From NCBI GenBank assembly GCA_030295235.1, contig AP026162.1, forward strand, positions 868,001 to 932,000: DNA of 64,000 nt. Reading direction: 5' to 3'. The notes below the pieces were generated by a model, which saw only the letters and a list, made by a program, of their open reading frames with translations, had not been told where the DNA came from and did no database searches. The stretch's first letter is position 1, and each line of letters opens with the position of its first letter. This document shows, piece after piece, positions 1-64,000 of the stretch. Made by a program: the position numbers and the translations under genes. The stretch is from Fistulifera solaris (taxonomy: Eukaryota; Bacillariophyta; Bacillariophyceae; Naviculales; Stauroneidaceae).

Positions 1-97
1 GCTCATTATTGTGCTTATTCAACGATTCATTCCTTATTCAACACATTCCTTATCAACGCATTTCAAGAGACTCTTTAGAGTGCCTCTAATCGAAAGT

Positions 98-1052
98 ATG
101 GTCAAACCAAAAGGAGGCGGTAAAAGAAACCAAGTGGACAGCACTCGCGGATCAAAACATCGCACCAGCAACGGGTTCGAGATGGGATTCTAGAGAGTAG
201 TGAAGAAGACATCAAACGGCGCAATGAAGAGCTTACGTTCTGTGGTGAAGTGAAGAAAGATCCGTTCAAAGGTCTTTCGTTGCGAATGTGGGATTTCGCT
301 CAATGCGATCCGAAGCGCTGTACGGGAGCACGATTGGCGAAACGTGGTATTTTTCAGAAAATGCCGCTGAAGCAAAACTTCCGAGGGATTGTTCTCAGTC
401 CTCAAGGTACTCAATCGGTGAGCCCCGCAGATTTGCCCATTCTCGAAAAGTCCGGTATATCATTGATTGACTGTTCGTGGGCGCGTTTGGATGAAATTCC
501 GTTTCGACAAATGCAAGCCGGACATCATCGACTTTTACCCTTTATGGTGGCGGCGAACACTGTCAATTACGGCAAGCCAAGTAAGCTGAGCTGTGCCGAA
601 GCTGCTGCCGCGACTTTGTATATCTGTGGAAAGCAAGATGCTGCCATAGCTTTGATGGACGAGTTTTCCTGGGGCGGGAATTTTTGCGTCTCAACAAAGA
701 AGTTCTTGAATTGTACGCAAGTTGTACAGATTCGACCGAAGTTGTTGAGAAGCAAAACGAGTGGTTAGCAAAGTCAGAGCTTCAAGCGACTCGCTTAGTA
801 AATGCCGACGACTACGCGTTAGGTGATCTTCCTCCTGATGATGACGAGTTCAATGAGGACGACGAATATTCAGTAAGCGACGATGCTTCTGAACCTGAGG
901 TTGACAAATTTGGTAATTTCGTTGAAAAGGGGAATGAAAATAGTGATGACGAATACAATTCGTCGTCAGAAGATGATTCCGAGTTGGAAGTGGATCGTTT
1001 TGGTAACTTCGTTGCGAAGCAGAAGGATGTCGGAGAGGAAAATTTTGAATAG
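98..1052 (+). CDS. TSR3: Tsr3, 18S rRNA aminocarboxypropyltransferase
   Basis: Tsr3 transfers the 3-amino-3-carboxypropyl group of S-adenosylmethionine to a hypermodified pseudouridine in 18S rRNA during late 40S maturation in the cytoplasm. The family signature is clear: LRMWDFAQCDPKRCTGARL near nt 280-340, followed by the conserved region with LDEIPF, LPFMVAANTVNYGKPSKLSC and the FSWG motif near nt 664-675. An acidic tail with two VDKFGNFV/VDRFGNFV repeats follows, as is common in this family. The start is taken at the ATG at 98 (MVKPKGGGKRN). The frame changes twice, each time as if one base were missing: near 186 in a GGG run and near 676 in a GGGGCGGG run. The corrected length is about 318 residues, normal for a eukaryotic Tsr3. 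Both breaks look like assembly errors. The identity is secure; the exact N-terminus is less so. Confidence 0.88.
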
Positions 1053-1229
1053 CCTGCACGTCAGACATTTGTTGTTACGGTCGACCTCGTTAGGTCTAGC
1101 GCATCCTATGAAGACAACATGAATGGAGTCCTTAGATTTAACATCAGCAAGCCTATTTACGATCAAATATGATGCAAGAAGAGTCCATTTTTGAATGCAA
1201 CACTCAGCGCTCATTATCCAAGATGCCAA

Positions 1230-2888
1230 TCATTTGCAAAATCCTCTATAACTACATCTGTAAAGCATCGTACTATAATTTAATTCTTTCTTTGGGATGC
1301 ATGAAGAAACAGTCTTTTCGTGCACACTCCGCCCCGAAGCGGCATTGTACTTTTGAAATCTTCGTTTATCCTTCTTGATAGCCGCGTGCCCTCCTCCCCA
1401 TTTTAACACAGAAGGTGCAGCTTTATTTGATGTTGCGTCGGGTAAAATGGAATCCATCCCGTTGTTAGTCCATTCAACATCTTCTGCTCGAACAGTTACT
1501 CCCTCTTCGACACACAGGGGGCATCTTAGTAGCAAATTGTCGTCCTTTTTGGATTTCGACGACATGCATTTATCACACATGAGCACCGGAACACCGCACA
1601 TACTGCATTTCTTTTTTCCAAGATAGCGATCCCATGGTTTCTCGCATAAACAGCATTTTGTTTCTGTTGTAGATGAGTTGCTGTGACCAAGAACGCCTCC
1701 ATCGCCGTCCCTATCTCCGGCTCCACAAGCTTCCCGTTTATCAAATACAAAGTTTTTACCTCGAAAATAACCTCCCGTCGGAAATTCTTGAAGATATTTC
1801 TCCACGCCACCTTGTAGTTGAAAAACGCCTTTCACGTTAGTAACTGTATTTCGTAGGTACGCAGAAGCACGTTCACAACGCACTCCACCCGTGCAGAATA
1901 GCATGACATTCTTGTCTTGCAATTTTTCCTGTGTTTCCTTCTTGTTCAGCCACTTGGCAAAATCTGTACTCTTGCGCATCTTCGGATCAATGTACTCTGC
2001 ACCTGCTGTTGGTGCTTCGGCCTGTTGTCCATCAAATCGTCCCAAGGCGGCTTCATAGTGATTTCGGACGTCAATCACGACAGTACTCGAAGAATCTTGT
2101 TCTAACATCTTATGGAAGTCGGCAGGAGGAAGGTGAACACCCGTCTTTTCCAATGGAGCTGGATCCTGGTCTTCTTTGCTTTTCGGAAAACCGTAAAATA
2201 CTAGTTCTTGCACCGGAAATAGCTTGAGATCCTTGAAATGACGATCGGCTTGTACATGGTCAATGAATTTGAAATCCGTTTGACTGAATACTTTGGAATC
2301 GAATCGTTTCAAGTCTCGACAGAAATGACGCAGCGTTTCCACTGCTGTACTGTGTTGGTCGTCGATGGCACTCAAGGTCACGTTGAGGCCTTCTCGCGCC
2401 ACCCGGATGCGACCACCTAAATTCGGTCGATGTTCGGCGATTTGCACCAGAAAGGCCATGAGCAAATCAACTTTAGATTGCGGCCATAATGGTTCTGTTA
2501 CGTATTGATAAAAGAGAAGGATCGAAGCGGTGGGTAGCTGCTCGGGTGGCGTTTCTTTGCGAGTTTCAGAATCTCGGCATTCGTATAGTGCACGGACGAT
2601 TTGAGCACGACGGCTTTTGGAAACCATTTTCCCAAGGATTTAGTGTGTTTGGCACTCATGTCTTGGAAGGAAGGAATCGGTGTGGGTACATAGGTCGTTT
2701 CGAGTTCTTCTTCGCTGGGAATCGTTCGTTGAATAAAGTTATTGTTGAGTGCTTCATTCGATGCCGTGTCACTCGATTGCTTTTCTGATTCTTCCCGCTG
2801 CTTCTTTCGCGCTTTTTGTTCTTTTTCGACTCAAGCGGCCGCGTTTGCGATCGCTTTTCGCTTTTGTATTCTCCTCTTTATTTGACAT
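1230..2888 (-). CDS. Rhodanese-domain protein of the TrhO/TSTD2 type with zinc-binding tail
   Basis: The main open frame (2627-1230) has the TrhO/UPF0176 architecture. An N-terminal acylphosphatase-like domain (ILLFYQYV, then GRIRVAREGLNVTLS) is followed by a rhodanese domain whose active-site loop reads FCTGGVRCERASAYL, with the first Cys as the expected catalytic residue, and then by a GVFQLQGGVEKYL strand-helix. A cysteine-rich zinc-binding tail follows (CCLCEKPWD, CSMCGVPVLMCDKC, CPLC). Bacterial TrhO hydroxylates tRNA uridine-34; the animal homologue is TSTD2, whose role is not settled. A lysine/glutamate-rich N-terminal extension starting MSNKEENTKAKSD at 2888 joins if two compensating single-base frame changes (near 2830 and near 2540) are allowed, giving about 552 residues. 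The start is therefore uncertain between 2888 and 2627. Substrate assignment is by family only. Confidence 0.8.
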
Positions 2889-3206
2889 GTTTTTGATAAT
2901 GAAAATGAGTAGATTTGTTTCAGTAAATTTAGTTCTTTGATGCAAACAAAAGGGTAGCTGTTGCACGTTTTGCTGTCCGGTGTGAATGGTGCAAAAGTTG
3001 CACCGCATAACTTTATTGTCGTACAGTACCGGTACCTGGTACTCTTATACGAAGATACGTTGTGTTGACGGTCAGACGAATGATGTCTCGCGAAACCAAT
3101 CAATCATCGAAGAAAGAAAAGCGAGCCATTGCAATTTTCGCGTCCGTCTCTTTTAGGTATTAGCTCTGTCATAATTTTTTATTCTTACACAACAGAAGAC
3201 TATCAA

Positions 3207-3986
3207 ATGACGAGTGAGGACGAGGAATCATCTCGTGTAGGCGAAGAAGGAGAGAAAACGGAGCAGGCCGAGACGGACAAGAAACGTCGTCGTCGCAAAC
3301 GAAATCGGAACAAGAAGAATGCCGAAGATCAAGAGGAAGAAAAGGCTTCCACACCTCAACTCACTTCTATTGAAAGCGAGCGTACCAGTCAAGTCGATAG
3401 GACAGTGTTTGTGGAAGGCATTCCCTATACTGCGAAACCCGACGACATTCGAGAATTCTTTCAACAACACGGATTGGAGGATATCGAAGACGTGCGTTTG
3501 CCGGTATGGCAAGATACCGGACGATTGCGTGGCTTTGGTCATGTTGTTTTTACGAGTTTAACATCAAAAGACAAAGCGCTGACATTGTCCGGCAAATACC
3601 TGCATAATCGCTATTTATCCATATCAGCGGCCAATAAACCAAAAGAGCAAAGATTCGAAGCGACGTCGTCGGAACCTTCCAAGAAAATCATGTTGAAGAA
3701 CTTATCTTATGAAGCTACAGAAGAAGACATTCAAGCTGCTTTGGAGAAGTATGGTCGAATTGTTGAGGGTGGAGTAAGAGTTGTGCGTCATTCGGTCGGC
3801 GAGCGTCGCAGCAAAGGATTTGGCTACGTCGAATTCGAATCCATCGAAAGTGCAAAGAAGGTCATGCAACAAAAGATTGTTATTCACAATCGTCAAGCGT
3901 TCTGTGATTACGACCATGGTCGAGTGAAAGGAAGCTTTCGTACCGCTGATGGACGCTACTGGCAAAAGAGTATGGTCATGCCATAG
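3207..3986 (+). CDS. RNA-binding protein with two RRM domains (nucleolin-like)
   Basis: The protein has 259 residues from the ATG at 3207 (MTSEDEESSRVG); an in-frame codon at 3129 would add 26 residues of no recognisable type. The first ~65 residues are acidic, then strongly basic (KKRRRRKRNRNKKN), which looks like a nuclear or nucleolar localisation signal. Two RRMs follow. RRM1 has RNP2 TVFVEGIPY and RNP1 LRGFGHVVF (nt ~3400-3640). RRM2 has KIMLKNLSY and SKGFGYVEF (nt ~3685-3920). The acidic/basic N-terminus with tandem RRMs resembles nucleolin/Nsr1-type proteins of ribosome biogenesis, but the layout is common and the C-terminus lacks a GAR domain. The frame is intact. Confidence 0.85.
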   Translation: MTSEDEESSRVGEEGEKTEQAETDKKRRRRKRNRNKKNAEDQEEEKASTPQLTSIESERTSQVDRTVFVEGIPYTAKPDDIREFFQQHGLEDIEDVRLPVWQDTGRLRGFGHVVFTSLTSKDKALTLSGKYLHNRYLSISAANKPKEQRFEATSSEPSKKIMLKNLSYEATEEDIQAALEKYGRIVEGGVRVVRHSVGERRSKGFGYVEFESIESAKKVMQQKIVIHNRQAFCDYDHGRVKGSFRTADGRYWQKSMVMP

Positions 3987-4295
3987 ATGGCAGAGAGCCC
4001 AAGAAACAAAAAGTATAGAGCAAGTGGCTTAACATAAAAAGACTTTCTGAAAGAGTTGTCGAGCGTGTTTCGTAATAGCAAACTTTATGCATGTGTAGTA
4101 TTGAATTTTTAATCCATCCGATGGAAAACTATACACCAACTAAGCCTTACAGCTTGATTTTATTCAACTAAATGTCTGGTTGTTAAAAGAGCGAGCTGTG
4201 GCTTTAAACCATTAACAAAAAGCAAAGCGTTCACTCCACAGTCGTCTATTTCTCAAAAACTGGTCTCGACGTGCTCGTAAAGAAAACAACCACTT
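3987..4295. other. Intergenic, 3' flank of the RRM gene
   Basis: AT-rich sequence after the stop codon of the RRM protein. I see no gene or strong repeat here before the palindromic tract begins near 4296. Confidence 0.5.
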
Positions 4296-5110
4296 ATACG
4301 TGGTTTTTTAACACAGAAATTCTGTGGGCTGGCCAGAAATTTCAGAATTCTGGACTTGTTGTTTCGAGTCACACAGACATTCCGTGCACGTTCCAGGTGA
4401 TCTGAAATCAGTATTTTGGTGTCATACAGAAATGCTGTGGGCGTTCCTGGTATTCCGGAATTAGTGTTTTAGATATAAGAGCCATTTTTGCAAATTCCAG
4501 AAATTCTGGAATCCGCTGTTTTGTGTCAAACAGAAATTCTGTGTGATGGCCAGAAATCCCAGAATTTCTGGATTTGTTGTTTCGATTCAACAGACATTTC
4601 AATTTCATGCACGTTCCAGGTGAACTACCTGGTAAAATCGACAAAAATTTGAGCCGATCTGTCATTTGGGTCACGCAGAAATCCCCTGCCTTTTCCAGAA
4701 GTTCTGGGATTATTGTTATTTCGCATTAGACAGAGATTTTGCAAATTCTAGATATTCTGAACTTGGTCACATAGAAATACCCTACCTTTCCAGAAGTTCT
4801 GGAATTATTGTTATTTCGCATTAGACAGAGATTTTGCAAATTCTAGATATTCTGGACTTGTGGTTATTTTTATCATACAGAAATCCTGTGTACAGTCCAG
4901 AAATACTGGAATAGTTATTTCGCATCAGACAAAGATTTATTGCACGTTCCGGACAAATTTGCAGGCTCCAGAAATTCTGTACCTGCTTATTTTCGGTCAT
5001 ACAGTACCAAAATCCTGTGTGTTCCCTTTCCAGAAATTCTGGAATCATCGTTATGTTTCGCGTCAGCAAGATTTGATGCACGTTCCCAAATAATTGCACG
5101 TCCATCCAGA
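4296..5110. repeat. Degenerate palindrome tract, family A (CAGAAATTCTG/CCAGAAATTCTGG)
   Basis: Short palindromes recur every 40-60 bp and alternate between two arms, CACAGAAATTCTGTG and CCAGAAATTCTGG, joined by spacers such as TTGTTGTTTCG and TGCACGTTCC. Copies are diverged, but the arms tend to stay complementary. A segment of about 75 bp near 4735-4810 is almost repeated at 4760-4860. In reverse complement the unit resembles the 52-bp unit at 41.5-42.85 kb (CAAACAGARATTCTGTG followed by CCAGAAATTCTGG), so the two tracts are the same family in opposite orientation. No coding sense; open frames here are by-products. Confidence 0.75.
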
Positions 5111-5414
5111 ATGAAAGTAAAAATTTGCTTTTTTAATGAGATATACTGTACAGTTCACGGCAGGGAGGAGTAGCATTATTTACCAGGAAACAACAAGAGA
5201 ATGGCGACCTTCTTCCATTTCACATCGAAGCACACACAATGAAATTTTTAAGACCTGTTAGCGGACAGTGGGCCAAAAGGAATGATAAATGGGGAGAATT
5301 GAGTCTTAAAACCATGTTCATGTGACGAACGAAAATCGAATTGAAAAAATCAAAATTTTCTGTGATCTTTTCATCAACGAAAAGAGGAAAAGTGGAAAAG
5401 ATGAAACGGTAAAT

Positions 5415-5488
5415 AGCTCTAACGCGGATTCGAACCACGGACCTCCTCATTACTAATGAGGTGCTCTAACCAACTGAGCTATTAGAGC
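5415..5488 (-). tRNA. tRNA-Thr (anticodon AGU)
   Basis: The minus strand folds into a full cloverleaf of 74 nt. It has a 7-bp acceptor stem (GCTCTAA/TTAGAGC), a D-arm GCTC/GAGC with loop AGTTGGTTA, and an anticodon stem CCTCA/TGAGG with loop TTAGTAA, giving anticodon AGU for Thr. A five-base variable loop and a T-arm CGTGG/CCGCG with loop TTCGAAT complete it. There is no intron, and the discriminator base is U. CCA is not encoded, as expected for a nuclear gene. The AGU anticodon would be read as IGU after A34 deamination. Confidence 0.95.
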
Positions 5489-5626
5489 TGCTGAGTCTGA
5501 AAGAACGCTTTAACTTTACAACGGTTGCATCAAATTTAGAAAAGATAACTACTCGTACTTTTTAGCCTACCGATACCGCATTGTTGTTGTTCGTAATTGC
5601 TTTTTTCTTTCAAAATATTGCCTTTC

Positions 5627-6485
5627 ATGCACAAACGAATATTCATCCAATTAATTCTTTATCTCCTAAGCTCCGTGTCGCAAGGGGCTCTTCCGTTTGT
5701 TAAGCGTACCTGGCAAAGCAGACAGGTGGAGCTGTTGATGAAAGTAACGCACGGTGGGGCACAGAATAGGGACCCAGATGAGTCTCCCGACAATACTCAA
5801 AAACCTTCCCGGCGGCCGGATCGAAAAAAGAAAAAGAAATCCTCTCTGATGCATCTTGCGGAAAAATCGGTGCAGCTATCGACAAAGACGGCGTTCATGA
5901 CAGCGAAGCAATCTGGAAAGGCTGCCTATTACCTAATCAAGCCAAAACACGTGGACAAAAAAAGAGCTCGTTGGATTATGGCGCATCGATCAGCAGATAT
6001 CGGGTGAGGATGCTTTACCGCTGGAGTGTTCGGCCAACATAGAATTCAGCCCCAGTGATGTCTTGGTCACGGTACGTGACGACCAAGAGAAGGAGGTAAT
6101 AAGGAGAACGCCTTGGACATTTCAACCATCAAGGTGGCCACGAGCTGCTAAAGTCGAGTTTGCAGCCAAGGCTTTTGTGCTAGAAGGGCACCAAGAATTG
6201 TTTTATTACAAGGGACAAGTGGATCGGAAGTTGGCTGCAAGATCGGTAATAAAAATCAAGGGGGATATTTATCGAATCGAGAAAGCTGGCTGGAGAGGGA
6301 AGGAGCGCAAGTACGTAAAAATTGGAACTTTTGTTGCCAGGCGACGAGTCAAGCTTCACGACGAAGATCAGGTTGATGACAAGGACGACGATGATGAGAG
6401 TGATTGGGATGAACTCACGGAAGAAGAGGAGCTAAGTGATCGAGAGGACACTGACAGTGTGTATGAACATGAACTTGATATTTAA
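5627..6485 (+). CDS. Hypothetical protein with N-terminal signal sequence and acidic C-terminus
   Basis: I do not recognise this family. The ATG at 5627 gives MHKRIFIQLILYLLSSVSQG, a good signal peptide, followed by ALPFVKR; the F may mark a plastid-type cleavage site, but the motif is weak. A lysine-rich stretch follows (RRPDRKKKKKSS). After one frame change near 5985 (one extra base) the reading continues with WRIDQQISGEDALPLEC and a conserved-looking basic domain (IYRIEKAGWRGKERKYV, nt ~6250-6350). The C-terminus is an Asp/Glu-rich tail ending in EHELDI. The corrected length is about 285 residues. It is convergent with the kinesin gene, with only 12 bp between the two stop codons. Function unknown. 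Confidence 0.6.
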
Positions 6486-6497
6486 ACACTTTACTGC

Positions 6498-9400
6498 CTA
6501 TATTTCTCCCATCCGACTCCTACTTTTGCCGGCTGCCTTCTTTGTGCCTCCGTCTCCTTTACCTTGTTTAACTAATTTACCCCCAACAATTTTAAACGCT
6601 GGTTTCTCGATCTTTGTCGGAGGCGGTGAAGAAGCCTCGTTCTTTACCAGCTTGCCATTTTTTATGACAAAACTTGACTTGGCTTTTACCGACTTCTTGG
6701 AAGCACTTTTACCCCACTCACCGTCGTCGGCTAGGACTATATCAGATCCGCGAACGGCAAACTTACTAGACTTTGTATCCGTCGTCGACTTACTGCTTGA
6801 TTTTGCTGGAACTTTGCTTGCTTTACCTTTCCCTGGCTTATCACCTTTGGTAGTAGTCTTAGCTTTCGCTTCAGGTTTACCTTTAACATCTCTTTCGCTA
6901 CTTTTCATTTTGGCCTTTTCTGGTTTCTTCGGCGAAAGAGCCGGACTCACTTTCTCACCAAAATCGGTCACTTTCCTCTTTGGTTCAAAGTTACCAGGCT
7001 TTCCTCCTTGTAACAACATAGATGAGTTCTTTTCAGTGGACTCGTCATCGCTCTCCATCGTGTCGCTCGAGCTACTATCTTCGGAATCATTGGTTATCTG
7101 GGCTGGTGCACGGAGTACTGGTACATTACTGGACTTGACTGCAGATCGTGCATTGGACGTTGAAGCAATGGGGTCGCTATCCTCTTCGCTTTCGTCGCTG
7201 CTGTCTTCCAATGATCCCGCAAAGGTTTTTGCAACTGTCACGGGTTTCCTTTGTTCATTAATTTTTTCGCCGACGTCTTCTTCGTCATCGTCATCGCTAC
7301 TTGAATCAGCCTTGGAGACTTTTGTGGATGTTCCTGGAGGAGCCCGGACTTCTAAAGGTGTTGTTTCCAGTTTTAATGCTGTAGCTTCTGCTGATCTTTG
7401 TTGAGTGTGGTCTTCTTCTTCGCTACTCGAATCGCTATCGTCGTCAGATTTAGATGACGAAAATGGGACTGATTTTGATGCCCGTGATTCCGCCGTTTCT
7501 TCCTTGTCGTCATCTCCGTCGCTACTGGAATCGCTATCGTCGTCGGCTTTGGATGATGAGGAAAGCGGGACTGGCGTCGCCGTCGGGACTTCCGCTTTTC
7601 TCTTTTCGTTGTCTTCATCGCTACTGGAATCGCTATCGTCGTCGGCTTTAGATGATAAATATGGGGCTGACCTTGATGCCTGTGGTTCCGCTTTTCCATT
7701 GTTGTCTTCATCGTCGTTACTGGAATCGCTGTCATCGTCAGCTTTAGATGACGAGAACGGGGTTGACTTCGATGTCTGCAGTTCCGCCGTCTTTTCCTTG
7801 TCGACGTCGTCATCGCTACTGGAATCGCCATCGTCGTCGATTTTAGATGACGAAACTGGGACTGATTTTGATGCCTGTGGTTCCGCCGTTTCTTCATTGT
7901 CGTCGTCTTCATCGCTACTGGAATCGCTATCGTCGTCGGCTTTAGAAGATGGGGAAAACGGGACTGATATCGACGTCTGGACTTCCGCTTTTCTCTTGTC
8001 ATTGTCATCATCACTACTGGAATCGCTACCGTCGTCGGCTTTGGTTGTCGAAAATGGGGCCGACATTAGAGCCTGTGGTTCCGCTTTTCCGTTGTCGTCT
8101 TCTTCGTCGCTACTGGAATCGCTGTTGTCGGCCTTGGGTGATGAGGAAAAAGCGGCGGGTTTTGCTACCTGAGCTTCTGTCTTCCCTTTTTATCGTCTTC
8201 GTCGCTACTGGAATCTTTTTTTATCGTCGGTTATCGACGAAGACAATGCAGCTTGTGGTCCAGACTCGTCGGTTGCATCACTGTGGTCAAGTTCTTCTGT
8301 GCGACTTATGGTAGAGCTCTCATGCGGAAGCTCGGTGGCCAAATTTTTGCGTACAGGATCGAAAGTGAAACTACCTTCATTGTCCTCGCTATCGTCGTCC
8401 TCGTTCTTTTTCTTTCGAGGATGCCACGGTATTGACGACGATGTGTCCGCGAATCGTGTACCCCCGGAAAACGGTTGTCTCAAGCTTGTCGACTCTCCAG
8501 AGGTTTCGATGACACTTTCGTTGGCGTTTCGTGCACCAATTGTCTTAAACTTTTTCATAAATTCAGGGACAGTCTCCTTCTCGATTACATCACTTGACTG
8601 CTCAGCGGCTTTCTTGCGTGCCTGGGCTTGTAACTTTGCTAGAAAACTCGACACCGGTTTGCCTGGTTTCGATTCTGTTGTTCCTTCGTCTGTGATTTCC
8701 TTATCATCCTTCAAAGCAGTTGCGGATTCTCCAGATTGCTCGTACTTCTCGTGCGTTGTATCACTGGACGCTACGATGACGTTGTCTTTTTCTACAGAGA
8801 TTTCTTGGACACGGGAGTGATTGGAATTAGCCATTTCGGACGGACCTCTGTGAGTAGCCTGATTTGCTAGGACCGACAGACTCGAAGAGCTTAAGATGCG
8901 ACTACTGCTTGTTGCGACCGCCGTTGACTGTTTTGCAGCAGTGTCGCGCGCAGAGGAGACATTGGTTATTACCCTACCTTTCTCTTTGTGGAGCGCGTCT
9001 TCTACGACGTCATCTTCCATAAACAGAAATGCGTTTGCAGACAAGGAAGTCGACTGCAACATGTTTTTGTGAGCAACTCCAGCGCCCAGAGACTCTTTGT
9101 GTGCTGATATCTGGGTTCTTTCAATATTCTCTTCGGGTCTAGTGATCATGAAAAGCAAATCGTCCACATTAGCTTCTGGGATTGATGACGCGGCCGCTTC
9201 TATAGTCGACAATTCGATATCTTTTAAAGTCAGCAAGACTCCATCGGTTTGAGTTTCAACTTCGCAAGGAATAAAGTCGCCATTCATTTTGTGTGTTTTT
9301 TCAGTTTGCGTCTCGGCGTCAACCAGTAAGTCTGAACTGGTTAAGTGAAGGTCAGTTTGCGCTTGAGTATCCTTCACCTCTTTCATTTGTGTTTGACATT

Positions 9401-11990
9401 CTCCGTCAACTCTGTCGTAGTCAGTTTGTGTCTCGACATCGGCTCTCCAATGCATTCGACGCCTTTATCCACTCTCCCGCTTCTCCTATTGACGCGCGGC
9501 GTAATGCGTTCTTTGAATCTGCCTTCAAATCTTCTTTTGAAGAGGAAAAAGGGGCAACGAGTCTGTAGTGAAAAGGGGTGTTTTCATTGGACTGTTCACC
9601 GAAGAAGCGAATAGGACTGGAGAAAGCGCGTATGCGTTTAGAGAGCTCGGCTATCTCGTCGCGTAAAGATTATCACCTCGTTCCTTCTCGAGGACGAGGG
9701 AAGTATTTTGCTTGAAGCTTCGGTAAAGGTATTCTCAAGGTGAAGAATTCGATTATCTCTTTCTAGCACCATTGCTCGAAGAGACTTGCCAGCCATGTGC
9801 ATCTCGTTCATCTTCCAAATGACAGCATTCAAGTCGTGCTCTTTCTTCTCAAGCTGATCTTTCACTATTTTACTTTCCTTTAAGCTTTTTAAGCGATCCA
9901 GAGCAGCGGCCACGCCAACACTTTTTGTAAGCGTTTCAACTTTCTGTTTCTCCTCCACAAGGGATCTTTCTAGATGGCTGGCCTTTTCTGAAAGAGACAA
10001 CAGCTCTGATTCGAGATCATGTTCGCGCATCTCCAAATACTTTCCAGCTGGGGTACTGTGAAGTCGCTGCCTCGCTTCAACACTTTGAGAATTGTCTCTC
10101 ACGATAGCAGATTTGGAAAATGACGCCTTTTCGTCCATATATGCTTTTGACTGCATCATTTCGATGGCCCCGTTGGAGCTCTTAGCCATTGCTTCGGGGC
10201 TTGTTTTGATATAAGGATCAATATCACCACCGATTTCATGTTCCTCTAGAAGCCCACTTTCAACCATAAGACTATCAATGTCAACCAGCTTGTCGAGACT
10301 AGGCGCGCCGGGAACTTCTTGAATAATTTGGCCAACGTTCCCGCTCCCGTCTGTGGCCATTTGTTTGCGCAGTCGAAAGTAGAAACGACGAAATTGTCGA
10401 AGGAAGACCACCGCTTCGTTCTCCCGAAATCGGCTTGTTCGCAAATTGTACTCTGCTTCTTCTTTTGTGCCCGTGCCACCAAAACTTCGTTCTTTAACCG
10501 AGCGAGCTCTGCTTCAGTAGTTTCCTTGCCTTCCAACAAACGTATATTTTGGTCTTTGAGCAATTGAAGGTCGGACTGCATTTGAGATACACTACTCAGT
10601 AATTCGTCTCGTGTTTGTACTGCGCGCCGCATTTCGGATCTGAGCTTCATTTGCTCGGTTCTTATTTGATGTTCTGCCTTTGTTTCAATAGTAAACTTGA
10701 TATCTCGGTGCTCCGTGGTGGCTTCCGTAATCTCTGATATAACGTTCTCCAGCGTCGTGGAGGAAAATCGAGCCCCTGATTTCGAGTGAAGTCGATGACA
10801 TTCACTTGCGAGAACCCTCACTAGCTCTTCAAAACGAAGGTTGTTCTCCCTAGCCTCCATTAATTCCGCGGAACAGTCCTGCCATCGTTCATGGAAGTGA
10901 GGCGCAGGTGTATTGTGGATCGATCGACAAAGTTCTCCGAATTTGAATGTGTCGATGGTTTCTTTGGAAGCAGCATCACTGGTCGACGCGGTTAACAAAA
11001 TCATTGTGTGCGATGAGCCACCCAGATAAGGAGACAAGAGTTGAGCAACTGGAGGAGCCGTAATTGGCATGGTCACTGGTACACCACTTCTGCGTTCCTC
11101 GACAAGTCGCTTCAAAGTATTTAAGGAGTTCGACACCAAGGTTCCACTGCGTTCCGTATTGCGATTCTCGTTCCCAGTCGTCGAGCATTCACTACCAACA
11201 AGGTCACCAATCAATAATGTGCTGGATCTGACACTCTGGGAGCGCGAGTCGTATTGCTCTATTTCCACCTGTATTATCATCGACGAGCGAATCGATTCTC
11301 TACATGGGTCGATCGACGAGCCCGTCCTTGCTGCATGACCGCGATTTACGGTGGTGGTAATATCCTCAGGACTCAAACAGGAAAGACGAGAGCATCCTCT
11401 TAATTTTCCCTCTACCGCACGAACGTGACAAGAGTCGACCAGCAGGTCTCTGAGTCGATCCAAATAAATTTCCACGACGGAACAGCGTACTGTGAACTCG
11501 ATGGCAGGATCCGACGACCGAATCGCATCAAACATAGACCGGGCGAGTCGGGGAACGATTCCATCTTCTGCACGGCATTCATCGATTCCTCCATCCAAGT
11601 TTCCTAGTATTGAGTATGTTTTCCCGGAGCCTTGGGCTCCATACGCAAAAATGGCACAATCGAAACCATCGAGAAGTTGCTGAGGGACGTTAACGCATGT
11701 TCTTTGAAAGACGACTTCTTGATCGCTGGAAGAGTCAAATACCTTTTCAAGGAGAGCAAAGGTTCGCGTTAGATCGTTGTACGAAGTGTAAAATACTTCC
11801 CAATCCTTAACCAGTCACTTACGGAATCGAAATCGGTCTGATACTCTCCGACAGTGTCGTTCTTGACCGACACCCTTGTTTGACTGATAGATTTCGCCGC
11901 CGAACTGCATCCTGACGTTTCTTCCTGCTTACTCAAAGGTCTTAGTCGGAGAAAGACTTTGACCGGCTCCTTTCGTGCGGCCGTCGCCAT
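6498..11990 (-). CDS. Kinesin-like motor with coiled coil, TQT motifs and acidic Ser/Asp repeat tail
   Basis: The gene starts at 11990 (MATAARKEPVKVFLRLRPL, the first strand of a kinesin head). The P-loop reads AYGAQGSGKT (~11640), where most kinesins have GQTGSGKT. Motor segments continue to ~10920: VEIYLDRLRDLL, then LIGDLVGSE in place of LVDLAGSE, then SRSIHNTP-like neck sequence. A long coiled coil spans ~10880-9700 and includes FLRQFRRFYFRL. Next come four TQT/AQT motifs (VETQTD, AETQTE, ~9440-9240) resembling dynein light chain LC8 sites, a Ser/Thr-rich region, and a run of ~40-residue repeats built on SKADDDSDSSSDEDD (8200-7400). A basic tail ends in SRSRMGEI. The reading needs about seven single-base frame changes (near 11800, 10480, 9680, 9650, 9450, 8213 and 8185, the 8213 one in a T7 run). 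The corrected protein has ~1,830 residues. The join between motor and tail rests on continuous reading across these changes, with no gap. Confidence 0.75.
7400..8200 (-). repeat. Tandem repeat encoding SKADDDSDSSSDEDD units in the kinesin tail
   Basis: About seven units of roughly 110-125 bp lie in the kinesin tail. Each encodes S-S-K-A-D-D-D-S-D-S-S-S-D-(E/D)-D-D, a charged spacer, and AEPQASKSVPFSS-type sequence. The SDSSSD core makes a strong casein kinase 2 phosphorylation target; this is inference from consensus only. The nucleotide repeat is well conserved, so copy number here may be wrong in the assembly. Confidence 0.8.
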
Positions 11991-12002
11991 GGTGAGATGC
12001 AT

Positions 12003-12529
12003 GTTTTGTTTGCTGGAAGCTCATGTTCATTTCTTTTTCGTTTTTTTCTTGGAACGAATGACCTGGGTACCAGTACGATCACTGTCTTTTGGGCGGCCCA
12101 ACGATTTTTTTGTCGACGAAATTTCTCCACTGTCGACAAAAGAATAAGAGGTGAAGTACAAAGTGAGTACCGTTTGCAAAGAGTCATCCTGACATCCTGT
12201 TGGGATGGGTCATTTTTGGTCTTTTTTCTTCATTTACTTAAGCTCAACCAATACCGGTTCACGCAAACGGCTCTACTATGCACTATCAACTGGATCTTGC
12301 CATCGTTCTCCAGACTACTTATTGAGCCACAGTACATAGTGGAATGAAATTTGGGACTGGATCGAGCCAGATCATCATCAAACACCACGCCGCCGTGAAG
12401 GTTGCGCGAAGATCTTGAAATGACCGTTTTCCGCATAAAAGAAACTTCATCTGTTGCAGTTTTGATTATCCGAAAGTAATTATCATTCGTATCTATTGAA
12501 TAGACTATTGATTATCCACCGTTTCGAAG
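12003..12529. promoter_or_regulatory. Divergent intergenic region between kinesin and giant repeat gene
   Basis: These 527 bp separate the start codons of two genes transcribed away from each other, so both core promoters must lie here. I see no clear TATA box or known element. Short open frames present here have no coding character. Confidence 0.5.
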
Positions 12530-15500
12530 ATGGCAAGCTTCTTTGGATTAGGTGGTCTCGGCTCGAGCGACAAGCGCGAGGAATCTGCTTTGATGGCGCA
12601 TGACAATCTTGGTGGTGGTGAATTGGGAAGCTCCACTGCTAAGAAAGACAAGGACGCCTCGAAGAAAAAGAAAGATAAGAAGAAACTTAAAGGATCGGAC
12701 GCAGCTCTTCACAATGCTGAACTGGCGGAGAAAGCGGCTCAGGAAATGAAGAGTGCGATGAGTTGGTGGAAACAGGGCCCTACCGGGGCAGCCGATCTTG
12801 CGAAGAACAATGACCTCAGCTGGTTGAACGATAAAGTGGAAGACGTGAGCGTGATCAGTAAATTCAGCGTGCCTGATATCGAGAAATTTCAGGAAGTTGA
12901 TAAGAATGTTGATATCATGGCGAACTTGAAAGATCGTAAGCTTCGCACCTTCAAGTACGATCCGGAAGAAGAGGCGAAACGAGCGAAAGAAATTGAAGAG
13001 CGTACGAACAAGATGTTCGACGCGGTAAACTGGTGGCAAGCAATGAAACCAGGTACCGCTGATGCGCCGACTGTTGATGTAAATGCTGGAATTGCGGAGT
13101 TTAAGGAATTGGCGCAGTGGTGGGCCGACAACGGGAACCTGCACAAGACCAACATTAAAGCCAAGCGAGCTGGGAAGATCCGTGGCTACATCAGCAAATA
13201 CAAAGGCCAGACAGCAAATATGGCGGAGGAAGCAGCAAAGATACACAAGGCGCTTTCGTGGTGGGTGAAGAACGGCCAGCAGTATCAAGTTGATTTGGTT
13301 GTGTTTGAAAAAACGTTGAGAAGCTGAAGAAAGTCAACTTTCTGTTCGATCACTGGCAGCTAAAAAGCCTCCCGGTTCGGATGCATGTTAATCCACTTAC
13401 AGATCCACGTGGCGCTGAACGATTGGCACAGAAACTTGAGACGTCTCTTGCACGCTTTATGGAGAAAGGAGAGTTCCAGTTCTCGAGAATCGAAGCGAAT
13501 GAAGCAGATCCATTTCGCCAAATTAAGCATGAACTCATTCGCATTCAGATCAGCAAGATGAGTCCTGAGCGTGTGTCTGAGGAGGTAGAATCGATCCTGT
13601 CGTGGTGGAGGGGGCAAGGAGTGTCGTTCGATCCTCACAATCCGAAGTCCCCGGATGATTTTATCATGTTTCAAAAAGCGTGTGAGCTTTTCAAATTTTG
13701 GGGGATCGAAGAACCGAAAAATGTCCCTCTCAGCCGTCTCGCGGAGCTTGAAAAGGAGATTCGCGACTCTATTTCTTTTGGAACCGCAACAAAGATGTGG
13801 ACGAGGAGCACTTGGATGCTTTCGAAATGGAAAAGCTTCGGAAGATAAAAAATGTGTCCATTAATTTGTGTCAATACATGACGGAAAAGCAGACGAAGGA
13901 GTCTATTAAAACCATTGAAGATATGATTGGCTGGTGGCGTCTGAAAGGAGGAAAGTTCAATCCGGATTCCAGCTCTCCTAGTGATCTCAAGCGTTTCGAA
14001 GACCTCAAAATGCTGTACACCAGTTACCGATGTGGACCAGACCTAGTTGCCGATATGGCAGCCAAAGAGCTCGGAGACGATCTGAACTGGTGGCTTCGCA
14101 ACAACAAAGGGCTAGATGCAAGCAAGTATAGCGATATTGATATGAATAGATTCAAAAGGGTTCAGGGTGCTATGCAGTTGTGGTTGAGCAACGGGAAAAG
14201 CAAGCAGCTGCAAGGGATGACATTCCACGACTTATCCGAACCTGATGCCACAAGCTTGGCAAAGGAAATAGTTGAGTCAATGGAGTGGTTTAACGAGTCG
14301 GGCAAGTCTTATGATGTTAAAGAGAATCGCGAAAAGCTCCGAGAGTCTTCTGTGTTTTCGAGAGAGGCAAAGAACATGTTAGTTTGGCTCAACGACCCGG
14401 AAGGCTTAAAAGGTCTCACTACGATTGATCTTGAGCACTTCGATCCGAGAGATCTTGATAAACAGGCGAAAGCTTTGAAAGATCAGATGGACTGGTTCAA
14501 GAATGAAGGGAAAAGGTTGGTGTCGCCGAAATCGACAACGAGGAAAAGTATCAAAAGGCCCAAAAATTAGCTCAGTGGTGGAATGATCACGGTCGGCCGA
14601 TCTCAAAGAGCGACGCAAAGGAAGCTACGTCAGCTATTGAGGAGATGTTGGCGTGGGCTCGAAGTGTGAAAGGAGACCCCATGCTCGATAATCCGGCCAG
14701 GTTCAATTTTCTCAAGAATCTATTCAGTGTCTGGTCACCTGAAAGGTCGTCCGGAAAAGCTCTCGATGAGCAAGTGATGAATGAAATCGAAGAGCATCTG
14801 GGATGGTGGCGTCAGGCAAAGTTTCCTATAGACATCGGAAAGCTGTCGGAGCCGGAGAAAGTCCCGGTGCAAAATTTACTGCAACTTGTTCATGCTTTCA
14901 GAGCTGCACGAGCAGGACAGAGAACGCAAGACGACGCGAGTGACGTTCTAGCCTGGACTCGCGAGTCAAATACGACGATCGAACTAGATTCTCACATAGG
15001 AAATGCATTGGAGGATGTCATGGGCTGGTTTGATGTTCAAGGTGCAAAGGACGTCTTAAAATCGCCTCTACCAGTCAGTGCCGAAGAAAAGTTCGAGAAA
15101 GTGAAAGAACATCTCGTATGGTGGGAGAGAACCGACCCGTCTGCTCGACCCAGAAAAGGTGAAATCGATCAGCTTTACCTCAAGTTTGACTTGTTGCCTC
15201 CCCCTCAAGGAGTGGTGGTCTCATCGTGGCAAGGAGTTCGCTGTCCGTAACGGTCATATGAATCTGAAAGAAGCCAAGGATGTCGATAAGAAGCTGAACG
15301 CTGCTTTCTTGTGGCTAGAGAAGAACTTAAGGGGTGCTGACATCCCTTCCGGTATCGCCACAGATGTGAACAACATGACGAATGCTTTGGGTTGGCTCAG
15401 AGGCAAGGATACTGATGCCGAAAGTATCATGTCCAAGTCTACATCAGCTGGGAACAAGTTTGCTGCAACGCGCCCCTTGACTGAAGAAGAGAAACGGGCT

Positions 15501-18500
15501 AAAGAAATGGAAGACGCGTTGAATTGGCTTCGCACCAACGACATGAACTTTGGAGACAAAAACCTTGACATTCAGTCTCTAGCAACTCTTTCAAAAATAT
15601 CCGAGATTATTCCGGGAGCCAAAAACATGGAGAAGAGCGATGTTGAAGCAACGATGGAAAGTGCTTTAGATTGGCTCCGTAGCAATGACGACACAAAAGA
15701 ATTTAGTTTAGACGACATTTCCGTCGCATCGTGGAAGAAAGGAAGGTCGGCTCTTGGTATTGCTAAGACCGATGAAGAACAGAGGGCCAATGAGATGGCA
15801 AGCGCCCTTGACTGGCTCAGAAACAACAATGTGGCAGACTCCTACGATGTCGCTTCAGTCAAATCTTTCAAATCGCTTGCCAGTTCCAACTTTCTTGCCA
15901 AAATTCCAGAGTCTGGATCCGAGGCCGACAACGGCTTTGGGTGGTTGCGCAACGATAGAGCAGTTCGTGGTTTCGATGACATGTCGGACGTGTCTTCTAA
16001 GAAAAGTGCAGGTCAGCTAGCCCTTAGACCAAAGACCGCCGAAGAGCTTCGAGCAGCGGAAATGGCAAGCGCGCTGGATTGGCTTCGTACGGAAGTTGTC
16101 GATTCCCAGTCTGTGGCTAGTGGTCTAGGCTCCCTTGCTTCCTTTCAAACAATCGGTGGCGGGAAGATTGGAGATACAAGTGAGATGGCAGCAGCTTTAA
16201 ACTGGTTACGTCAAAACGACGCTGGTCTTAGAGGTCTCGACGATCCTTCTGTAGCGTCTTCACGCAAGCTTGGAGGACCGATGACTGAAGCTGAGAAGAA
16301 AGCCCTGGAAATGCAGAAAGCTCTTGACTTGTTAAAGTCGGGTGATGCAAGTGTTGGTGGGATGTCCGCTCCCTCTATGGGATCCTTGGGCTTTAGTCTT
16401 GCTGGCGGTGGTGCAGAAAGTTCGGCTATGGAAGATGCACTGAACTGGTTAAGGGGCTACAAAGGGAATAAAGGTGACGATTTGTCGTCTGCTTCCCAAG
16501 CGCGCATTCCTCGTGGTCCAATGACTGACGAAGAGAAGAAGGCAAGTGAAATGCAGAAAGCGCTTGACTTATTGAAGTCTAGTAACGCTAGTGTTGGGGG
16601 AATGTCCGTTCCTACTGTGGGGTCACTAGGGCTAGCAGAGTCTCCAGAGATGAGTGACGTCTTTGCAAGATTCAAGAGAAGACAACTCGATGACCAGTCT
16701 ATTGGATCTGCGACTTCGCGTCCACCTTTGCCAGAACAGAGAAAATCTAGTCAGATGGATAGTGCATTGGCCTGGTTAAGAAACAACACGCCAGATATTG
16801 AAGATCTCGACATGGACACGCTCAACGCGTTTCGGAACCTCGCTGGATTGCCAATTATGGACGTTGATTTCTCCATTGACAAGAAATCAAAAGCGGTTGA
16901 TGACGCCCTCGACTGGCTGCGAAAGAACCCACCCAATGTCGAGTCTTTGGATGACGAGGCCATAGGTACTTTGGCAACCTTGGCTGGTATTGACATGCCT
17001 ACGTTTGACTTCTCTCCCGAAGACAAGGCACAAGCGTTTGACGACGCACTGGCATGGCTGCGGGTGAACGGTCTTGATGCCAATGACATTGATGATGTAA
17101 CCCTAGTTAGCTTTGCTAATCTAGCCGGTCTGGATATGCCTTCGAGGGGAGCCTTATCTCCTGGTGACAAGAAGAGAGCGGTTCAGGATTCTATGAGCTG
17201 GTTACGTAGTAACAACCCTACGATCGAAGACGTACAAGCACTGGATGATGACGCCCTTCAAGCCTTGTTGAAAATTAGTGGAGTTGACATAGCACGAAGA
17301 AAACCGAAAAAGCTTTCTGATGGACAAAAGGAAAACATCATAGAAGGAGCACTCGATTGGCTCCGAAACAATGATTTCACCCCTAATGTCTTGGACGATG
17401 CTCTGGTGTCTGCTTTGAGCGACTTATCTGGACTCCCCATGCCTAAGAGAACTATTTCCGAGAAAGATAAAGTTCGCGCAATGGATGAAGCACTTCAGTG
17501 GCTCCGTCAAAAAATCAGGACTTTGGAGATCTCGACGAAGGCAAATTAGTTGCTCTTGCTGAATTGGCGGGTCTTGCGATGCCACGACGCAAAATAGGTG
17601 GCGACGCTGAAATTAAAAGAACTGTCGTGGAGGGTGCTATGAGTTGGATTCGGAGCAAGAAAGCGAAGCCCAACGCCATTGATGATCCAACGTTAGCGGC
17701 ACTGTGCGACATGGCTGGCTTGGATCTTCCAGATGTCTTTGTTCCAAGCGAAGATAGAGAAGATGCTATGAGAACCGCCTTGGAATGGCTGAGAAATAAC
17801 CAGCCTGATCTCGAAGGTGTCGACTTTGACGACACATCCATCTACGCGTTTGCCAATTTGGCCGGACTCGACTTGCCACGAGGGAACTTAAATGAAACGC
17901 AGAAAAAGGAGGTTGCATCACAAGGACTTCAATGGCTTAGGAACAACGATGTAAACGTTGAAGAACTTGATATGCCGAGCTTGACCGCTCTTCTTAACAT
18001 GGCGCGTGTTGACCTTCCGGCTGCTGAATTTACAAAGAATGATCGCGAGAAAGTAATCGATGATGTCCTGAAATGGATCCGATCCAAAGCTTCGTCCAAG
18101 GTATTTGTCGACGAGCTACCAGGTTTGAACGCGCTTCTTCAATTGGCGGGAATGTCCGCTCTCCCTGATAAAGACGCCTTGAATCCTGCTGCGCACGCGA
18201 AGGCCGCATCAGAGGCACTTGTGTGGCTCCGTAACCATCAACCGAAGAAAGAAAATGTAAACGACCCGATGCTTTATGAACTTGCAAGACTGGGTGGCAT
18301 CGACTTGCCAAGGATGGAAGTTTCGAAAGAAAACAAGAAACGGGCTGTAGACGATGCTCTCCAATGGTTGAGAGCTAACGAGCTCATTGTTGAAGATCTG
18401 GACGACGTGGACATAGCCGCCTTCGCCACCCTGGCCGATTTACCGCTTCCCCAAGGAACGTTATCTAGCCCTGAGAAGCACCGCACGATGGATGCTGCTC

Positions 18501-21500
18501 TTACGTGGCTCAGGGAAAACAATCCTCATCTTGCGGATGTCGACGCCGCCACTGTTGAGGCTTTCAAGAATATTCCTGGCATTCCTCTTCCGAAGAAAGT
18601 TTCCTCACTTGACAGGGCGAAGAAAGTAGAGGAAGCGTTTGAATGGTTACGGAATAATGACCCCAATTTGAATGGATTGGACGAAACGAGTTTAATGGCC
18701 ATTGCCAAGCTGTCTGGAGTTCCGATTCCGCGAAAGAATCCGTCTTCGGAAGAAAAGACAAAACTTGCAGAACAAGCGTTGGTGTGGCTAAGAAATAACG
18801 ATGGAATCAATGCAAACGACGTTGGACTGCCTGTTGTAGCAGCCTTAGCCGACTTGTCCGGGATTCCACTTCCGCAAAAGAAGGTGACAACAGAGTCAAG
18901 AACGAAGACCGTGGCTGACGCCCTCCACTGGCTCCGAACACACGATACGCTACATCTGGATGATACAACCGCTTTAGCCCTGGCGAATGTGGCTAATTTA
19001 GCACTTGATATCCCACGAGGAAGAGAAAGGGCTAAGCTTTTCGATGATGCGATGCACTGGATAAGGAACAACAATGTGAATGTCAATAACGTGGATGAGC
19101 CTACCTTGCGAACTCTCGCTCAAGTATCCGGAATAGATTTACCGAAGGGCAAACTGACGACATCTGCCAAAAAGAGAGGTCTCAACGATATAACGGAGTG
19201 GCTTCGAAACAGCCAAATCACACATGAAAACCTTGACGATCCAGCCTTGCATGCTCTTGCCAAGGTCGCACACATGATGTTACCGAACAAGCGCCCAATG
19301 CCCTCTAACAGCCAAGCTGTTATAGATAAGGCCTTACATTGGATCCGAGAGAATAATCCCAATTTGAAGAACGTGGACGACCCAAGCTTGCGAGCTCTCT
19401 CGAGTCTTGCCGGACTTTCGTTACCGAAAGGGAATCTATCCTTGTCTGCGAAGAAAAGCATTTTTGACGATACGCTGCAATGGCTTCGAAACAATCAAGT
19501 CAGAGAGGAAGACATAGACTATCCGACACTACTTGCTCTTGCTAACATCGCAGGGTTGCCTCTCGAAAGAATCCCTTCGACGAATGATGAGATCGTAGAT
19601 TCCGCTCTTAATTGGATCAGACATAAAACACCAAAGTCCAGTGATCTAGATGAACCAACGTTACGGGTTCTTGCGAAGCTCGCCGGGGTCGATTTGCCCA
19701 CTTCGAAACTCAGCGCCGATGCTATGCGAAAAGGGCTACACGACACCGTCAAATGGCTTCGGACCAATGATGTGAGGCAAATGGACCTCAGCGAACCGAC
19801 AATAGATGCGCTCGCAATTCTGGCGGATATTCCTTTACCGGGTGGTCGTTGTCAGCAAGCGCTTGATAGGAAGAGACTTTTCAAAGATTCTGTAAAGTGG
19901 CTCCGATCAAACACTCCGAAGATCTCGTCAGTCGGGGAACCTGATTTACGTGCTCTGGCCGAGTTGGGTGGAATTCCTTTGCCTGTTGGTAAGCTCACTT
20001 TGGTGGATAAGACAAACGCTCTTCATGATGTGCACCAATGGATACGCAACAGCATCGTGAATTACAGTGAGTTAGACGATCCTACTTTACGTGCCCTTGC
20101 CAATATAGCTGAAATTTCGCTTCCAGCATCGATGGCCTTGCCGAAGAATGTTCAAGAAGATGTCGACGTGGCTTTGCAGTGGATCCGCAACAACTACCCA
20201 AAAGCTAACGAAATCGACGACCCAACCTTACGCTTATTGACCGATCTTTCTGGCACAAAACTGCCCAAAGGAAAGTTGTTCCCTTCTAGTCGGCAGAAAG
20301 CACTTGACGATTCTCTGCAGTGGATCCGTCAAAATGGCTTGCAGGCCAAGGACCTCGACGAACCGACCATCTCGGCCTTGCAAACGCTATCTGGTATCGT
20401 GTTACCTCGATCAAAAATGACAACTCCCGAGAGAATTGTCGAGGGCGTCCTGCAGTGGGTCAGATTCAACGACCCCGACGCTAGTAAGGTTGATGACCCT
20501 ACCCTACGAACTTTGACCAATCTTTGTGGAATTGAATTGCCGAACCGCAAGCTTCACCTTAAGGAGAAGCAGCAAGCTCTTGATGGGGCTGTACGCTGGC
20601 TTCGTGAAAACAGCTTCGAAGTGGGAGGGTTGGACGATCCTGTAGTACAAGCTCTTGCCAATTTATCGGGGACACAAATGCCTTTTTTGGCTGCCACGCC
20701 ATCCTCCACCGATCAAATGGTGAAAGATGCTATTGAATGGTTGAGACACAATTCTCCCCAAGTAAAGGATATTGACGACCCAAGCTTACTGGCTCTAACA
20801 CGCATGAGTGGAGGGGATCCTGTCGAGGTCGTTAAAGCTAGTCCGGAAGGGAAGCAGAAAGCTTTGGATCATGCATTAGAGTGGCTTCGTAACAACGAAG
20901 TGTTCTTCGGAGACCTCGACGATCCTGAAATCAAGGCCCTTGCCAATCTTTCTGGCATTTCGCTCCCGATTGAAGCAGGATTGCCTATTGACAAAAAGTC
21001 AACTGTTGACAAAGTCTTACGATGGTTGCGCGAGAACAATACCCCAAGCCCCGAGGACCTGGATGAAGATACCATACGCACCTTGGCAAAACTTGCAGGG
21101 CGGCCGCTACCACGTGGCGTTGTCTCCTATGAGAAAAGGGAGAAATCGCTTGAACACTCTGTGGACTGGTTACGGAATAATCCTTTTGATGCCGAAGGCC
21201 TCGATGAGCCCACTCTTCAAGCATTAGCGAACTTGGCTGGGATTCCAGCAGTTCGTGTTTCGGGCTCTATTCAAAGTCAACAAGCGACGGTAATGAAGGA
21301 TGCTCTTGAGTGGCTCAGGAACAACAATGTAACAGCTGCAGACTTAAATGATCCCTCAGCACTTGAGGCTCTTTTCGATCTGGCAGAGATCGAATTCCCT
21401 GAAGGACTTAAAGTTGGTGGAAGTAAAACGATTGACGATTGTTTGAATTGGTTACGTAGCAACGAACTCAATCCGAATCAGTTGGACGACCCGACTATTC

Positions 21501-24500
21501 AATCTTTTGCTAATATGGCAGGTGTACCTCTAGCTGGGGATTCACTATCAAGGAATCAGAAGGGCTTGATTGTTGAAGATGTCTTAGACTGGCTGAAGGA
21601 GAATGAACCGAACCTAGAGGACATGGACGGACCCAGTATTCGCATTCTTTCCAACCTTGCTGGAAGACCACTTCCTAAAGGAAAGATGACGAAGAATGCA
21701 AAGAAGAAGGCTCTGGACGATTCAATCGAGTGGCTCCGCAGCAACAGACTCAATGGAGAGTCGCTCAGTGAGCCGGTCGTCAAAGCACTTGCCGATTTGG
21801 CTGGTGTATTGTTACCACGTGGGTCTATTCCAGATGAAGAAAAGGCACGAGTCGTCGCCGATGCATTAAGCTGGGTTCGAGGCAATATCTCACCATCCGT
21901 GAATGACGTTGACGAGCCGACCTTGCGAGCCCTTAGTACTCTGGCAGGGCAGCCTCTCCCACGCGGTAGATTATCCCAACCGGAGAAGATTCAAGCCCTC
22001 GCTGATGCATTGAATTGGTTGAGAGCTAACACCCCCGATTATCGCTTTTTGGATGATCCATGCGTTCATGCTCTGGCAAATCTCGTTGGAATCACTTTAC
22101 CTGGTTCCAAGCTGATACCTGACGCCACAAAGCAGGTTATTCTCGACGAAGTTCAGGAGTGGATGAGAAACAGCACACCGAAGGCCGATGACATTGACGA
22201 GCAGGGCCTTCGACGACTTGCGAGCCTTGCAGGAATCGAGCTTCCCCATGGGAAACTATCTTCTGCGGTAAAACAGAAAACTCTTGATGACACACTTGTC
22301 TGGATGAGGACAAACGATACAGACCCAAGGAAAGTAGACGATCCTTGCCTTCACGCTTTAACTACACTTTCAGGAATTCCCTTTCCTCGCGGTGACATCC
22401 CACCTGACCATAAAAAAGTTGTCATGGAACAAGTTTTGTCATGGGTTCGAGCCAACAATCCGGTTGCAGATGACATCGACGAGCCAACTTTGCGTACTCT
22501 TTCGACAATGGCAGGCACCCCGCTCCCAAAGGGGAAACTGAACCCTTTGGTAAAACAGGAAGTGCTGAACAATGTTGTAGAATGGTTGCGAAGAACGAAC
22601 CCCGATCCGTACAACATTGATGACCCCTCAATCTTGGCTCTGGCGAACGTAGCGAGCATCAAAATGCCAAATGGTGACATTCCTTTGGACGAGAAACGTC
22701 AAGTTCTCAAGGATGCTTTGGAGTGGGTGCGACACAGTGATGCAAAGCCTGAAAACCTTGACGATTCTAGTATGCGCGCATTATCGAATCTAGCCGGGTC
22801 CCCTCTCCCTCGTGGTCCACTCTCTCGAAAGGACAAGAAGATGGCATCAGAGAACGTATTGAAATGGTTAAGAAACAACCAGCCAAACCCGGCTGATCTA
22901 GATGACAGTACCATTCAAGCCCTTGGGAATCTTTGTGGTATTCCGTTGCCTAGCATAAGTATTCCGAAGAATAAAAAGCAGCTGCTGCTTGATGCTGCTA
23001 TGGATTGGGTTCGCGTTCATGACCCCAAGTCAAATGATTTGGATGAGCCGACTATCAGAGCTTTGGCGACAATCACAGGGATTCCGATGCCAAAAGGCAA
23101 ATTATCGCGACCGGCAAGTGAAAAGATCCTACGTGACGCTATCACATGGTTGAGAAGTAATTCAGTTGATCCAAATGACCTTGATGATCCTTCAATTCAC
23201 GCGCTTTCGACACTTACAGGTATTCCTCTAGCGCGGGGAGCTATCCCTGTCGAAAAGAAGCGAATCGTTCTAGAAAACGCTCTCCAATGGATACGAGATA
23301 ACAAACCAAAAGCGGAAGATTTAGATGAACCAACTGTGCGGACGCTGTCAACTCTTGTCGGCACACCCCTAACTCCAGGTAAGCTTTCCCGTCCACAAAA
23401 GAGAAAGCTTTAGGCGATGCGGTCGAGTGGCTGAGGCATAACAAGCCGGATGCATATCTTCTTGACGATCCAGCAGTCCATGCACTCGCGAGCCTTTCGG
23501 GGTCGTTTTTACCCCGTGGAGATTTGCCTGTTCACAAGAAACGCACTGTTGTTGAGGACGCAACAGAGTGGCTACGAAATCATCAAGTAAACGTTGCTGA
23601 TATAAGTGAACCTGAATTGCGTGCTCTCTCAAATCTCGCCGGAAAACCCTTGTCACGTGGAAGACTTGCTTCAAAGGATAAAACAGAAGCCTTAGACAAT
23701 GCTATTCAATGGCTTCGTCGCAACGATGTTGACCCGAATGACATTGACGACCCGACCGTCTTTGCGTTGTCATCCCTCGCCGGGTTTCCTTTGCCAAAAG
23801 GTCAAATTCCTTACGAAGATAAAGCGCCAATTGTAGCAGACTCTCTCGATTGGATTAGAGAGAACAAGGATGTAACACCCGATGATTTGAATGAACCCTC
23901 TGTCCGTGTTCTCTCAACGTTGGCTGGGATCTCGCTTCCTGTTCGCAAGCTTACTCCACAAGAGAAGAAGGAAGCGATCGACAACTCAATGGCCTGGATG
24001 CGTGAAACAACGCTCAATCCCCACGACTTAGATGACCCAGCAATCCATGCCCTTGCCAACTTGGCTGGACTATCGCTTCCGAAGAGATCTATATCCAAAG
24101 CCCAAAAGACAGCTGTTTTGGAGGACTCACTTGAATGGCTGAGATCAAAGAGTCTTAGTTCGGAACATCTCGACGCTCCTGCGCGCGTTCTTCTTTCAAA
24201 TCTCACCAACAAAGCACTAGATATTCCTCCCAAAGTACAGTCGAAAAGGGATACATTTGAAGATGCCGTTGAATGGATTCGTGGAAACAACATCAATCCC
24301 GATGATCTAGATGAGCCAGCCCTTGTTGCTTTATCTAATATGTCTGGCATTCCACTTCCCAAGGGCAACATCCCGGTGAAACAGAAAGAAAAAGCTCTCA
24401 AATCAGCCTTGGATTGGATCAAGAATCATGAATCGCTTCCAGATGATCTCGACGAGCCGTCGATTAGGTGTCTTTCGAGCTTAGCGGGCTTGCCTTTGCC

Positions 24501-27500
24501 TAGAGGCAAATTGTCTGCTCCGGTGAAGAAAAAGTCTTTGGATGAGGCAGTCGAATGGCTCAGGCACAACTCGCCCGATGTACACAACATCGATGATCCA
24601 ACCACCTACGCATTAGCTAATCTTGGGCGCGCGCCGATTCCTGAATATTCCATTCCTTTTGAGAAAAAAAGCCCCAGTAGTGGAGGAATCACTGGCGTGG
24701 GTCCGTGATAATGAACCCAAAATGAACAATCTTAGTGAACCCGCTTTGCGTTGCCTGGCAAATTTAGCGCACATTCCGTTATCCAGAAGCAAACTTTCCA
24801 CCCCCGAAAAGGAAAAGGTTCTTGGTGATGTTGTCAATTGGTTACGATCGAACGAAGTTCATATCCGAAACCTTGACGACCCCACAGTCCATGCTCTAAG
24901 TACTTTGGCGGGGCTTTCGATACCTCAAGGCACAATTCCCATCGACAAGAAACGAAATGTCGTCCGAGATTCTCTCCAATGGGTACGAAGCAACGCACCG
25001 AGTGATGATAATGTAACTGAGCCGACTGTTCGAGCCCTTGCAAATCTCGCTGGACTTATTCTCCCAAGAGGGACCCTTCCGAAACCAGCCAAAAGAAAAG
25101 CACTTGATGACATCTTGGATTGGTTGCGGTCGAACGAACCTGACGTTTACGCCTTGGATGATCCAGAAGTTTATGCACTTGCATCAATTGCAGGTATTCC
25201 GATGCCAACGTCTGGTCGAGGACTTGCCGAGAGCGTTAAACGCCCTGTAGTCGAGCAAGCGATAGACTGGGCACGGAACAACTTAGGCGCTCCGGACGAT
25301 TTGGATGAACAAACCGTTAGAGAACTATCTAACTTGGGAGGCAAACCTTTGCCGCGGGGACGACTTTCCAAACCAGCAAAAAAGAAGGCGCTAAGTGATG
25401 CAATAGCATGGCTTCGTGATAATCAACCCAACCCTGATGAGCTGTGTGATCCAACCGTTTACGCGCTTGCGAAATTGGCCTCGGTTCCGTTACCACAAGG
25501 ACTTATACCACTTGAACAGAAAGAAGATGTATTGAAGACAACACTGGAATGGATACGCAACAACGAACCGAAGCTTGGTGACTTGGACGGACCAACCTTG
25601 CGCTGCCTGTCTAACTTAAGTGGGACGCCCCTCCCAGTAGGAAAGATGAAACCAACCGAAGAAAAGGTTGTTCTGAACAATGTAGTGGAGTGGTTGAGAC
25701 ACAACGACCCCAATCCTAGTGAACTGGACGACCCCACAATTGCGGCTCTCGCCAACTTGTCTGGAATGCAGCTTTTACCAAGGGATCTCCCAATCGCCAC
25801 GAAAAAAGCCATCTTGGACGATTCACTGGAATGGCTACGCAACTCTGATCTAAGACCCGAGGACTTGGACGAGCCTTCCCTTCGATCTCTTGCAAACTTG
25901 GCCGCTGTACCAATACCCCAAGGAGGTGTCCTTTCCGAAGTAAAAAAGAAGACCTTGGATGACGTTGTGAATTGGGCACGAGTGAACAACCCAGATTTGG
26001 CTGATGTTGACGATCCCACTCTTCACACTTTGGCTAATCTAGCAGGGACTCCAATTACCACCAGAAATATACCCTTGGAGCACAAACAACATGTCGTTCC
26101 AACTTCTGTTGATTGGTTGAGAATGAACACTCCAAGTAAAAAGGATTTGACGGAGCCATCGTTGCGGGCACTCGCAAATCTTTCTGGTTTGTCTCTTCCT
26201 AAGAGGAAACTCTCGCCAAAGGAAATAGAGAATGGATTTGATGATGTATTGGAGTGGCTCCGCACCAACTCGCCTAGCATCGAAGAAATGGATGACCCAA
26301 CTCTTCACGCTCTAGCAAATTTGAGCAGCGTTCCTATTCCTCGAGGTAACATTCCATCAAAGAGCAAGAACTTTATTATTGACCAAACTGTAGACTGGAT
26401 TCGCAAGAAAGACACTGTCATTGGAGACGTCGACGAGCCGACTGTCAGAGTGCTCTCAAATTTAGCGGGGCGTCCTCTCCCACCAGGCAAGCTACCTGCC
26501 GCTGCGAAGCAGAATGCACTAGATGACGCAATTGAATGGCTCAGACATCATAAACCTCATCCACATGATGTTGATGACCCAACAACTATCGCGCTGGCTA
26601 GCATTGCGGGTTTATCGATTCCCAGAGGCAACATTCCGATCGAAAAGAAGGGGCCTGTTTTGAAAGATTGTCTTGATTGGGTCCGAAATAACCCAGTCAG
26701 TCCCGACGATGTAGATGAACCCACTTTGCGCACTCTGTCCAATCTAGCAGGCTCGCCGCTTCCACAAAGAAAGCTCTCCCCAACTGAAAAGAGAGATTCG
26801 TTGGACAAAGCAGTCGACTGGCTTAGACGAAACAATCCGAATCCATCAGACCTTGATGACCCTACTATGTATGCTTTGTCAAGTCTTTTTGGGGTGCCGC
26901 TACCACGCGGTGAAATACCCGTTTCTAAGAAAGTGTCAGTTATCAAGACGTCACTTGAATGGATCCGCAACAATGACCCTTCACCAGACGATATTGACGA
27001 GCCCGCGCTACGTGTCCTTTCTAACATGATCGGACATCCTTTACCACGAGGCGGAATCCCTGCCACGTCAAAAGCAAAGGCCCTCGATGAAGTTGTTGAA
27101 TGGCTGAGAAACAACAACCCAGATCCATTCGTGGTTAGTGACCCAACGACAGTCGCACTAGCTAATCTCGCGGGCGTCCCCGTTCCGAAAGGGGGGCTAC
27201 CTTGTGACCAAGTTGAACGTTTAGTTCAAGATACACTTGAATGGCTCCGAAAGAGTAACTCGATCCCAGATGTTATCGACGAACCATCCTTGCGAGCGCT
27301 ATGTAACCTTGCAGGTGCCCCGCTTCCCAGAGGTAGACTAACCCCAGAGCAGAAAGAAAATGCTATGCATGGTGTGGTAGACTGGTTACGGAACAACAAC
27401 CCCGATCCTTACGATATTGATGACCCTACTGCCGTAGCACTCGCCAACCTGGGCGGACTTCCGACGCCGTTGGTTGACACCGTCGTTGAACAGAGGGCTC

Positions 27501-30500
27501 CGCTTGTTGAAAGCGTTCTAGACTGGCTTCGATCAAACAATCCTGACTTATATGATATCGATGAGCCCACGATTGCCGTTATTTGCAACTTGCCAAACGG
27601 TGACGTCCATCAACCAAAGATTCCTGAATTGAGTGATGACCAGGTCGTTGATAGCGTCTTGGACTGGCTTCGAAATAACACACCTGGCGATGAGAAAGTT
27701 GATGATCCGACTGTTAACGCCTTGGCTAATTTATCCGGTATCCCGGTACCGCGCGGAACAATTCCGCTCGATCAATCTCGCCCCATAGTCGACGAGGCAC
27801 TGGACTGGGTACGACGAAATGAACCGAAGTGCGATGATCTAAGCGAACCCGATTTGCGCGCCTTGTGTAACTTGGCAGGATGTCCTCTTCCGCGCGGACG
27901 CGTCGCTTATCCTGAGAAAGATAAGGCTTTCAACGATGTTATAGACTGGCTCAGAATCAACAAACCCGATCCAAATGAAGTCGACGACCCAACCACAGTG
28001 GCACTAGCCAACTTAATGGGTGTCCCTTTGCCACGGCGATCTATCCCGGATGACAAAAAGAAGTTTGTCGTCGAGGAGTCACTTGACTGGGTTCGTCATA
28101 ATGAACCTACTGTCGACTATTTGAAGGTACCGGACTTGCGTGCTCTGGCGAACTTGGCATCAGTCCCGCTCCCTCAAGGAAAACTTTCACCTGAAGTAAA
28201 AGAGAGTGCACTTGACGAAATTGTTGATTGGTTACGTACGAACGATCCCAGCCCGCTTGATTTGGATGATCCGACCATCCATGCACTTTCAACGCTCTCT
28301 GGTGTCCCTCTTCCGAGGGGTAACATGCCATTGGAAAAGAAACGTGCTGTTGTTGAACACAGCCTTGATTGGTGCCGTATCAATAAACCGGAACCAGAAG
28401 AAGTTTCAGAACCTAACGTTCGAACCCTTTCGAATTTGGCAGGAATCAATCTCAACCCCGGCCGACTGCAGCCCGATGAAAAATCGAAAGCATTAGATGA
28501 CGTGATGGACTGGCTGAGGACTCACAATCCCGAGCCCTCCGACCTTGATGATCCATCTGTAATAGCATTGTCAAACATCTCGGGCGTCCCGCTACCGAAC
28601 GGAGAAATCCCCACGGAAGACAAGAAAGTCATTATCGACGATGCGCTTGAATGGGTTCGTCACAACGAACCAACACCAGATGTTCTCAAGGAGCCTGATC
28701 TCAGAGCTCTTTCAAACCTTGCTGGGTTTCCTCTCCCGCGAGGCAGGCTCAGACCATCTGAAAATACTGACGCATTTGAGAACATCGTTGAATGGCTCCG
28801 CCAGAATAACCCGGATCCGAACAATGTTGACGATCCCACGACCCAGGCGCTCGCAAACTTGTCAGGTTTGCCGATGCCCAGAGGGATCCGTTCCATTCCT
28901 ATTGAAAAGAAGCGTCCTGTGATAAAGGAAGTTATGGACTGGATTCGTAACAATGAAGTTGCGCCTGAAGACGTTGATGAACCCACACTGAGAGAGCTGT
29001 CGATTTTAGCGGGATCGCCGTTACCAAATGGAAGGCCGACCCCAAAAGAGAAAGAAGAGTCTCTTGATAATGTGATGGAATGGTTGAGACGAAACGAGCC
29101 CAAACCCGATGATGTTGACGATCCTACAACACAAGCTCTATGCAACCTGTCCGGACTCCCGCTACCATGTGTGGACCTTCCCCTTCCGAGCAAAAGAGCT
29201 GTGGTAGAGGACACAGTCGATTGGATCAGGCATAATCGCCCTCAGCCTGAAACCGTTTCAGAGCCCGACTTGCGTGCCCTCGCAAATCTCAGCGGGGTCC
29301 CACTTCCCAATCGAAAGCTTTCCCCTCAAGAGAAAGCGGAAACCCTAGATGAAGTCATGGATTGGTTACGGCATAACAAGCCGGACCCTAAAGATCTTGA
29401 CTCACCATCAACAATAGCGTTGTCGAATATTGCCGGAGTGCCGATCCCTCGTGGTTCCATTCCACGTGAAGAAAAACAACCTGTCGTCGAACAAGCCTTG
29501 GACTGGCTCCGCACGCGCGAACCGAGTCTGGAAGATTTTGACGAGCCTACGTTACGAGCTCTCGCGAATATGGCCGGTGTACCGCTCAGTCCCGGAACAC
29601 CATCTCAGTCCGATAAAGAACAAGCTGTCGCTGATGTCATGGACTGGATCCGCTCCAAAGACCCTCACCCGGATGATTTAGACGACCCAGTTGTGCATGC
29701 ACTTGCAAATATTGTGGGTTTGCCTGTCCCACGCGGTGAGATCCCTGTTGACCAAAAGAAACCTGTAATTGATGACGCCATCGACTGGTTGAGGCATAAC
29801 ACACCAACGCCAGAAGATATTGATGAGCCGACGCTTCGACAACTATCGAACTTGGCAGGAAAACCCTTGCGACGTGGACATCTTTCGTCTCCGGATAAGC
29901 AGAATGCATTAGAAGATATAATTGATTGGTTGAGGGAAAATAAGCCGAAGCCCGAGTACGTCGATGATCCAACTACGATAGCACTGGCCAACATTTCAGG
30001 CGTGCCTTTACCTAAGGGTTCGCTACCAATGAATGAACGAAAACCAATCATTGATAGTACCATGGAATGGATTCGTAAAAATGAACCGGCCCCCGAAAAC
30101 CTTGACGAGCCGTCCTTGCGCGCACTTGCTAATCTCACTGGGCACCCTGTTCCTCGTGGTGCAATTTTGCCTCACAAGAAGAAAGATATAGTCGATGATG
30201 TGATTGAATGGTTGCGTTCGCATGATCCCCGCCCAGAAGATCTTGACGATCCGACAATAACGGCGCTGGCTAATCTTGTCGGACTTCCACAACCCTCTTC
30301 TCAACCAGTAAAACAGAAGGGACCAGTGTTAGAAGAGGTCTGTGACTGGCTCCGAAGCAACAAACCCCAAAAGAGAAGCATCGATGAGCCAACTCTCTCT
30401 TCGTTGTGTAATCTAGCTGGGATTCCGCACCCTTCTCGCGGAGTTGGAGAAGTTCCAGTACAGAAAGCGATTGATGATGTCGTAGATTGGCTTCGAGTTC

Positions 30501-33500
30501 ATGAGCCGAGTTTAGAGGACATTGATGAGCCCACTGTTACTACTTTGGCGAATATTGCCGGATTGCCGCTTTCTGGAAATCCAAACCCCACGAAGGAAGA
30601 GGTAATAAAAGATGTCATGGACTGGATCCGTACCAACGAACCGGAACCTGATCATTTAGACGAGCCTACAGTACGTGCTTTAACAAACCTTGCTGGAATT
30701 CCGCTGAAACCAGGTCGTCTATCTCCTTTAGAGAAAAAGGAGGCACTGGATGACGCGTTGGACTGGATTCGAAACAATGAGCCGTCCCCGCAAGACATAG
30801 ACGAGCCTGCAACAGAAGCGTTAGTTAACATCGCGGGACTTCCAATTTCCCGAAGACAAGTTCCTGCTGTAGAGAAAGAATATATCATCGACGAAGCAGT
30901 GGACTGGATTCGCCACAACGAACCTAAGTCCAAGAATGTATCCCAACCTGACTTGGTTGCTCTCACAAATTTAGCTGGTTTGCCAACTCCGACCAATCCA
31001 ACGCCTCTACAGAAAGACAAAGTTGTTGACGACGTCGTTGAGTGGCTGCGACACAATGACCCGAATCCTGGCAATGTGGACGAGCCAACAATGGCGGCAC
31101 TGGCCAATATCGCTGGAATTCCGCTTTCACAGGGAATTGTCACACCGAGTGATAAAAGAAGGCAATCGAAGACGTAATGGACTGGGCAAGACAGAAAGAT
31201 CCAACACCTGGCGACATCGACGAACCATCTACACAGAAGCTTGCCCGTCTCGCTAAGGTTCCTCTCCCTACGAACCCAGTCAAGAAAAAGGCTTTGAACG
31301 ATGTTATGGATTGGTTAAGAACGAATCCCAGTGTTCACGAGATCGACGAACCAACTGCTCGAGTACTGGCGGACCTATCCGGCCAACCTCCTCCGAAGAC
31401 AAAAATGTCTCCAGCCGAAAAGTCTGTATTGCTGGATGACATTGTTGAATGGCTAAGGAATAACGAACCAACCCCCGATTTTTTCGAGGAACCAACTCTT
31501 CACGCTCTAGTGAACATTGCTGATGTGCCTCAACCGTCGAAGGAACTTCCCATAGAAGACAAACACCGTGTCCTTGACGAAGCAATGGAATGGATTCGCA
31601 GCAATGAACCCAAAGCTAAAGACGTGGACGTGCCAACATTGTGTTCTCTTGCAAATCTCGCCGATATACCAATCCCAGAAAAACCGTTAACAGAACCAGA
31701 GAAGAGAACGCTTGTCGAGGACTCGTTAGACTGGCTCCGTTCTAATCGTCCGAATGTTGATCTGGATGAGCCAACCTTGATTACTGTTGCAAATATCGCA
31801 GGCGTTCCGGTTCCGAAATCCTTGACTCCGGAAGACAAGAGTAGTATAGTTGAGGATACAGTAGACTGGCTGCGAAACCACCCCCAGAACCAGACAACGT
31901 AACAGAACTAGAGGCAAAAGCTATTGCCTCCCTTGCTGGCGTTCCTCTCCCAAAAAAGCTTCCGCTGCCACTGAAAGAAAAGATCTTGGATGATGTCGTG
32001 GACTGGCTGAGGAAAAATGAACCAGGAGCGGAAGTGGTCGATCTTCCTACTGTCTCAGCAATAGCAAATCTGACGGGGGTCAATATACCGTCCATTGTAT
32101 CACCCGAGGAAGCGAAGAGGACGGTGGATGATACTTTGGAATGGATTCGCTCTAACGAGCCGAACCCATCAAGTATTGATGAACCTACACTCATTTGTCT
32201 TGCCAACGCAACGGGCACACCGCTTCCAAACATGACGTCTCCCGAAGATAAGCAAAAGTTCATTGATGATTCTCTTGATTGGATTCGACAGAACCCTCCA
32301 ACGCCAGAAGATGTGGACACACCGACGCTTGGTGCACTAACGAACCTAGCTGGAGTTCCGAATCCGGATCGCCCATTGGGATCCCAGGAAAAGAAACAGG
32401 TGATAGACGACGTGGTAGATTGGCTAAGAAGAAATGAACCTAACCCAGATGACGTTGACCAGCCAACCCTTCTTGCGATGACTAATTTGGCAGGGACCCC
32501 GTTTCCTCTGACTGAGCTGGCTCTTGAACCTTCTGAGGAACCATCGTTTGACTGGACCCGACAGAAGGGTCCGAAGTATGGATTGGACAATCCAACTCGT
32601 CCACAAGTGAGCAACCTCCCCATGGTTCCTGTCAATGCGCTACCACTCGACGAAAAAAAGCAAGCAGTTGAAGATGCGCTTGATTGGTTGCGAAACAATG
32701 AGCCTCCACTTGACGATGTTGACGAGCCAACGTTACGAGCATTCACAAACTTAGCTCAAATTCCTTTGCCCACGGAAATGAGCCCAGAAGAGAAAGCCAA
32801 AACGGTGGATGACTTCATGGAGTGGATCCGAAGCAATGAACCAAAACCGGGTGACGTTGATTTACCGACTCTCACTTCATTGGCCAATATTGCTGGTGTT
32901 CCAGTAACTAAAAAGCTATCGCCGGAGGACAAGAAGAAAGTTCTTGACGATTCAATTGATTGGCTACGTAATAATACACTCAATCCCGAAGATCTTGACA
33001 ATCCCTTAATTACTAGCATCGCGAACATGGCAGCTTTGCCGATGCCGGAAAATGTTAATCCCGAAGACAAGATCAAGGCTATGGAGGAAGCTATCGATTG
33101 GATAAGAAACAAAAGTCCCGATGAACTTTTGGAGCCTAGCGGTTTTGTGCCGAATAATTTGAGCGGAGTGGAACTCCCCCCGCCGGATAGGGAGAAAGAT
33201 GTCGAGACAGTCATGGATTGGCTACGAAGCAAAGGTGCTAATATACCCTACGAGGAGCCGGAGCCCTTAACATCCAAAAACATTCCCCCGGTTCCAGTAA
33301 AAAGGCCGGAACAAAAGACCAAGGCAATGGAAGATGCTATTGATTGGCTTCGTAGCAAGAAGCCAGGACATCCGGATGAAGAAATTAGTCCCATACAATT
33401 TCAAAATATACCATCTGTTGATGGAATACCACAGCCGCAGGATACACCCAGCTGGGATTGGAACCGCAATAGCAATCCACCAGGAATCGACGAACCTCGT

Positions 33501-35174
33501 CCTTTAGAGTATCCTAGAGCACCAGGACAAGAAACTCCTCGGCAATCTCAGGCCCAGGATGGAGCTACGCCAGTTCAACTGGAACAAGAGGAGCCTGCTT
33601 GGGACTGGAACCGAAACCGTGAACCTCCAGGGACTGATGAGCCACTTCCCCTACAGTTCCCGAGAGGACCGGGACAGGAGACTCCTCTTCAGTCTCAGGC
33701 CAGGGACGGAGCTACACCAGCTCAACTGGAACAAGGCGAGCCTGGTTGGGACTGGGCTCGTAATCGTGCACCCCCGGGTGTCGACAACCCGAATCCTATG
33801 AACTACAAGAACCTTCCCGGCCCAGACGTAGAGAATCCTGGATTTGACTATGACCTGGAGCCCATTGACAACCCGGACGTTGTTGATGGATCAGCTCCGT
33901 GGGCGTCAGCACCTGACGAAGCGTCCGACGACGGCCGGGGTCCAAAGCCGATGGCCCTTCCAGAAGACATATATAGCGAACCTTCTTCGGAAGAGCAAGA
34001 GGAACCAAAAGGAACTGTGGTCCCCGTACCGATGATGCTTACAGTTGCTATACTGGGATCAATCATTGGTTCGGCGGCGATGTCTGCTGCGCCTCCCGTT
34101 CAGCCTGTTCCACCACCAGGGACAGTTGGCCCGACTAGTCCTGGAACACAAGTACTACCCGATTTACCAGTCGTACCCGACATTCCTTGCATAGAAGACC
34201 CGGCATGTAATTTCATTATGGGTGCAATTGACCCTGTGTACCCTCCAAGTACAAGAGCGCTCATTAATATCCCAGGAACTTGCCAAAACTGGTCAAGAGA
34301 ATGGCTGCGAACCGGCAAAGATATAATGGAATTCCAAGTCGAGCGAATTAGGCAGCGTTTCGCAATGGCTCTTGTGTACTGTGAGTTCAATGGTGACAAT
34401 TGGTTGGAGGGCGAGTTGTGGGTCTCTGAGCTGCATGAATGCGATTGGTATACAATGATCGGTGTAGACCCATGTGGCCGCCGTGAACAGTATCAAATTA
34501 TCAGAAATACAGGCCAGCAGATGCGCGGTACACTTCCGCCTGAGATCGGTATGATATCATCCCTCTGGGAAATTAGTCTCTCTGATAACCTGCTTTCTGG
34601 AACAATCCCGGAAGACTTGAATCGACTAAGTGAATTGGACACTGTGTCTCTGTCATTCAATCTTCTCACGGGTACTATCCCGTCTTTCATGTATGAATTT
34701 TACGACATGACTCACATGGATCTTGCTTACAATTTTTTCGAGGGACAGTTACCTAACAATAAGCTTAGCGTATCTCAGCCAAATCTCCAAGTGCTCTTTC
34801 TGGAGAATAATGACCTGAGTGGGCCTCTGCCGGACGATCTTGGGCAACTTCCGCTGAAGAAACTACACTTGGACGGAAACCAGTTCAGCGGAAAGATTCC
34901 CGAAAACATTCATACACCCGACATGGAAGAGCTCATGCTGCACAACAACCAGCTCACTGGTACCTTCCCAACCAGTGAGTTTGCCGCAGATGCCGCCGCC
35001 GCAGCAGCAAATCCGAAAAAAGTATCCCCACTGAGAGAAGTAAGCCTTCAAAACAACAAGTTGGAGGGCAGCGTCGACGACATGTGCCCTTTAACAACCC
35101 CAAACGTCGGCAGCCTTGCCACCTTCCAAGTCGACCCAACTGTAGACTGCAGCTGTTGCACTACAGGCGTTTAG
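12530..35174 (+). CDS. Giant (~7,550-residue) helical-repeat membrane protein with C-terminal LRR domain
   Basis: One gene of 22.6 kb, family not recognised. No signal peptide: it starts MASFFGLGGLGSSDK, then a lysine-rich stretch. From 12.7 to 15.25 kb there are about 18 diverged helices marked by WW or WF (MSWWKQ, VNWWQ, LSWWRGQG, IGWWRLKGG). Irregular ALDWLR repeats run from 15.3 to 16.75 kb. From 16.75 to 33.2 kb I count about 117 units of ~47 residues: helix 1 ALDDAxxWLRxNxP, helix 2 DLDDPTxxALANLAG, then a PLPRG turn. Three WDWNRN proline-rich repeats follow (33.4-33.8 kb), then one membrane span (LTVAILGSIIGSAAM, ~34.03-34.09 kb), and about six LRRs with a Cys-rich cap (34.2-35.17 kb). 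The predicted topology is repeats in the cytosol and LRR outside. Nine single-base frame changes occur (near 13311, 13795, 14518, 15205, 17508, 23397, 24667, 31155, 31880), seven as missing bases and two as extra; correcting them gives exactly 7,550 codons. Confidence 0.85.
16750..33200 (+). repeat. ~117 tandem protein-coding repeats of ~141 bp, partly in 282-bp pairs
   Basis: Unit length is about 47 codons. By hand I count 6 units before 17.55 kb, 41 to 23.4 kb, 9 to 24.7 kb, 46 to 31.17 kb, and about 15 after that. From about 21.9 to 30.3 kb two kinds alternate almost strictly. The first has DDP in helix 2 and PRGxIPxxKKxxVV after the turn. The second has DEPTLRxLSNLAG and PRGxLSPxxKxxALDD. 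The higher-order period there is ~282 bp. Nucleotide identity between units is low while the protein pattern is tight, so the array is old and under protein-level selection. Confidence 0.9.
34190..35174 (+). other. LRR ectodomain segment of the giant protein
   Basis: A cysteine-bearing cap (IEDPACNF, ECDWYTMIGVDPCG) leads into LRRs of the plant/diatom type: LPPEIGMISSLWEISLSDN, SGTIPEDLNRLSELDTVSL, GTIPSFMYEF, SGPLPDDLGQLPLKKLHLD. A small Ala-rich insert (~34985-35015) interrupts the last repeat. The domain closes with a cysteine cluster, DCSCCTTGV, at the very C-terminus. This cap-LRR-CxCC layout is typical of diatom LRR membrane proteins, in which a short cytosolic part, rather than ~7,000 residues, normally precedes the membrane span. 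Confidence 0.8.
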
Positions 35175-35356
35175 GTCTGTTGCATTCTATATTATTATAT
35201 ATTTCACGAAAAAAAAGAAGAAACGAGATTTGTTGAAAGCAGGAAAGTTACTTCCCAAGCTTTCTTGCAATCACGAAGAAGTACGGTAACCTTCTCGGAC
35301 CAAAGCCTCAAAATGACAAAATAAATCGAAGTTCTTACATTTAGTACATATGTTTT

Positions 35357-36773
35357 CTATTTAAGAGGCTGTAAGGTAGGAATCCTAAATGAACAATAGG
35401 CTCGGGCGTCGACGAATAGCTCTGGCATGGCTTCTTTCAAATGATGGATAGTCTCAATCTGCAGTTCCGCGTGGGGAGACGAGATTGGGTTGCCGCAATC
35501 TCTCCCCTTATTGCCCACCAATACTTTTTTGCCAACCTTCCCGCCTGGCTGCCTCAAGATTTGACAAATTGTCGTCCAACAAGAGACACCGTGATGCGTC
35601 TCTCACACCTGCTATTGCCATGGCTCGTCGAAAGGAATGGGGAGAGTGTTTTGTCTCCAAATCACAGCACTTGCAGTCAATGATGCGCTCTACAGGAAAC
35701 AAGTCATCAATCCCAAGTTGCTGCAAGCAGCGATGCGCATGATGCCAAACACTTGCCGTAAAAATATACTTTGGAATGGTAGGGTCCAGATCAAGAAGCA
35801 TAGATCGCAGTACGTCGTCTCTTGGAAATTCGAGCGGAATGTCGTGCACCGCTTCAAGAAAGCTATCTATTTCACTCTTATCAAGGTATTCTTCTGCAAG
35901 TAATCCTTTAAGACATGTTCCATAGTTTTTGTACAGTTCGTACGCTTTGCCTTCTGGCAAACCAAGTTTTTGCACACAATAGTCGTCAATCTTTTTCGTA
36001 AGTCGATTGGCTGTCTTCCAATCATCAAAATAGAGACAATCATCGCAGTCAAAGAAGATAGCGAGTGGTCTGGGTCGTAGACCGTAATTGTCCAAATTAC
36101 TACTCGAGCATCCGACTAGTAGGCGTCGATCCGCTCGAATATCAAGTTTGCGTTGAAAGTAGAGACGGAGTGCATGACAAGCGTCCGGCATAAAGTCGTC
36201 GGGTGTGTCTTGAATGCGCTGATACAACTCGCGCAAGGACATTCGGTAACAGTCCTCCACTTCGGAGGATTGCAAACGTAGATCGCGCATTTTACCAGTG
36301 AATGTGCACTCGTAAAAGTCGCCCCACACTTTGACTCTATCATCGTGATACGCGAAAGTAAACAAGCGATCGAGTGAATTGTTCTCGTTGATCGAAATGC
36401 CCATTTCTTCATGAATCTCTCGTTCTGCATTTTCGCGATAGCTCTCGTTATGACCAACAACGCCTCCCGGTGTCGGATCGAGCTTTCCGGGACAATAATC
36501 TTTTCTCATCGAACGTTTCTGCACTAACACGAAATCTTCGTCGTGGTATTCTAAATCGGTCGGACGGTGCTTGACCAAGATATATGTAGCTCGATGCCAA
36601 AGATTCTGTTTCCGCATATCCTGACGACGAGCTCCTCCGGAAACGACCTGATTATCGGGTGTGACCAAGCATACGCGTTCTTCCGCGTCGAGTGTTTCGT
36701 GCGATGATAGCTCTCGACGGCTCCAAAAAACCGCCAGTATTGTCGATAGAGAAAAGAGCGTTATATCCAGCAT
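35357..36773 (-). CDS. Nudix hydrolase - HAD phosphatase (pyrimidine 5'-nucleotidase-like) fusion
   Basis: A two-domain enzyme of about 471 residues. The N-terminal ~20 residues are hydrophobic (LFSLSTILAVFW), a possible signal anchor. The Nudix domain (nt ~36600-36200) has a complete Nudix box: GGVV, then E seven residues before REIHEEMGI, with the upstream VQKRS and PGKLDPTPGG motifs of IDI/YfcD-type Nudix proteins. The HAD domain (nt ~36080-35400) has motif I FFDCDDCLYF, a helical cap, motif II FTASVW, and motif III LLLDDNLSNLEAARREGW. The last two resemble yeast Sdt1/Phm8 nucleotidases. One frame change in an A6 run near 35530 (one extra base) leads to the true end, IETIHHLKEAMPELF. A plausible combined role is house-cleaning of nucleotides, but this is inference. 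Confidence 0.82.
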
Positions 36774-37169
36774 TGTGATACAGAAATAGAGGTATCAGGT
36801 ACAAAAGCGACCAACACTATTCCTGGCTTCAAAAAGTAAGTGGTCGCGGCAATGACGACTTTTCATCAACGAGTGAATGTGATGAATAATGAGCCCGCGT
36901 CGCAACAACTTCTTGCGTTTTGTTGACTTTGTTAATGTGTTATTGCGCGTTGCGCGCCTTTTCAATTTTCCCTCCAATGTGCACTATCTGATAGAATGTA
37001 AGGGTGACGTATGAGCTCTGACTCAACTGAACTACAGTCCCGGCACTTATGGACCACATTGTTAATGATTAATGATTGAAATCACAGGACACCATTCTGT
37101 AGTTTGACAAATCAATGTCACAAAAGGTTCGGAAGAAATTTGTATAGTGCGGATGAAAAGTGTAGCTTC
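36774..37169. other. Intergenic, upstream of the Nudix-HAD gene
   Basis: This should hold the promoter of the minus-strand Nudix-HAD gene. A 60-codon basic frame on the minus strand (36795-36977) has no recognisable features. The 220-bp array starts just downstream. Confidence 0.4.
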
Positions 37170-38285
37170 ATTTGATAGGAGTCGTTGGTTCGGTAGCAGC
37201 TAGCAGCTTGGCTCGGCAAAAAATAGATTCTGCGTGACTGAATTGCAGTCGTGGCGAAGGTCGTTTACACTTTAGGCCCATAGTAATATAGAGATCGACG
37301 ATCCGCAAAGTCTCTCGACGTCTAGCATCGTGACGGGGACGGCAAATGCTTTGGAATGTATTATTGTCGTGCAAATGACAAATGTAGCCTCATTTAATAG
37401 GAGTTCGAAACGAAGCGTCGGTAGTAATTTGGCTCAGAAGATTTTTTCAACGTGACTGAATTGCAGTCGTGGCGAAAGGTCGTTTACACTTTAGGCCGAT
37501 AGTAAATATAGAGATCGACGATCCGCAAAGTCTTTCGACGTCTAGCATCGTGACGGGGACGGCAAATGCTTTGGAATGTATTATTGTCGTGCAAATGACA
37601 AATGTAGCCTCATTTTAAATAGGAGTTCGAAACGAAGCGTCGGTAGTAATTTGGCTCAGAAGATTTTTTCATCGTGACTGAATTGCAGTCGTGGCGAAAG
37701 GTCGTTACTTTAGGCCCAAAGTAACTAATATAGAGATTGACGATCCGCATAGTCTTTCGACGTCTAGCATCGTGACGGGGACGGCAAATGCTTTGGAATG
37801 TATTATTGTCGTGCAAATGACAAATGTAGCCTCATTTAATAGGAGTTCGAAACGAAGCGTCGGTAGTAATTTGGCTCAGAAGATTTTTTCAACGTGACTG
37901 AATTGCAGTCGTGGCGAAGGTCGTTTACACTTTAGGCCGATAGTAAATATAGAGATGGACGATCCGCAAAGTCTTTCGACGTCTAGCATCGTGACGGGGA
38001 CGGCAAATGCTTTGGAATGTATTATTGTCGTGCAAATGACAAATGTAGCCTCATTTTTAATAAGAGTTCGAAACGAAGCGTCGGTAGTAATTTGGCTCAG
38101 AAGATTTTTTCAACGTGACTGAATTGCAGTCGTGGCGAAGGTCGTTTACACTTTAGGCCCATAGTAAATATAGAGATGGACGATCCGCAAAGTCTTTCGA
38201 CGTCTAGCATCGTGACGGGGACGGCAAATGCTTTGGAATGTATTATTGTCGTGCAAATGACAAATGTAGCCTTATTAAATAGTCG
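37170..38285. repeat. ~220-bp tandem repeat, about five units
   Basis: The marker GAATTGCAGTCGTGGCGAAG starts at 37240, 37458, 37680, 37900 and 38121, giving periods of 218, 222, 220 and 221 bp. Each unit also carries CTTTAGGCC, GACGATCCGCA, TCTAGCATCGTGACGGGGAC, AATGTATTATTGTCGTGC and GTCGGTAGTAATTTGGCTCAG. The central units are more than 95% alike by eye; the first and last are diverged or partial, as expected for an array growing by unequal exchange. Open frames through it repeat with the unit and are not credible genes. No transposase, terminal repeat or polymerase box was seen. Confidence 0.9.
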
Positions 38286-38369
38286 AAACGAAGGTGTGGT
38301 ATGTGGTAGCAGTTTGCCTTGGAAGAATTTTGCTTCGTGACGACTGGTCGAAAAACGGACAACACTGGG

Positions 38370-38665
38370 TCTACAATACAGGTCCAGTTTTTTCTGTGGA
38401 TGCAAAGACACATCACAGCACAATTCCCTTACCTGGTATCATGCTTCAAAATGCTCCACATCCACAGACGTTCTGCTGACGCAGATACATCACGCAGAAT
38501 TTCCGTGTACGTCGATAGGTATCTGGTTCACCCGATAATCTGTGTGGAAGCAAAGACACATCACACAGAATTCCCGTGTGTCTTTATACTTTAGTCCACA
38601 GATTTTCTGTGGACGCAAACTACCTAAGAAAACACAGAATTTCCGTCTGGGAAATGACCGCTCTG
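38370..38665. repeat. Degenerate palindromes, family D (TCCACAGATTTTCTGTGGA, CACACAGAATTCCCGTGTG)
   Basis: Short imperfect palindromes with a CAGAtttTCTG or CAGAATTcCcGTG core recur every 40-70 bp, linked by GCAAAGACACATCACA-type spacers. They share the alternating two-palindrome style of the tracts at 4.3, 41.5 and 62.3 kb. Confidence 0.65.
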
Positions 38666-38816
38666 GAAGCCACGGTTTTCTGAGCGAACAAAAAAAAACC
38701 GCATGATGATGGGGACAGAAATAATAATGGTCCTGAATGCTCTCGGCAACAGTTGTTCATTGTAAATTGTAACAACTAAGCGTATACTTATTGGAGGCAT
38801 TGATTTCTTTAGAGCA

Positions 38817-40016
38817 ATGAGCGACGAGCAAAGCTGTCAAAGGCCGCTGCAAAAGTGCATCAAAACTACAGAAGAATCGGTGCCCGAAAAGATGGATGAA
38901 AAAACGTCCATGACAACGACGGATGCGTCTACATTTACATTGATTGCCAAGTTCGGCAAGGAACGCATTCAACTGAATGATCTTTCTCCACACACAACCA
39001 TCGAAGAGGTTAAACTCATTTTACAAGAACGAACTCGTGTTTTGTGTAAGCGTCAAAAATTGGTGGGTCTCGTCGCCAACGAGGGCGGCGCGAAAGGTGT
39101 ACACGATGCATTGCCGATCATGCACTTGAAAAGCAACGCGAAACTCAAATTAACAAGCGCAAACAGAACCACTCATCAATTCATTCTCATGGGAACGCCT
39201 GAAGAGAGTATTTTTGTTGACCCCGATCAACTCGATGAGTTACCCGATGTCATTGAAGATTTTGATCTCGACTTCAATGCCGGGTCCGAAGAATGGCTGA
39301 GGCATGTCGCAAACGGAGAAAACTTGAAAAAATTCACTGCGGATACTCTCATTCATATGATGAATCCTCCGCGGGACGGCAAACCGTTGTTGGTGCTCGA
39401 TCTCGATCACACGCTGCTGGATTTCAGCTCGAGATCATTGCAACGCGATGCCGTTTCCGTTCAAGTCGGACAAGGTGCAGCAAAGACCATGAAACGACCG
39501 CACATGGACGAGTTCTTGACGCACATGTATCACTATTATGATCTCGTGGTCTGGAGTCAAACATCGTGGCGATGGTTGGAGACAAAGCTCACTGAATTGG
39601 GTATGATTGGGACCGCTTACAAATTTTGTTTCGTACTGGACAAGACCAGTATGTTTACCGTTACCACTACCGACAAACACAATCAAACTCGCACGCATCA
39701 TGTCAAGCCCCTGCAAATTATCTGGAGCAAATTTTCTCGTTGGTCCGCCGCCAATACAGTGCATCTTGACGATTTATCACGAAACTTTGCACTCAACATG
39801 TCGTCTGGACTGAAGTGCACGCCGTTTTATCGAAAGAAGAACCCGAGAGATGCAGAACTATTGGCAATTGGGAAGTATCTGGTGGAACTAGCACAAGCCG
39901 GCATTCGCTTTGATCAAATTGATTTCGGCAAGTGGAAAGATGTCGCCCTTGGGGAGTGTTCGTTGCTGGATACTTTAACCCAAGAAGATGGTTCGAACGG
40001 CCAGAGCGGACAATAA
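38817..40016 (+). CDS. UBLCP1: UBLCP1, ubiquitin-like-domain phosphatase of the proteasome
   Basis: The intact frame has 399 residues. A ~40-residue non-conserved N-terminus is followed by a ubiquitin-like domain (FTLIAKFGKERIQLNDL to ~residue 115), which in UBLCP1 binds Rpn1 of the 26S proteasome. An FCP1/SCP-type HAD phosphatase domain follows, with catalytic motif LLVLDLDHTLLDF (first Asp nucleophile), MKRPHMDEFLTHM, a DLVVWSQTS motif and VHLDDLSRNFALN. UBLCP1 dephosphorylates nuclear proteasome and lowers its activity. Human UBLCP1 has 318 residues; the surplus here lies in the N-terminus and in a short C-terminal tail. It is convergent with the TAP42 gene, 56 bp apart. Confidence 0.92.
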   Translation: MSDEQSCQRPLQKCIKTTEESVPEKMDEKTSMTTTDASTFTLIAKFGKERIQLNDLSPHTTIEEVKLILQERTRVLCKRQKLVGLVANEGGAKGVHDALPIMHLKSNAKLKLTSANRTTHQFILMGTPEESIFVDPDQLDELPDVIEDFDLDFNAGSEEWLRHVANGENLKKFTADTLIHMMNPPRDGKPLLVLDLDHTLLDFSSRSLQRDAVSVQVGQGAAKTMKRPHMDEFLTHMYHYYDLVVWSQTSWRWLETKLTELGMIGTAYKFCFVLDKTSMFTVTTTDKHNQTRTHHVKPLQIIWSKFSRWSAANTVHLDDLSRNFALNMSSGLKCTPFYRKKNPRDAELLAIGKYLVELAQAGIRFDQIDFGKWKDVALGECSLLDTLTQEDGSNGQSGQ

Positions 40017-40072
40017 GCTAGCTATCAAACAATCATTCTACAAGTACTAGACTTAATGGGACATTAACTTTA

Positions 40073-41157
40073 TTAGAAGTTTCGGTCACCCACGTCACCT
40101 CGCTTGTTACCACTGCCTCGCGGATTCTCATCTTTGAAATCATCCCAATTGCGATCGAGCGCAGCACTGGCATCTACTAGGTCAGCATCATCTTCCAAAC
40201 CATCTCGAACCAGAAACTCGTATCGTCGCGGGGCAAGAGCACGTTCAAGTTCCGCTTCCTTTTGTGCCTGTTCGCGTGCTAAAGCCTGCTGTAATTCGCG
40301 CTCACCTAATTCTTCCAGTGTCATGGTGGGTAGATTCCAGCCCGGTCGCAAAACGTTGGCTTTGATTTCTTGTCGTTCCAGACGTAACTGACCTGTAGTA
40401 ATATCCTGAGTAATCTGCGTGACTTGCAAGCCTTTGCCTTGCGGCGGTCGTTGCGGCGGAGATGTATAACGATGTTCCTGCGACTGGTTTTGCGAATGTT
40501 CACGAGCCATTCTTGCACACAGAGGCAGCTCTTGCAAAACACTCCCCCATCCGTCAAATGCTTGCACTTTATGAATTTTACCGGTAATTGTCAGAGCGAT
40601 GGAGCGTTCTAATGATTCATCGTCGTGACCATCCATTGTTTCATTTTGAGCAATATTCAATTTCCTTCGTCGTTCCTGTAGTGATTGCAATCTGTCCTTC
40701 TCTTGCTGCGCCTCTTTTTGCATCTGAAAGCGTGCGATTTTCATTTCTCGGGAAACCGGAGGCGACAAAATAGGGGTTTGATTGTCGTTATTATCATCAA
40801 GACTCTCTTGCACTTCCAAAAGTGCACGAAGCTGCTTCTTCTCATCCACTGAAAGCAAGTCGAGCCGTTCCAGTCGTTCAAAAAGGCTTGCCATAAATCG
40901 CACGCGCGACGCAAATTCCCAAGTCGTTCGCCCATACCATTTTGCATGGGGAGATCAACATATGCCTCCGCCAGAAGATGCTCCAGAGACAGGTACGGTA
41001 GATTTGATGTAGCAATGTCGTTGAGATCTTCGTTCGAGGAGATGCACAAGGCAATTTCTGCCTGCAACGATTCGAGCGCCGCTACCATTTGCGTTTTGTC
41101 AGATAATTGCTGAGCCTGCTCGAAGCGCTCCTGTAGACTCTCTCCATGGCCCGTCAT
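40073..41157 (-). CDS. TAP42/IGBP1-family regulator of PP2A-type phosphatases
   Basis: The corrected length is about 361 residues after one frame change in an A5/T5 run near 40882 (one missing base). The N-terminal half is an all-helical TPR-like domain, with LSDKTQMVAALESLQ, NLPYLSLEHLLAEAYVDL and LGNLRRACDLWQAF leading into ERLERLDLLSVDEK. The linker has the conserved SREMKIARFQMQKEAQQ, then DDESLERSIAL. The C-terminus carries MTLEELGERELQQALAREQ and closes with NPRGSGNKRGD, matching the basic C-terminal motif of TAP42/alpha4. The family binds catalytic subunits of PP2A, PP4 and PP6, protects them and links to TOR signalling. Confidence 0.85.
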
Positions 41158-41285
41158 TCGCTCAACGTAGTTGTTAAAAACTCAATGAAACGTAATTAAA
41201 TTTTACACAAGGATCATGCAAGGACCATAATTGCCTTGTTTTCATTATCATCACATCCACAAAAAGTCAGTGCGAAAAATTTGGG

Positions 41286-41470
41286 AGTGATTTTATCACG
41301 TACCCAGAAAATGTGGGGAGGTGGTGTTATCACGTACCCAGAAAATGTGGGGATGTGGTGTTATCACGTACCCAGACAATGTGGGCATGTGGTGTTATCA
41401 CGTAGCCAGAAAATGTGGGGATGTGGTGTTATCACGTAGCCAGAAAATGTGGGGATGTGGTGTTATGGCC
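41286..41470. repeat. ~35-bp repeat, left flank of the large palindrome array
   Basis: Five direct copies of ATCACGTACCCAGAAAATG followed by TGGGGATGTGGTGTT, period 34-36 bp. The core CCCAGAAAATGTGGG is a loose palindrome. The same unit returns on the right side of the 52-bp array. Confidence 0.85.
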
Positions 41471-41480
41471 CAAAACAATA

Positions 41481-42850
41481 TTCCAGAATTTCTGGAACGA
41501 CCACAGAATCTCTGTTTGACCCAAAACACCCACTCCAGAATTTCTGGAACTACCACAGAATCTCTGTTTGACCCAAAACACCAATTCCAAAATTTCTGGA
41601 ACGATCACAGAATCTCTGTTTGACCCAAAACACCAATTCCAGAATTTCTGGAACGACGACAGAATCTCTATTTGACGCAAATCGCACCAATTCCAGAATT
41701 ACTGGAACGACCCCAGAATCTCGGTATGACCCAAAACATTGATTCCAGAATTTCTGGAACGACCATAGAATCTCTGTTTGACCCAAAACACCAATTCCAG
41801 AGTTTCTGGAACGACCCCAGAATCTCGGTATGACCCAAAACACCAATTCCAAAATTTCTGGAACTAGCACAGAATCTCTGTTTGACCCAAAACACCAATT
41901 CCAGAATTTCTGGAACGACGACAGAATCTCTATTTGACGCAAATCGCACCAATTCCAGAATTACTGGAACGACCCCAGAATCTCGGTATGACCCAAAACA
42001 TTGATTCCAGAATTTCTGGAACGACCACAGAATCTCTGTTTGACCCAAAACACCAATTCCAGAATTTCTGGAACGACCACAGAATCTCTGTTTGACGCAA
42101 ATCACCGATTCCAGAATTTCTGGAACAAGCACCAATTCCAGAATTACTAAAATGCCGACAGAATCTCGGTATGGCCCAAAACAATATTCCAGAATTTCTG
42201 GAACGACCACAGAATAAAAACACCCATTCCTGAATTTCTGGAACTACCACAGAATCTCTGTTTGACCCAAAACACCAATTCCAGAATTTCTGGAACGACC
42301 CCAGAATCTATGTTTGACCCAAAACACCAATTCCAGAAGTTCCGGAACGACCACACAATCTCCGGTTGACTCAAAACACCAATTCCAGAATTTCTGGAAC
42401 TACCACAGAATCTCGGTATGGCCCAAAACATTATTCCTGAATTTCTGGAACGACCACAGAATCTCTATTTGACGCAAATCACTAATTCCAGAATTTCTGG
42501 AACAAGCACCAATTCCAGAATCACTAAAATGCTCACAGAATCTCGGTATGGCCCAAAACACCCATTCCTGAATTTCTGGAACGACCACAGAATCTCTGTT
42601 TGACCCAAAACACCCATTCCTGAATTTCTGGAACTACCACAGAATCTCTGTTTGACCCAAACACCCATTCCAGAATTTCCGGAACGACCACAGAATCTCG
42701 GTATGGCCCAAAACATTATTCCAGAATTTCTGGAACGACCACAGAATCAAAACACCCATTCCTGAATTTCTGGAACTACCACAGAATCTCTGTTTGACCC
42801 AAAACACCCATTCCTGAATTGCTGGAACCACTACAGAATCTCTGTATGAC
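41481..42850. repeat. 52-bp palindrome array, family B, about 26 units
   Basis: Each unit consists of the palindrome TTCCAGAATTTCTGGAA, then CGACCACAGAATCTCTG, then TTTGACCCAAAACACCAA. Starts at 41481, 41533, 41585, 41637 and 41691 give a 52-54 bp period. A minority of units are shortened (for example near 42210 and 42740) or carry a second palindrome without the CACAG part. Larger blocks of several units are themselves duplicated, for example the block starting near 41650 again from about 41905. Minus-strand frames through the array encode repetitive EILELVFWVKQRF-type peptides, which I regard as by-products. No coding or RNA-gene signature. Confidence 0.9.
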
Positions 42851-42854
42851 CAAA

Positions 42855-43015
42855 ACACCTTAGCCAGAAAATGTGGGCGGGTGGTGTTATTACGTACCCA
42901 GAAAATGTGGGGGAGTGGTTTTATCACGTACCAGATCACGTACCCAGAAAATGTGGGGGAGTAGTGTTATTACGTACCAGTAAATGTGGGCGTGTAGTGT
43001 TATCACGTACAAGGA
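42855..43015. repeat. ~35-bp repeat, right flank of the large palindrome array
   Basis: About four copies of TACCCAGAAAATGTGGG with GAGTGGTGTTATTACG spacers, the same unit and orientation as at 41286-41470. The 52-bp array thus sits inside a split array of the 35-bp unit. Confidence 0.85.
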
Positions 43016-43561
43016 CCATGTCCTTGGGATAAGGGCCTGTAACGATCGTCGTTCAATTCAATTTTCCACTAACCTTACGGTAAGGTTACAGATAGACGTG
43101 TCTATGCGAGACTCACCACTACATTTCAATCATGAATGAAGATTCTTTCGAGCGTGTCTCCCACCTATAACGTCCGCTTTTCAACAAATCTGCTAAACTT
43201 TTGGCTAGACCCTAAGCACCCTCGTTCTTGGTAATATAACGATGTCATTGACTTTTTTAAAGTGATGTTGGAAATTGCTTACGTCAGATAATATTAGTTT
43301 AGTCACTAATGCATCTCAGTCACGAAAAAACGTCATCGATTCATTCTAAGGTCTCTTCTAGCAGACGTAATGGTTCCATTCCTAAGTTCATGCTTCTGGT
43401 CCCGACAAGTCAACTACAAACGTCTTGACAAGCAAAAGTTAACTCAACCGTTTTCCGATTGAATTTACTTGAAATTTAAAGCGAAAGACGAAGTCGTAGA
43501 AAAGAAGACTACAATATGTTATATTAGTATATCTTGCACATATATCCGCTACTTGAATTTC
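43016..43561. other. Intergenic, 3' flank of CK2 alpha
   Basis: A small hairpin-like CTTACGGTAAG sits near 43073. Otherwise I see no gene, repeat or known signal. Confidence 0.4.
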
Positions 43562-44744
43562 TTACGAAGCTTTGCGTCCAGCGTCCCTAGCCGCTGCTTC
43601 ACGGACAGGCGCAAAGTACATATGAGCCATGGCTTCCTTGGCGGAAAGGCGTTCTTGATGATCATAACGCAGTAACTTTGAAACAAAGTCGATTGCTTCG
43701 TCCGAGACAAGGTGTTGATTCTCCGGCGTAATGAATTTTTGCCAAGGCTTTTTCGAGTGACGACCCAAGATGCCATCAAAATGGGGGTCCAATTCCAAAT
43801 CGTACGTGTCCAAGTAATGAAACAACTCCTCCGTTCCCAACACCTTGGCAATTTTCACGAGCTGATCATAATTATCGTGTCCATGAAAGAAAGGCTCCTT
43901 CCGAAAGATCATACCCGCGAACATACAGCCCAAACTCCACATGTCGAGGGAATAATCGTACTCCTGCAGATCAACCAAAAGCTCAGGACCTTTGAAGTAA
44001 CGAGATGCTACACGAACGTTGTATTCACGACCCGGATGATAGAACTCAGCAAGGCCCCAGTCAATTAATCGAAGCTGGCGCTTCTCGTGATCGATCATAA
44101 CATTGTGCTATCAAATACCACATTGTGAGACAGGAATCTACAACAAGCAGACGACCCTAGCAAAGAATTCTTACCGGCTTGACGTCACGGTGCATGACAC
44201 CATTCGAATGACAATAATCCAACGCTTTGAGCAGTTCAAAGATATAGTATCGGATGTCAAAGTCCGAAAGCGTGGGATAGAGAATTTTAAAGTCAGTATT
44301 GTTCACATGCTCAAAGATGAGCGAAGGCGTCTTTGACTGAGGATCTCGAACGACATCCAAAAGCTGAATAATGTTTGTTCCACCGCACATATTCTGCAAA
44401 ATCTTAATTTCTCGTTTGATTTTCTTCTTCTTGACCGGTTTCAGAATTTTGATCACGCACTTGGTATTATTAACGACATTAACACCCTCAAACACTTCAC
44501 TGTACTTTCCGCGGCCGATCTTGCGGATCACTTCGTACTCTTCTTGATCGCCCCAGTTTACCGTTAGTGCCTCGTAGTCCCAATATTCACGAGGTCGATG
44601 AACATTCACATCGGGATAGACTCTAATGATTGTTAAGAACAAGATAAAAAGAATACAAGTCATGAGAACTCGTCTGACTGGAATCGAGTCGTCCGAGTGT
44701 GCTAGACCCTTGCACCTCCAATTCACTTACCTCGCTCTACTCAT
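43562..44744 (-). CDS. CK2A: Casein kinase 2 catalytic subunit alpha
   Basis: Three exons: 44744-44731, 44622-44175 and 44107-43562. The introns are 108 bp (44730-44623, GTAAGT...TTAG) and 67 bp (44174-44108, GTAAGA...ATAG). The tiny first exon gives MSRAR and joins to [17 protein letters not shown], the exact CK2 alpha N-terminus. The spliced protein has 335 residues, normal for the family. The glycine loop reads [12 protein letters not shown], the lysine-rich patch [12 protein letters not shown], the catalytic loop HRDVKPHNVM, the DFG equivalent [11 protein letters not shown] (DWG is typical for CK2), and the activation segment [15 protein letters not shown]2 is a constitutive acidophilic Ser/Thr kinase. 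The kinesin tail in this window carries many SDSSSD-type consensus sites, which is only suggestive. Confidence 0.97.
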
Positions 44745-45480
44745 GATAGTCGCTTTCCTGAATGAATTGTTGGTCTGCGAGAACCTTTTCCCGTTATCCC
44801 AATTTACTGCGAGTTGCCGAAGCCCAGGTATACGCGATGTTATACGCGAAGATATCTTGAGCGAATGGTAAAGCGTACCGGCGTTGCCTTTGTGACTTCT
44901 TCAAATCCAAAATGAGACTCAAAGATCTACCGACTACGTGCGCGTTCGTCAAAGAAAGGGATGCGCTGCTGATATTAATGAACCGCGGATGCCTCTCTTC
45001 CTGTTACGTGCAAATATTGAAAAGACTCGAAGCCTTCCAACTATTTCGCAACGCCGTCAAAAGCAGCCGCAGCAGAAGGCGCGGCGACAGACGAGCGGTT
45101 TGCGAAGAAAGTTGTCCGTTCATTCCATAGCCACGCGTCATTCTTTTATTCTTCCCTGTTCACTGCTTTTGACACTACGACACAATGTAGTCTCGGCTGA
45201 ACAGTTTTGTATCAATGCGGTCATTCGGATCATAAAATCCAATACATCAAAGTAGTGACACAGTACCGTTACGACGAACTAATGTATCTATGTGCGTTTA
45301 ACAGCAACAGTCATCAAAGTTGAGGGAACGTGTTGGTGTCACACATCGATACCGGTACGAGATCACAATGAAGTGAAAACAAGCGACAAAAACAACGCAA
45401 TAAAAAAGAACGCATTGCATCATCTTTCATCTTCATTCTTTATCCATTCATTACCTTACACTTACACGGCCAACTAAGTC
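44745..45480. promoter_or_regulatory. Divergent intergenic region, CK2 alpha / FAD monooxygenase
   Basis: This 736-bp gap must hold promoters for both genes, which start outward. Short frames on the plus strand (44912-45255) lack an ATG of good context or recognisable sequence. No repeat seen. Confidence 0.4.
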
Positions 45481-46963
45481 ATGAAGTTCTCAATCGCTTC
45501 ATCGATTGCAGCGCTTCTACAAATTGCGCTGATTGGTGCTTTAGAACAAAAACCGATAAGACGCGTCGGTATCATCGGATCCGGAGTCGCCGGTTTGACT
45601 CTTGCCCATGCTCTTCAAGAGCTTGACCAGGTAGAAATATTTGATGCTCGCAGCGAACTCAACCGAAAAGAAGGAGCTGGATTTCAGCTCAACGGCGGCC
45701 TTGCGTCTTTCGAAGCTGATCTTCAAAGAGCCGTCGCGGAAGCTGGAATGCCATTAGAAGGCATTCAGAGTAGATCAAAAGCATGGTTTGGGAAAACAGA
45801 AAACCAAGATTACAGTACCTTACTGCAACTCAATATAAATGAATTGATAAGGCAAGCTTCCGAAGAGGTTTCCGATGAACTTCTGGATGACGACGGAAAC
45901 GCAAAGTGGACAGCTATTACGAGAGGAGCCCTTCAGGAAGTTTTACGAAACAATCTACCCAGTAGCGTCCCCATCCGATTCAATAAGAAGCTGACCAGCA
46001 TAAACGAGCATGAGAGTGGTGGTGTGCTTTGCGGCTTTGACGACGGATCATGTTCAGGTCCGTTTGATATGGTCGTTGGCTGTGATGGAATACGGTCAGC
46101 CACGAAAGAATTTGTGAATACAGCGAAGATTGAAGAAAAGAAGACATCATTACCTCCATCGAACGCTATATACTCCGGTATCCGTATCCGTTTTGCTGTT
46201 GTAGACGAAACAGTTGAAGAAAAGCAGACATCAGGGACAAAGTTGACGCAATACTTTGGCGACGGTGGCTACGCCTTACACGGAAAGTTCGGGGCAGGGA
46301 AAGGCCGGCCGCTTACCAGTATGGCTGTTTTTGTCTACCTGGATGAGAACTATATCGGACCTTTTCAGGTAGCAAAAGAGAGGAAAGATCGTGTAACAGT
46401 TGGCGAAAATGCGGACTGGACTCAAACTGTCGAACAGCAGCTCGAAAGCTCTCGAAGTAACATGCTATCTCAGCTGACAGCTTTCAATATACCAGACAAA
46501 GACAAAGCTCTTGAATCTGTAATAAGGAATGCGGACCGTATATACGAATTAGGCTCATACTTCCACAATCCCTTCACCCGATGGAGTCGAATACTCAAGA
46601 ACGGTTCCTGTGTTGTACTCTGTGGTGACGCGGCTCATGCTATGCCGCCATTTCTTGGACAGGGTTCGAACCAAGCGATTCAATCTGCTTACTGCCTTGG
46701 CAATAAAATTTTAGAATACAACCAGCAACTGGAAGACGAGAACGGCGATTTAACACTGGAAAAGACCCTCGCTACTTACCGAGAAGTTCGGTGGAAACCG
46801 ACTTTCAATATACTTTGGAAAGCGCTCTTTCTCGGATACCTCGAAACAGGGGGGAGGAAACGGCATATACTCAAAGCCCAGGGACAGCTTCTTCCAGTTA
46901 ATGGGGGCTGTTGGTGTTGCAAAAGGAGTTCTACTAGGCGCTGCAGTTCCCAAAATTCGGTGA
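45481..46963 (+). CDS. FAD-dependent monooxygenase (zeaxanthin epoxidase/salicylate hydroxylase-like) with signal peptide
   Basis: The protein begins MKFSIASSIAALLQIALIGA, a secretory signal peptide, so it enters the ER; no clear plastid phenylalanine motif follows. The FAD-binding Rossmann fold starts RRVGIIGSGVAGLTLAHAL (GxGxxG), ending with an acidic residue (VEIFDAR). DMVVGCDGIRSATKEF is the DG fingerprint, and VVLCGDAAHAMPPFLGQGSN is the GD motif that contacts the flavin ribose. These three place it in the aromatic-ring hydroxylase class of flavin monooxygenases. A frame change in a G6 run near 46852 (one extra base) restores a C-terminus ending AKGVLLGAAVPKIR at 46963, giving about 493 residues. 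The substrate cannot be told. Confidence 0.85.
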
Positions 46964-47065
46964 AAGTTATTCGTCAATAATTTTAAGGAAATAATGCTAT
47001 GCTTTACAACCACAATAACTATACTAAACTGGGAAATAACGCGTCAAATCAGTACATGTAAATAG

Positions 47066-48280
47066 CTAAGCTGTTTCCTCCACCATGGATGCACTATCCA
47101 AAGCCATTCCCATAGCGTGTAGACCATTGTCGACGTACATGGTAATACCAGTAATGGTGCGAGCCATGGGGCTAAGCAAAAACAAACCGGCATTTCCAAC
47201 ATCGTCGTTGTACAAGTCCTGAGCCAATGGGGCGTTGGCTTTGCTATAATCGATCGCCTTCTCAATAAATGTTCTCGATCCAGGCTCCTTCGATTTGCCA
47301 ATGGCAGTCGCAGCTCGGCTCTTTAGGGGACCAGCAGAGATCGTGTTCACACGAATTCCGTACTTGCGTCCCGCCTCAAAGGCAAGAGTGCGCGTGTCAC
47401 TCTCGAGTTGGGCCTTGGCGGACGACATACCGCCTCCGTAACCAGGGATGGCCTTCTCAGAAGCAATGTACGTGAGGGAGAGGAACGAACCGCCCTCATT
47501 CATGATGGGACCGAATTTTTGAAGAAGCGACACTGCAGAGTACGCAGACGCAGAAGAAGCGGCGAGGTAACCCTTGCGAGAAGTCTCAAGAAGAGGCTTC
47601 ACAACCTCAGGACCGTTCGCAAGCGAGTGAACCAAAATATCGATCTTTCCGTAGTCGGCTTCGACAGCCTTGGCGACTTCGGAAATAGTGAATCCATCCA
47701 AGCCTGCATAGCGTTTGTTGTTCTTGATGTCTTCAGGGACATCATCAGGCTCGTCGAACACAGCATCCAAGGGGTAAACCTTTTCGATGGTCATTTTGGA
47801 ACCATCCGACAAAGTGGAGTCTTCGTCGAACTGACCCTTGCTCAAACCCATCTGGAAAATCTTGAGCACAGGAGGCCAAGTTCCGACGACAATAGTAGCA
47901 CCGGCATCAGCCAGAGCGCGAGCGATAGCCCAACCGTACCCTTGCGAGTCGGCAACACCAGCAACGAAAGCCACCTTGCCCTTCAAATCGACCGTTTTGG
48001 CCATGTGAAGGCTAGTATCGGCGACTCTGGGCGATTGGGCGACATTATATGCCGAACGTGCACCAAATCCTGCTTCAGCGAAGAAGGGCCGACGAGAAAG
48101 TCGGAATGTAGTGTGAGACACAACAAGCAGCATCAGCTTATAATACGAGGGATAACGACGCTCGCTCGATTTTCGAGATCTAGAATGATTGGTCGTTCAC
48201 TTACCGAAAGTGGACGGGATGAAAGCGTTGGTAAAAGCGGATAAGAAAATCGTGATGAATAAAAGAACTCGGGAAATCAT
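47066..48280 (-). CDS. ENR: Plastid enoyl-ACP reductase (NADH), copy 1
   Basis: Two exons, 48280-48205 and 48069-47066, with a 135-bp intron (GTAAGT...GCAG, phase 1). The spliced protein has 359 residues. Exon 1 gives [16 protein letters not shown] then TNAFIPSTF: a signal peptide and an ASAF-like plastid site. The mature part is plant-type FabI: cofactor loop [22 protein letters not shown], catalytic Tyr and Lys in [18 protein letters not shown], and [13 protein letters not shown]. It catalyses the last step of each elongation cycle in plastid type II fatty-acid synthesis. The C-terminus ends SASMVEETA, shorter than copy 2. The ATG at 48280 is chosen because the intron-spliced presequence is convincing; an unspliced alternative begins at 48133. 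Confidence 0.95.
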
Positions 48281-49157
48281 TGTTTTTCTGCTAAGAAGCT
48301 CAGTTGTCGGATAAATGCGTTACAGCGTTTGCGAAGCAGGTGCTACTCGTGAGGATAGTACCTGTTACGGCGATGAAGATATAGTATTGACTGTAAGTAG
48401 AACCAAAGATGGAGCGATGAAATTGTTTTAATCGATACAAAGAGCAACAGTTGCAATAGAAAACAAGGTCACATCATTGCGCTTCCTTTACAACGCAACG
48501 ATACGAGAAAGGGTTAACGACGATCGTACGTCACTTCGTCGGTCGGATCTTGTTTCACGTCAGTCGTGGATACCTTGAATGCTACTCTATTCCCACAAAG
48601 TAGATTGTATACTCGTAGCGGTACTAAATTAGGTCCATTTTACAATCATTTCGTTTGGCAGCTGGCAATCAAGTCTGACGGTGCAGGAAGTATAAGGCAG
48701 TCTAATCATAAAAACTGTATCATCATCAGCACCGGAAATAACGATTCTCATACATTCAAGGCAAAATATAGCAATTCACCGTAAAAATCATCGCCCTAAG
48801 CGCTGTTGCTCACACCTTTTACCGGTTCGTTTATTAAAAAGTGTATGACCTAAATAAGCCGCTCTCTCTCTTGACTCTTGCTTAACAGAATCCGGCGCGA
48901 TTCTGTCAACAAATGAGACCGAGATCTTGCACGAAGGACGAGAATGCAGACATTCATCTTAAGTCATACTCCATATCTTCGAAGCCAACGGAACATAAAT
49001 AGTTTTCAAAACGAAGTCTTGCAGTGGACCAAGCGGCCCAAGATAAATTCTTAAACACATTTTACAAACGTAGAAGATAATTTAATTGATGAAGAAATAC
49101 TCAAGTCCAAGATGAAAGCATATTCAAAATCTATTACTCCATACAATCCATGTCAAT
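48281..49157. promoter_or_regulatory. Intergenic between the two enoyl-ACP reductase genes
   Basis: It should hold the promoter of copy 1 and the 3' end of copy 2. A plus-strand frame at 48566-48784 has no recognisable sequence. I see no repeat or mobile element at the duplication junction. Confidence 0.4.
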
Positions 49158-50402
49158 TTATGCACTGACCATTTCCGGTTCTTTCGCCGACTCGGGAACG
49201 GGTTCCTCCACCATGGATGCGCTATCCAAAGCCATTCCCATAGCATGTAGACCGTTGTCGACGTACATTGTAATACCAGTGATGGTGCGAGCCATGGGGC
49301 TGAGTAAAAACAAGCCAGCGTTTCCAACATCGTCGTTGTACAAATCTTGAGCCAAAGGGGCGTTGGCTTTGCTGTAATCGATAGCCTTCTCAATAAATGT
49401 TCTCGATCCAGGCTCCTTCGACTTGCCAATGGCAGTGGCAGCTCGGCTCTTTAGAGGACCAGCAGAAATCGTGTTCACGCGGATTCCGTACTTGCGTCCC
49501 GCCTCAAAGGCAAGAGTGCGCGTGTCACTCTCGAGTTGGGCCTTGGCGGACGACATACCGCCTCCGTAACCAGGAATGGCCTTCTCCGAGGCGATGTACG
49601 TTAAAGAGAGGAACGAACCGCCCTCATTCATGATGGGACCGAACTTTTGAAGAAGCGACACTGCAGAGTACGCAGACGCAGAAGAAGCGGCGAGGTAACC
49701 CTTGCGAGAAGTCTCAAGAAGAGGCTTCACAACCTCGGGACCGTTCGCAAGCGAGTGAACCAAAATATCGATCTTTCCGTAGTCGGCTTCGACAGCCTTG
49801 GCGACTTCGGAAATAGTGAATCCATCCAAGCCTGCATAGCGTTTGTTGTTCTTGATGTCTTCAGGGACATCATCAGGCTCGTCGAACACAGCATCCAAGG
49901 GGTAAACCTTTTCGATGGTCATTTTGGAACCATCCGACAAAGTGGAGTCTTCGTCGAACTGACCCTTGCTCAAACCCATCTGGAAAATCTTGAGCACAGG
50001 AGGCCAAGTTCCGACGACAATAGTAGCACCGGCATCAGCCAGAGCGCGAGCGATAGCCCAACCGTACCCTTGCGAGTCGGCAACACCAGCAACGAAAGCC
50101 ACCTTGCCCTTCAAATCGACCGTTTTGGCCATGTGAAGGCTAGTATCGGCGACTCTGGGCGATTGGGCGACATTAGATGCCGAACGTGCACCAAATCCTG
50201 TCAAAGCGAACAAGGAAAGATTCGTGAGATCAAATTTCGGCGTGAAAAGCGTTACGGGATATGGCTCTCAGTAGGAAAGAGTCGATGACCCGTGCTCGAT
50301 TCATTGCCTATCGATCGACGACGTACCGAACGAAGACGGGGCGAAGGCATTGCTAGAAGCCGATAAGAAGACGGCAACAAGTAAAGTAACACGAGAGATC
50401 AT
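49158..50402 (-). CDS. ENR: Plastid enoyl-ACP reductase (NADH), copy 2
   Basis: Two exons, 50402-50327 and 50197-49158, with a 129-bp intron (GTACGT...GACAG) at the same position and phase as in copy 1. The spliced protein has 371 residues. Exon 1 gives [16 protein letters not shown] then SNAFAPSSF, a textbook bipartite plastid presequence. The catalytic domain is almost identical to copy 1 in protein. The C-terminus is longer, adding [13 protein letters not shown]. Exon 1, the intron and both flanks differ strongly from copy 1, while the 5' half of exon 2 is near identical, which points to gene conversion after an older tandem duplication. Confidence 0.95.
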
Positions 50403-50916
50403 TATTCTGTATCTAATGCTAAGAAATTATAATGGGAGGGGTAGGAATCTATGACGAGACAGATCAAATGTAACGTTTGTGAGAATTTTTCGGTGTTGTG
50501 ATGGATGATGATGAATGGCAATAGTCAACATCACGTCTTTTTTGTGAGAAAGCAACTACACACGTCATCCGTCACCTAATACACGAAACAAACTATGAGC
50601 GATGAAGTACCCGCAACGGTTATTTGAGACTACAAACTCGTTTTAAAGAATGACTCATTGAGTCACACCGGTACTGTGTCTTCTCCCGAGTCCCGAGTCC
50701 ACTACCAGCTACCGGTACCAGAGCTTTCGTCTTTCGTAAGTTTAACGTAGGCTGTAGGCTAAGATGGGGCGCCTTAACAAAGTAATTGTAGTTATGCTTA
50801 TCAAAAATCGACAAATGTATGACCCAAAGTGCATGATGTCCAACGAAGAACGACATAACCTCGAAAGAATGGGCTTCGGTTTTACACTTTATTTCTTCTC
50901 ACGGGAGGTGAAAGAA
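50403..50916. other. Intergenic, upstream of enoyl-ACP reductase copy 2
   Basis: Promoter region of copy 2 and 3' flank of the PH-domain gene. Small direct repeats (TCCCGAGTCCCGAGTC and ACCGGTA motifs near 50685-50715) are the only structure I see. Confidence 0.4.
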
Positions 50917-51639
50917 CTAGCTAAAGTATCCACCTGACAAAGGCGTACCTTCCATTAGCGGACGCATTTCAAGTTCTTGCATCTCTTTTCGCTCCACACG
51001 CATGCGTATTCGTTCTTTCTGATTTTTCAAGTTACGGCCGAGCCGATCAAAATATTCCCACGATTTTGGATGAGAATCTTCTTGCGCATGTCCCATGGAC
51101 CTCTTAATAGCTTCTTGTTTGGCTTCCATGATACTATTGACCCAGACAAGTGCTTGCTCCGGGTCACTTGCGCAATAGTAATACTGTTTCCGAAATGTTG
51201 ACACACAAAACAGCGTGCCATGGTCAAACGGCGTCCCTTCACTGCCAAGAGGTAGATATCTCAGGGAATTGTTGTCTACAATGAATGCTTCTATTGAAGT
51301 CAGAGCCAGAGGGCTACCCTTGGGTTGAGAAGGGGCTTCTCTCTGTGTCAGATCATCCTCAAACTTGTACAGATAACTACCCAATAAAACAAGGTAACGC
51401 GCTTCCCAGCGAGGACAGGTAAATCGATTGAGCAACGGAACAGCTGCGACGCATCTCTGTATGAAACGCGGCAATAACGAGTAAAGCAGAGGGATATGTA
51501 GTTTCCGAACCGGTCCATGTTCCTGAGGCGATGCCTTGAGCAATGCGGATCGACTCAAAGCGACGGGTGACGATGTACTGCCTTTGCTCATTATTTCTGC
51601 GGTAGATCCTCGGCGTTGGCGTAGTTGTCTTTGCGACAT
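50917..51639 (-). CDS. PH-domain protein
   Basis: Intact frame of 240 residues. The basic N-terminus (MSQRQLRQRRGST) is followed from about residue 70 by a pleckstrin-homology domain: CPRWEARYLVLLGSYLYKF is the first strands, FDHGTLFCVSTFRKQYYYCA a middle strand pair, and DPEQALVWVNSIMEAKQEA the C-terminal helix with its conserved Trp. A charged helix then runs to the end (RLGRNLKNQKERIRMRVERK). PH domains bind phosphoinositides or proteins; the partner here is unknown. The domain call rests on the strand pattern and the Trp helix. Confidence 0.75.
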   Translation of the reverse strand: MSQRQLRQRRGSTAEIMSKGSTSSPVALSRSALLKASPQEHGPVRKLHIPLLYSLLPRFIQRCVAAVPLLNRFTCPRWEARYLVLLGSYLYKFEDDLTQREAPSQPKGSPLALTSIEAFIVDNNSLRYLPLGSEGTPFDHGTLFCVSTFRKQYYYCASDPEQALVWVNSIMEAKQEAIKRSMGHAQEDSHPKSWEYFDRLGRNLKNQKERIRMRVERKEMQELEMRPLMEGTPLSGGYFS

Positions 51640-52117
51640 GATGAGTGAAAGAAACGATCGTAATTAATGGTTGCAACAAACTATCTTTCTTCATTTATTC
51701 ACCTCTTCCTTTCTCTTCCTGACGCGTTCACGAATCACGAAAAACAAAAACTCGTTCCGGCCTTTTTCTTTTTCGTTTGAGTACCGCTGATATTTCCCCG
51801 GTATTCGTTTTCTATATTGAAATACTTGTTGATGTCGTTGCTTTTTTGGAATTTCAGATTCCTATCGGCGTCCTTTATCAATCAATGTGTAAAGCGATTT
51901 GTTTGAATAGGGAATCTTGATCAAGCCCTTTGTAACCGCAAAAATAGTCCTCCATTATTGAACACGCACTTCGTTCGGCAAAGCCCATCAAAACCGAAAG
52001 ACGCGCCGTTCCACAGGCAACAGCCAGTCAGCAGGCCAACAACAGCGGAAAGCGACCATCAACTCGACGTTGTCATCGTTGTTTACCGAATTAATAAACA
52101 AACAACCCACTTGCATC
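51640..52117. promoter_or_regulatory. Divergent intergenic region, PH-domain gene / small plastid protein
   Basis: This 478-bp gap separates two outward-facing genes. Pyrimidine-rich tracts lie near 51685-51790. No gene or repeat seen. Confidence 0.4.
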
Positions 52118-52545
52118 ATGGTTTCCCGTATCCTACTCCTCCTTACTCTTCTTGTGCTTGGAACTGAGGTATGTCGTTAAAGCACGCAACATTAAATTAT
52201 GCTTGGCCCGGCGATTTTCTAGTTTTGCTTCGTCTCGCTCATGTCATCGCTTGTGACTCACCTCCTTTTTTACTCGAACTACAGGCATTTGTTATTCCCA
52301 CTTTGCCTTCCTCTGCCAGCGTATCACCTTTGATGGCCAGCCGCGTCAACGCCAAGAAGGAAAAGATCAAGCGCAACCGTGACAACATGCGCAAGTTCAA
52401 GTCCGTCGGACGCAAGGGAACCAGCCGCAGAAAGATGCTGAAGAAGGCACAAGCTTCCAAAGCTCGTCAAACGGAAGCAGAATTCATTGCTCAGTGTTAC
52501 ATCACCGCCCCTCCCCCGAACTCGGTCGAGGAACCCAAGCAGTAA
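52118..52545 (+). CDS. Small basic plastid-targeted protein
   Basis: Two exons, 52118-52168 and 52285-52545, with a 116-bp phase-0 intron (GTATGT...ACAG). Exon 1 encodes MVSRILLLLTLLVLGTE, a signal peptide; exon 2 opens with AFVIPTLPSSASVSP. The splice creates EAFVIP, a plastid cleavage motif. The mature part is about 75 residues and very basic (VNAKKEKIKRNRDNMRKF, GRKGTSRRKMLKKAQASK), ending QCYITAPPPNSVEEPKQ. It looks like a nucleus-encoded plastid ribosomal or RNA-binding protein, but I cannot name the family. The unspliced reading would lack a presequence. Total 103 residues. Confidence 0.8.
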
Positions 52546-52733
52546 ATTGAATTTTTCTTTTAGAATAATTCAAAGTAAATGGGAATGAATGGTGTGATTC
52601 GCGTGCTGTGATTGAGAGTTTGTGGTTCTATTACCTAGACTGCTCGTACTCGCTTTCTATTTATTTAAATTCTTATCGTGAATCAGAAGTTTCCACCACG
52701 TTTCGACTAGCACCAAACTTTTACAAGTATTCC

Positions 52734-54107
52734 CTATTCTTCATCCACTCGCTGACTAACGGCACCGCTTTCCACGGCAATATGCGGGCGCGGCTCAACC
52801 AGTCTTCGGGCAGTCTTTCCCATAGGGTTGGGCCTGTCTTCCAGAGCAGTCTCGTTAGGGAAAAGCTCGCACTGTGCTTTCTGCATCATGATGTGATCCA
52901 TCAATGTCAAAGCAACCATCGCCTCCACCATCGGAACAGCACGAGGTAAAACACAGGGGTCATGGCGACCTTTGCCCCGCAACTCTACTTCTGTTCCGTC
53001 TCGTGTGACAGTTTTCTAGACAAGACAACAAAGAATTGGGCGGTAGTGAGGACGGAGGCTCGATGAAAACATGAAGAATAAAACAACTACGTACCTGTAC
53101 TTGCCCAATCGTAGAAGTCGGCTTGAAAGCAACATGAACTACTATACTCTCTCCGTTGCTGATTCCACCTTGAATGCCACCGGATCGATTAGTTTTAGTT
53201 CGAGTTGCTCCAGTTTCCGGATCAATGTAGAATTCATCATTATGATCCTTCCCACTCAGCAGAGTTCCGGCAAAACCGTCCCCTGACTCAAAGCCTTTGG
53301 CGGCCGGAATGGACATGCAAGCCTTGGCCAAATCAGCCTCTAATTTGTCAAAGACAGGCGCACCTAATCCGGCAGGGACATTGCGAGCGACGCATGTCAC
53401 CACACCCCAATGGAATTTCCCGCCTTTCGAATTTCATCGATCCGCGCCAACATTTTTTCCGCCGAGACCGTATCGGGACAGCGCACAATGTTGGCGTCGA
53501 CGTCTTCCATGGTGAATGTTTCGTCGTCTACGTTTTCCGCCTTGATATCCTGCACCGCCGAAACGTAGGCTAATACTTCGATACCATTGTACATTTTGAG
53601 TAATTTGCGAGCCACCGCACCCGCCGCCACACGCCCAATAGTTTCGCGAGCACTCGAACGTCCTCCACCCGCTACAGCTCGTACTCCGTACTTGGCATCA
53701 TACGTTGCATCCGCATGACTGGGACGATACGCGACTTTCATATCATTGTCCAAATAGTCCTGACTTCTTTGATCCTTGTTTCGCACCAACATGGCAATGG
53801 GAGTACCTAAAGTCAATCCATCCGGCGACAAACCAGAAATAATTTCAACCGCATCTTCTTCATTCCGCGGAGTGGTAATACGAGACTGACCCGGACGCCG
53901 CCGATCCAAATCCATTTGAATCTCTTCGCGTGTCAGAGGAATACGAGGAGGGCAACCGTCAAGTTGTACTCCAACACCTCCTCCGTGTGATTCACCCCAT
54001 GTGCTTATGCGAAAGACGCGACCAAATGTGTTGCCTGTGCCCATGAACAAAGTCAAGGCACTGGTTGTTGGCGTGGCGAGGAATAGAAAGGATACAGAGA
54101 GTCTCAT
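52734..54107 (-). CDS. AROC: Chorismate synthase
   Basis: Two exons, 54107-53095 and 53015-52734, with a 79-bp intron (GTACGT...TCTAG). One frame change in a run of four G/C near 53402 (a missing base); the corrected protein has about 431 residues. It starts [20 protein letters not shown], a signal-type presequence consistent with plastid import. Diagnostic motifs are [55 protein letters not shown] with [30 protein letters not shown] and, after the intron, [17 protein letters not shown]. The enzyme makes chorismate from EPSP with reduced FMN, the last step of the shikimate pathway. The family assignment is certain. Confidence 0.95.
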
Positions 54108-54864
54108 GGTTGAGTAGCAGTTTGATTGTTCGAGCAATTCTCAATGCAGCCAGTACTTCCAGCAGCTTTCAATAAAATCAATCTGTTTGATCTTTCTTTA
54201 ATTTGTAATTTGCGGACTGTCTGATAATAAGCACAGAGCTGCTCTTCAAGTCGATGCCGAAGTGCCGAGGTTCAACTTTTGGAGGATGATGATTCCGTGT
54301 GTTCGACGGTCTGACTTTATTGATGGCGAACGAATGAACGGAGCAAAAAAAAAAGCGGGGCAAAGGGGCAAACCGAGTGACGCGTTTCACGGGACTGAGA
54401 GCCAAGTCAGTCGCGTAATTTGATTTTCTAAGTTTTGGCGTTTCGATTAATGTCGAATGAATCTTGCTTAGGGAATTGAAGAACGTATGCGGCAAATTGT
54501 TCGTACGATATTGTTTGTCGCTTTCGGACCCGAGTTTTGATACTCAAAAATTCAAAAAGTTTTGGGTGCTACCTACATCGGTAAAATTCCTACGGGGCAT
54601 ACGTGAATTTGACGTAGACAATTAAAGCGTTGTATCGTCGCCTTTTTATGATGTGGACCTGATTGTGAACATCATGTTTGAGTGCGACTTATTAATTAAT
54701 GTCGGTTACCTGGTAATGGTTTATTGGAATGGCAGTCGAACATACGCGAAAAACGGATGATGTCAAATTACACAAATCCGGGTGCCCCGAACGAAGCAAC
54801 CAAAAGAGGACGAAGAGCGCCGTCGTTCAGAATCGTTATGAGCGCGAAAAATGTCTAGAACACA
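54108..54864. promoter_or_regulatory. Divergent intergenic region, chorismate synthase / cathepsin-like protease
   Basis: About 757 bp with an A9 run near 54347. An upstream ATG at 54851 opens an eight-codon frame that ends just past the protease start, a possible uORF. No gene or repeat recognised. Confidence 0.4.
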
Positions 54865-56040
54865 ATGGCAATACTAGTCTTCTGGTTCATCTTCCTTATC
54901 GGTGTTCTATTGACGACAGGACGAACAAACGCGCAGTATGGAGATCTGATTTTGCCAGGACACACGAAACAAAACGACTACTCATTGCCCCTCCCGCACA
55001 CTTATTCGACCGATTTACCGCGAGCGTTCTCTTGGCTTGATGTAAATGGTGTTTCGTACTTGACACACTCTTTGAATCAACATATTCCGCAATATTGTGG
55101 AAGCTGTTGGGCGCACTCCGCATTATCTGTTCTAGCGGACCGAATCAAGATTGCTCGACGCTACGATGTCATACAACGAAAACCAAAAGAACGCTTCAAT
55201 GCCGCAATCTACAATCATGACGATCTCAACTTTTCGGTTCAATTCCTCTTGAATTGTGGATCACACATGGCTGGATCGTGCAAAGGGGGATCCGCGACTG
55301 GCACTTTCCAATTTATACAACACGTTGGTTTCATCCCGGTCGACACATGCCAAAATTATATCGCTTGCTCGGATGACTCAGATGAAGGTTTCTGTGCTTT
55401 TGTCAATACAACCTGCCTGGATATTAATGTATGCAAAACCTGTTCGCCCTCGGAAGGTTGTCGAGCCGTCAAAACGTTCCCCAATGCGACTGTAGCGGAG
55501 TTTGGGACGTATCATTTCGACACAGCTGCCATGATGGCCGGTAAGTTTCCAAGTTGACCCGAAAGTACTTCCGCGTGAGACTCATCTATCTATCGCTTAG
55601 AAATTTACCACCGAGGGCCGATCAAAGCCTCTGTGGACGCCACGTTTCTTGTCAATTACACGGGAGGAGTTATCTGGGATGCCCCCGACTTCCATTCACG
55701 ACGTCACAATCACGGAGTCGAGATTGTAGGCTGGGGCTATGACGAAGAAAAAGGTACGAGCCTTGGGCTGCGTTCCCGCATAAATGGTTCATCTCTAAAA
55801 GTGTTTTCAGATCGTCAGTACTGGGTGGTGCGAAATTCATGGGGTACCTATTGGGGTGAAACGTCGTTTTTTCGTGTCGAACTAGGAAAAAACTTACTGA
55901 TGATTGAAAGCAACATTGCTTGGGTCACACCAAAATCATTTTCCGTTTGGGGTTGTGACACAAACATGAACTGCGGGCTTCAGGAGGAACTCTACATCGA
56001 TCCTTCCTTTTACCTCGCACAGTTTCGTAGCACGGGTTGA
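54865..56040 (+). CDS. Papain-family cysteine protease, cathepsin Z/X-like
   Basis: Starts MAILVFWFIFLIGVLLTTG, a signal peptide. Exons are 54865-55540, 55601-55753 and 55811-56040; the introns are 60 bp (GTAAGT...TTAG) and 57 bp (GTACGA...TCAG). The second intron is a multiple of three and free of stops, so retention would add 19 residues. The spliced protein has about 352 residues. The catalytic Cys is in PQYCGSCWAHSAL, the His in RRHNHGVEIVGWGY, and the Asn in WVVRNSWGTYWGE. The near absence of a prodomain (mature-type sequence LPRAFSWLDVNG starts ~50 residues in) and the HxPQYCGSCWAH context match cathepsin Z. It is probably lysosomal or secreted. Confidence 0.9.
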
Positions 56041-56576
56041 AACCGACAACCAAAATGAGCAACGCTGGTAAATTCACAAGTCGCGTTTGAATATCATCTG
56101 TGGACTGTTGTAACAAGAATATATTTTAAATGTACAGTTTAAGGGGCGAAGTAACTTCGCTCGATCCAGGCCTTGTCGGTCTGGTGCATTTCATACGAGG
56201 CAAAGATCGTATTTCGCTCCAACATCATTAACAAAAGTATTAATTTTGAGGATGAATATACCTTTATCTTTAGAAATGCTGATCAAAGACAAGTGCTTAG
56301 ATATTGATTCAAGTAATAATGAGTGCGGTCAATAGTTTACGGGACTGCGGTGGGTCGTCGTCCGGAAACATGCTACACTTCAAGCGATACTCGAAAGTCT
56401 ACTACCTGTACGTTGGTTCACGTAGGACTCCGTATGGAAATTTATCTGCACAGCGGAACCCGGATATTGATCTTTGTATTATTTTTTCGCAAGGAAAACA
56501 AGCACGACAATGACGCTTGATTATAAAGAAGTCGTCGTCGAAACTTCACTTATCTTATCCGAAAAATGTCGCTGCT
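56041..56576. other. Intergenic between protease and HhH-GPD gene
   Basis: Both genes point right, so this holds the 3' flank of one and the promoter of the other. I see no conserved frame, repeat or signal. Confidence 0.4.
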
Positions 56577-57341
56577 ATGTCGACCGAACCTATAGAACAA
56601 TGTTTCAGCGAAGATGAAGCGGAGTCGCTTGTCAAGGACGCGCATTGTGGTTCGGAGGATCAGACCTTTCGTCCGAGTCATCCCAGTCTAAAAGAAGACA
56701 GTCAGTCGCCGTTTAAACGGCAAAAGTTGATTGACGGGGAAACGCCTAAAACGAACCCCTTTGCAAGATTTGCTCATCAAAGCGGGTCCACCAACAATGC
56801 GCACGTAATTGCATCTCGTCCCGTTTCAACACAGCAAAGAAAAACGTGCAAGAAAAATGACAAGAAATGCAATGAAGCCCCTCCTCGGATGGATACTTTG
56901 AGCCCAGAAGAAGTGGAAAAAGTCAAACAAAAGTGGTATAGCTTTCTACAAATGGGTGATTCTGTGGAGGATCAGAGGTTTCAGCTGCTTGTTGCGGCCC
57001 GTCTTCATGCCCGATGTCAAGACAAAGCGGTTCACCAAGCCATGATCGAGCTTCGCAAAGCACTCCATCCAATGTCATTTTCAGCTGAAACTGTAGCTCG
57101 AGCTGATCCAAACCAATTACAGGAGTGCATTTCTAATTTACAGTTCTATTCCGTGAAAGCAAAGCAAATTGTGCAGGCGGCGAATGAGATTGTCGATCAG
57201 TATAGTGGCCAGGTTCCAGAATCCGAGTCCAGCTTGATGAAAGTGACGGGGATTGGGCCTGTATTTGCAGACTTACTGGCGACAATCAACACACGGGCCG
57301 AGCATCAGAAGAGGAGAGGCGATCTTTATTGGTATCGATGA
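56577..57341 (+). CDS. HhH-GPD (endonuclease III-like) protein, C-terminally short
   Basis: From the ATG at 56577 (MSTEPIEQCFSEDEAES) the protein has a ~115-residue polar N-terminus and then an HhH-GPD core: RFQLLVAARLHARCQDKAVH is the first helices and ECISNLQFYSVKAKQIVQAA the N-glycosylase helix pair. LMKVTGIGPVFADLLATI is the helix-hairpin-helix. After about 57312 the frame runs into WYR and stops. A neighbouring frame reads AIFIGIDDDVRT and then stops, which looks like the GVDTHV segment holding the catalytic Asp. The lysine, much of the C-terminal helix and any iron-sulfur cluster cysteines of endonuclease III are not visible. It is either truncated or continues after further sequence errors. 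Base-excision repair function is by family only. Confidence 0.6.
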   Translation: MSTEPIEQCFSEDEAESLVKDAHCGSEDQTFRPSHPSLKEDSQSPFKRQKLIDGETPKTNPFARFAHQSGSTNNAHVIASRPVSTQQRKTCKKNDKKCNEAPPRMDTLSPEEVEKVKQKWYSFLQMGDSVEDQRFQLLVAARLHARCQDKAVHQAMIELRKALHPMSFSAETVARADPNQLQECISNLQFYSVKAKQIVQAANEIVDQYSGQVPESESSLMKVTGIGPVFADLLATINTRAEHQKRRGDLYWYR

Positions 57342-57658
57342 CGACGTTCGAACCTAGTTGATACTTTATTAATTTTTTCGCAAAGCAAGTCTTGCAGCAA
57401 GCTTCTCGGTACAACTTATACCGCCTTGTTTCCGTATCTTGAACAGGAAAAAAATTAACACACAGGATCAGAGTTCAAACTGTTTAGTCGATTGCTACTC
57501 TGTCCCTTGTCTCCTGTTAGCAGATCAAGCAATAAAAATCTCAAGGACATTTATAGAAACAACAATATCAATCCTGTTTAATTTTCAAAACTTTTCATCA
57601 ATCTAAATTCTAAATCATGGCGTGCACATGCGGGCTCTTTCAAGTCAGACACTTCCGA
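57342..57658. other. Intergenic between HhH-GPD and TPR-like genes
   Basis: AT-rich, between the 3' ends of convergent genes. A frame opening after 57355 has no HhH-GPD C-terminal features that I can recognise. Confidence 0.4.
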
Positions 57659-58468
57659 TCACTCCCAAATATGGCTTTCTGTACTTTCATTCGTCCCTTC
57701 ATGACTTTTCAAGGTCTGGCAATAATCTTCTCGCTGTCGCTCGGCATTATCGAATTGTTCTCGCGCTTGTTCTAAGGACAGCGCCACCCATTCTTTTCGT
57801 CGCCGATTCGTTCGACTCAGAGCCGGCATTCCACGACGCGCCCAGGATAGGGCCTTCGCCATGTTTTGCTCGCGAAGAGCAAGCAAGACCAGCAATTGTG
57901 GAACTTCGATGTGCCATGGTTTCAAATAGAGAGCATGCAAAGCCATTTCATAGGATTCTTCGGTTCTGCCTTTGTAAAACAGCAGTGTCGCCAAGCGAAT
58001 GACCGGTTCGGCCCAACCAGGTTGTTCTTGAATCATACGACGCAACACTACCTCCTCTTGCAACAATCCCACAGAACATTCTTTTTCCATTTCCATGATT
58101 GTAGTAGCATATTCATCACCTCGTTCGGCGATCCAAAGATGCATGAGTTCTTCGACCGCATCGTCGGAATCGTTCAACGACGCGAGCAATTGAATCTCAA
58201 TTTCGCGACGACGACGGGACACACTGCTCAGCATGACGGGCATATCTTCATCTTTCAAAAATACTTGTTGCGAGACCGAGTCTTCCGAAAACAAGCTTTC
58301 AAAGAGTTGACGTGCCGAGTCAATATCAGGCAAATCGCGTCCGACGGCATGATGTTCTGGGACGAGCGATGGCATGTTTCTGGCCCTCTGTGGAAGCAAA
58401 ACAAAGGCGTGGCTTCTGAGGGTGGCAGTAGCCACTGCTATAAAGGATAGGATGATTCGGAGGCACAT
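57659..58468 (-). CDS. TPR-like protein with bipartite plastid presequence
   Basis: The ATG at 58468 gives MCLRIILSFIAVATATL then RSHAFVLLPQRARN, a signal peptide followed by a phenylalanine plastid motif; in-frame codons further upstream would bury this presequence and are rejected. The mature part (about 245 residues) has an acidic helical region (DSDDAVEELMHLWIAERGD) followed by a TPR-like pair: QPGWAEPVIRLATLLFYKG with RTEESYEMALHALYLKPWH, then VLLALREQNMAKALSWARR. The family cannot be named. It is probably a plastid assembly or scaffold factor, by inference from targeting and TPRs. It is head to head with the rhomboid gene, 274 bp between starts. Confidence 0.75.
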   Translation of the reverse strand: MCLRIILSFIAVATATLRSHAFVLLPQRARNMPSLVPEHHAVGRDLPDIDSARQLFESLFSEDSVSQQVFLKDEDMPVMLSSVSRRRREIEIQLLASLNDSDDAVEELMHLWIAERGDEYATTIMEMEKECSVGLLQEEVVLRRMIQEQPGWAEPVIRLATLLFYKGRTEESYEMALHALYLKPWHIEVPQLLVLLALREQNMAKALSWARRGMPALSRTNRRRKEWVALSLEQAREQFDNAERQREDYCQTLKSHEGTNESTESHIWE

Positions 58469-58742
58469 GATGTAATGGAAGAGAAAAATAACCATTTTGA
58501 TGCAAAACATCACATCTGCGTTGACGCTTGTCATAAGGATGAAAAGCGACGAACAAGATACGTTTGTTCTTCGGCGGAAACGGCTTCTGTTCGCGATGCA
58601 CTTCACACGCGGTAAGACATCACAAAAGTAAACAATAATCTCACTCTTTTCACCATAGTGTCGTTTATTATCGCGCAATATAATCATCACGAAGAACACC
58701 GAACACAAACATTACGACAACAACAGATGCTTATAATCAAAC

Positions 58743-59586
58743 ATGGGGTTCTTCTCATCCTTTGACGGTAAGTGCACCCGCACACCATCGTGATTTTATC
58801 GTTTTCAACGATGCTCACAACATCACAACACGCGCAGAGGCGATCGACGACGTCGAAGAATATTGGGAGACGAAATGGAACACCTTTTGTGACAAGGTTG
58901 CCGCGAGTGGAGTACTCGGAACGAAGTTTGCGGATCATGTTTTGCGCAAACTCACCGTAACGGCACCCGTGATATTGTCGTTTGTGTTGGTATGCACAGT
59001 CCTCCATTTTATCGGTGGATGGTCCGAGAGCGTACAACGGATGCTGGCTGTTCATGATACATGGAACACTAGCCGCCCCTTGCAGTACACGTCTCTTGTG
59101 ACGCACATTTTTGTTCATTCCAGTTTTGGTCATTTGAGAGGGAACATGACTCATCTATTGCTCGTCGGTCCTTCCGTCGAACACGCCTTTGGATCACAGA
59201 ATATCTCGATCATTATGATGGTAGTCGCCATTGTTTCGGCATTCGCTCATATTCTGGTCGGAAATAACTATTCTCATCAACTGGGAGCGTCGGGGGTCGT
59301 TTTCGCGTGTATTGTGCTTAATTCTCTGGTCGGTGCTAGTCACGGCAAGATACCATTGGCCTTTGTTTTAGTAGCCGTTCTCTATCTTGGTGAAGAATTG
59401 GCTTTATTCTTCAATATTTGGAATCCAGATGGAATTTCTCATCATGCCCATCTCACTGGAGGTATCGTGGGTGCGGTGGCGGGCTTTTACATACATCGAC
59501 AACAAAGCAAAAAGGTTCCAGTAAGAGCCAACACAATTGCGAACTTGTGGAAAAGCAAGCCAGTATTAACCAAAAAGAAGAAGTAA
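58743..59586 (+). CDS. Rhomboid-family intramembrane protease
   Basis: Exon 1 58743-58767 (MGFFSSFD), a 70-bp intron (58768-58837, GTAAGT...GCAG, phase 1), exon 2 58838-59586; 257 residues. The ATG frame closes without this splice, so the intron is well supported. The first membrane helix is near APVILSFVLVCTVLHFIGGW. Loop 1 contains THIFVHSSFGHLRGNMTHLL, matching the rhomboid H-x(n)-HxxxN region. The catalytic Ser is in LGASGVVFA (~59286) and the catalytic His in HHAHLTGGIVG (~59450). The C-terminus is lysine-rich (KPVLTKKKK). The Ser/His pair and GxSG are intact, so it is probably active. Confidence 0.92.
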
Positions 59587-59939
59587 TGTGAAAAGCAACA
59601 AATAACGAAATTAATCATACAAAAAAGTATATCCGGATTCCCCTCTAACGATAAATAATTTCCCCACGTGAAATAATTACGTAGGTCTAGACATTCGAAG
59701 CGCTGCATCATTCGTTCCAATAACGTTTTGTTTTCAAATCTATGAGCTTTTGTTGCTTCGTGACACGAAGCAAATACGGTGGAAAAGTAACTTTGGCATC
59801 TGTCCGCTGTTGATGCAGGAATTGGATATTCGCAAAATAATCTATACCTGGGTACCCCTAGACTACAGAGATAAAAAATAATTTTCTACGACGGCTACAT
59901 ATAATATGCGTAGACCCACTAAGCGTTGTGTCTTTTAAC
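59587..59939. other. Intergenic, 3' flank of the rhomboid gene
   Basis: AT-rich sequence without a recognised gene. A minus-strand frame (~60068-59919) encoding MFRFSLLFVCLLDASVNN looks like a signal peptide on a 49-residue frame, but part of it lies in the duplicated segment and I do not call it a gene. Confidence 0.4.
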
Positions 59940-59947
59940 AGTTATTT

Positions 59948-60044
59948 CATGTTTCAATGATACATCAATGTCGATTGCTGTTTCATGACATGCATTAGCG
60001 ATGTTGAGTGAAGTATTGTTGACACTGGCGTCCAAAAGACAAAC
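59948..60044. repeat. Direct repeat, left copy, flanking the 240-bp array
   Basis: About 97 bp containing TCATGACATGCATTAGCGAT and TTGGCGTCCAAAA-type sequence. It reappears, about 85% alike by eye, at 61200-61296 in the same orientation. Confidence 0.8.
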
Positions 60045-60104
60045 GAATAGCAAACTGAATCGAAACATTTTTTTCGTGAATTCTTGAAATTTCGCTATCA
60101 CGCG

Positions 60105-61000
60105 GAGTGTTAGTTTACGCCAGCCAAGACTGGGTTGTACTGTAGTCATGAGTCATGAACCGAACAACAAAGGGTTCCGTTTTGCGTCTCTCGCATCCGT
60201 CCATTGTCATTCAACCGCGAATATAATTACAATTACGGGTAAATAAAGTCACAACAACGATGATTCTGAACTACTTGTCAAGAGTTTCTTTTATTTTCAC
60301 GTCGAAAGTCCGAGGATCGACACCTTGAATTTCCACTATAGGACGTAATGTTGGTTTACGCCAGCCAAGACTGGGTTGTACTGTAGTCATGAGTCATGAA
60401 CCGAACAACAAAGGGTTCCGTTCTGCGTCTCTCGCATCCGTCCATTGTCATTCAGCTGCGAATATAATTACAATTACGGGTAAATAAAGTCGCAACAACG
60501 ATGATATTGAAGTACTTGTCAAGAGCTTCTTTTATTTTCACGTCGAAAGTCCGAGGATCGACACCTTGAATTTCCACTATAGGACGTAATGTTGGTTTAC
60601 GCCAGCCAAGACTGGGTTGTACTGTAGTCATGAGTCATGAACCGAACAACAAAGGGATCCGTTTTGCGGCGAATATATTTATAATACGGAGTATATAATT
60701 ATGGGTTTAAATAAAGTCGCAACAACGATGATTCTGAACTACTTGCCAAGAGTTTCTTTTATTTTCACGTCGAAAGTCCGAGGATCGACACCTTGAATTT
60801 CCACTATAGGACGTAATGTTGGTTTACGCCAGCCAAGACTGGGTTGTACTGTAGTCATGAGTCATGAACCGAACAACAAAGGGATCCGTTTTGCGGCGAA
60901 TATATTTATAATACGGAGTACCCCGGAGTATATAATTATGGGTTTAAATAAAGTCGCAACAACGATGATTCTGAACTACTTGTTAAAAGTTAGGTGCTAA
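60105..61000. repeat. ~240-bp tandem repeat, about four units
   Basis: The marker GTTTACGCCAGCCAAGACTG starts at 60113, 60354, 60595 and 60822, giving periods of 241, 241 and 227 bp. Each unit also has TGTAGTCATGAGTCATGAAC, CGAACAACAAAGGG, AATAAAGTCGCAACAACGAT and CGTCGAAAGTCCGAGGATCG. Units 3 and 4 lack the CTCTCGCATCCGTCCATTG stretch and share a TTATAATACGGAGTA variant, so they form a subfamily. No coding or mobile-element feature seen. Confidence 0.9.
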
Positions 61001-61072
61001 CGTATTTGAAGTAAATCGATAGAACTGATTCAGACTGGTTGTTACAACGACATCCGGTTGGCTGACTGGGAA

Positions 61073-61115
61073 CCCTAGAGAAAGAATACGTATTTTTTCT
61101 AGGGGGAAAACCCCT
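61073..61115. other. Hairpin-forming sequence
   Basis: CCCTAGAGAAAG and TTTTTTCTAGGG (61073-61084 and 61093-61104) can pair over 12 positions, two of them G-T, around an eight-base loop. A second small stem, GGGG-AAAA-CCCC, follows at once. It might be a transcript-end structure or the tip of a small element; nothing else supports either. Confidence 0.5.
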
Positions 61116-61199
61116 CAAGATTCTCATCTACGGCGCGGAGCGCCACCGAGATCAACTCGACCCACTACCACAACCGTATCGAACCCAGCCCCTCCACAA

Positions 61200-61296
61200 A
61201 TGTTTCAATGATAACTGAAGTCGATTATTGTTTCATGGCATGCATTAGCGATGTTGGGCAATGTATTGTGGACATTGGCGTCCAAAAAGACAACGA
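61200..61296. repeat. Direct repeat, right copy, flanking the 240-bp array
   Basis: Second copy of the segment at 59948-60044, ending just before the TPMT-family stop codon. Shared stretches include GCATGCATTAGCGATGTTG and ACATTGGCGTCCAAAA-like sequence. Confidence 0.8.
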
Positions 61297-61321
61297 GTAG
61301 TAAAAAATTGTCCGCATTTTG

Positions 61322-62128
61322 TTACTGTACTTTTGAACGTATCACCCAAATATCTTCACTCACGACTCCGCCAAAGCGCCATCGCAAAATTAATCGTTTG
61401 TACCACGCTTCATTGAAAAAGGCATCGCTGACACTTTCAATACACTCCACCGAGGCGATCCAGGGTTGATGCTCAAACAAATGTAGCACTTGATCTCTGT
61501 TTAACGTAAAAGGAGGCCCCAAAGTTGTTTCGCTATTGGGACGAATGTATCCAGATAGTAAGAGCACTCCACCAGGTTTCAGTACAGATCCCAGCACTTG
61601 AACATATTCTTCACGATCGCTCGGTTTAATCGCTACCATAGCGGCCCGATCCCATACCACATCGAATTTTCCCGCCACGACTGGACCAAAATGAAAGAAG
61701 TTCCCACACAACAACCATATCTTCTCGCCACGAAAGCAATCAAATCCATTCTTCGATTCCACCGCTTCCATTTGTAGATTGGGATTCTCTTGCATAAATT
61801 CTTGCACGCCTTGGAGTACACCTTCCACTCCAATCACTTCTTTAGCTTTGGTGGTCAAGTAAGCTAAATCCACTGTCTTTCCGCAAAGTGGCACAAGGAC
61901 TCGCGATTCTTTGTGAATAAAATCATCTCCATATTTCTCTAACGCCCAATAGACATCAGGTTGATGCCATCGAGTCATGCCGGTATCCCATCGTTTCTTC
62001 CACGAATCTAGCGCACCGACCTCCTCGGATTGCGTCCGCAACGAGCGAGTATTTTTACTTAGAACGAAAGCGGCAGCGGCTGCCGCTGTAGGAGCGAGCA
62101 CACGGTATGTTCTGTAGCATTGCATCAT
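61322..62128 (-). CDS. TPMT-family S-adenosylmethionine methyltransferase
   Basis: Intact frame of 268 residues; two adjacent ATGs open it. The N-terminus (MMQCYRTYRVLAPTAAAAAA) is basic and alanine-rich, like a mitochondrial or membrane anchor sequence. The TPMT family signature is clear: SWKKRWDTGMTRWHQ, then motif I RVLVPLCGKTVDLAYL, then VIGVEGVLQGVQEF, and FDVVWDRAAMVAIKPSDR (motif III region), with LKPGGVLLLSGYI. TPMT-like enzymes methylate thiols, selenium, tellurium or halide acceptors. In algae some such enzymes release methyl halides or methylated chalcogens, so the substrate is open. Confidence 0.9.
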   Translation of the reverse strand: MMQCYRTYRVLAPTAAAAAAFVLSKNTRSLRTQSEEVGALDSWKKRWDTGMTRWHQPDVYWALEKYGDDFIHKESRVLVPLCGKTVDLAYLTTKAKEVIGVEGVLQGVQEFMQENPNLQMEAVESKNGFDCFRGEKIWLLCGNFFHFGPVVAGKFDVVWDRAAMVAIKPSDREEYVQVLGSVLKPGGVLLLSGYIRPNSETTLGPPFTLNRDQVLHLFEHQPWIASVECIESVSDAFFNEAWYKRLILRWRFGGVVSEDIWVIRSKVQ

Positions 62129-62264
62129 GCTTATGTTTCCATCTCGAGTTAATTAACGAAAGAATTTAAAAAAAAATACTCCGTCTTTAACAATTGTCGT
62201 TGAAAGCCCAGCAAAGATCCTTTTTTGTCGAAGATGACGACGACGACTCCCTTCTCACTCATCG
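62129..62264. promoter_or_regulatory. Upstream region of the TPMT-family gene
   Basis: Short AT-rich stretch with an A9 run near 62170, before the palindrome array. No other feature seen. Confidence 0.35.
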
Positions 62265-62880
62265 ACAACCCGCAGATTTCCTGGGAACTTGATAATACAA
62301 CTGGTCCAGCTTATCTGGACCAGTGTAAATACTCAATCACCAAGATTTTCTGGAAACTTGAAAAATACACGTGGTCCAGAAAATCTGGACCACTGTAAAT
62401 ACCAAACACCCAGATTTCCAGGGAACGCGAAATACAGCTGGTCCAGAGTTTCTGGACCAGTATAATTACCACAGACCCAGATTTCCTGGGAACGTCAAAA
62501 TACAACACTCCAGATTTTCTGGACCAATGTAAATACCCTACTCCCAGATTTCCTTAAAACGTGAGAATACAACAGGTCCAGATTTTCTGGACCGTTGTAA
62601 ATACTACACATCCATGTTTTCTGGAAACATGAAACTACAATTGGTCTAATTTTCTGCACTAGTGTAATTACCACGCCCCCAGATTTCCTGGGAGTGTGAA
62701 ATACAACACCTCCAGATTTTCTGGACCACCGTAAATACCACTCACCCAGATCTCCTGGGAACGTGAAAAAATACAAAACCTCCAGATTTTCTGGACTAGT
62801 GTAAAGTCCTGGGACCGTGAAAGCATCACGCGTGCCCAAATTTTCTGGACCACGCATTCCCAGAAAATTTGGGAGTGTGG
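62265..62880. repeat. ~68-bp palindrome array, family C
   Basis: Two palindromes alternate: TGGTCCAGATTTTCTGGACC and CCCAGATTTCCTGGG, joined by AGTGTAAATACC and AACGTGAAAATACAA spacers. Starts of the first at about 62302, 62372, 62439 and 62506 give a 67-70 bp period, and about nine double units are present. Where one arm changes the other often changes with it. The right end (CCCAGAAAATTTGGGAGTGTGG) resembles the 35-bp unit that flanks the array at 41.3-43.0 kb. Confidence 0.88.
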
Positions 62881-63058
62881 TGTTTGGTGAATTTTCACGA
62901 TAATATCTTCGTGACGGCGGAGGCAGCGCGGTAAAAAAGCGTCCGCAGCGAGCATCCCTTCAATTCCATCCATAACGCTGCTTTTTACTTTTGCAGCTCG
63001 ACCTTATTACTAGTAAAATAAAATATCAGCATTGTTGCTCATCGTTTATTTACACAAT
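62881..63058. promoter_or_regulatory. Upstream region of the TFIIIC subunit gene
   Basis: Short non-repetitive spacer between the palindrome array and the start codon at 63059. Confidence 0.35.
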
Positions 63059-64000
63059 ATGCCGAATACGTCAAAGCAGAAGAGTACCAAGCCTAAGAAT
63101 GATACGTCCAATGTAGAGTCAGCGCAAAGGCTAGACTCCGCAAAGAGCTGGATACTTTGCATCAAGAAATGGAAGTGGCAAGATACGCGACTATCGAAAC
63201 GGGCCATCAACGAAGAAAAGTTCCAAAACATCAGTCGAAAGCACGTACTCGTCAGCGAAAACATCTGGAAAAGATAGATCACGAGGAGATCTTTGCCTAC
63301 GATGAACAGGGTGAAGACGTTCCGATCCGTGGGGCAGCCGCTGCTCACACAGCCGACGTAATCAACGGGAGTCTCATTTTTGGGGTACCTGGAAAGCCCG
63401 ACGAACAGCAGGATGGCTCAGACGATGGGGGCGATTCTTCTGAGGACCAGCAAAGCGACGATGATTCACAGTTCTCCGGCGAGGATGAGAACGAGGAAAG
63501 CGCCAGTGAGGACGACACGGACGAATCTGATACCATGGAAGAAAATGTTGATGAAGATTTCGACGATGATGACGAAGACGAGGACGAAGACTTGGAAGTC
63601 TTGGAAGAAGCAGAAGATACAGACAACGGCATAAGAGCCAAGTGTAGACCTGTCGCCGATGACTTGAACGCAAACGAAGATGGTGGCAAGCAACCAGGCA
63701 AGAAGCGGAAAAATAAGTTCCAGGGCATGAGCAACAAACGTCGAAGGTACCGCATGAAAAACTTCAAGTCCTTTCGAATGGCTCAAAGACACGGAGAAGC
63801 TCTTGCGGCTCATGCACGTGGTAATCCTTCATTAGCGATTCAGAAATTGAAAGCGATCGCTCAAGATCATCCGTCGGCACCACAAATCTACTCGTCACTG
63901 GGAATGATTTATGAAGAGATGCTGCAGGATCAGAAAGCGAAAGTAATTGGAGATCGAGATGGTTCAGGAGTTACTGATGGCTTGGATCAGGGTCAGGAGG
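63059..64000 (+). CDS. TFIIIC TPR subunit (Tfc4/GTF3C3-like), 5' part
   Basis: The ATG at 63059 gives MPNTSKQKSTKPKNDTSN. One frame change near 63138 (in CGCAAAGAGC) leads into KELDTLHQEMEVARY and a continuous frame to the window edge. It contains HLEKIDHEEIFAYDEQ, a ~90-residue Asp/Glu-rich stretch (63400-63620), a basic patch (GKKRKNKFQGMSNKRRR), and then a first TPR: HGEALAAHARGNPSLAIQK with HPSAPQIYSSLGMIYEEM. An acidic N-terminus, then an (A)xGEA..AHARG TPR and the SLGMIYEE motif match the TFIIIC subunit that recruits TFIIIB for tRNA and 5S transcription. The 3' part lies outside the window, so the call is good but not certain. Confidence 0.75.

What the first reader, a model, noticed from the sequence alone, without database searches (positions are those of the whole stretch)
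12530..35174. A ~7,550-residue membrane protein made of ~117 two-helix repeats ending in an LRR ectodomain
Seen directly: continuous coding across 22.6 kb, with nine single-base frame changes; after correcting them the length is exactly 7,550 codons. The order is diverged WW helices, ~117 ALDWLRNN/DDPTxxALANLAG units, a Pro-rich linker, one membrane span, LRRs and a Cys cap. Known: diatom LRR membrane proteins with this cap and tail usually have a short cytosolic part. Inference: a ~7,000-residue cytosolic helical rod or spring tied to an extracellular recognition or adhesion domain, possibly a mechanical link between cell surface or silica wall and the cytoskeleton. I know no named family with this repeat.
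Basis: partly seen in the sequence, partly recalled or inferred. Interest (0 to 1): 0.92.

Follow-up and report, generated by a model that had tools for sequence, protein, structure and literature searches.

The report
Giant repeat-cable membrane protein of diatom
A diatom genome encodes one enormous protein of about 0.84 megadaltons that joins a probable cell-surface recognition domain to a cable of more than a hundred copies of a two-helix unit we could match to no known family, and it may be a mechanical tether between the cell surface and the cell interior.

Summary
The genome appears to be Fistulifera solaris, an allodiploid diatom (a published 23-base site matches exactly, twice). A second copy of the locus (94.3% DNA identity) lies on contig C2. 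All 29 indels between the copies inside the gene are single bases; read together the copies give one open frame of 7,549 residues plus stop. Nine breaks fall in the window copy and 16 others in C2, so I read them as assembly errors. dN/dS is 0.185.

The protein has a Trp-rich N-terminus, 115 strong units of a ~47-residue two-helix repeat (122 at i-E < 1e-3), a Pro/Asp linker, one modest hydrophobic span and an LRR ectodomain related to short-tailed LRR membrane proteins of the same genome. New here: central units alternate in two types (94-residue super-repeat); the copies differ by no in-frame indel; the ectodomain is nearly frozen (dN/dS 0.022) while the array is moderately constrained. No convincing Pfam, NCBIfam or PDB match; found at this locus and its C2 copy only.

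Best reading: a single-pass protein whose ~7,160-residue cytosolic rod acts as a long tether or filament scaffold. Anatomy is near certain; topology and function are inferred. Other diatoms could not be searched.

The parts
12530..35174 (+). Whole gene: one reading frame of 7,549 residues plus stop, calculated mass 835.6 kDa
   Evidence: Open when read over both genome copies; purifying selection; mass
12530..15467 (+). Residues 1-980: Lys-rich start, then Trp-rich (W/WW) region, 36 Trp
   Evidence: coordinates; no convincing Pfam or PDB match; dN/dS 0.122; the one model made of part of it is unusable (pLDDT 42.9)
15468..16727 (+). Residues 981-1400: degenerate repeat units
16728..33050 (+). 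Residues 1401-6842: main array, 115 units of about 47 residues, two helices each
   Evidence: model; coordinates
33051..33404 (+). Residues 6843-6960: last, degenerating units
33405..34016 (+). Residues 6961-7164: Pro-rich acidic linker (18.6% Pro) with WDWNRN motifs
34017..34073 (+). Residues 7165-7183: the one hydrophobic segment above 1.6 (1.96), possible membrane span
34074..34520 (+). Residues 7184-7332: Pro/Thr linker and Cys/Trp N-cap of the LRR domain
   Evidence: Cap motif shared with relatives in the genome (by eye)
34521..34976 (+). Plant-type leucine-rich repeats (approximate borders)
34977..35171 (+). C-terminal cap with Cys tail
   Evidence: by eye

Best explanation
The locus encodes one intact giant single-pass membrane protein. 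The LRR and Cys-cap domain faces outwards (or into a vesicle) and binds a ligand under strong constraint. The ~7,160 residues before the span lie in the cytosol as a long acidic rod of more than 115 two-helix units, paired A/B in its central part, ending in a Trp-rich domain with a Lys-rich tip. It works as a tether or filament-binding scaffold: the ectodomain grips mucilage or wall material, and the rod spans a long distance, or lies along a repeating cytoskeletal partner, so that force or position is passed across the membrane. Shown: gene integrity, unit anatomy, A/B period, conservation pattern, LRR kinship. Inferred: topology and tether role. Speculative: the partner.
For: One open frame under purifying selection in two copies. 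115 strong units with 0 in-frame indels between copies. A/B period: 0 of 1,000 unit orders reach the observed even-odd difference. Two helices per unit. LRR domain related to a family with tail, span, linker and ectodomain, readable in 7 of 15 loci inspected. No hydrophobic N-terminal segment; Cys 10 of 366 after the span against 25 of 5,560 in the array. Span and ectodomain have 3 amino-acid changes in 379 codons, dN/dS 0.022, against 0.20-0.25 in the array: a frozen binding end on a more tolerant rod.
Against: The span is weak (1.96, against 2.70-3.38 in the seven relatives read) and is preceded by acidic residues, the opposite of the positive-inside rule (rule recalled). No known actin- or microtubule-binding domain is detected. 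The A/B alternation fades outside the central 59 units (36 of 57 agree). No expression, localisation or partner data. pTM 0.61 and one of five models at pLDDT 51.7 leave rod geometry uncertain.
Confidence: 0.45

Rival explanations
1. Silica-wall version: the protein sits in the membrane of the silica deposition vesicle, ectodomain in the lumen, and the cytosolic array couples the vesicle to microtubules or actin that shape the valve.
For: Models propose that membrane proteins of this vesicle link silica patterning to the cytoskeleton (PMC5647440, passages). The same type of topology would serve.
Against: The described silicalemma proteins have a signal peptide, a long lumenal N-terminus and a short cytosolic C-terminus (PMC5647440, passages): the reverse arrangement. 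No signal peptide-like segment here.
Confidence: 0.15
2. Receptor scaffold: the ectodomain senses a chemical signal and the array is a docking platform with many equal sites for a signalling partner; mechanics play no part.
For: The nearest solved sequences to the ectodomain are mostly plant LRR receptors; repeated A/B units could be repeated docking sites.
Against: No kinase or other signalling domain found. More than 115 units is far more than known docking scaffolds use (recalled).
Confidence: 0.15
3. Inverted or secreted version: the array is outside the cell, like a giant adhesive strand.
For: The span is weak and acidic on its N-terminal side. Adhesive-trail proteins of about 0.9 to over 1 MDa exist in another raphid diatom (PMC11420354, passages).
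Against: No hydrophobic N-terminal segment; relatives that could be read show a tail before the span; few Cys in the array.
Confidence: 0.1
4. Several shorter genes or a decayed pseudogene rather than one protein.
For: Nine breaks in the window copy and 16 in C2.
Against: No break is shared between the copies; all are single bases; every segment is under purifying selection; the neighbouring kinesin gene is also split between frames, pointing to assembly-wide errors.
Confidence: 0.03

Closest known systems
LRR membrane proteins of the same genome (e.g. C36:180308-181315, C37:171757-172776)
   Same: Span, linker, cap motif and LRR ectodomain in the same order; 30-31% identity of the C-terminal part
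   Different: At most about 300 residues of open frame precede the span in the six relatives read to their start (a seventh, L034, is cut); here about 7,160
Giant nesprins, spectraplakins and other spectrin-repeat linkers (recalled, not fetched)
   Same: Giant cytosolic helical repeat rod; in nesprins also a C-terminal membrane span
   Different: No spectrin, CH or KASH match among Pfam hits; different repeat; large LRR ectodomain
Plant LRR receptor ectodomains
   Same: Plant-type LRR sequence, best PDB matches
   Different: No kinase found; opposite order, ectodomain at the C-terminus
CaTrailin4 and Ca5609 of Craspedostauros australis (PMC11420354, passages)
   Same: About 0.9 to over 1 MDa, modular, from a raphid diatom
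Silicalemma-associated proteins (PMC5647440, passages)
   Same: Single span, suggested link to the cytoskeleton
   Different: Small cytosolic part at the C-terminus, signal peptide, Ser-rich lumenal part

Membership tests
Diatom LRR membrane proteins (family in this genome) | LRR domain related in sequence to the family | tested here: met
   136 places in the genome at E <= 0.001, the locus and its C2 copy among them; Pfam LRR
Diatom LRR membrane proteins (family in this genome) | Cap motif before the LRRs (RYALA..YY..NGD.W...CDW) | tested here: met
   By eye in the giant and in 5 of the 7 readable relatives; the print-out ends before it in the other two
Diatom LRR membrane proteins (family in this genome) | Membrane span before a linker | tested here: inconclusive
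   Single segment, 1.96 against 2.70-3.38 in relatives
Diatom LRR membrane proteins (family in this genome) | Short cytosolic tail | tested here: not met
   About 7,160 residues before the span; so it is filed as a variant, not a typical member
Spectrin / plakin / nesprin linkers | Spectrin repeats, CH or KASH domain | tested here: not met
   None among Pfam hits up to E 1 for 8 pieces covering most of the protein
Spectrin / plakin / nesprin linkers | Binding to a cytoskeletal filament | not testable with these tools
   Needs biochemistry
TPR / HEAT / ankyrin alpha-solenoids | Recognisable fold | tested here: not met
   0 of 77 listed Foldseek PDB matches at E <= 0.001 for a model of moderate confidence; no such family significant in Pfam
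UBA domain | Match of a whole domain | tested here: not met
   UBA_DHX29 scores 37.8 bits (cut-off 27) on one array piece and 20.5 on another, with 0 significant single stretches; best stretch 14 residues
Secreted adhesive-trail proteins | N-terminal signal peptide | tested here: not met
   No hydrophobic N-terminal segment in the hydropathy scan; SignalP itself not available

The most novel reading that the evidence does not exclude
The protein is the missing through-membrane force link of raphid-diatom gliding: an LRR ectodomain gripping the mucilage strand in the raphe, and an elastic 0.8-MDa cytosolic rod of fixed unit number and A/B pitch that registers along raphe-associated actin and supplies the mechanical compliance inferred from live imaging.
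Probability: 0.15. Interest if true: 0.93.

Novelty: new variant of a known kind. Interest (0 to 1): 0.64.

Why it matters
If the topology holds, this is a giant membrane-to-cytoplasm tether built from a repeat that matches no family searched here, apparently evolved apart from the animal tethers. How diatoms carry force across the membrane and the slit of a rigid silica wall is an open question (PMC11420354, passages), and this gives a concrete candidate, in what appears to be a species for which editing of both gene copies has been published (PMC13276009, passages).

Tried and rejected
Pfam models UBA_DHX29, DUF6570, CTLH, DUF2388 and BACK pass their whole-protein cut-off on one or more array pieces; I reject them because none has a significant single stretch and the best stretches are 14 to 33 residues. 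NCBIfam matches all lie below cut-off. Homology between the Trp-rich N-terminus and the array was looked for with the unit HMM: hits before residue 980 are insignificant (i-E 0.057-0.4). A single-sequence model of an N-terminal stretch was unusable (pLDDT 42.9). Viral and prokaryotic collections gave no relative; those scans use six short patterns and find close relatives only. A 37-row alignment of overlapping windows slipped (403 columns) and was replaced by 13 non-overlapping ones. In-frame indels in other LRR pairs were a weak control for fixed length, because those stretches include non-coding flanks. Conservation of the Trp and the residue two places on is partly by construction, since units were picked with a W-x-R/K/E anchor. 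Literature: eight searches listed no paper that I recognised as describing this protein or repeat, and none on gliding by Fistulifera; I saw passages of seven papers and no whole paper.

Full report
Source and second copy. The window is C1:868001-932000 of a 51.7-Mb, 61-contig genome. A published Fistulifera solaris target site of 23 bases (PMC13276009, passages) occurs exactly twice, on C7 and C8; the same pattern read backwards occurs 0 times. F. solaris belongs to Naviculales (that this order is raphid is recalled) and is described as allopolyploid with 42 homoeologous chromosome pairs (PMC5935921, passages). That the genome is F. solaris or a very near relative is my inference. The locus recurs on C2 at 94.3% identity; I take the two as homoeologous copies, but alleles are not excluded.

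Integrity. Inside 12530-35174 the copies differ by 29 indels, all of one base, while flanking DNA also has indels of 2 to 8 bases. Reading over both copies gives 22,650 nt without an internal stop, 7,549 residues. By my count from that list nine breaks belong to the window copy and 16 to C2; two compensating pairs are left as alignment noise. The nine lie at or next to base runs, as expected of long-read assembly errors. The kinesin gene next door is also split between frames. Substitutions favour third positions (720 against 259 and 181), dN/dS is 0.185, and no stop falls in frame in C2. 7,109 of 7,550 codons, stop included, translate alike. There is no transcript evidence.

Anatomy. Residues 1-980 hold 36 Trp after a Lys-rich start. 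Residues 981-1400 hold degenerate units. The main array, 1401-6842, has 115 units at i-E < 1e-3, 122 over the whole protein, 0 in 20 shuffles; the HMM was built from 81 of these units, so their own hits are not independent. Of 130 anchor spacings 82 are exactly 47. Apart from the Trp and Arg that served as anchor, the best conserved positions in the 81 units are Leu-35 (76), Pro-30 (72), Gly-40 (67), Asp-28 and Pro-44 (66 each). Units are 37% identical on average and at most 70%, and TRF lists no DNA repeat in the gene, so the array is old. Its calculated net charge is about -236.

A/B super-repeat. Units an even number apart are more alike (0.41-0.44) than units an odd number apart (0.34-0.36), for every offset up to 24. 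Trained on 59 central units, leave-one-out parity is right for 58 of 59; among the other 57 units 36 agree, so the pattern fades or shifts towards the ends. 0 of 1,000 random unit orders reach the observed difference.

Structure. AlphaFold2 on six units, with 13 non-overlapping windows as alignment, gives two helices per unit (17 and 10-11 residues) with Pro-rich loops between units, mean pLDDT 80.7, pTM 0.61; the five models score 80.7, 79.3, 76.4, 74.8 and 51.7. Foldseek has 0 of 77 PDB matches and 0 of 99 viral matches at E <= 0.001. The profile of 22 units finds nothing in the PDB better than E 0.16.

C-terminal domain. Pfam finds LRR_1, LRR_4 and LRR_8; most of the 60 shown of 106 PDB matches are plant LRR receptors. 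The genome has 136 matching places, a lower bound, including the locus and its copy. I inspected 15 loci: in 7 (L012, L013, L016, L020, L024, L028, L034) the longest forward frame shows a tail, a strong span (2.70-3.38) and a linker, the cap motif being visible in 5; L034 is cut at its start. The other 8 showed no such frame, mostly because the longest frame printed was not the LRR frame, and were set aside. The giant's own span is weaker (1.96), with acidic residues before it.

Selection contrast. Span plus ectodomain: dN/dS 0.022, 3 changes in 379 codons. N-terminus 0.122, degenerate units 0.108, linker 0.106, array 0.204-0.25. Within 81 units, changes between copies are few at the core positions (0 at Leu-35; 1 each at positions 6, 16, 18, 20 and 38) and many at surface-like ones. 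The outward end is nearly frozen, while the array keeps its fold and its number of units, as a spacer or scaffold would. That last step is inference.

Distribution. Unit matches in this genome: 65 of 65 lie at this locus and its C2 copy; the N-terminal piece likewise, 4 of 4. No relative in the viral or prokaryotic collections. Other diatoms could not be searched here, so whether it is raphid-specific, or already annotated somewhere as a hypothetical protein, is unknown.

Mechanism. The anatomy fits a long tether or filament scaffold anchored by a recognition domain. The prevailing gliding model needs a continuum of molecules from raphe-associated actin across the membrane to the mucilage, and reports mechanical compliance in the machinery (PMC11420354, passages). 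Models of wall formation also call for links between vesicle membrane and cytoskeleton (PMC5647440, passages). LRR protein expansions in other raphid diatoms have been linked to signalling or attachment (PMC7335047 and PMC9054022, passages). Nothing here decides between these. I give the general tether reading 0.45 and the gliding-specific reading 0.15.

Noticed in passing
about 9600-12000, minus strand: Kinesin motor gene transcribed divergently from the giant gene; the two starts are about 530 bp apart by my reading. The stretch 10022-12600 is also collinear in C2 (87.0%). Its frame is split, too.
   Followed up: partly
6498-8189, minus strand: Acidic Ser/Asp-rich repeats (TRF periods 99, 198 and 393 bp), perhaps the tail of the kinesin gene or a separate gene.
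   Followed up: no
47066-48133 and 49203-50215: Two tandem short-chain dehydrogenase genes, 96% identical, both copies also present on C2.
   Followed up: no
37233-38282; 41461-42859; 60108-60991; 62273-62805: Minisatellite arrays with periods of about 221, 52, 227-241 and 67 bp.
   Followed up: no
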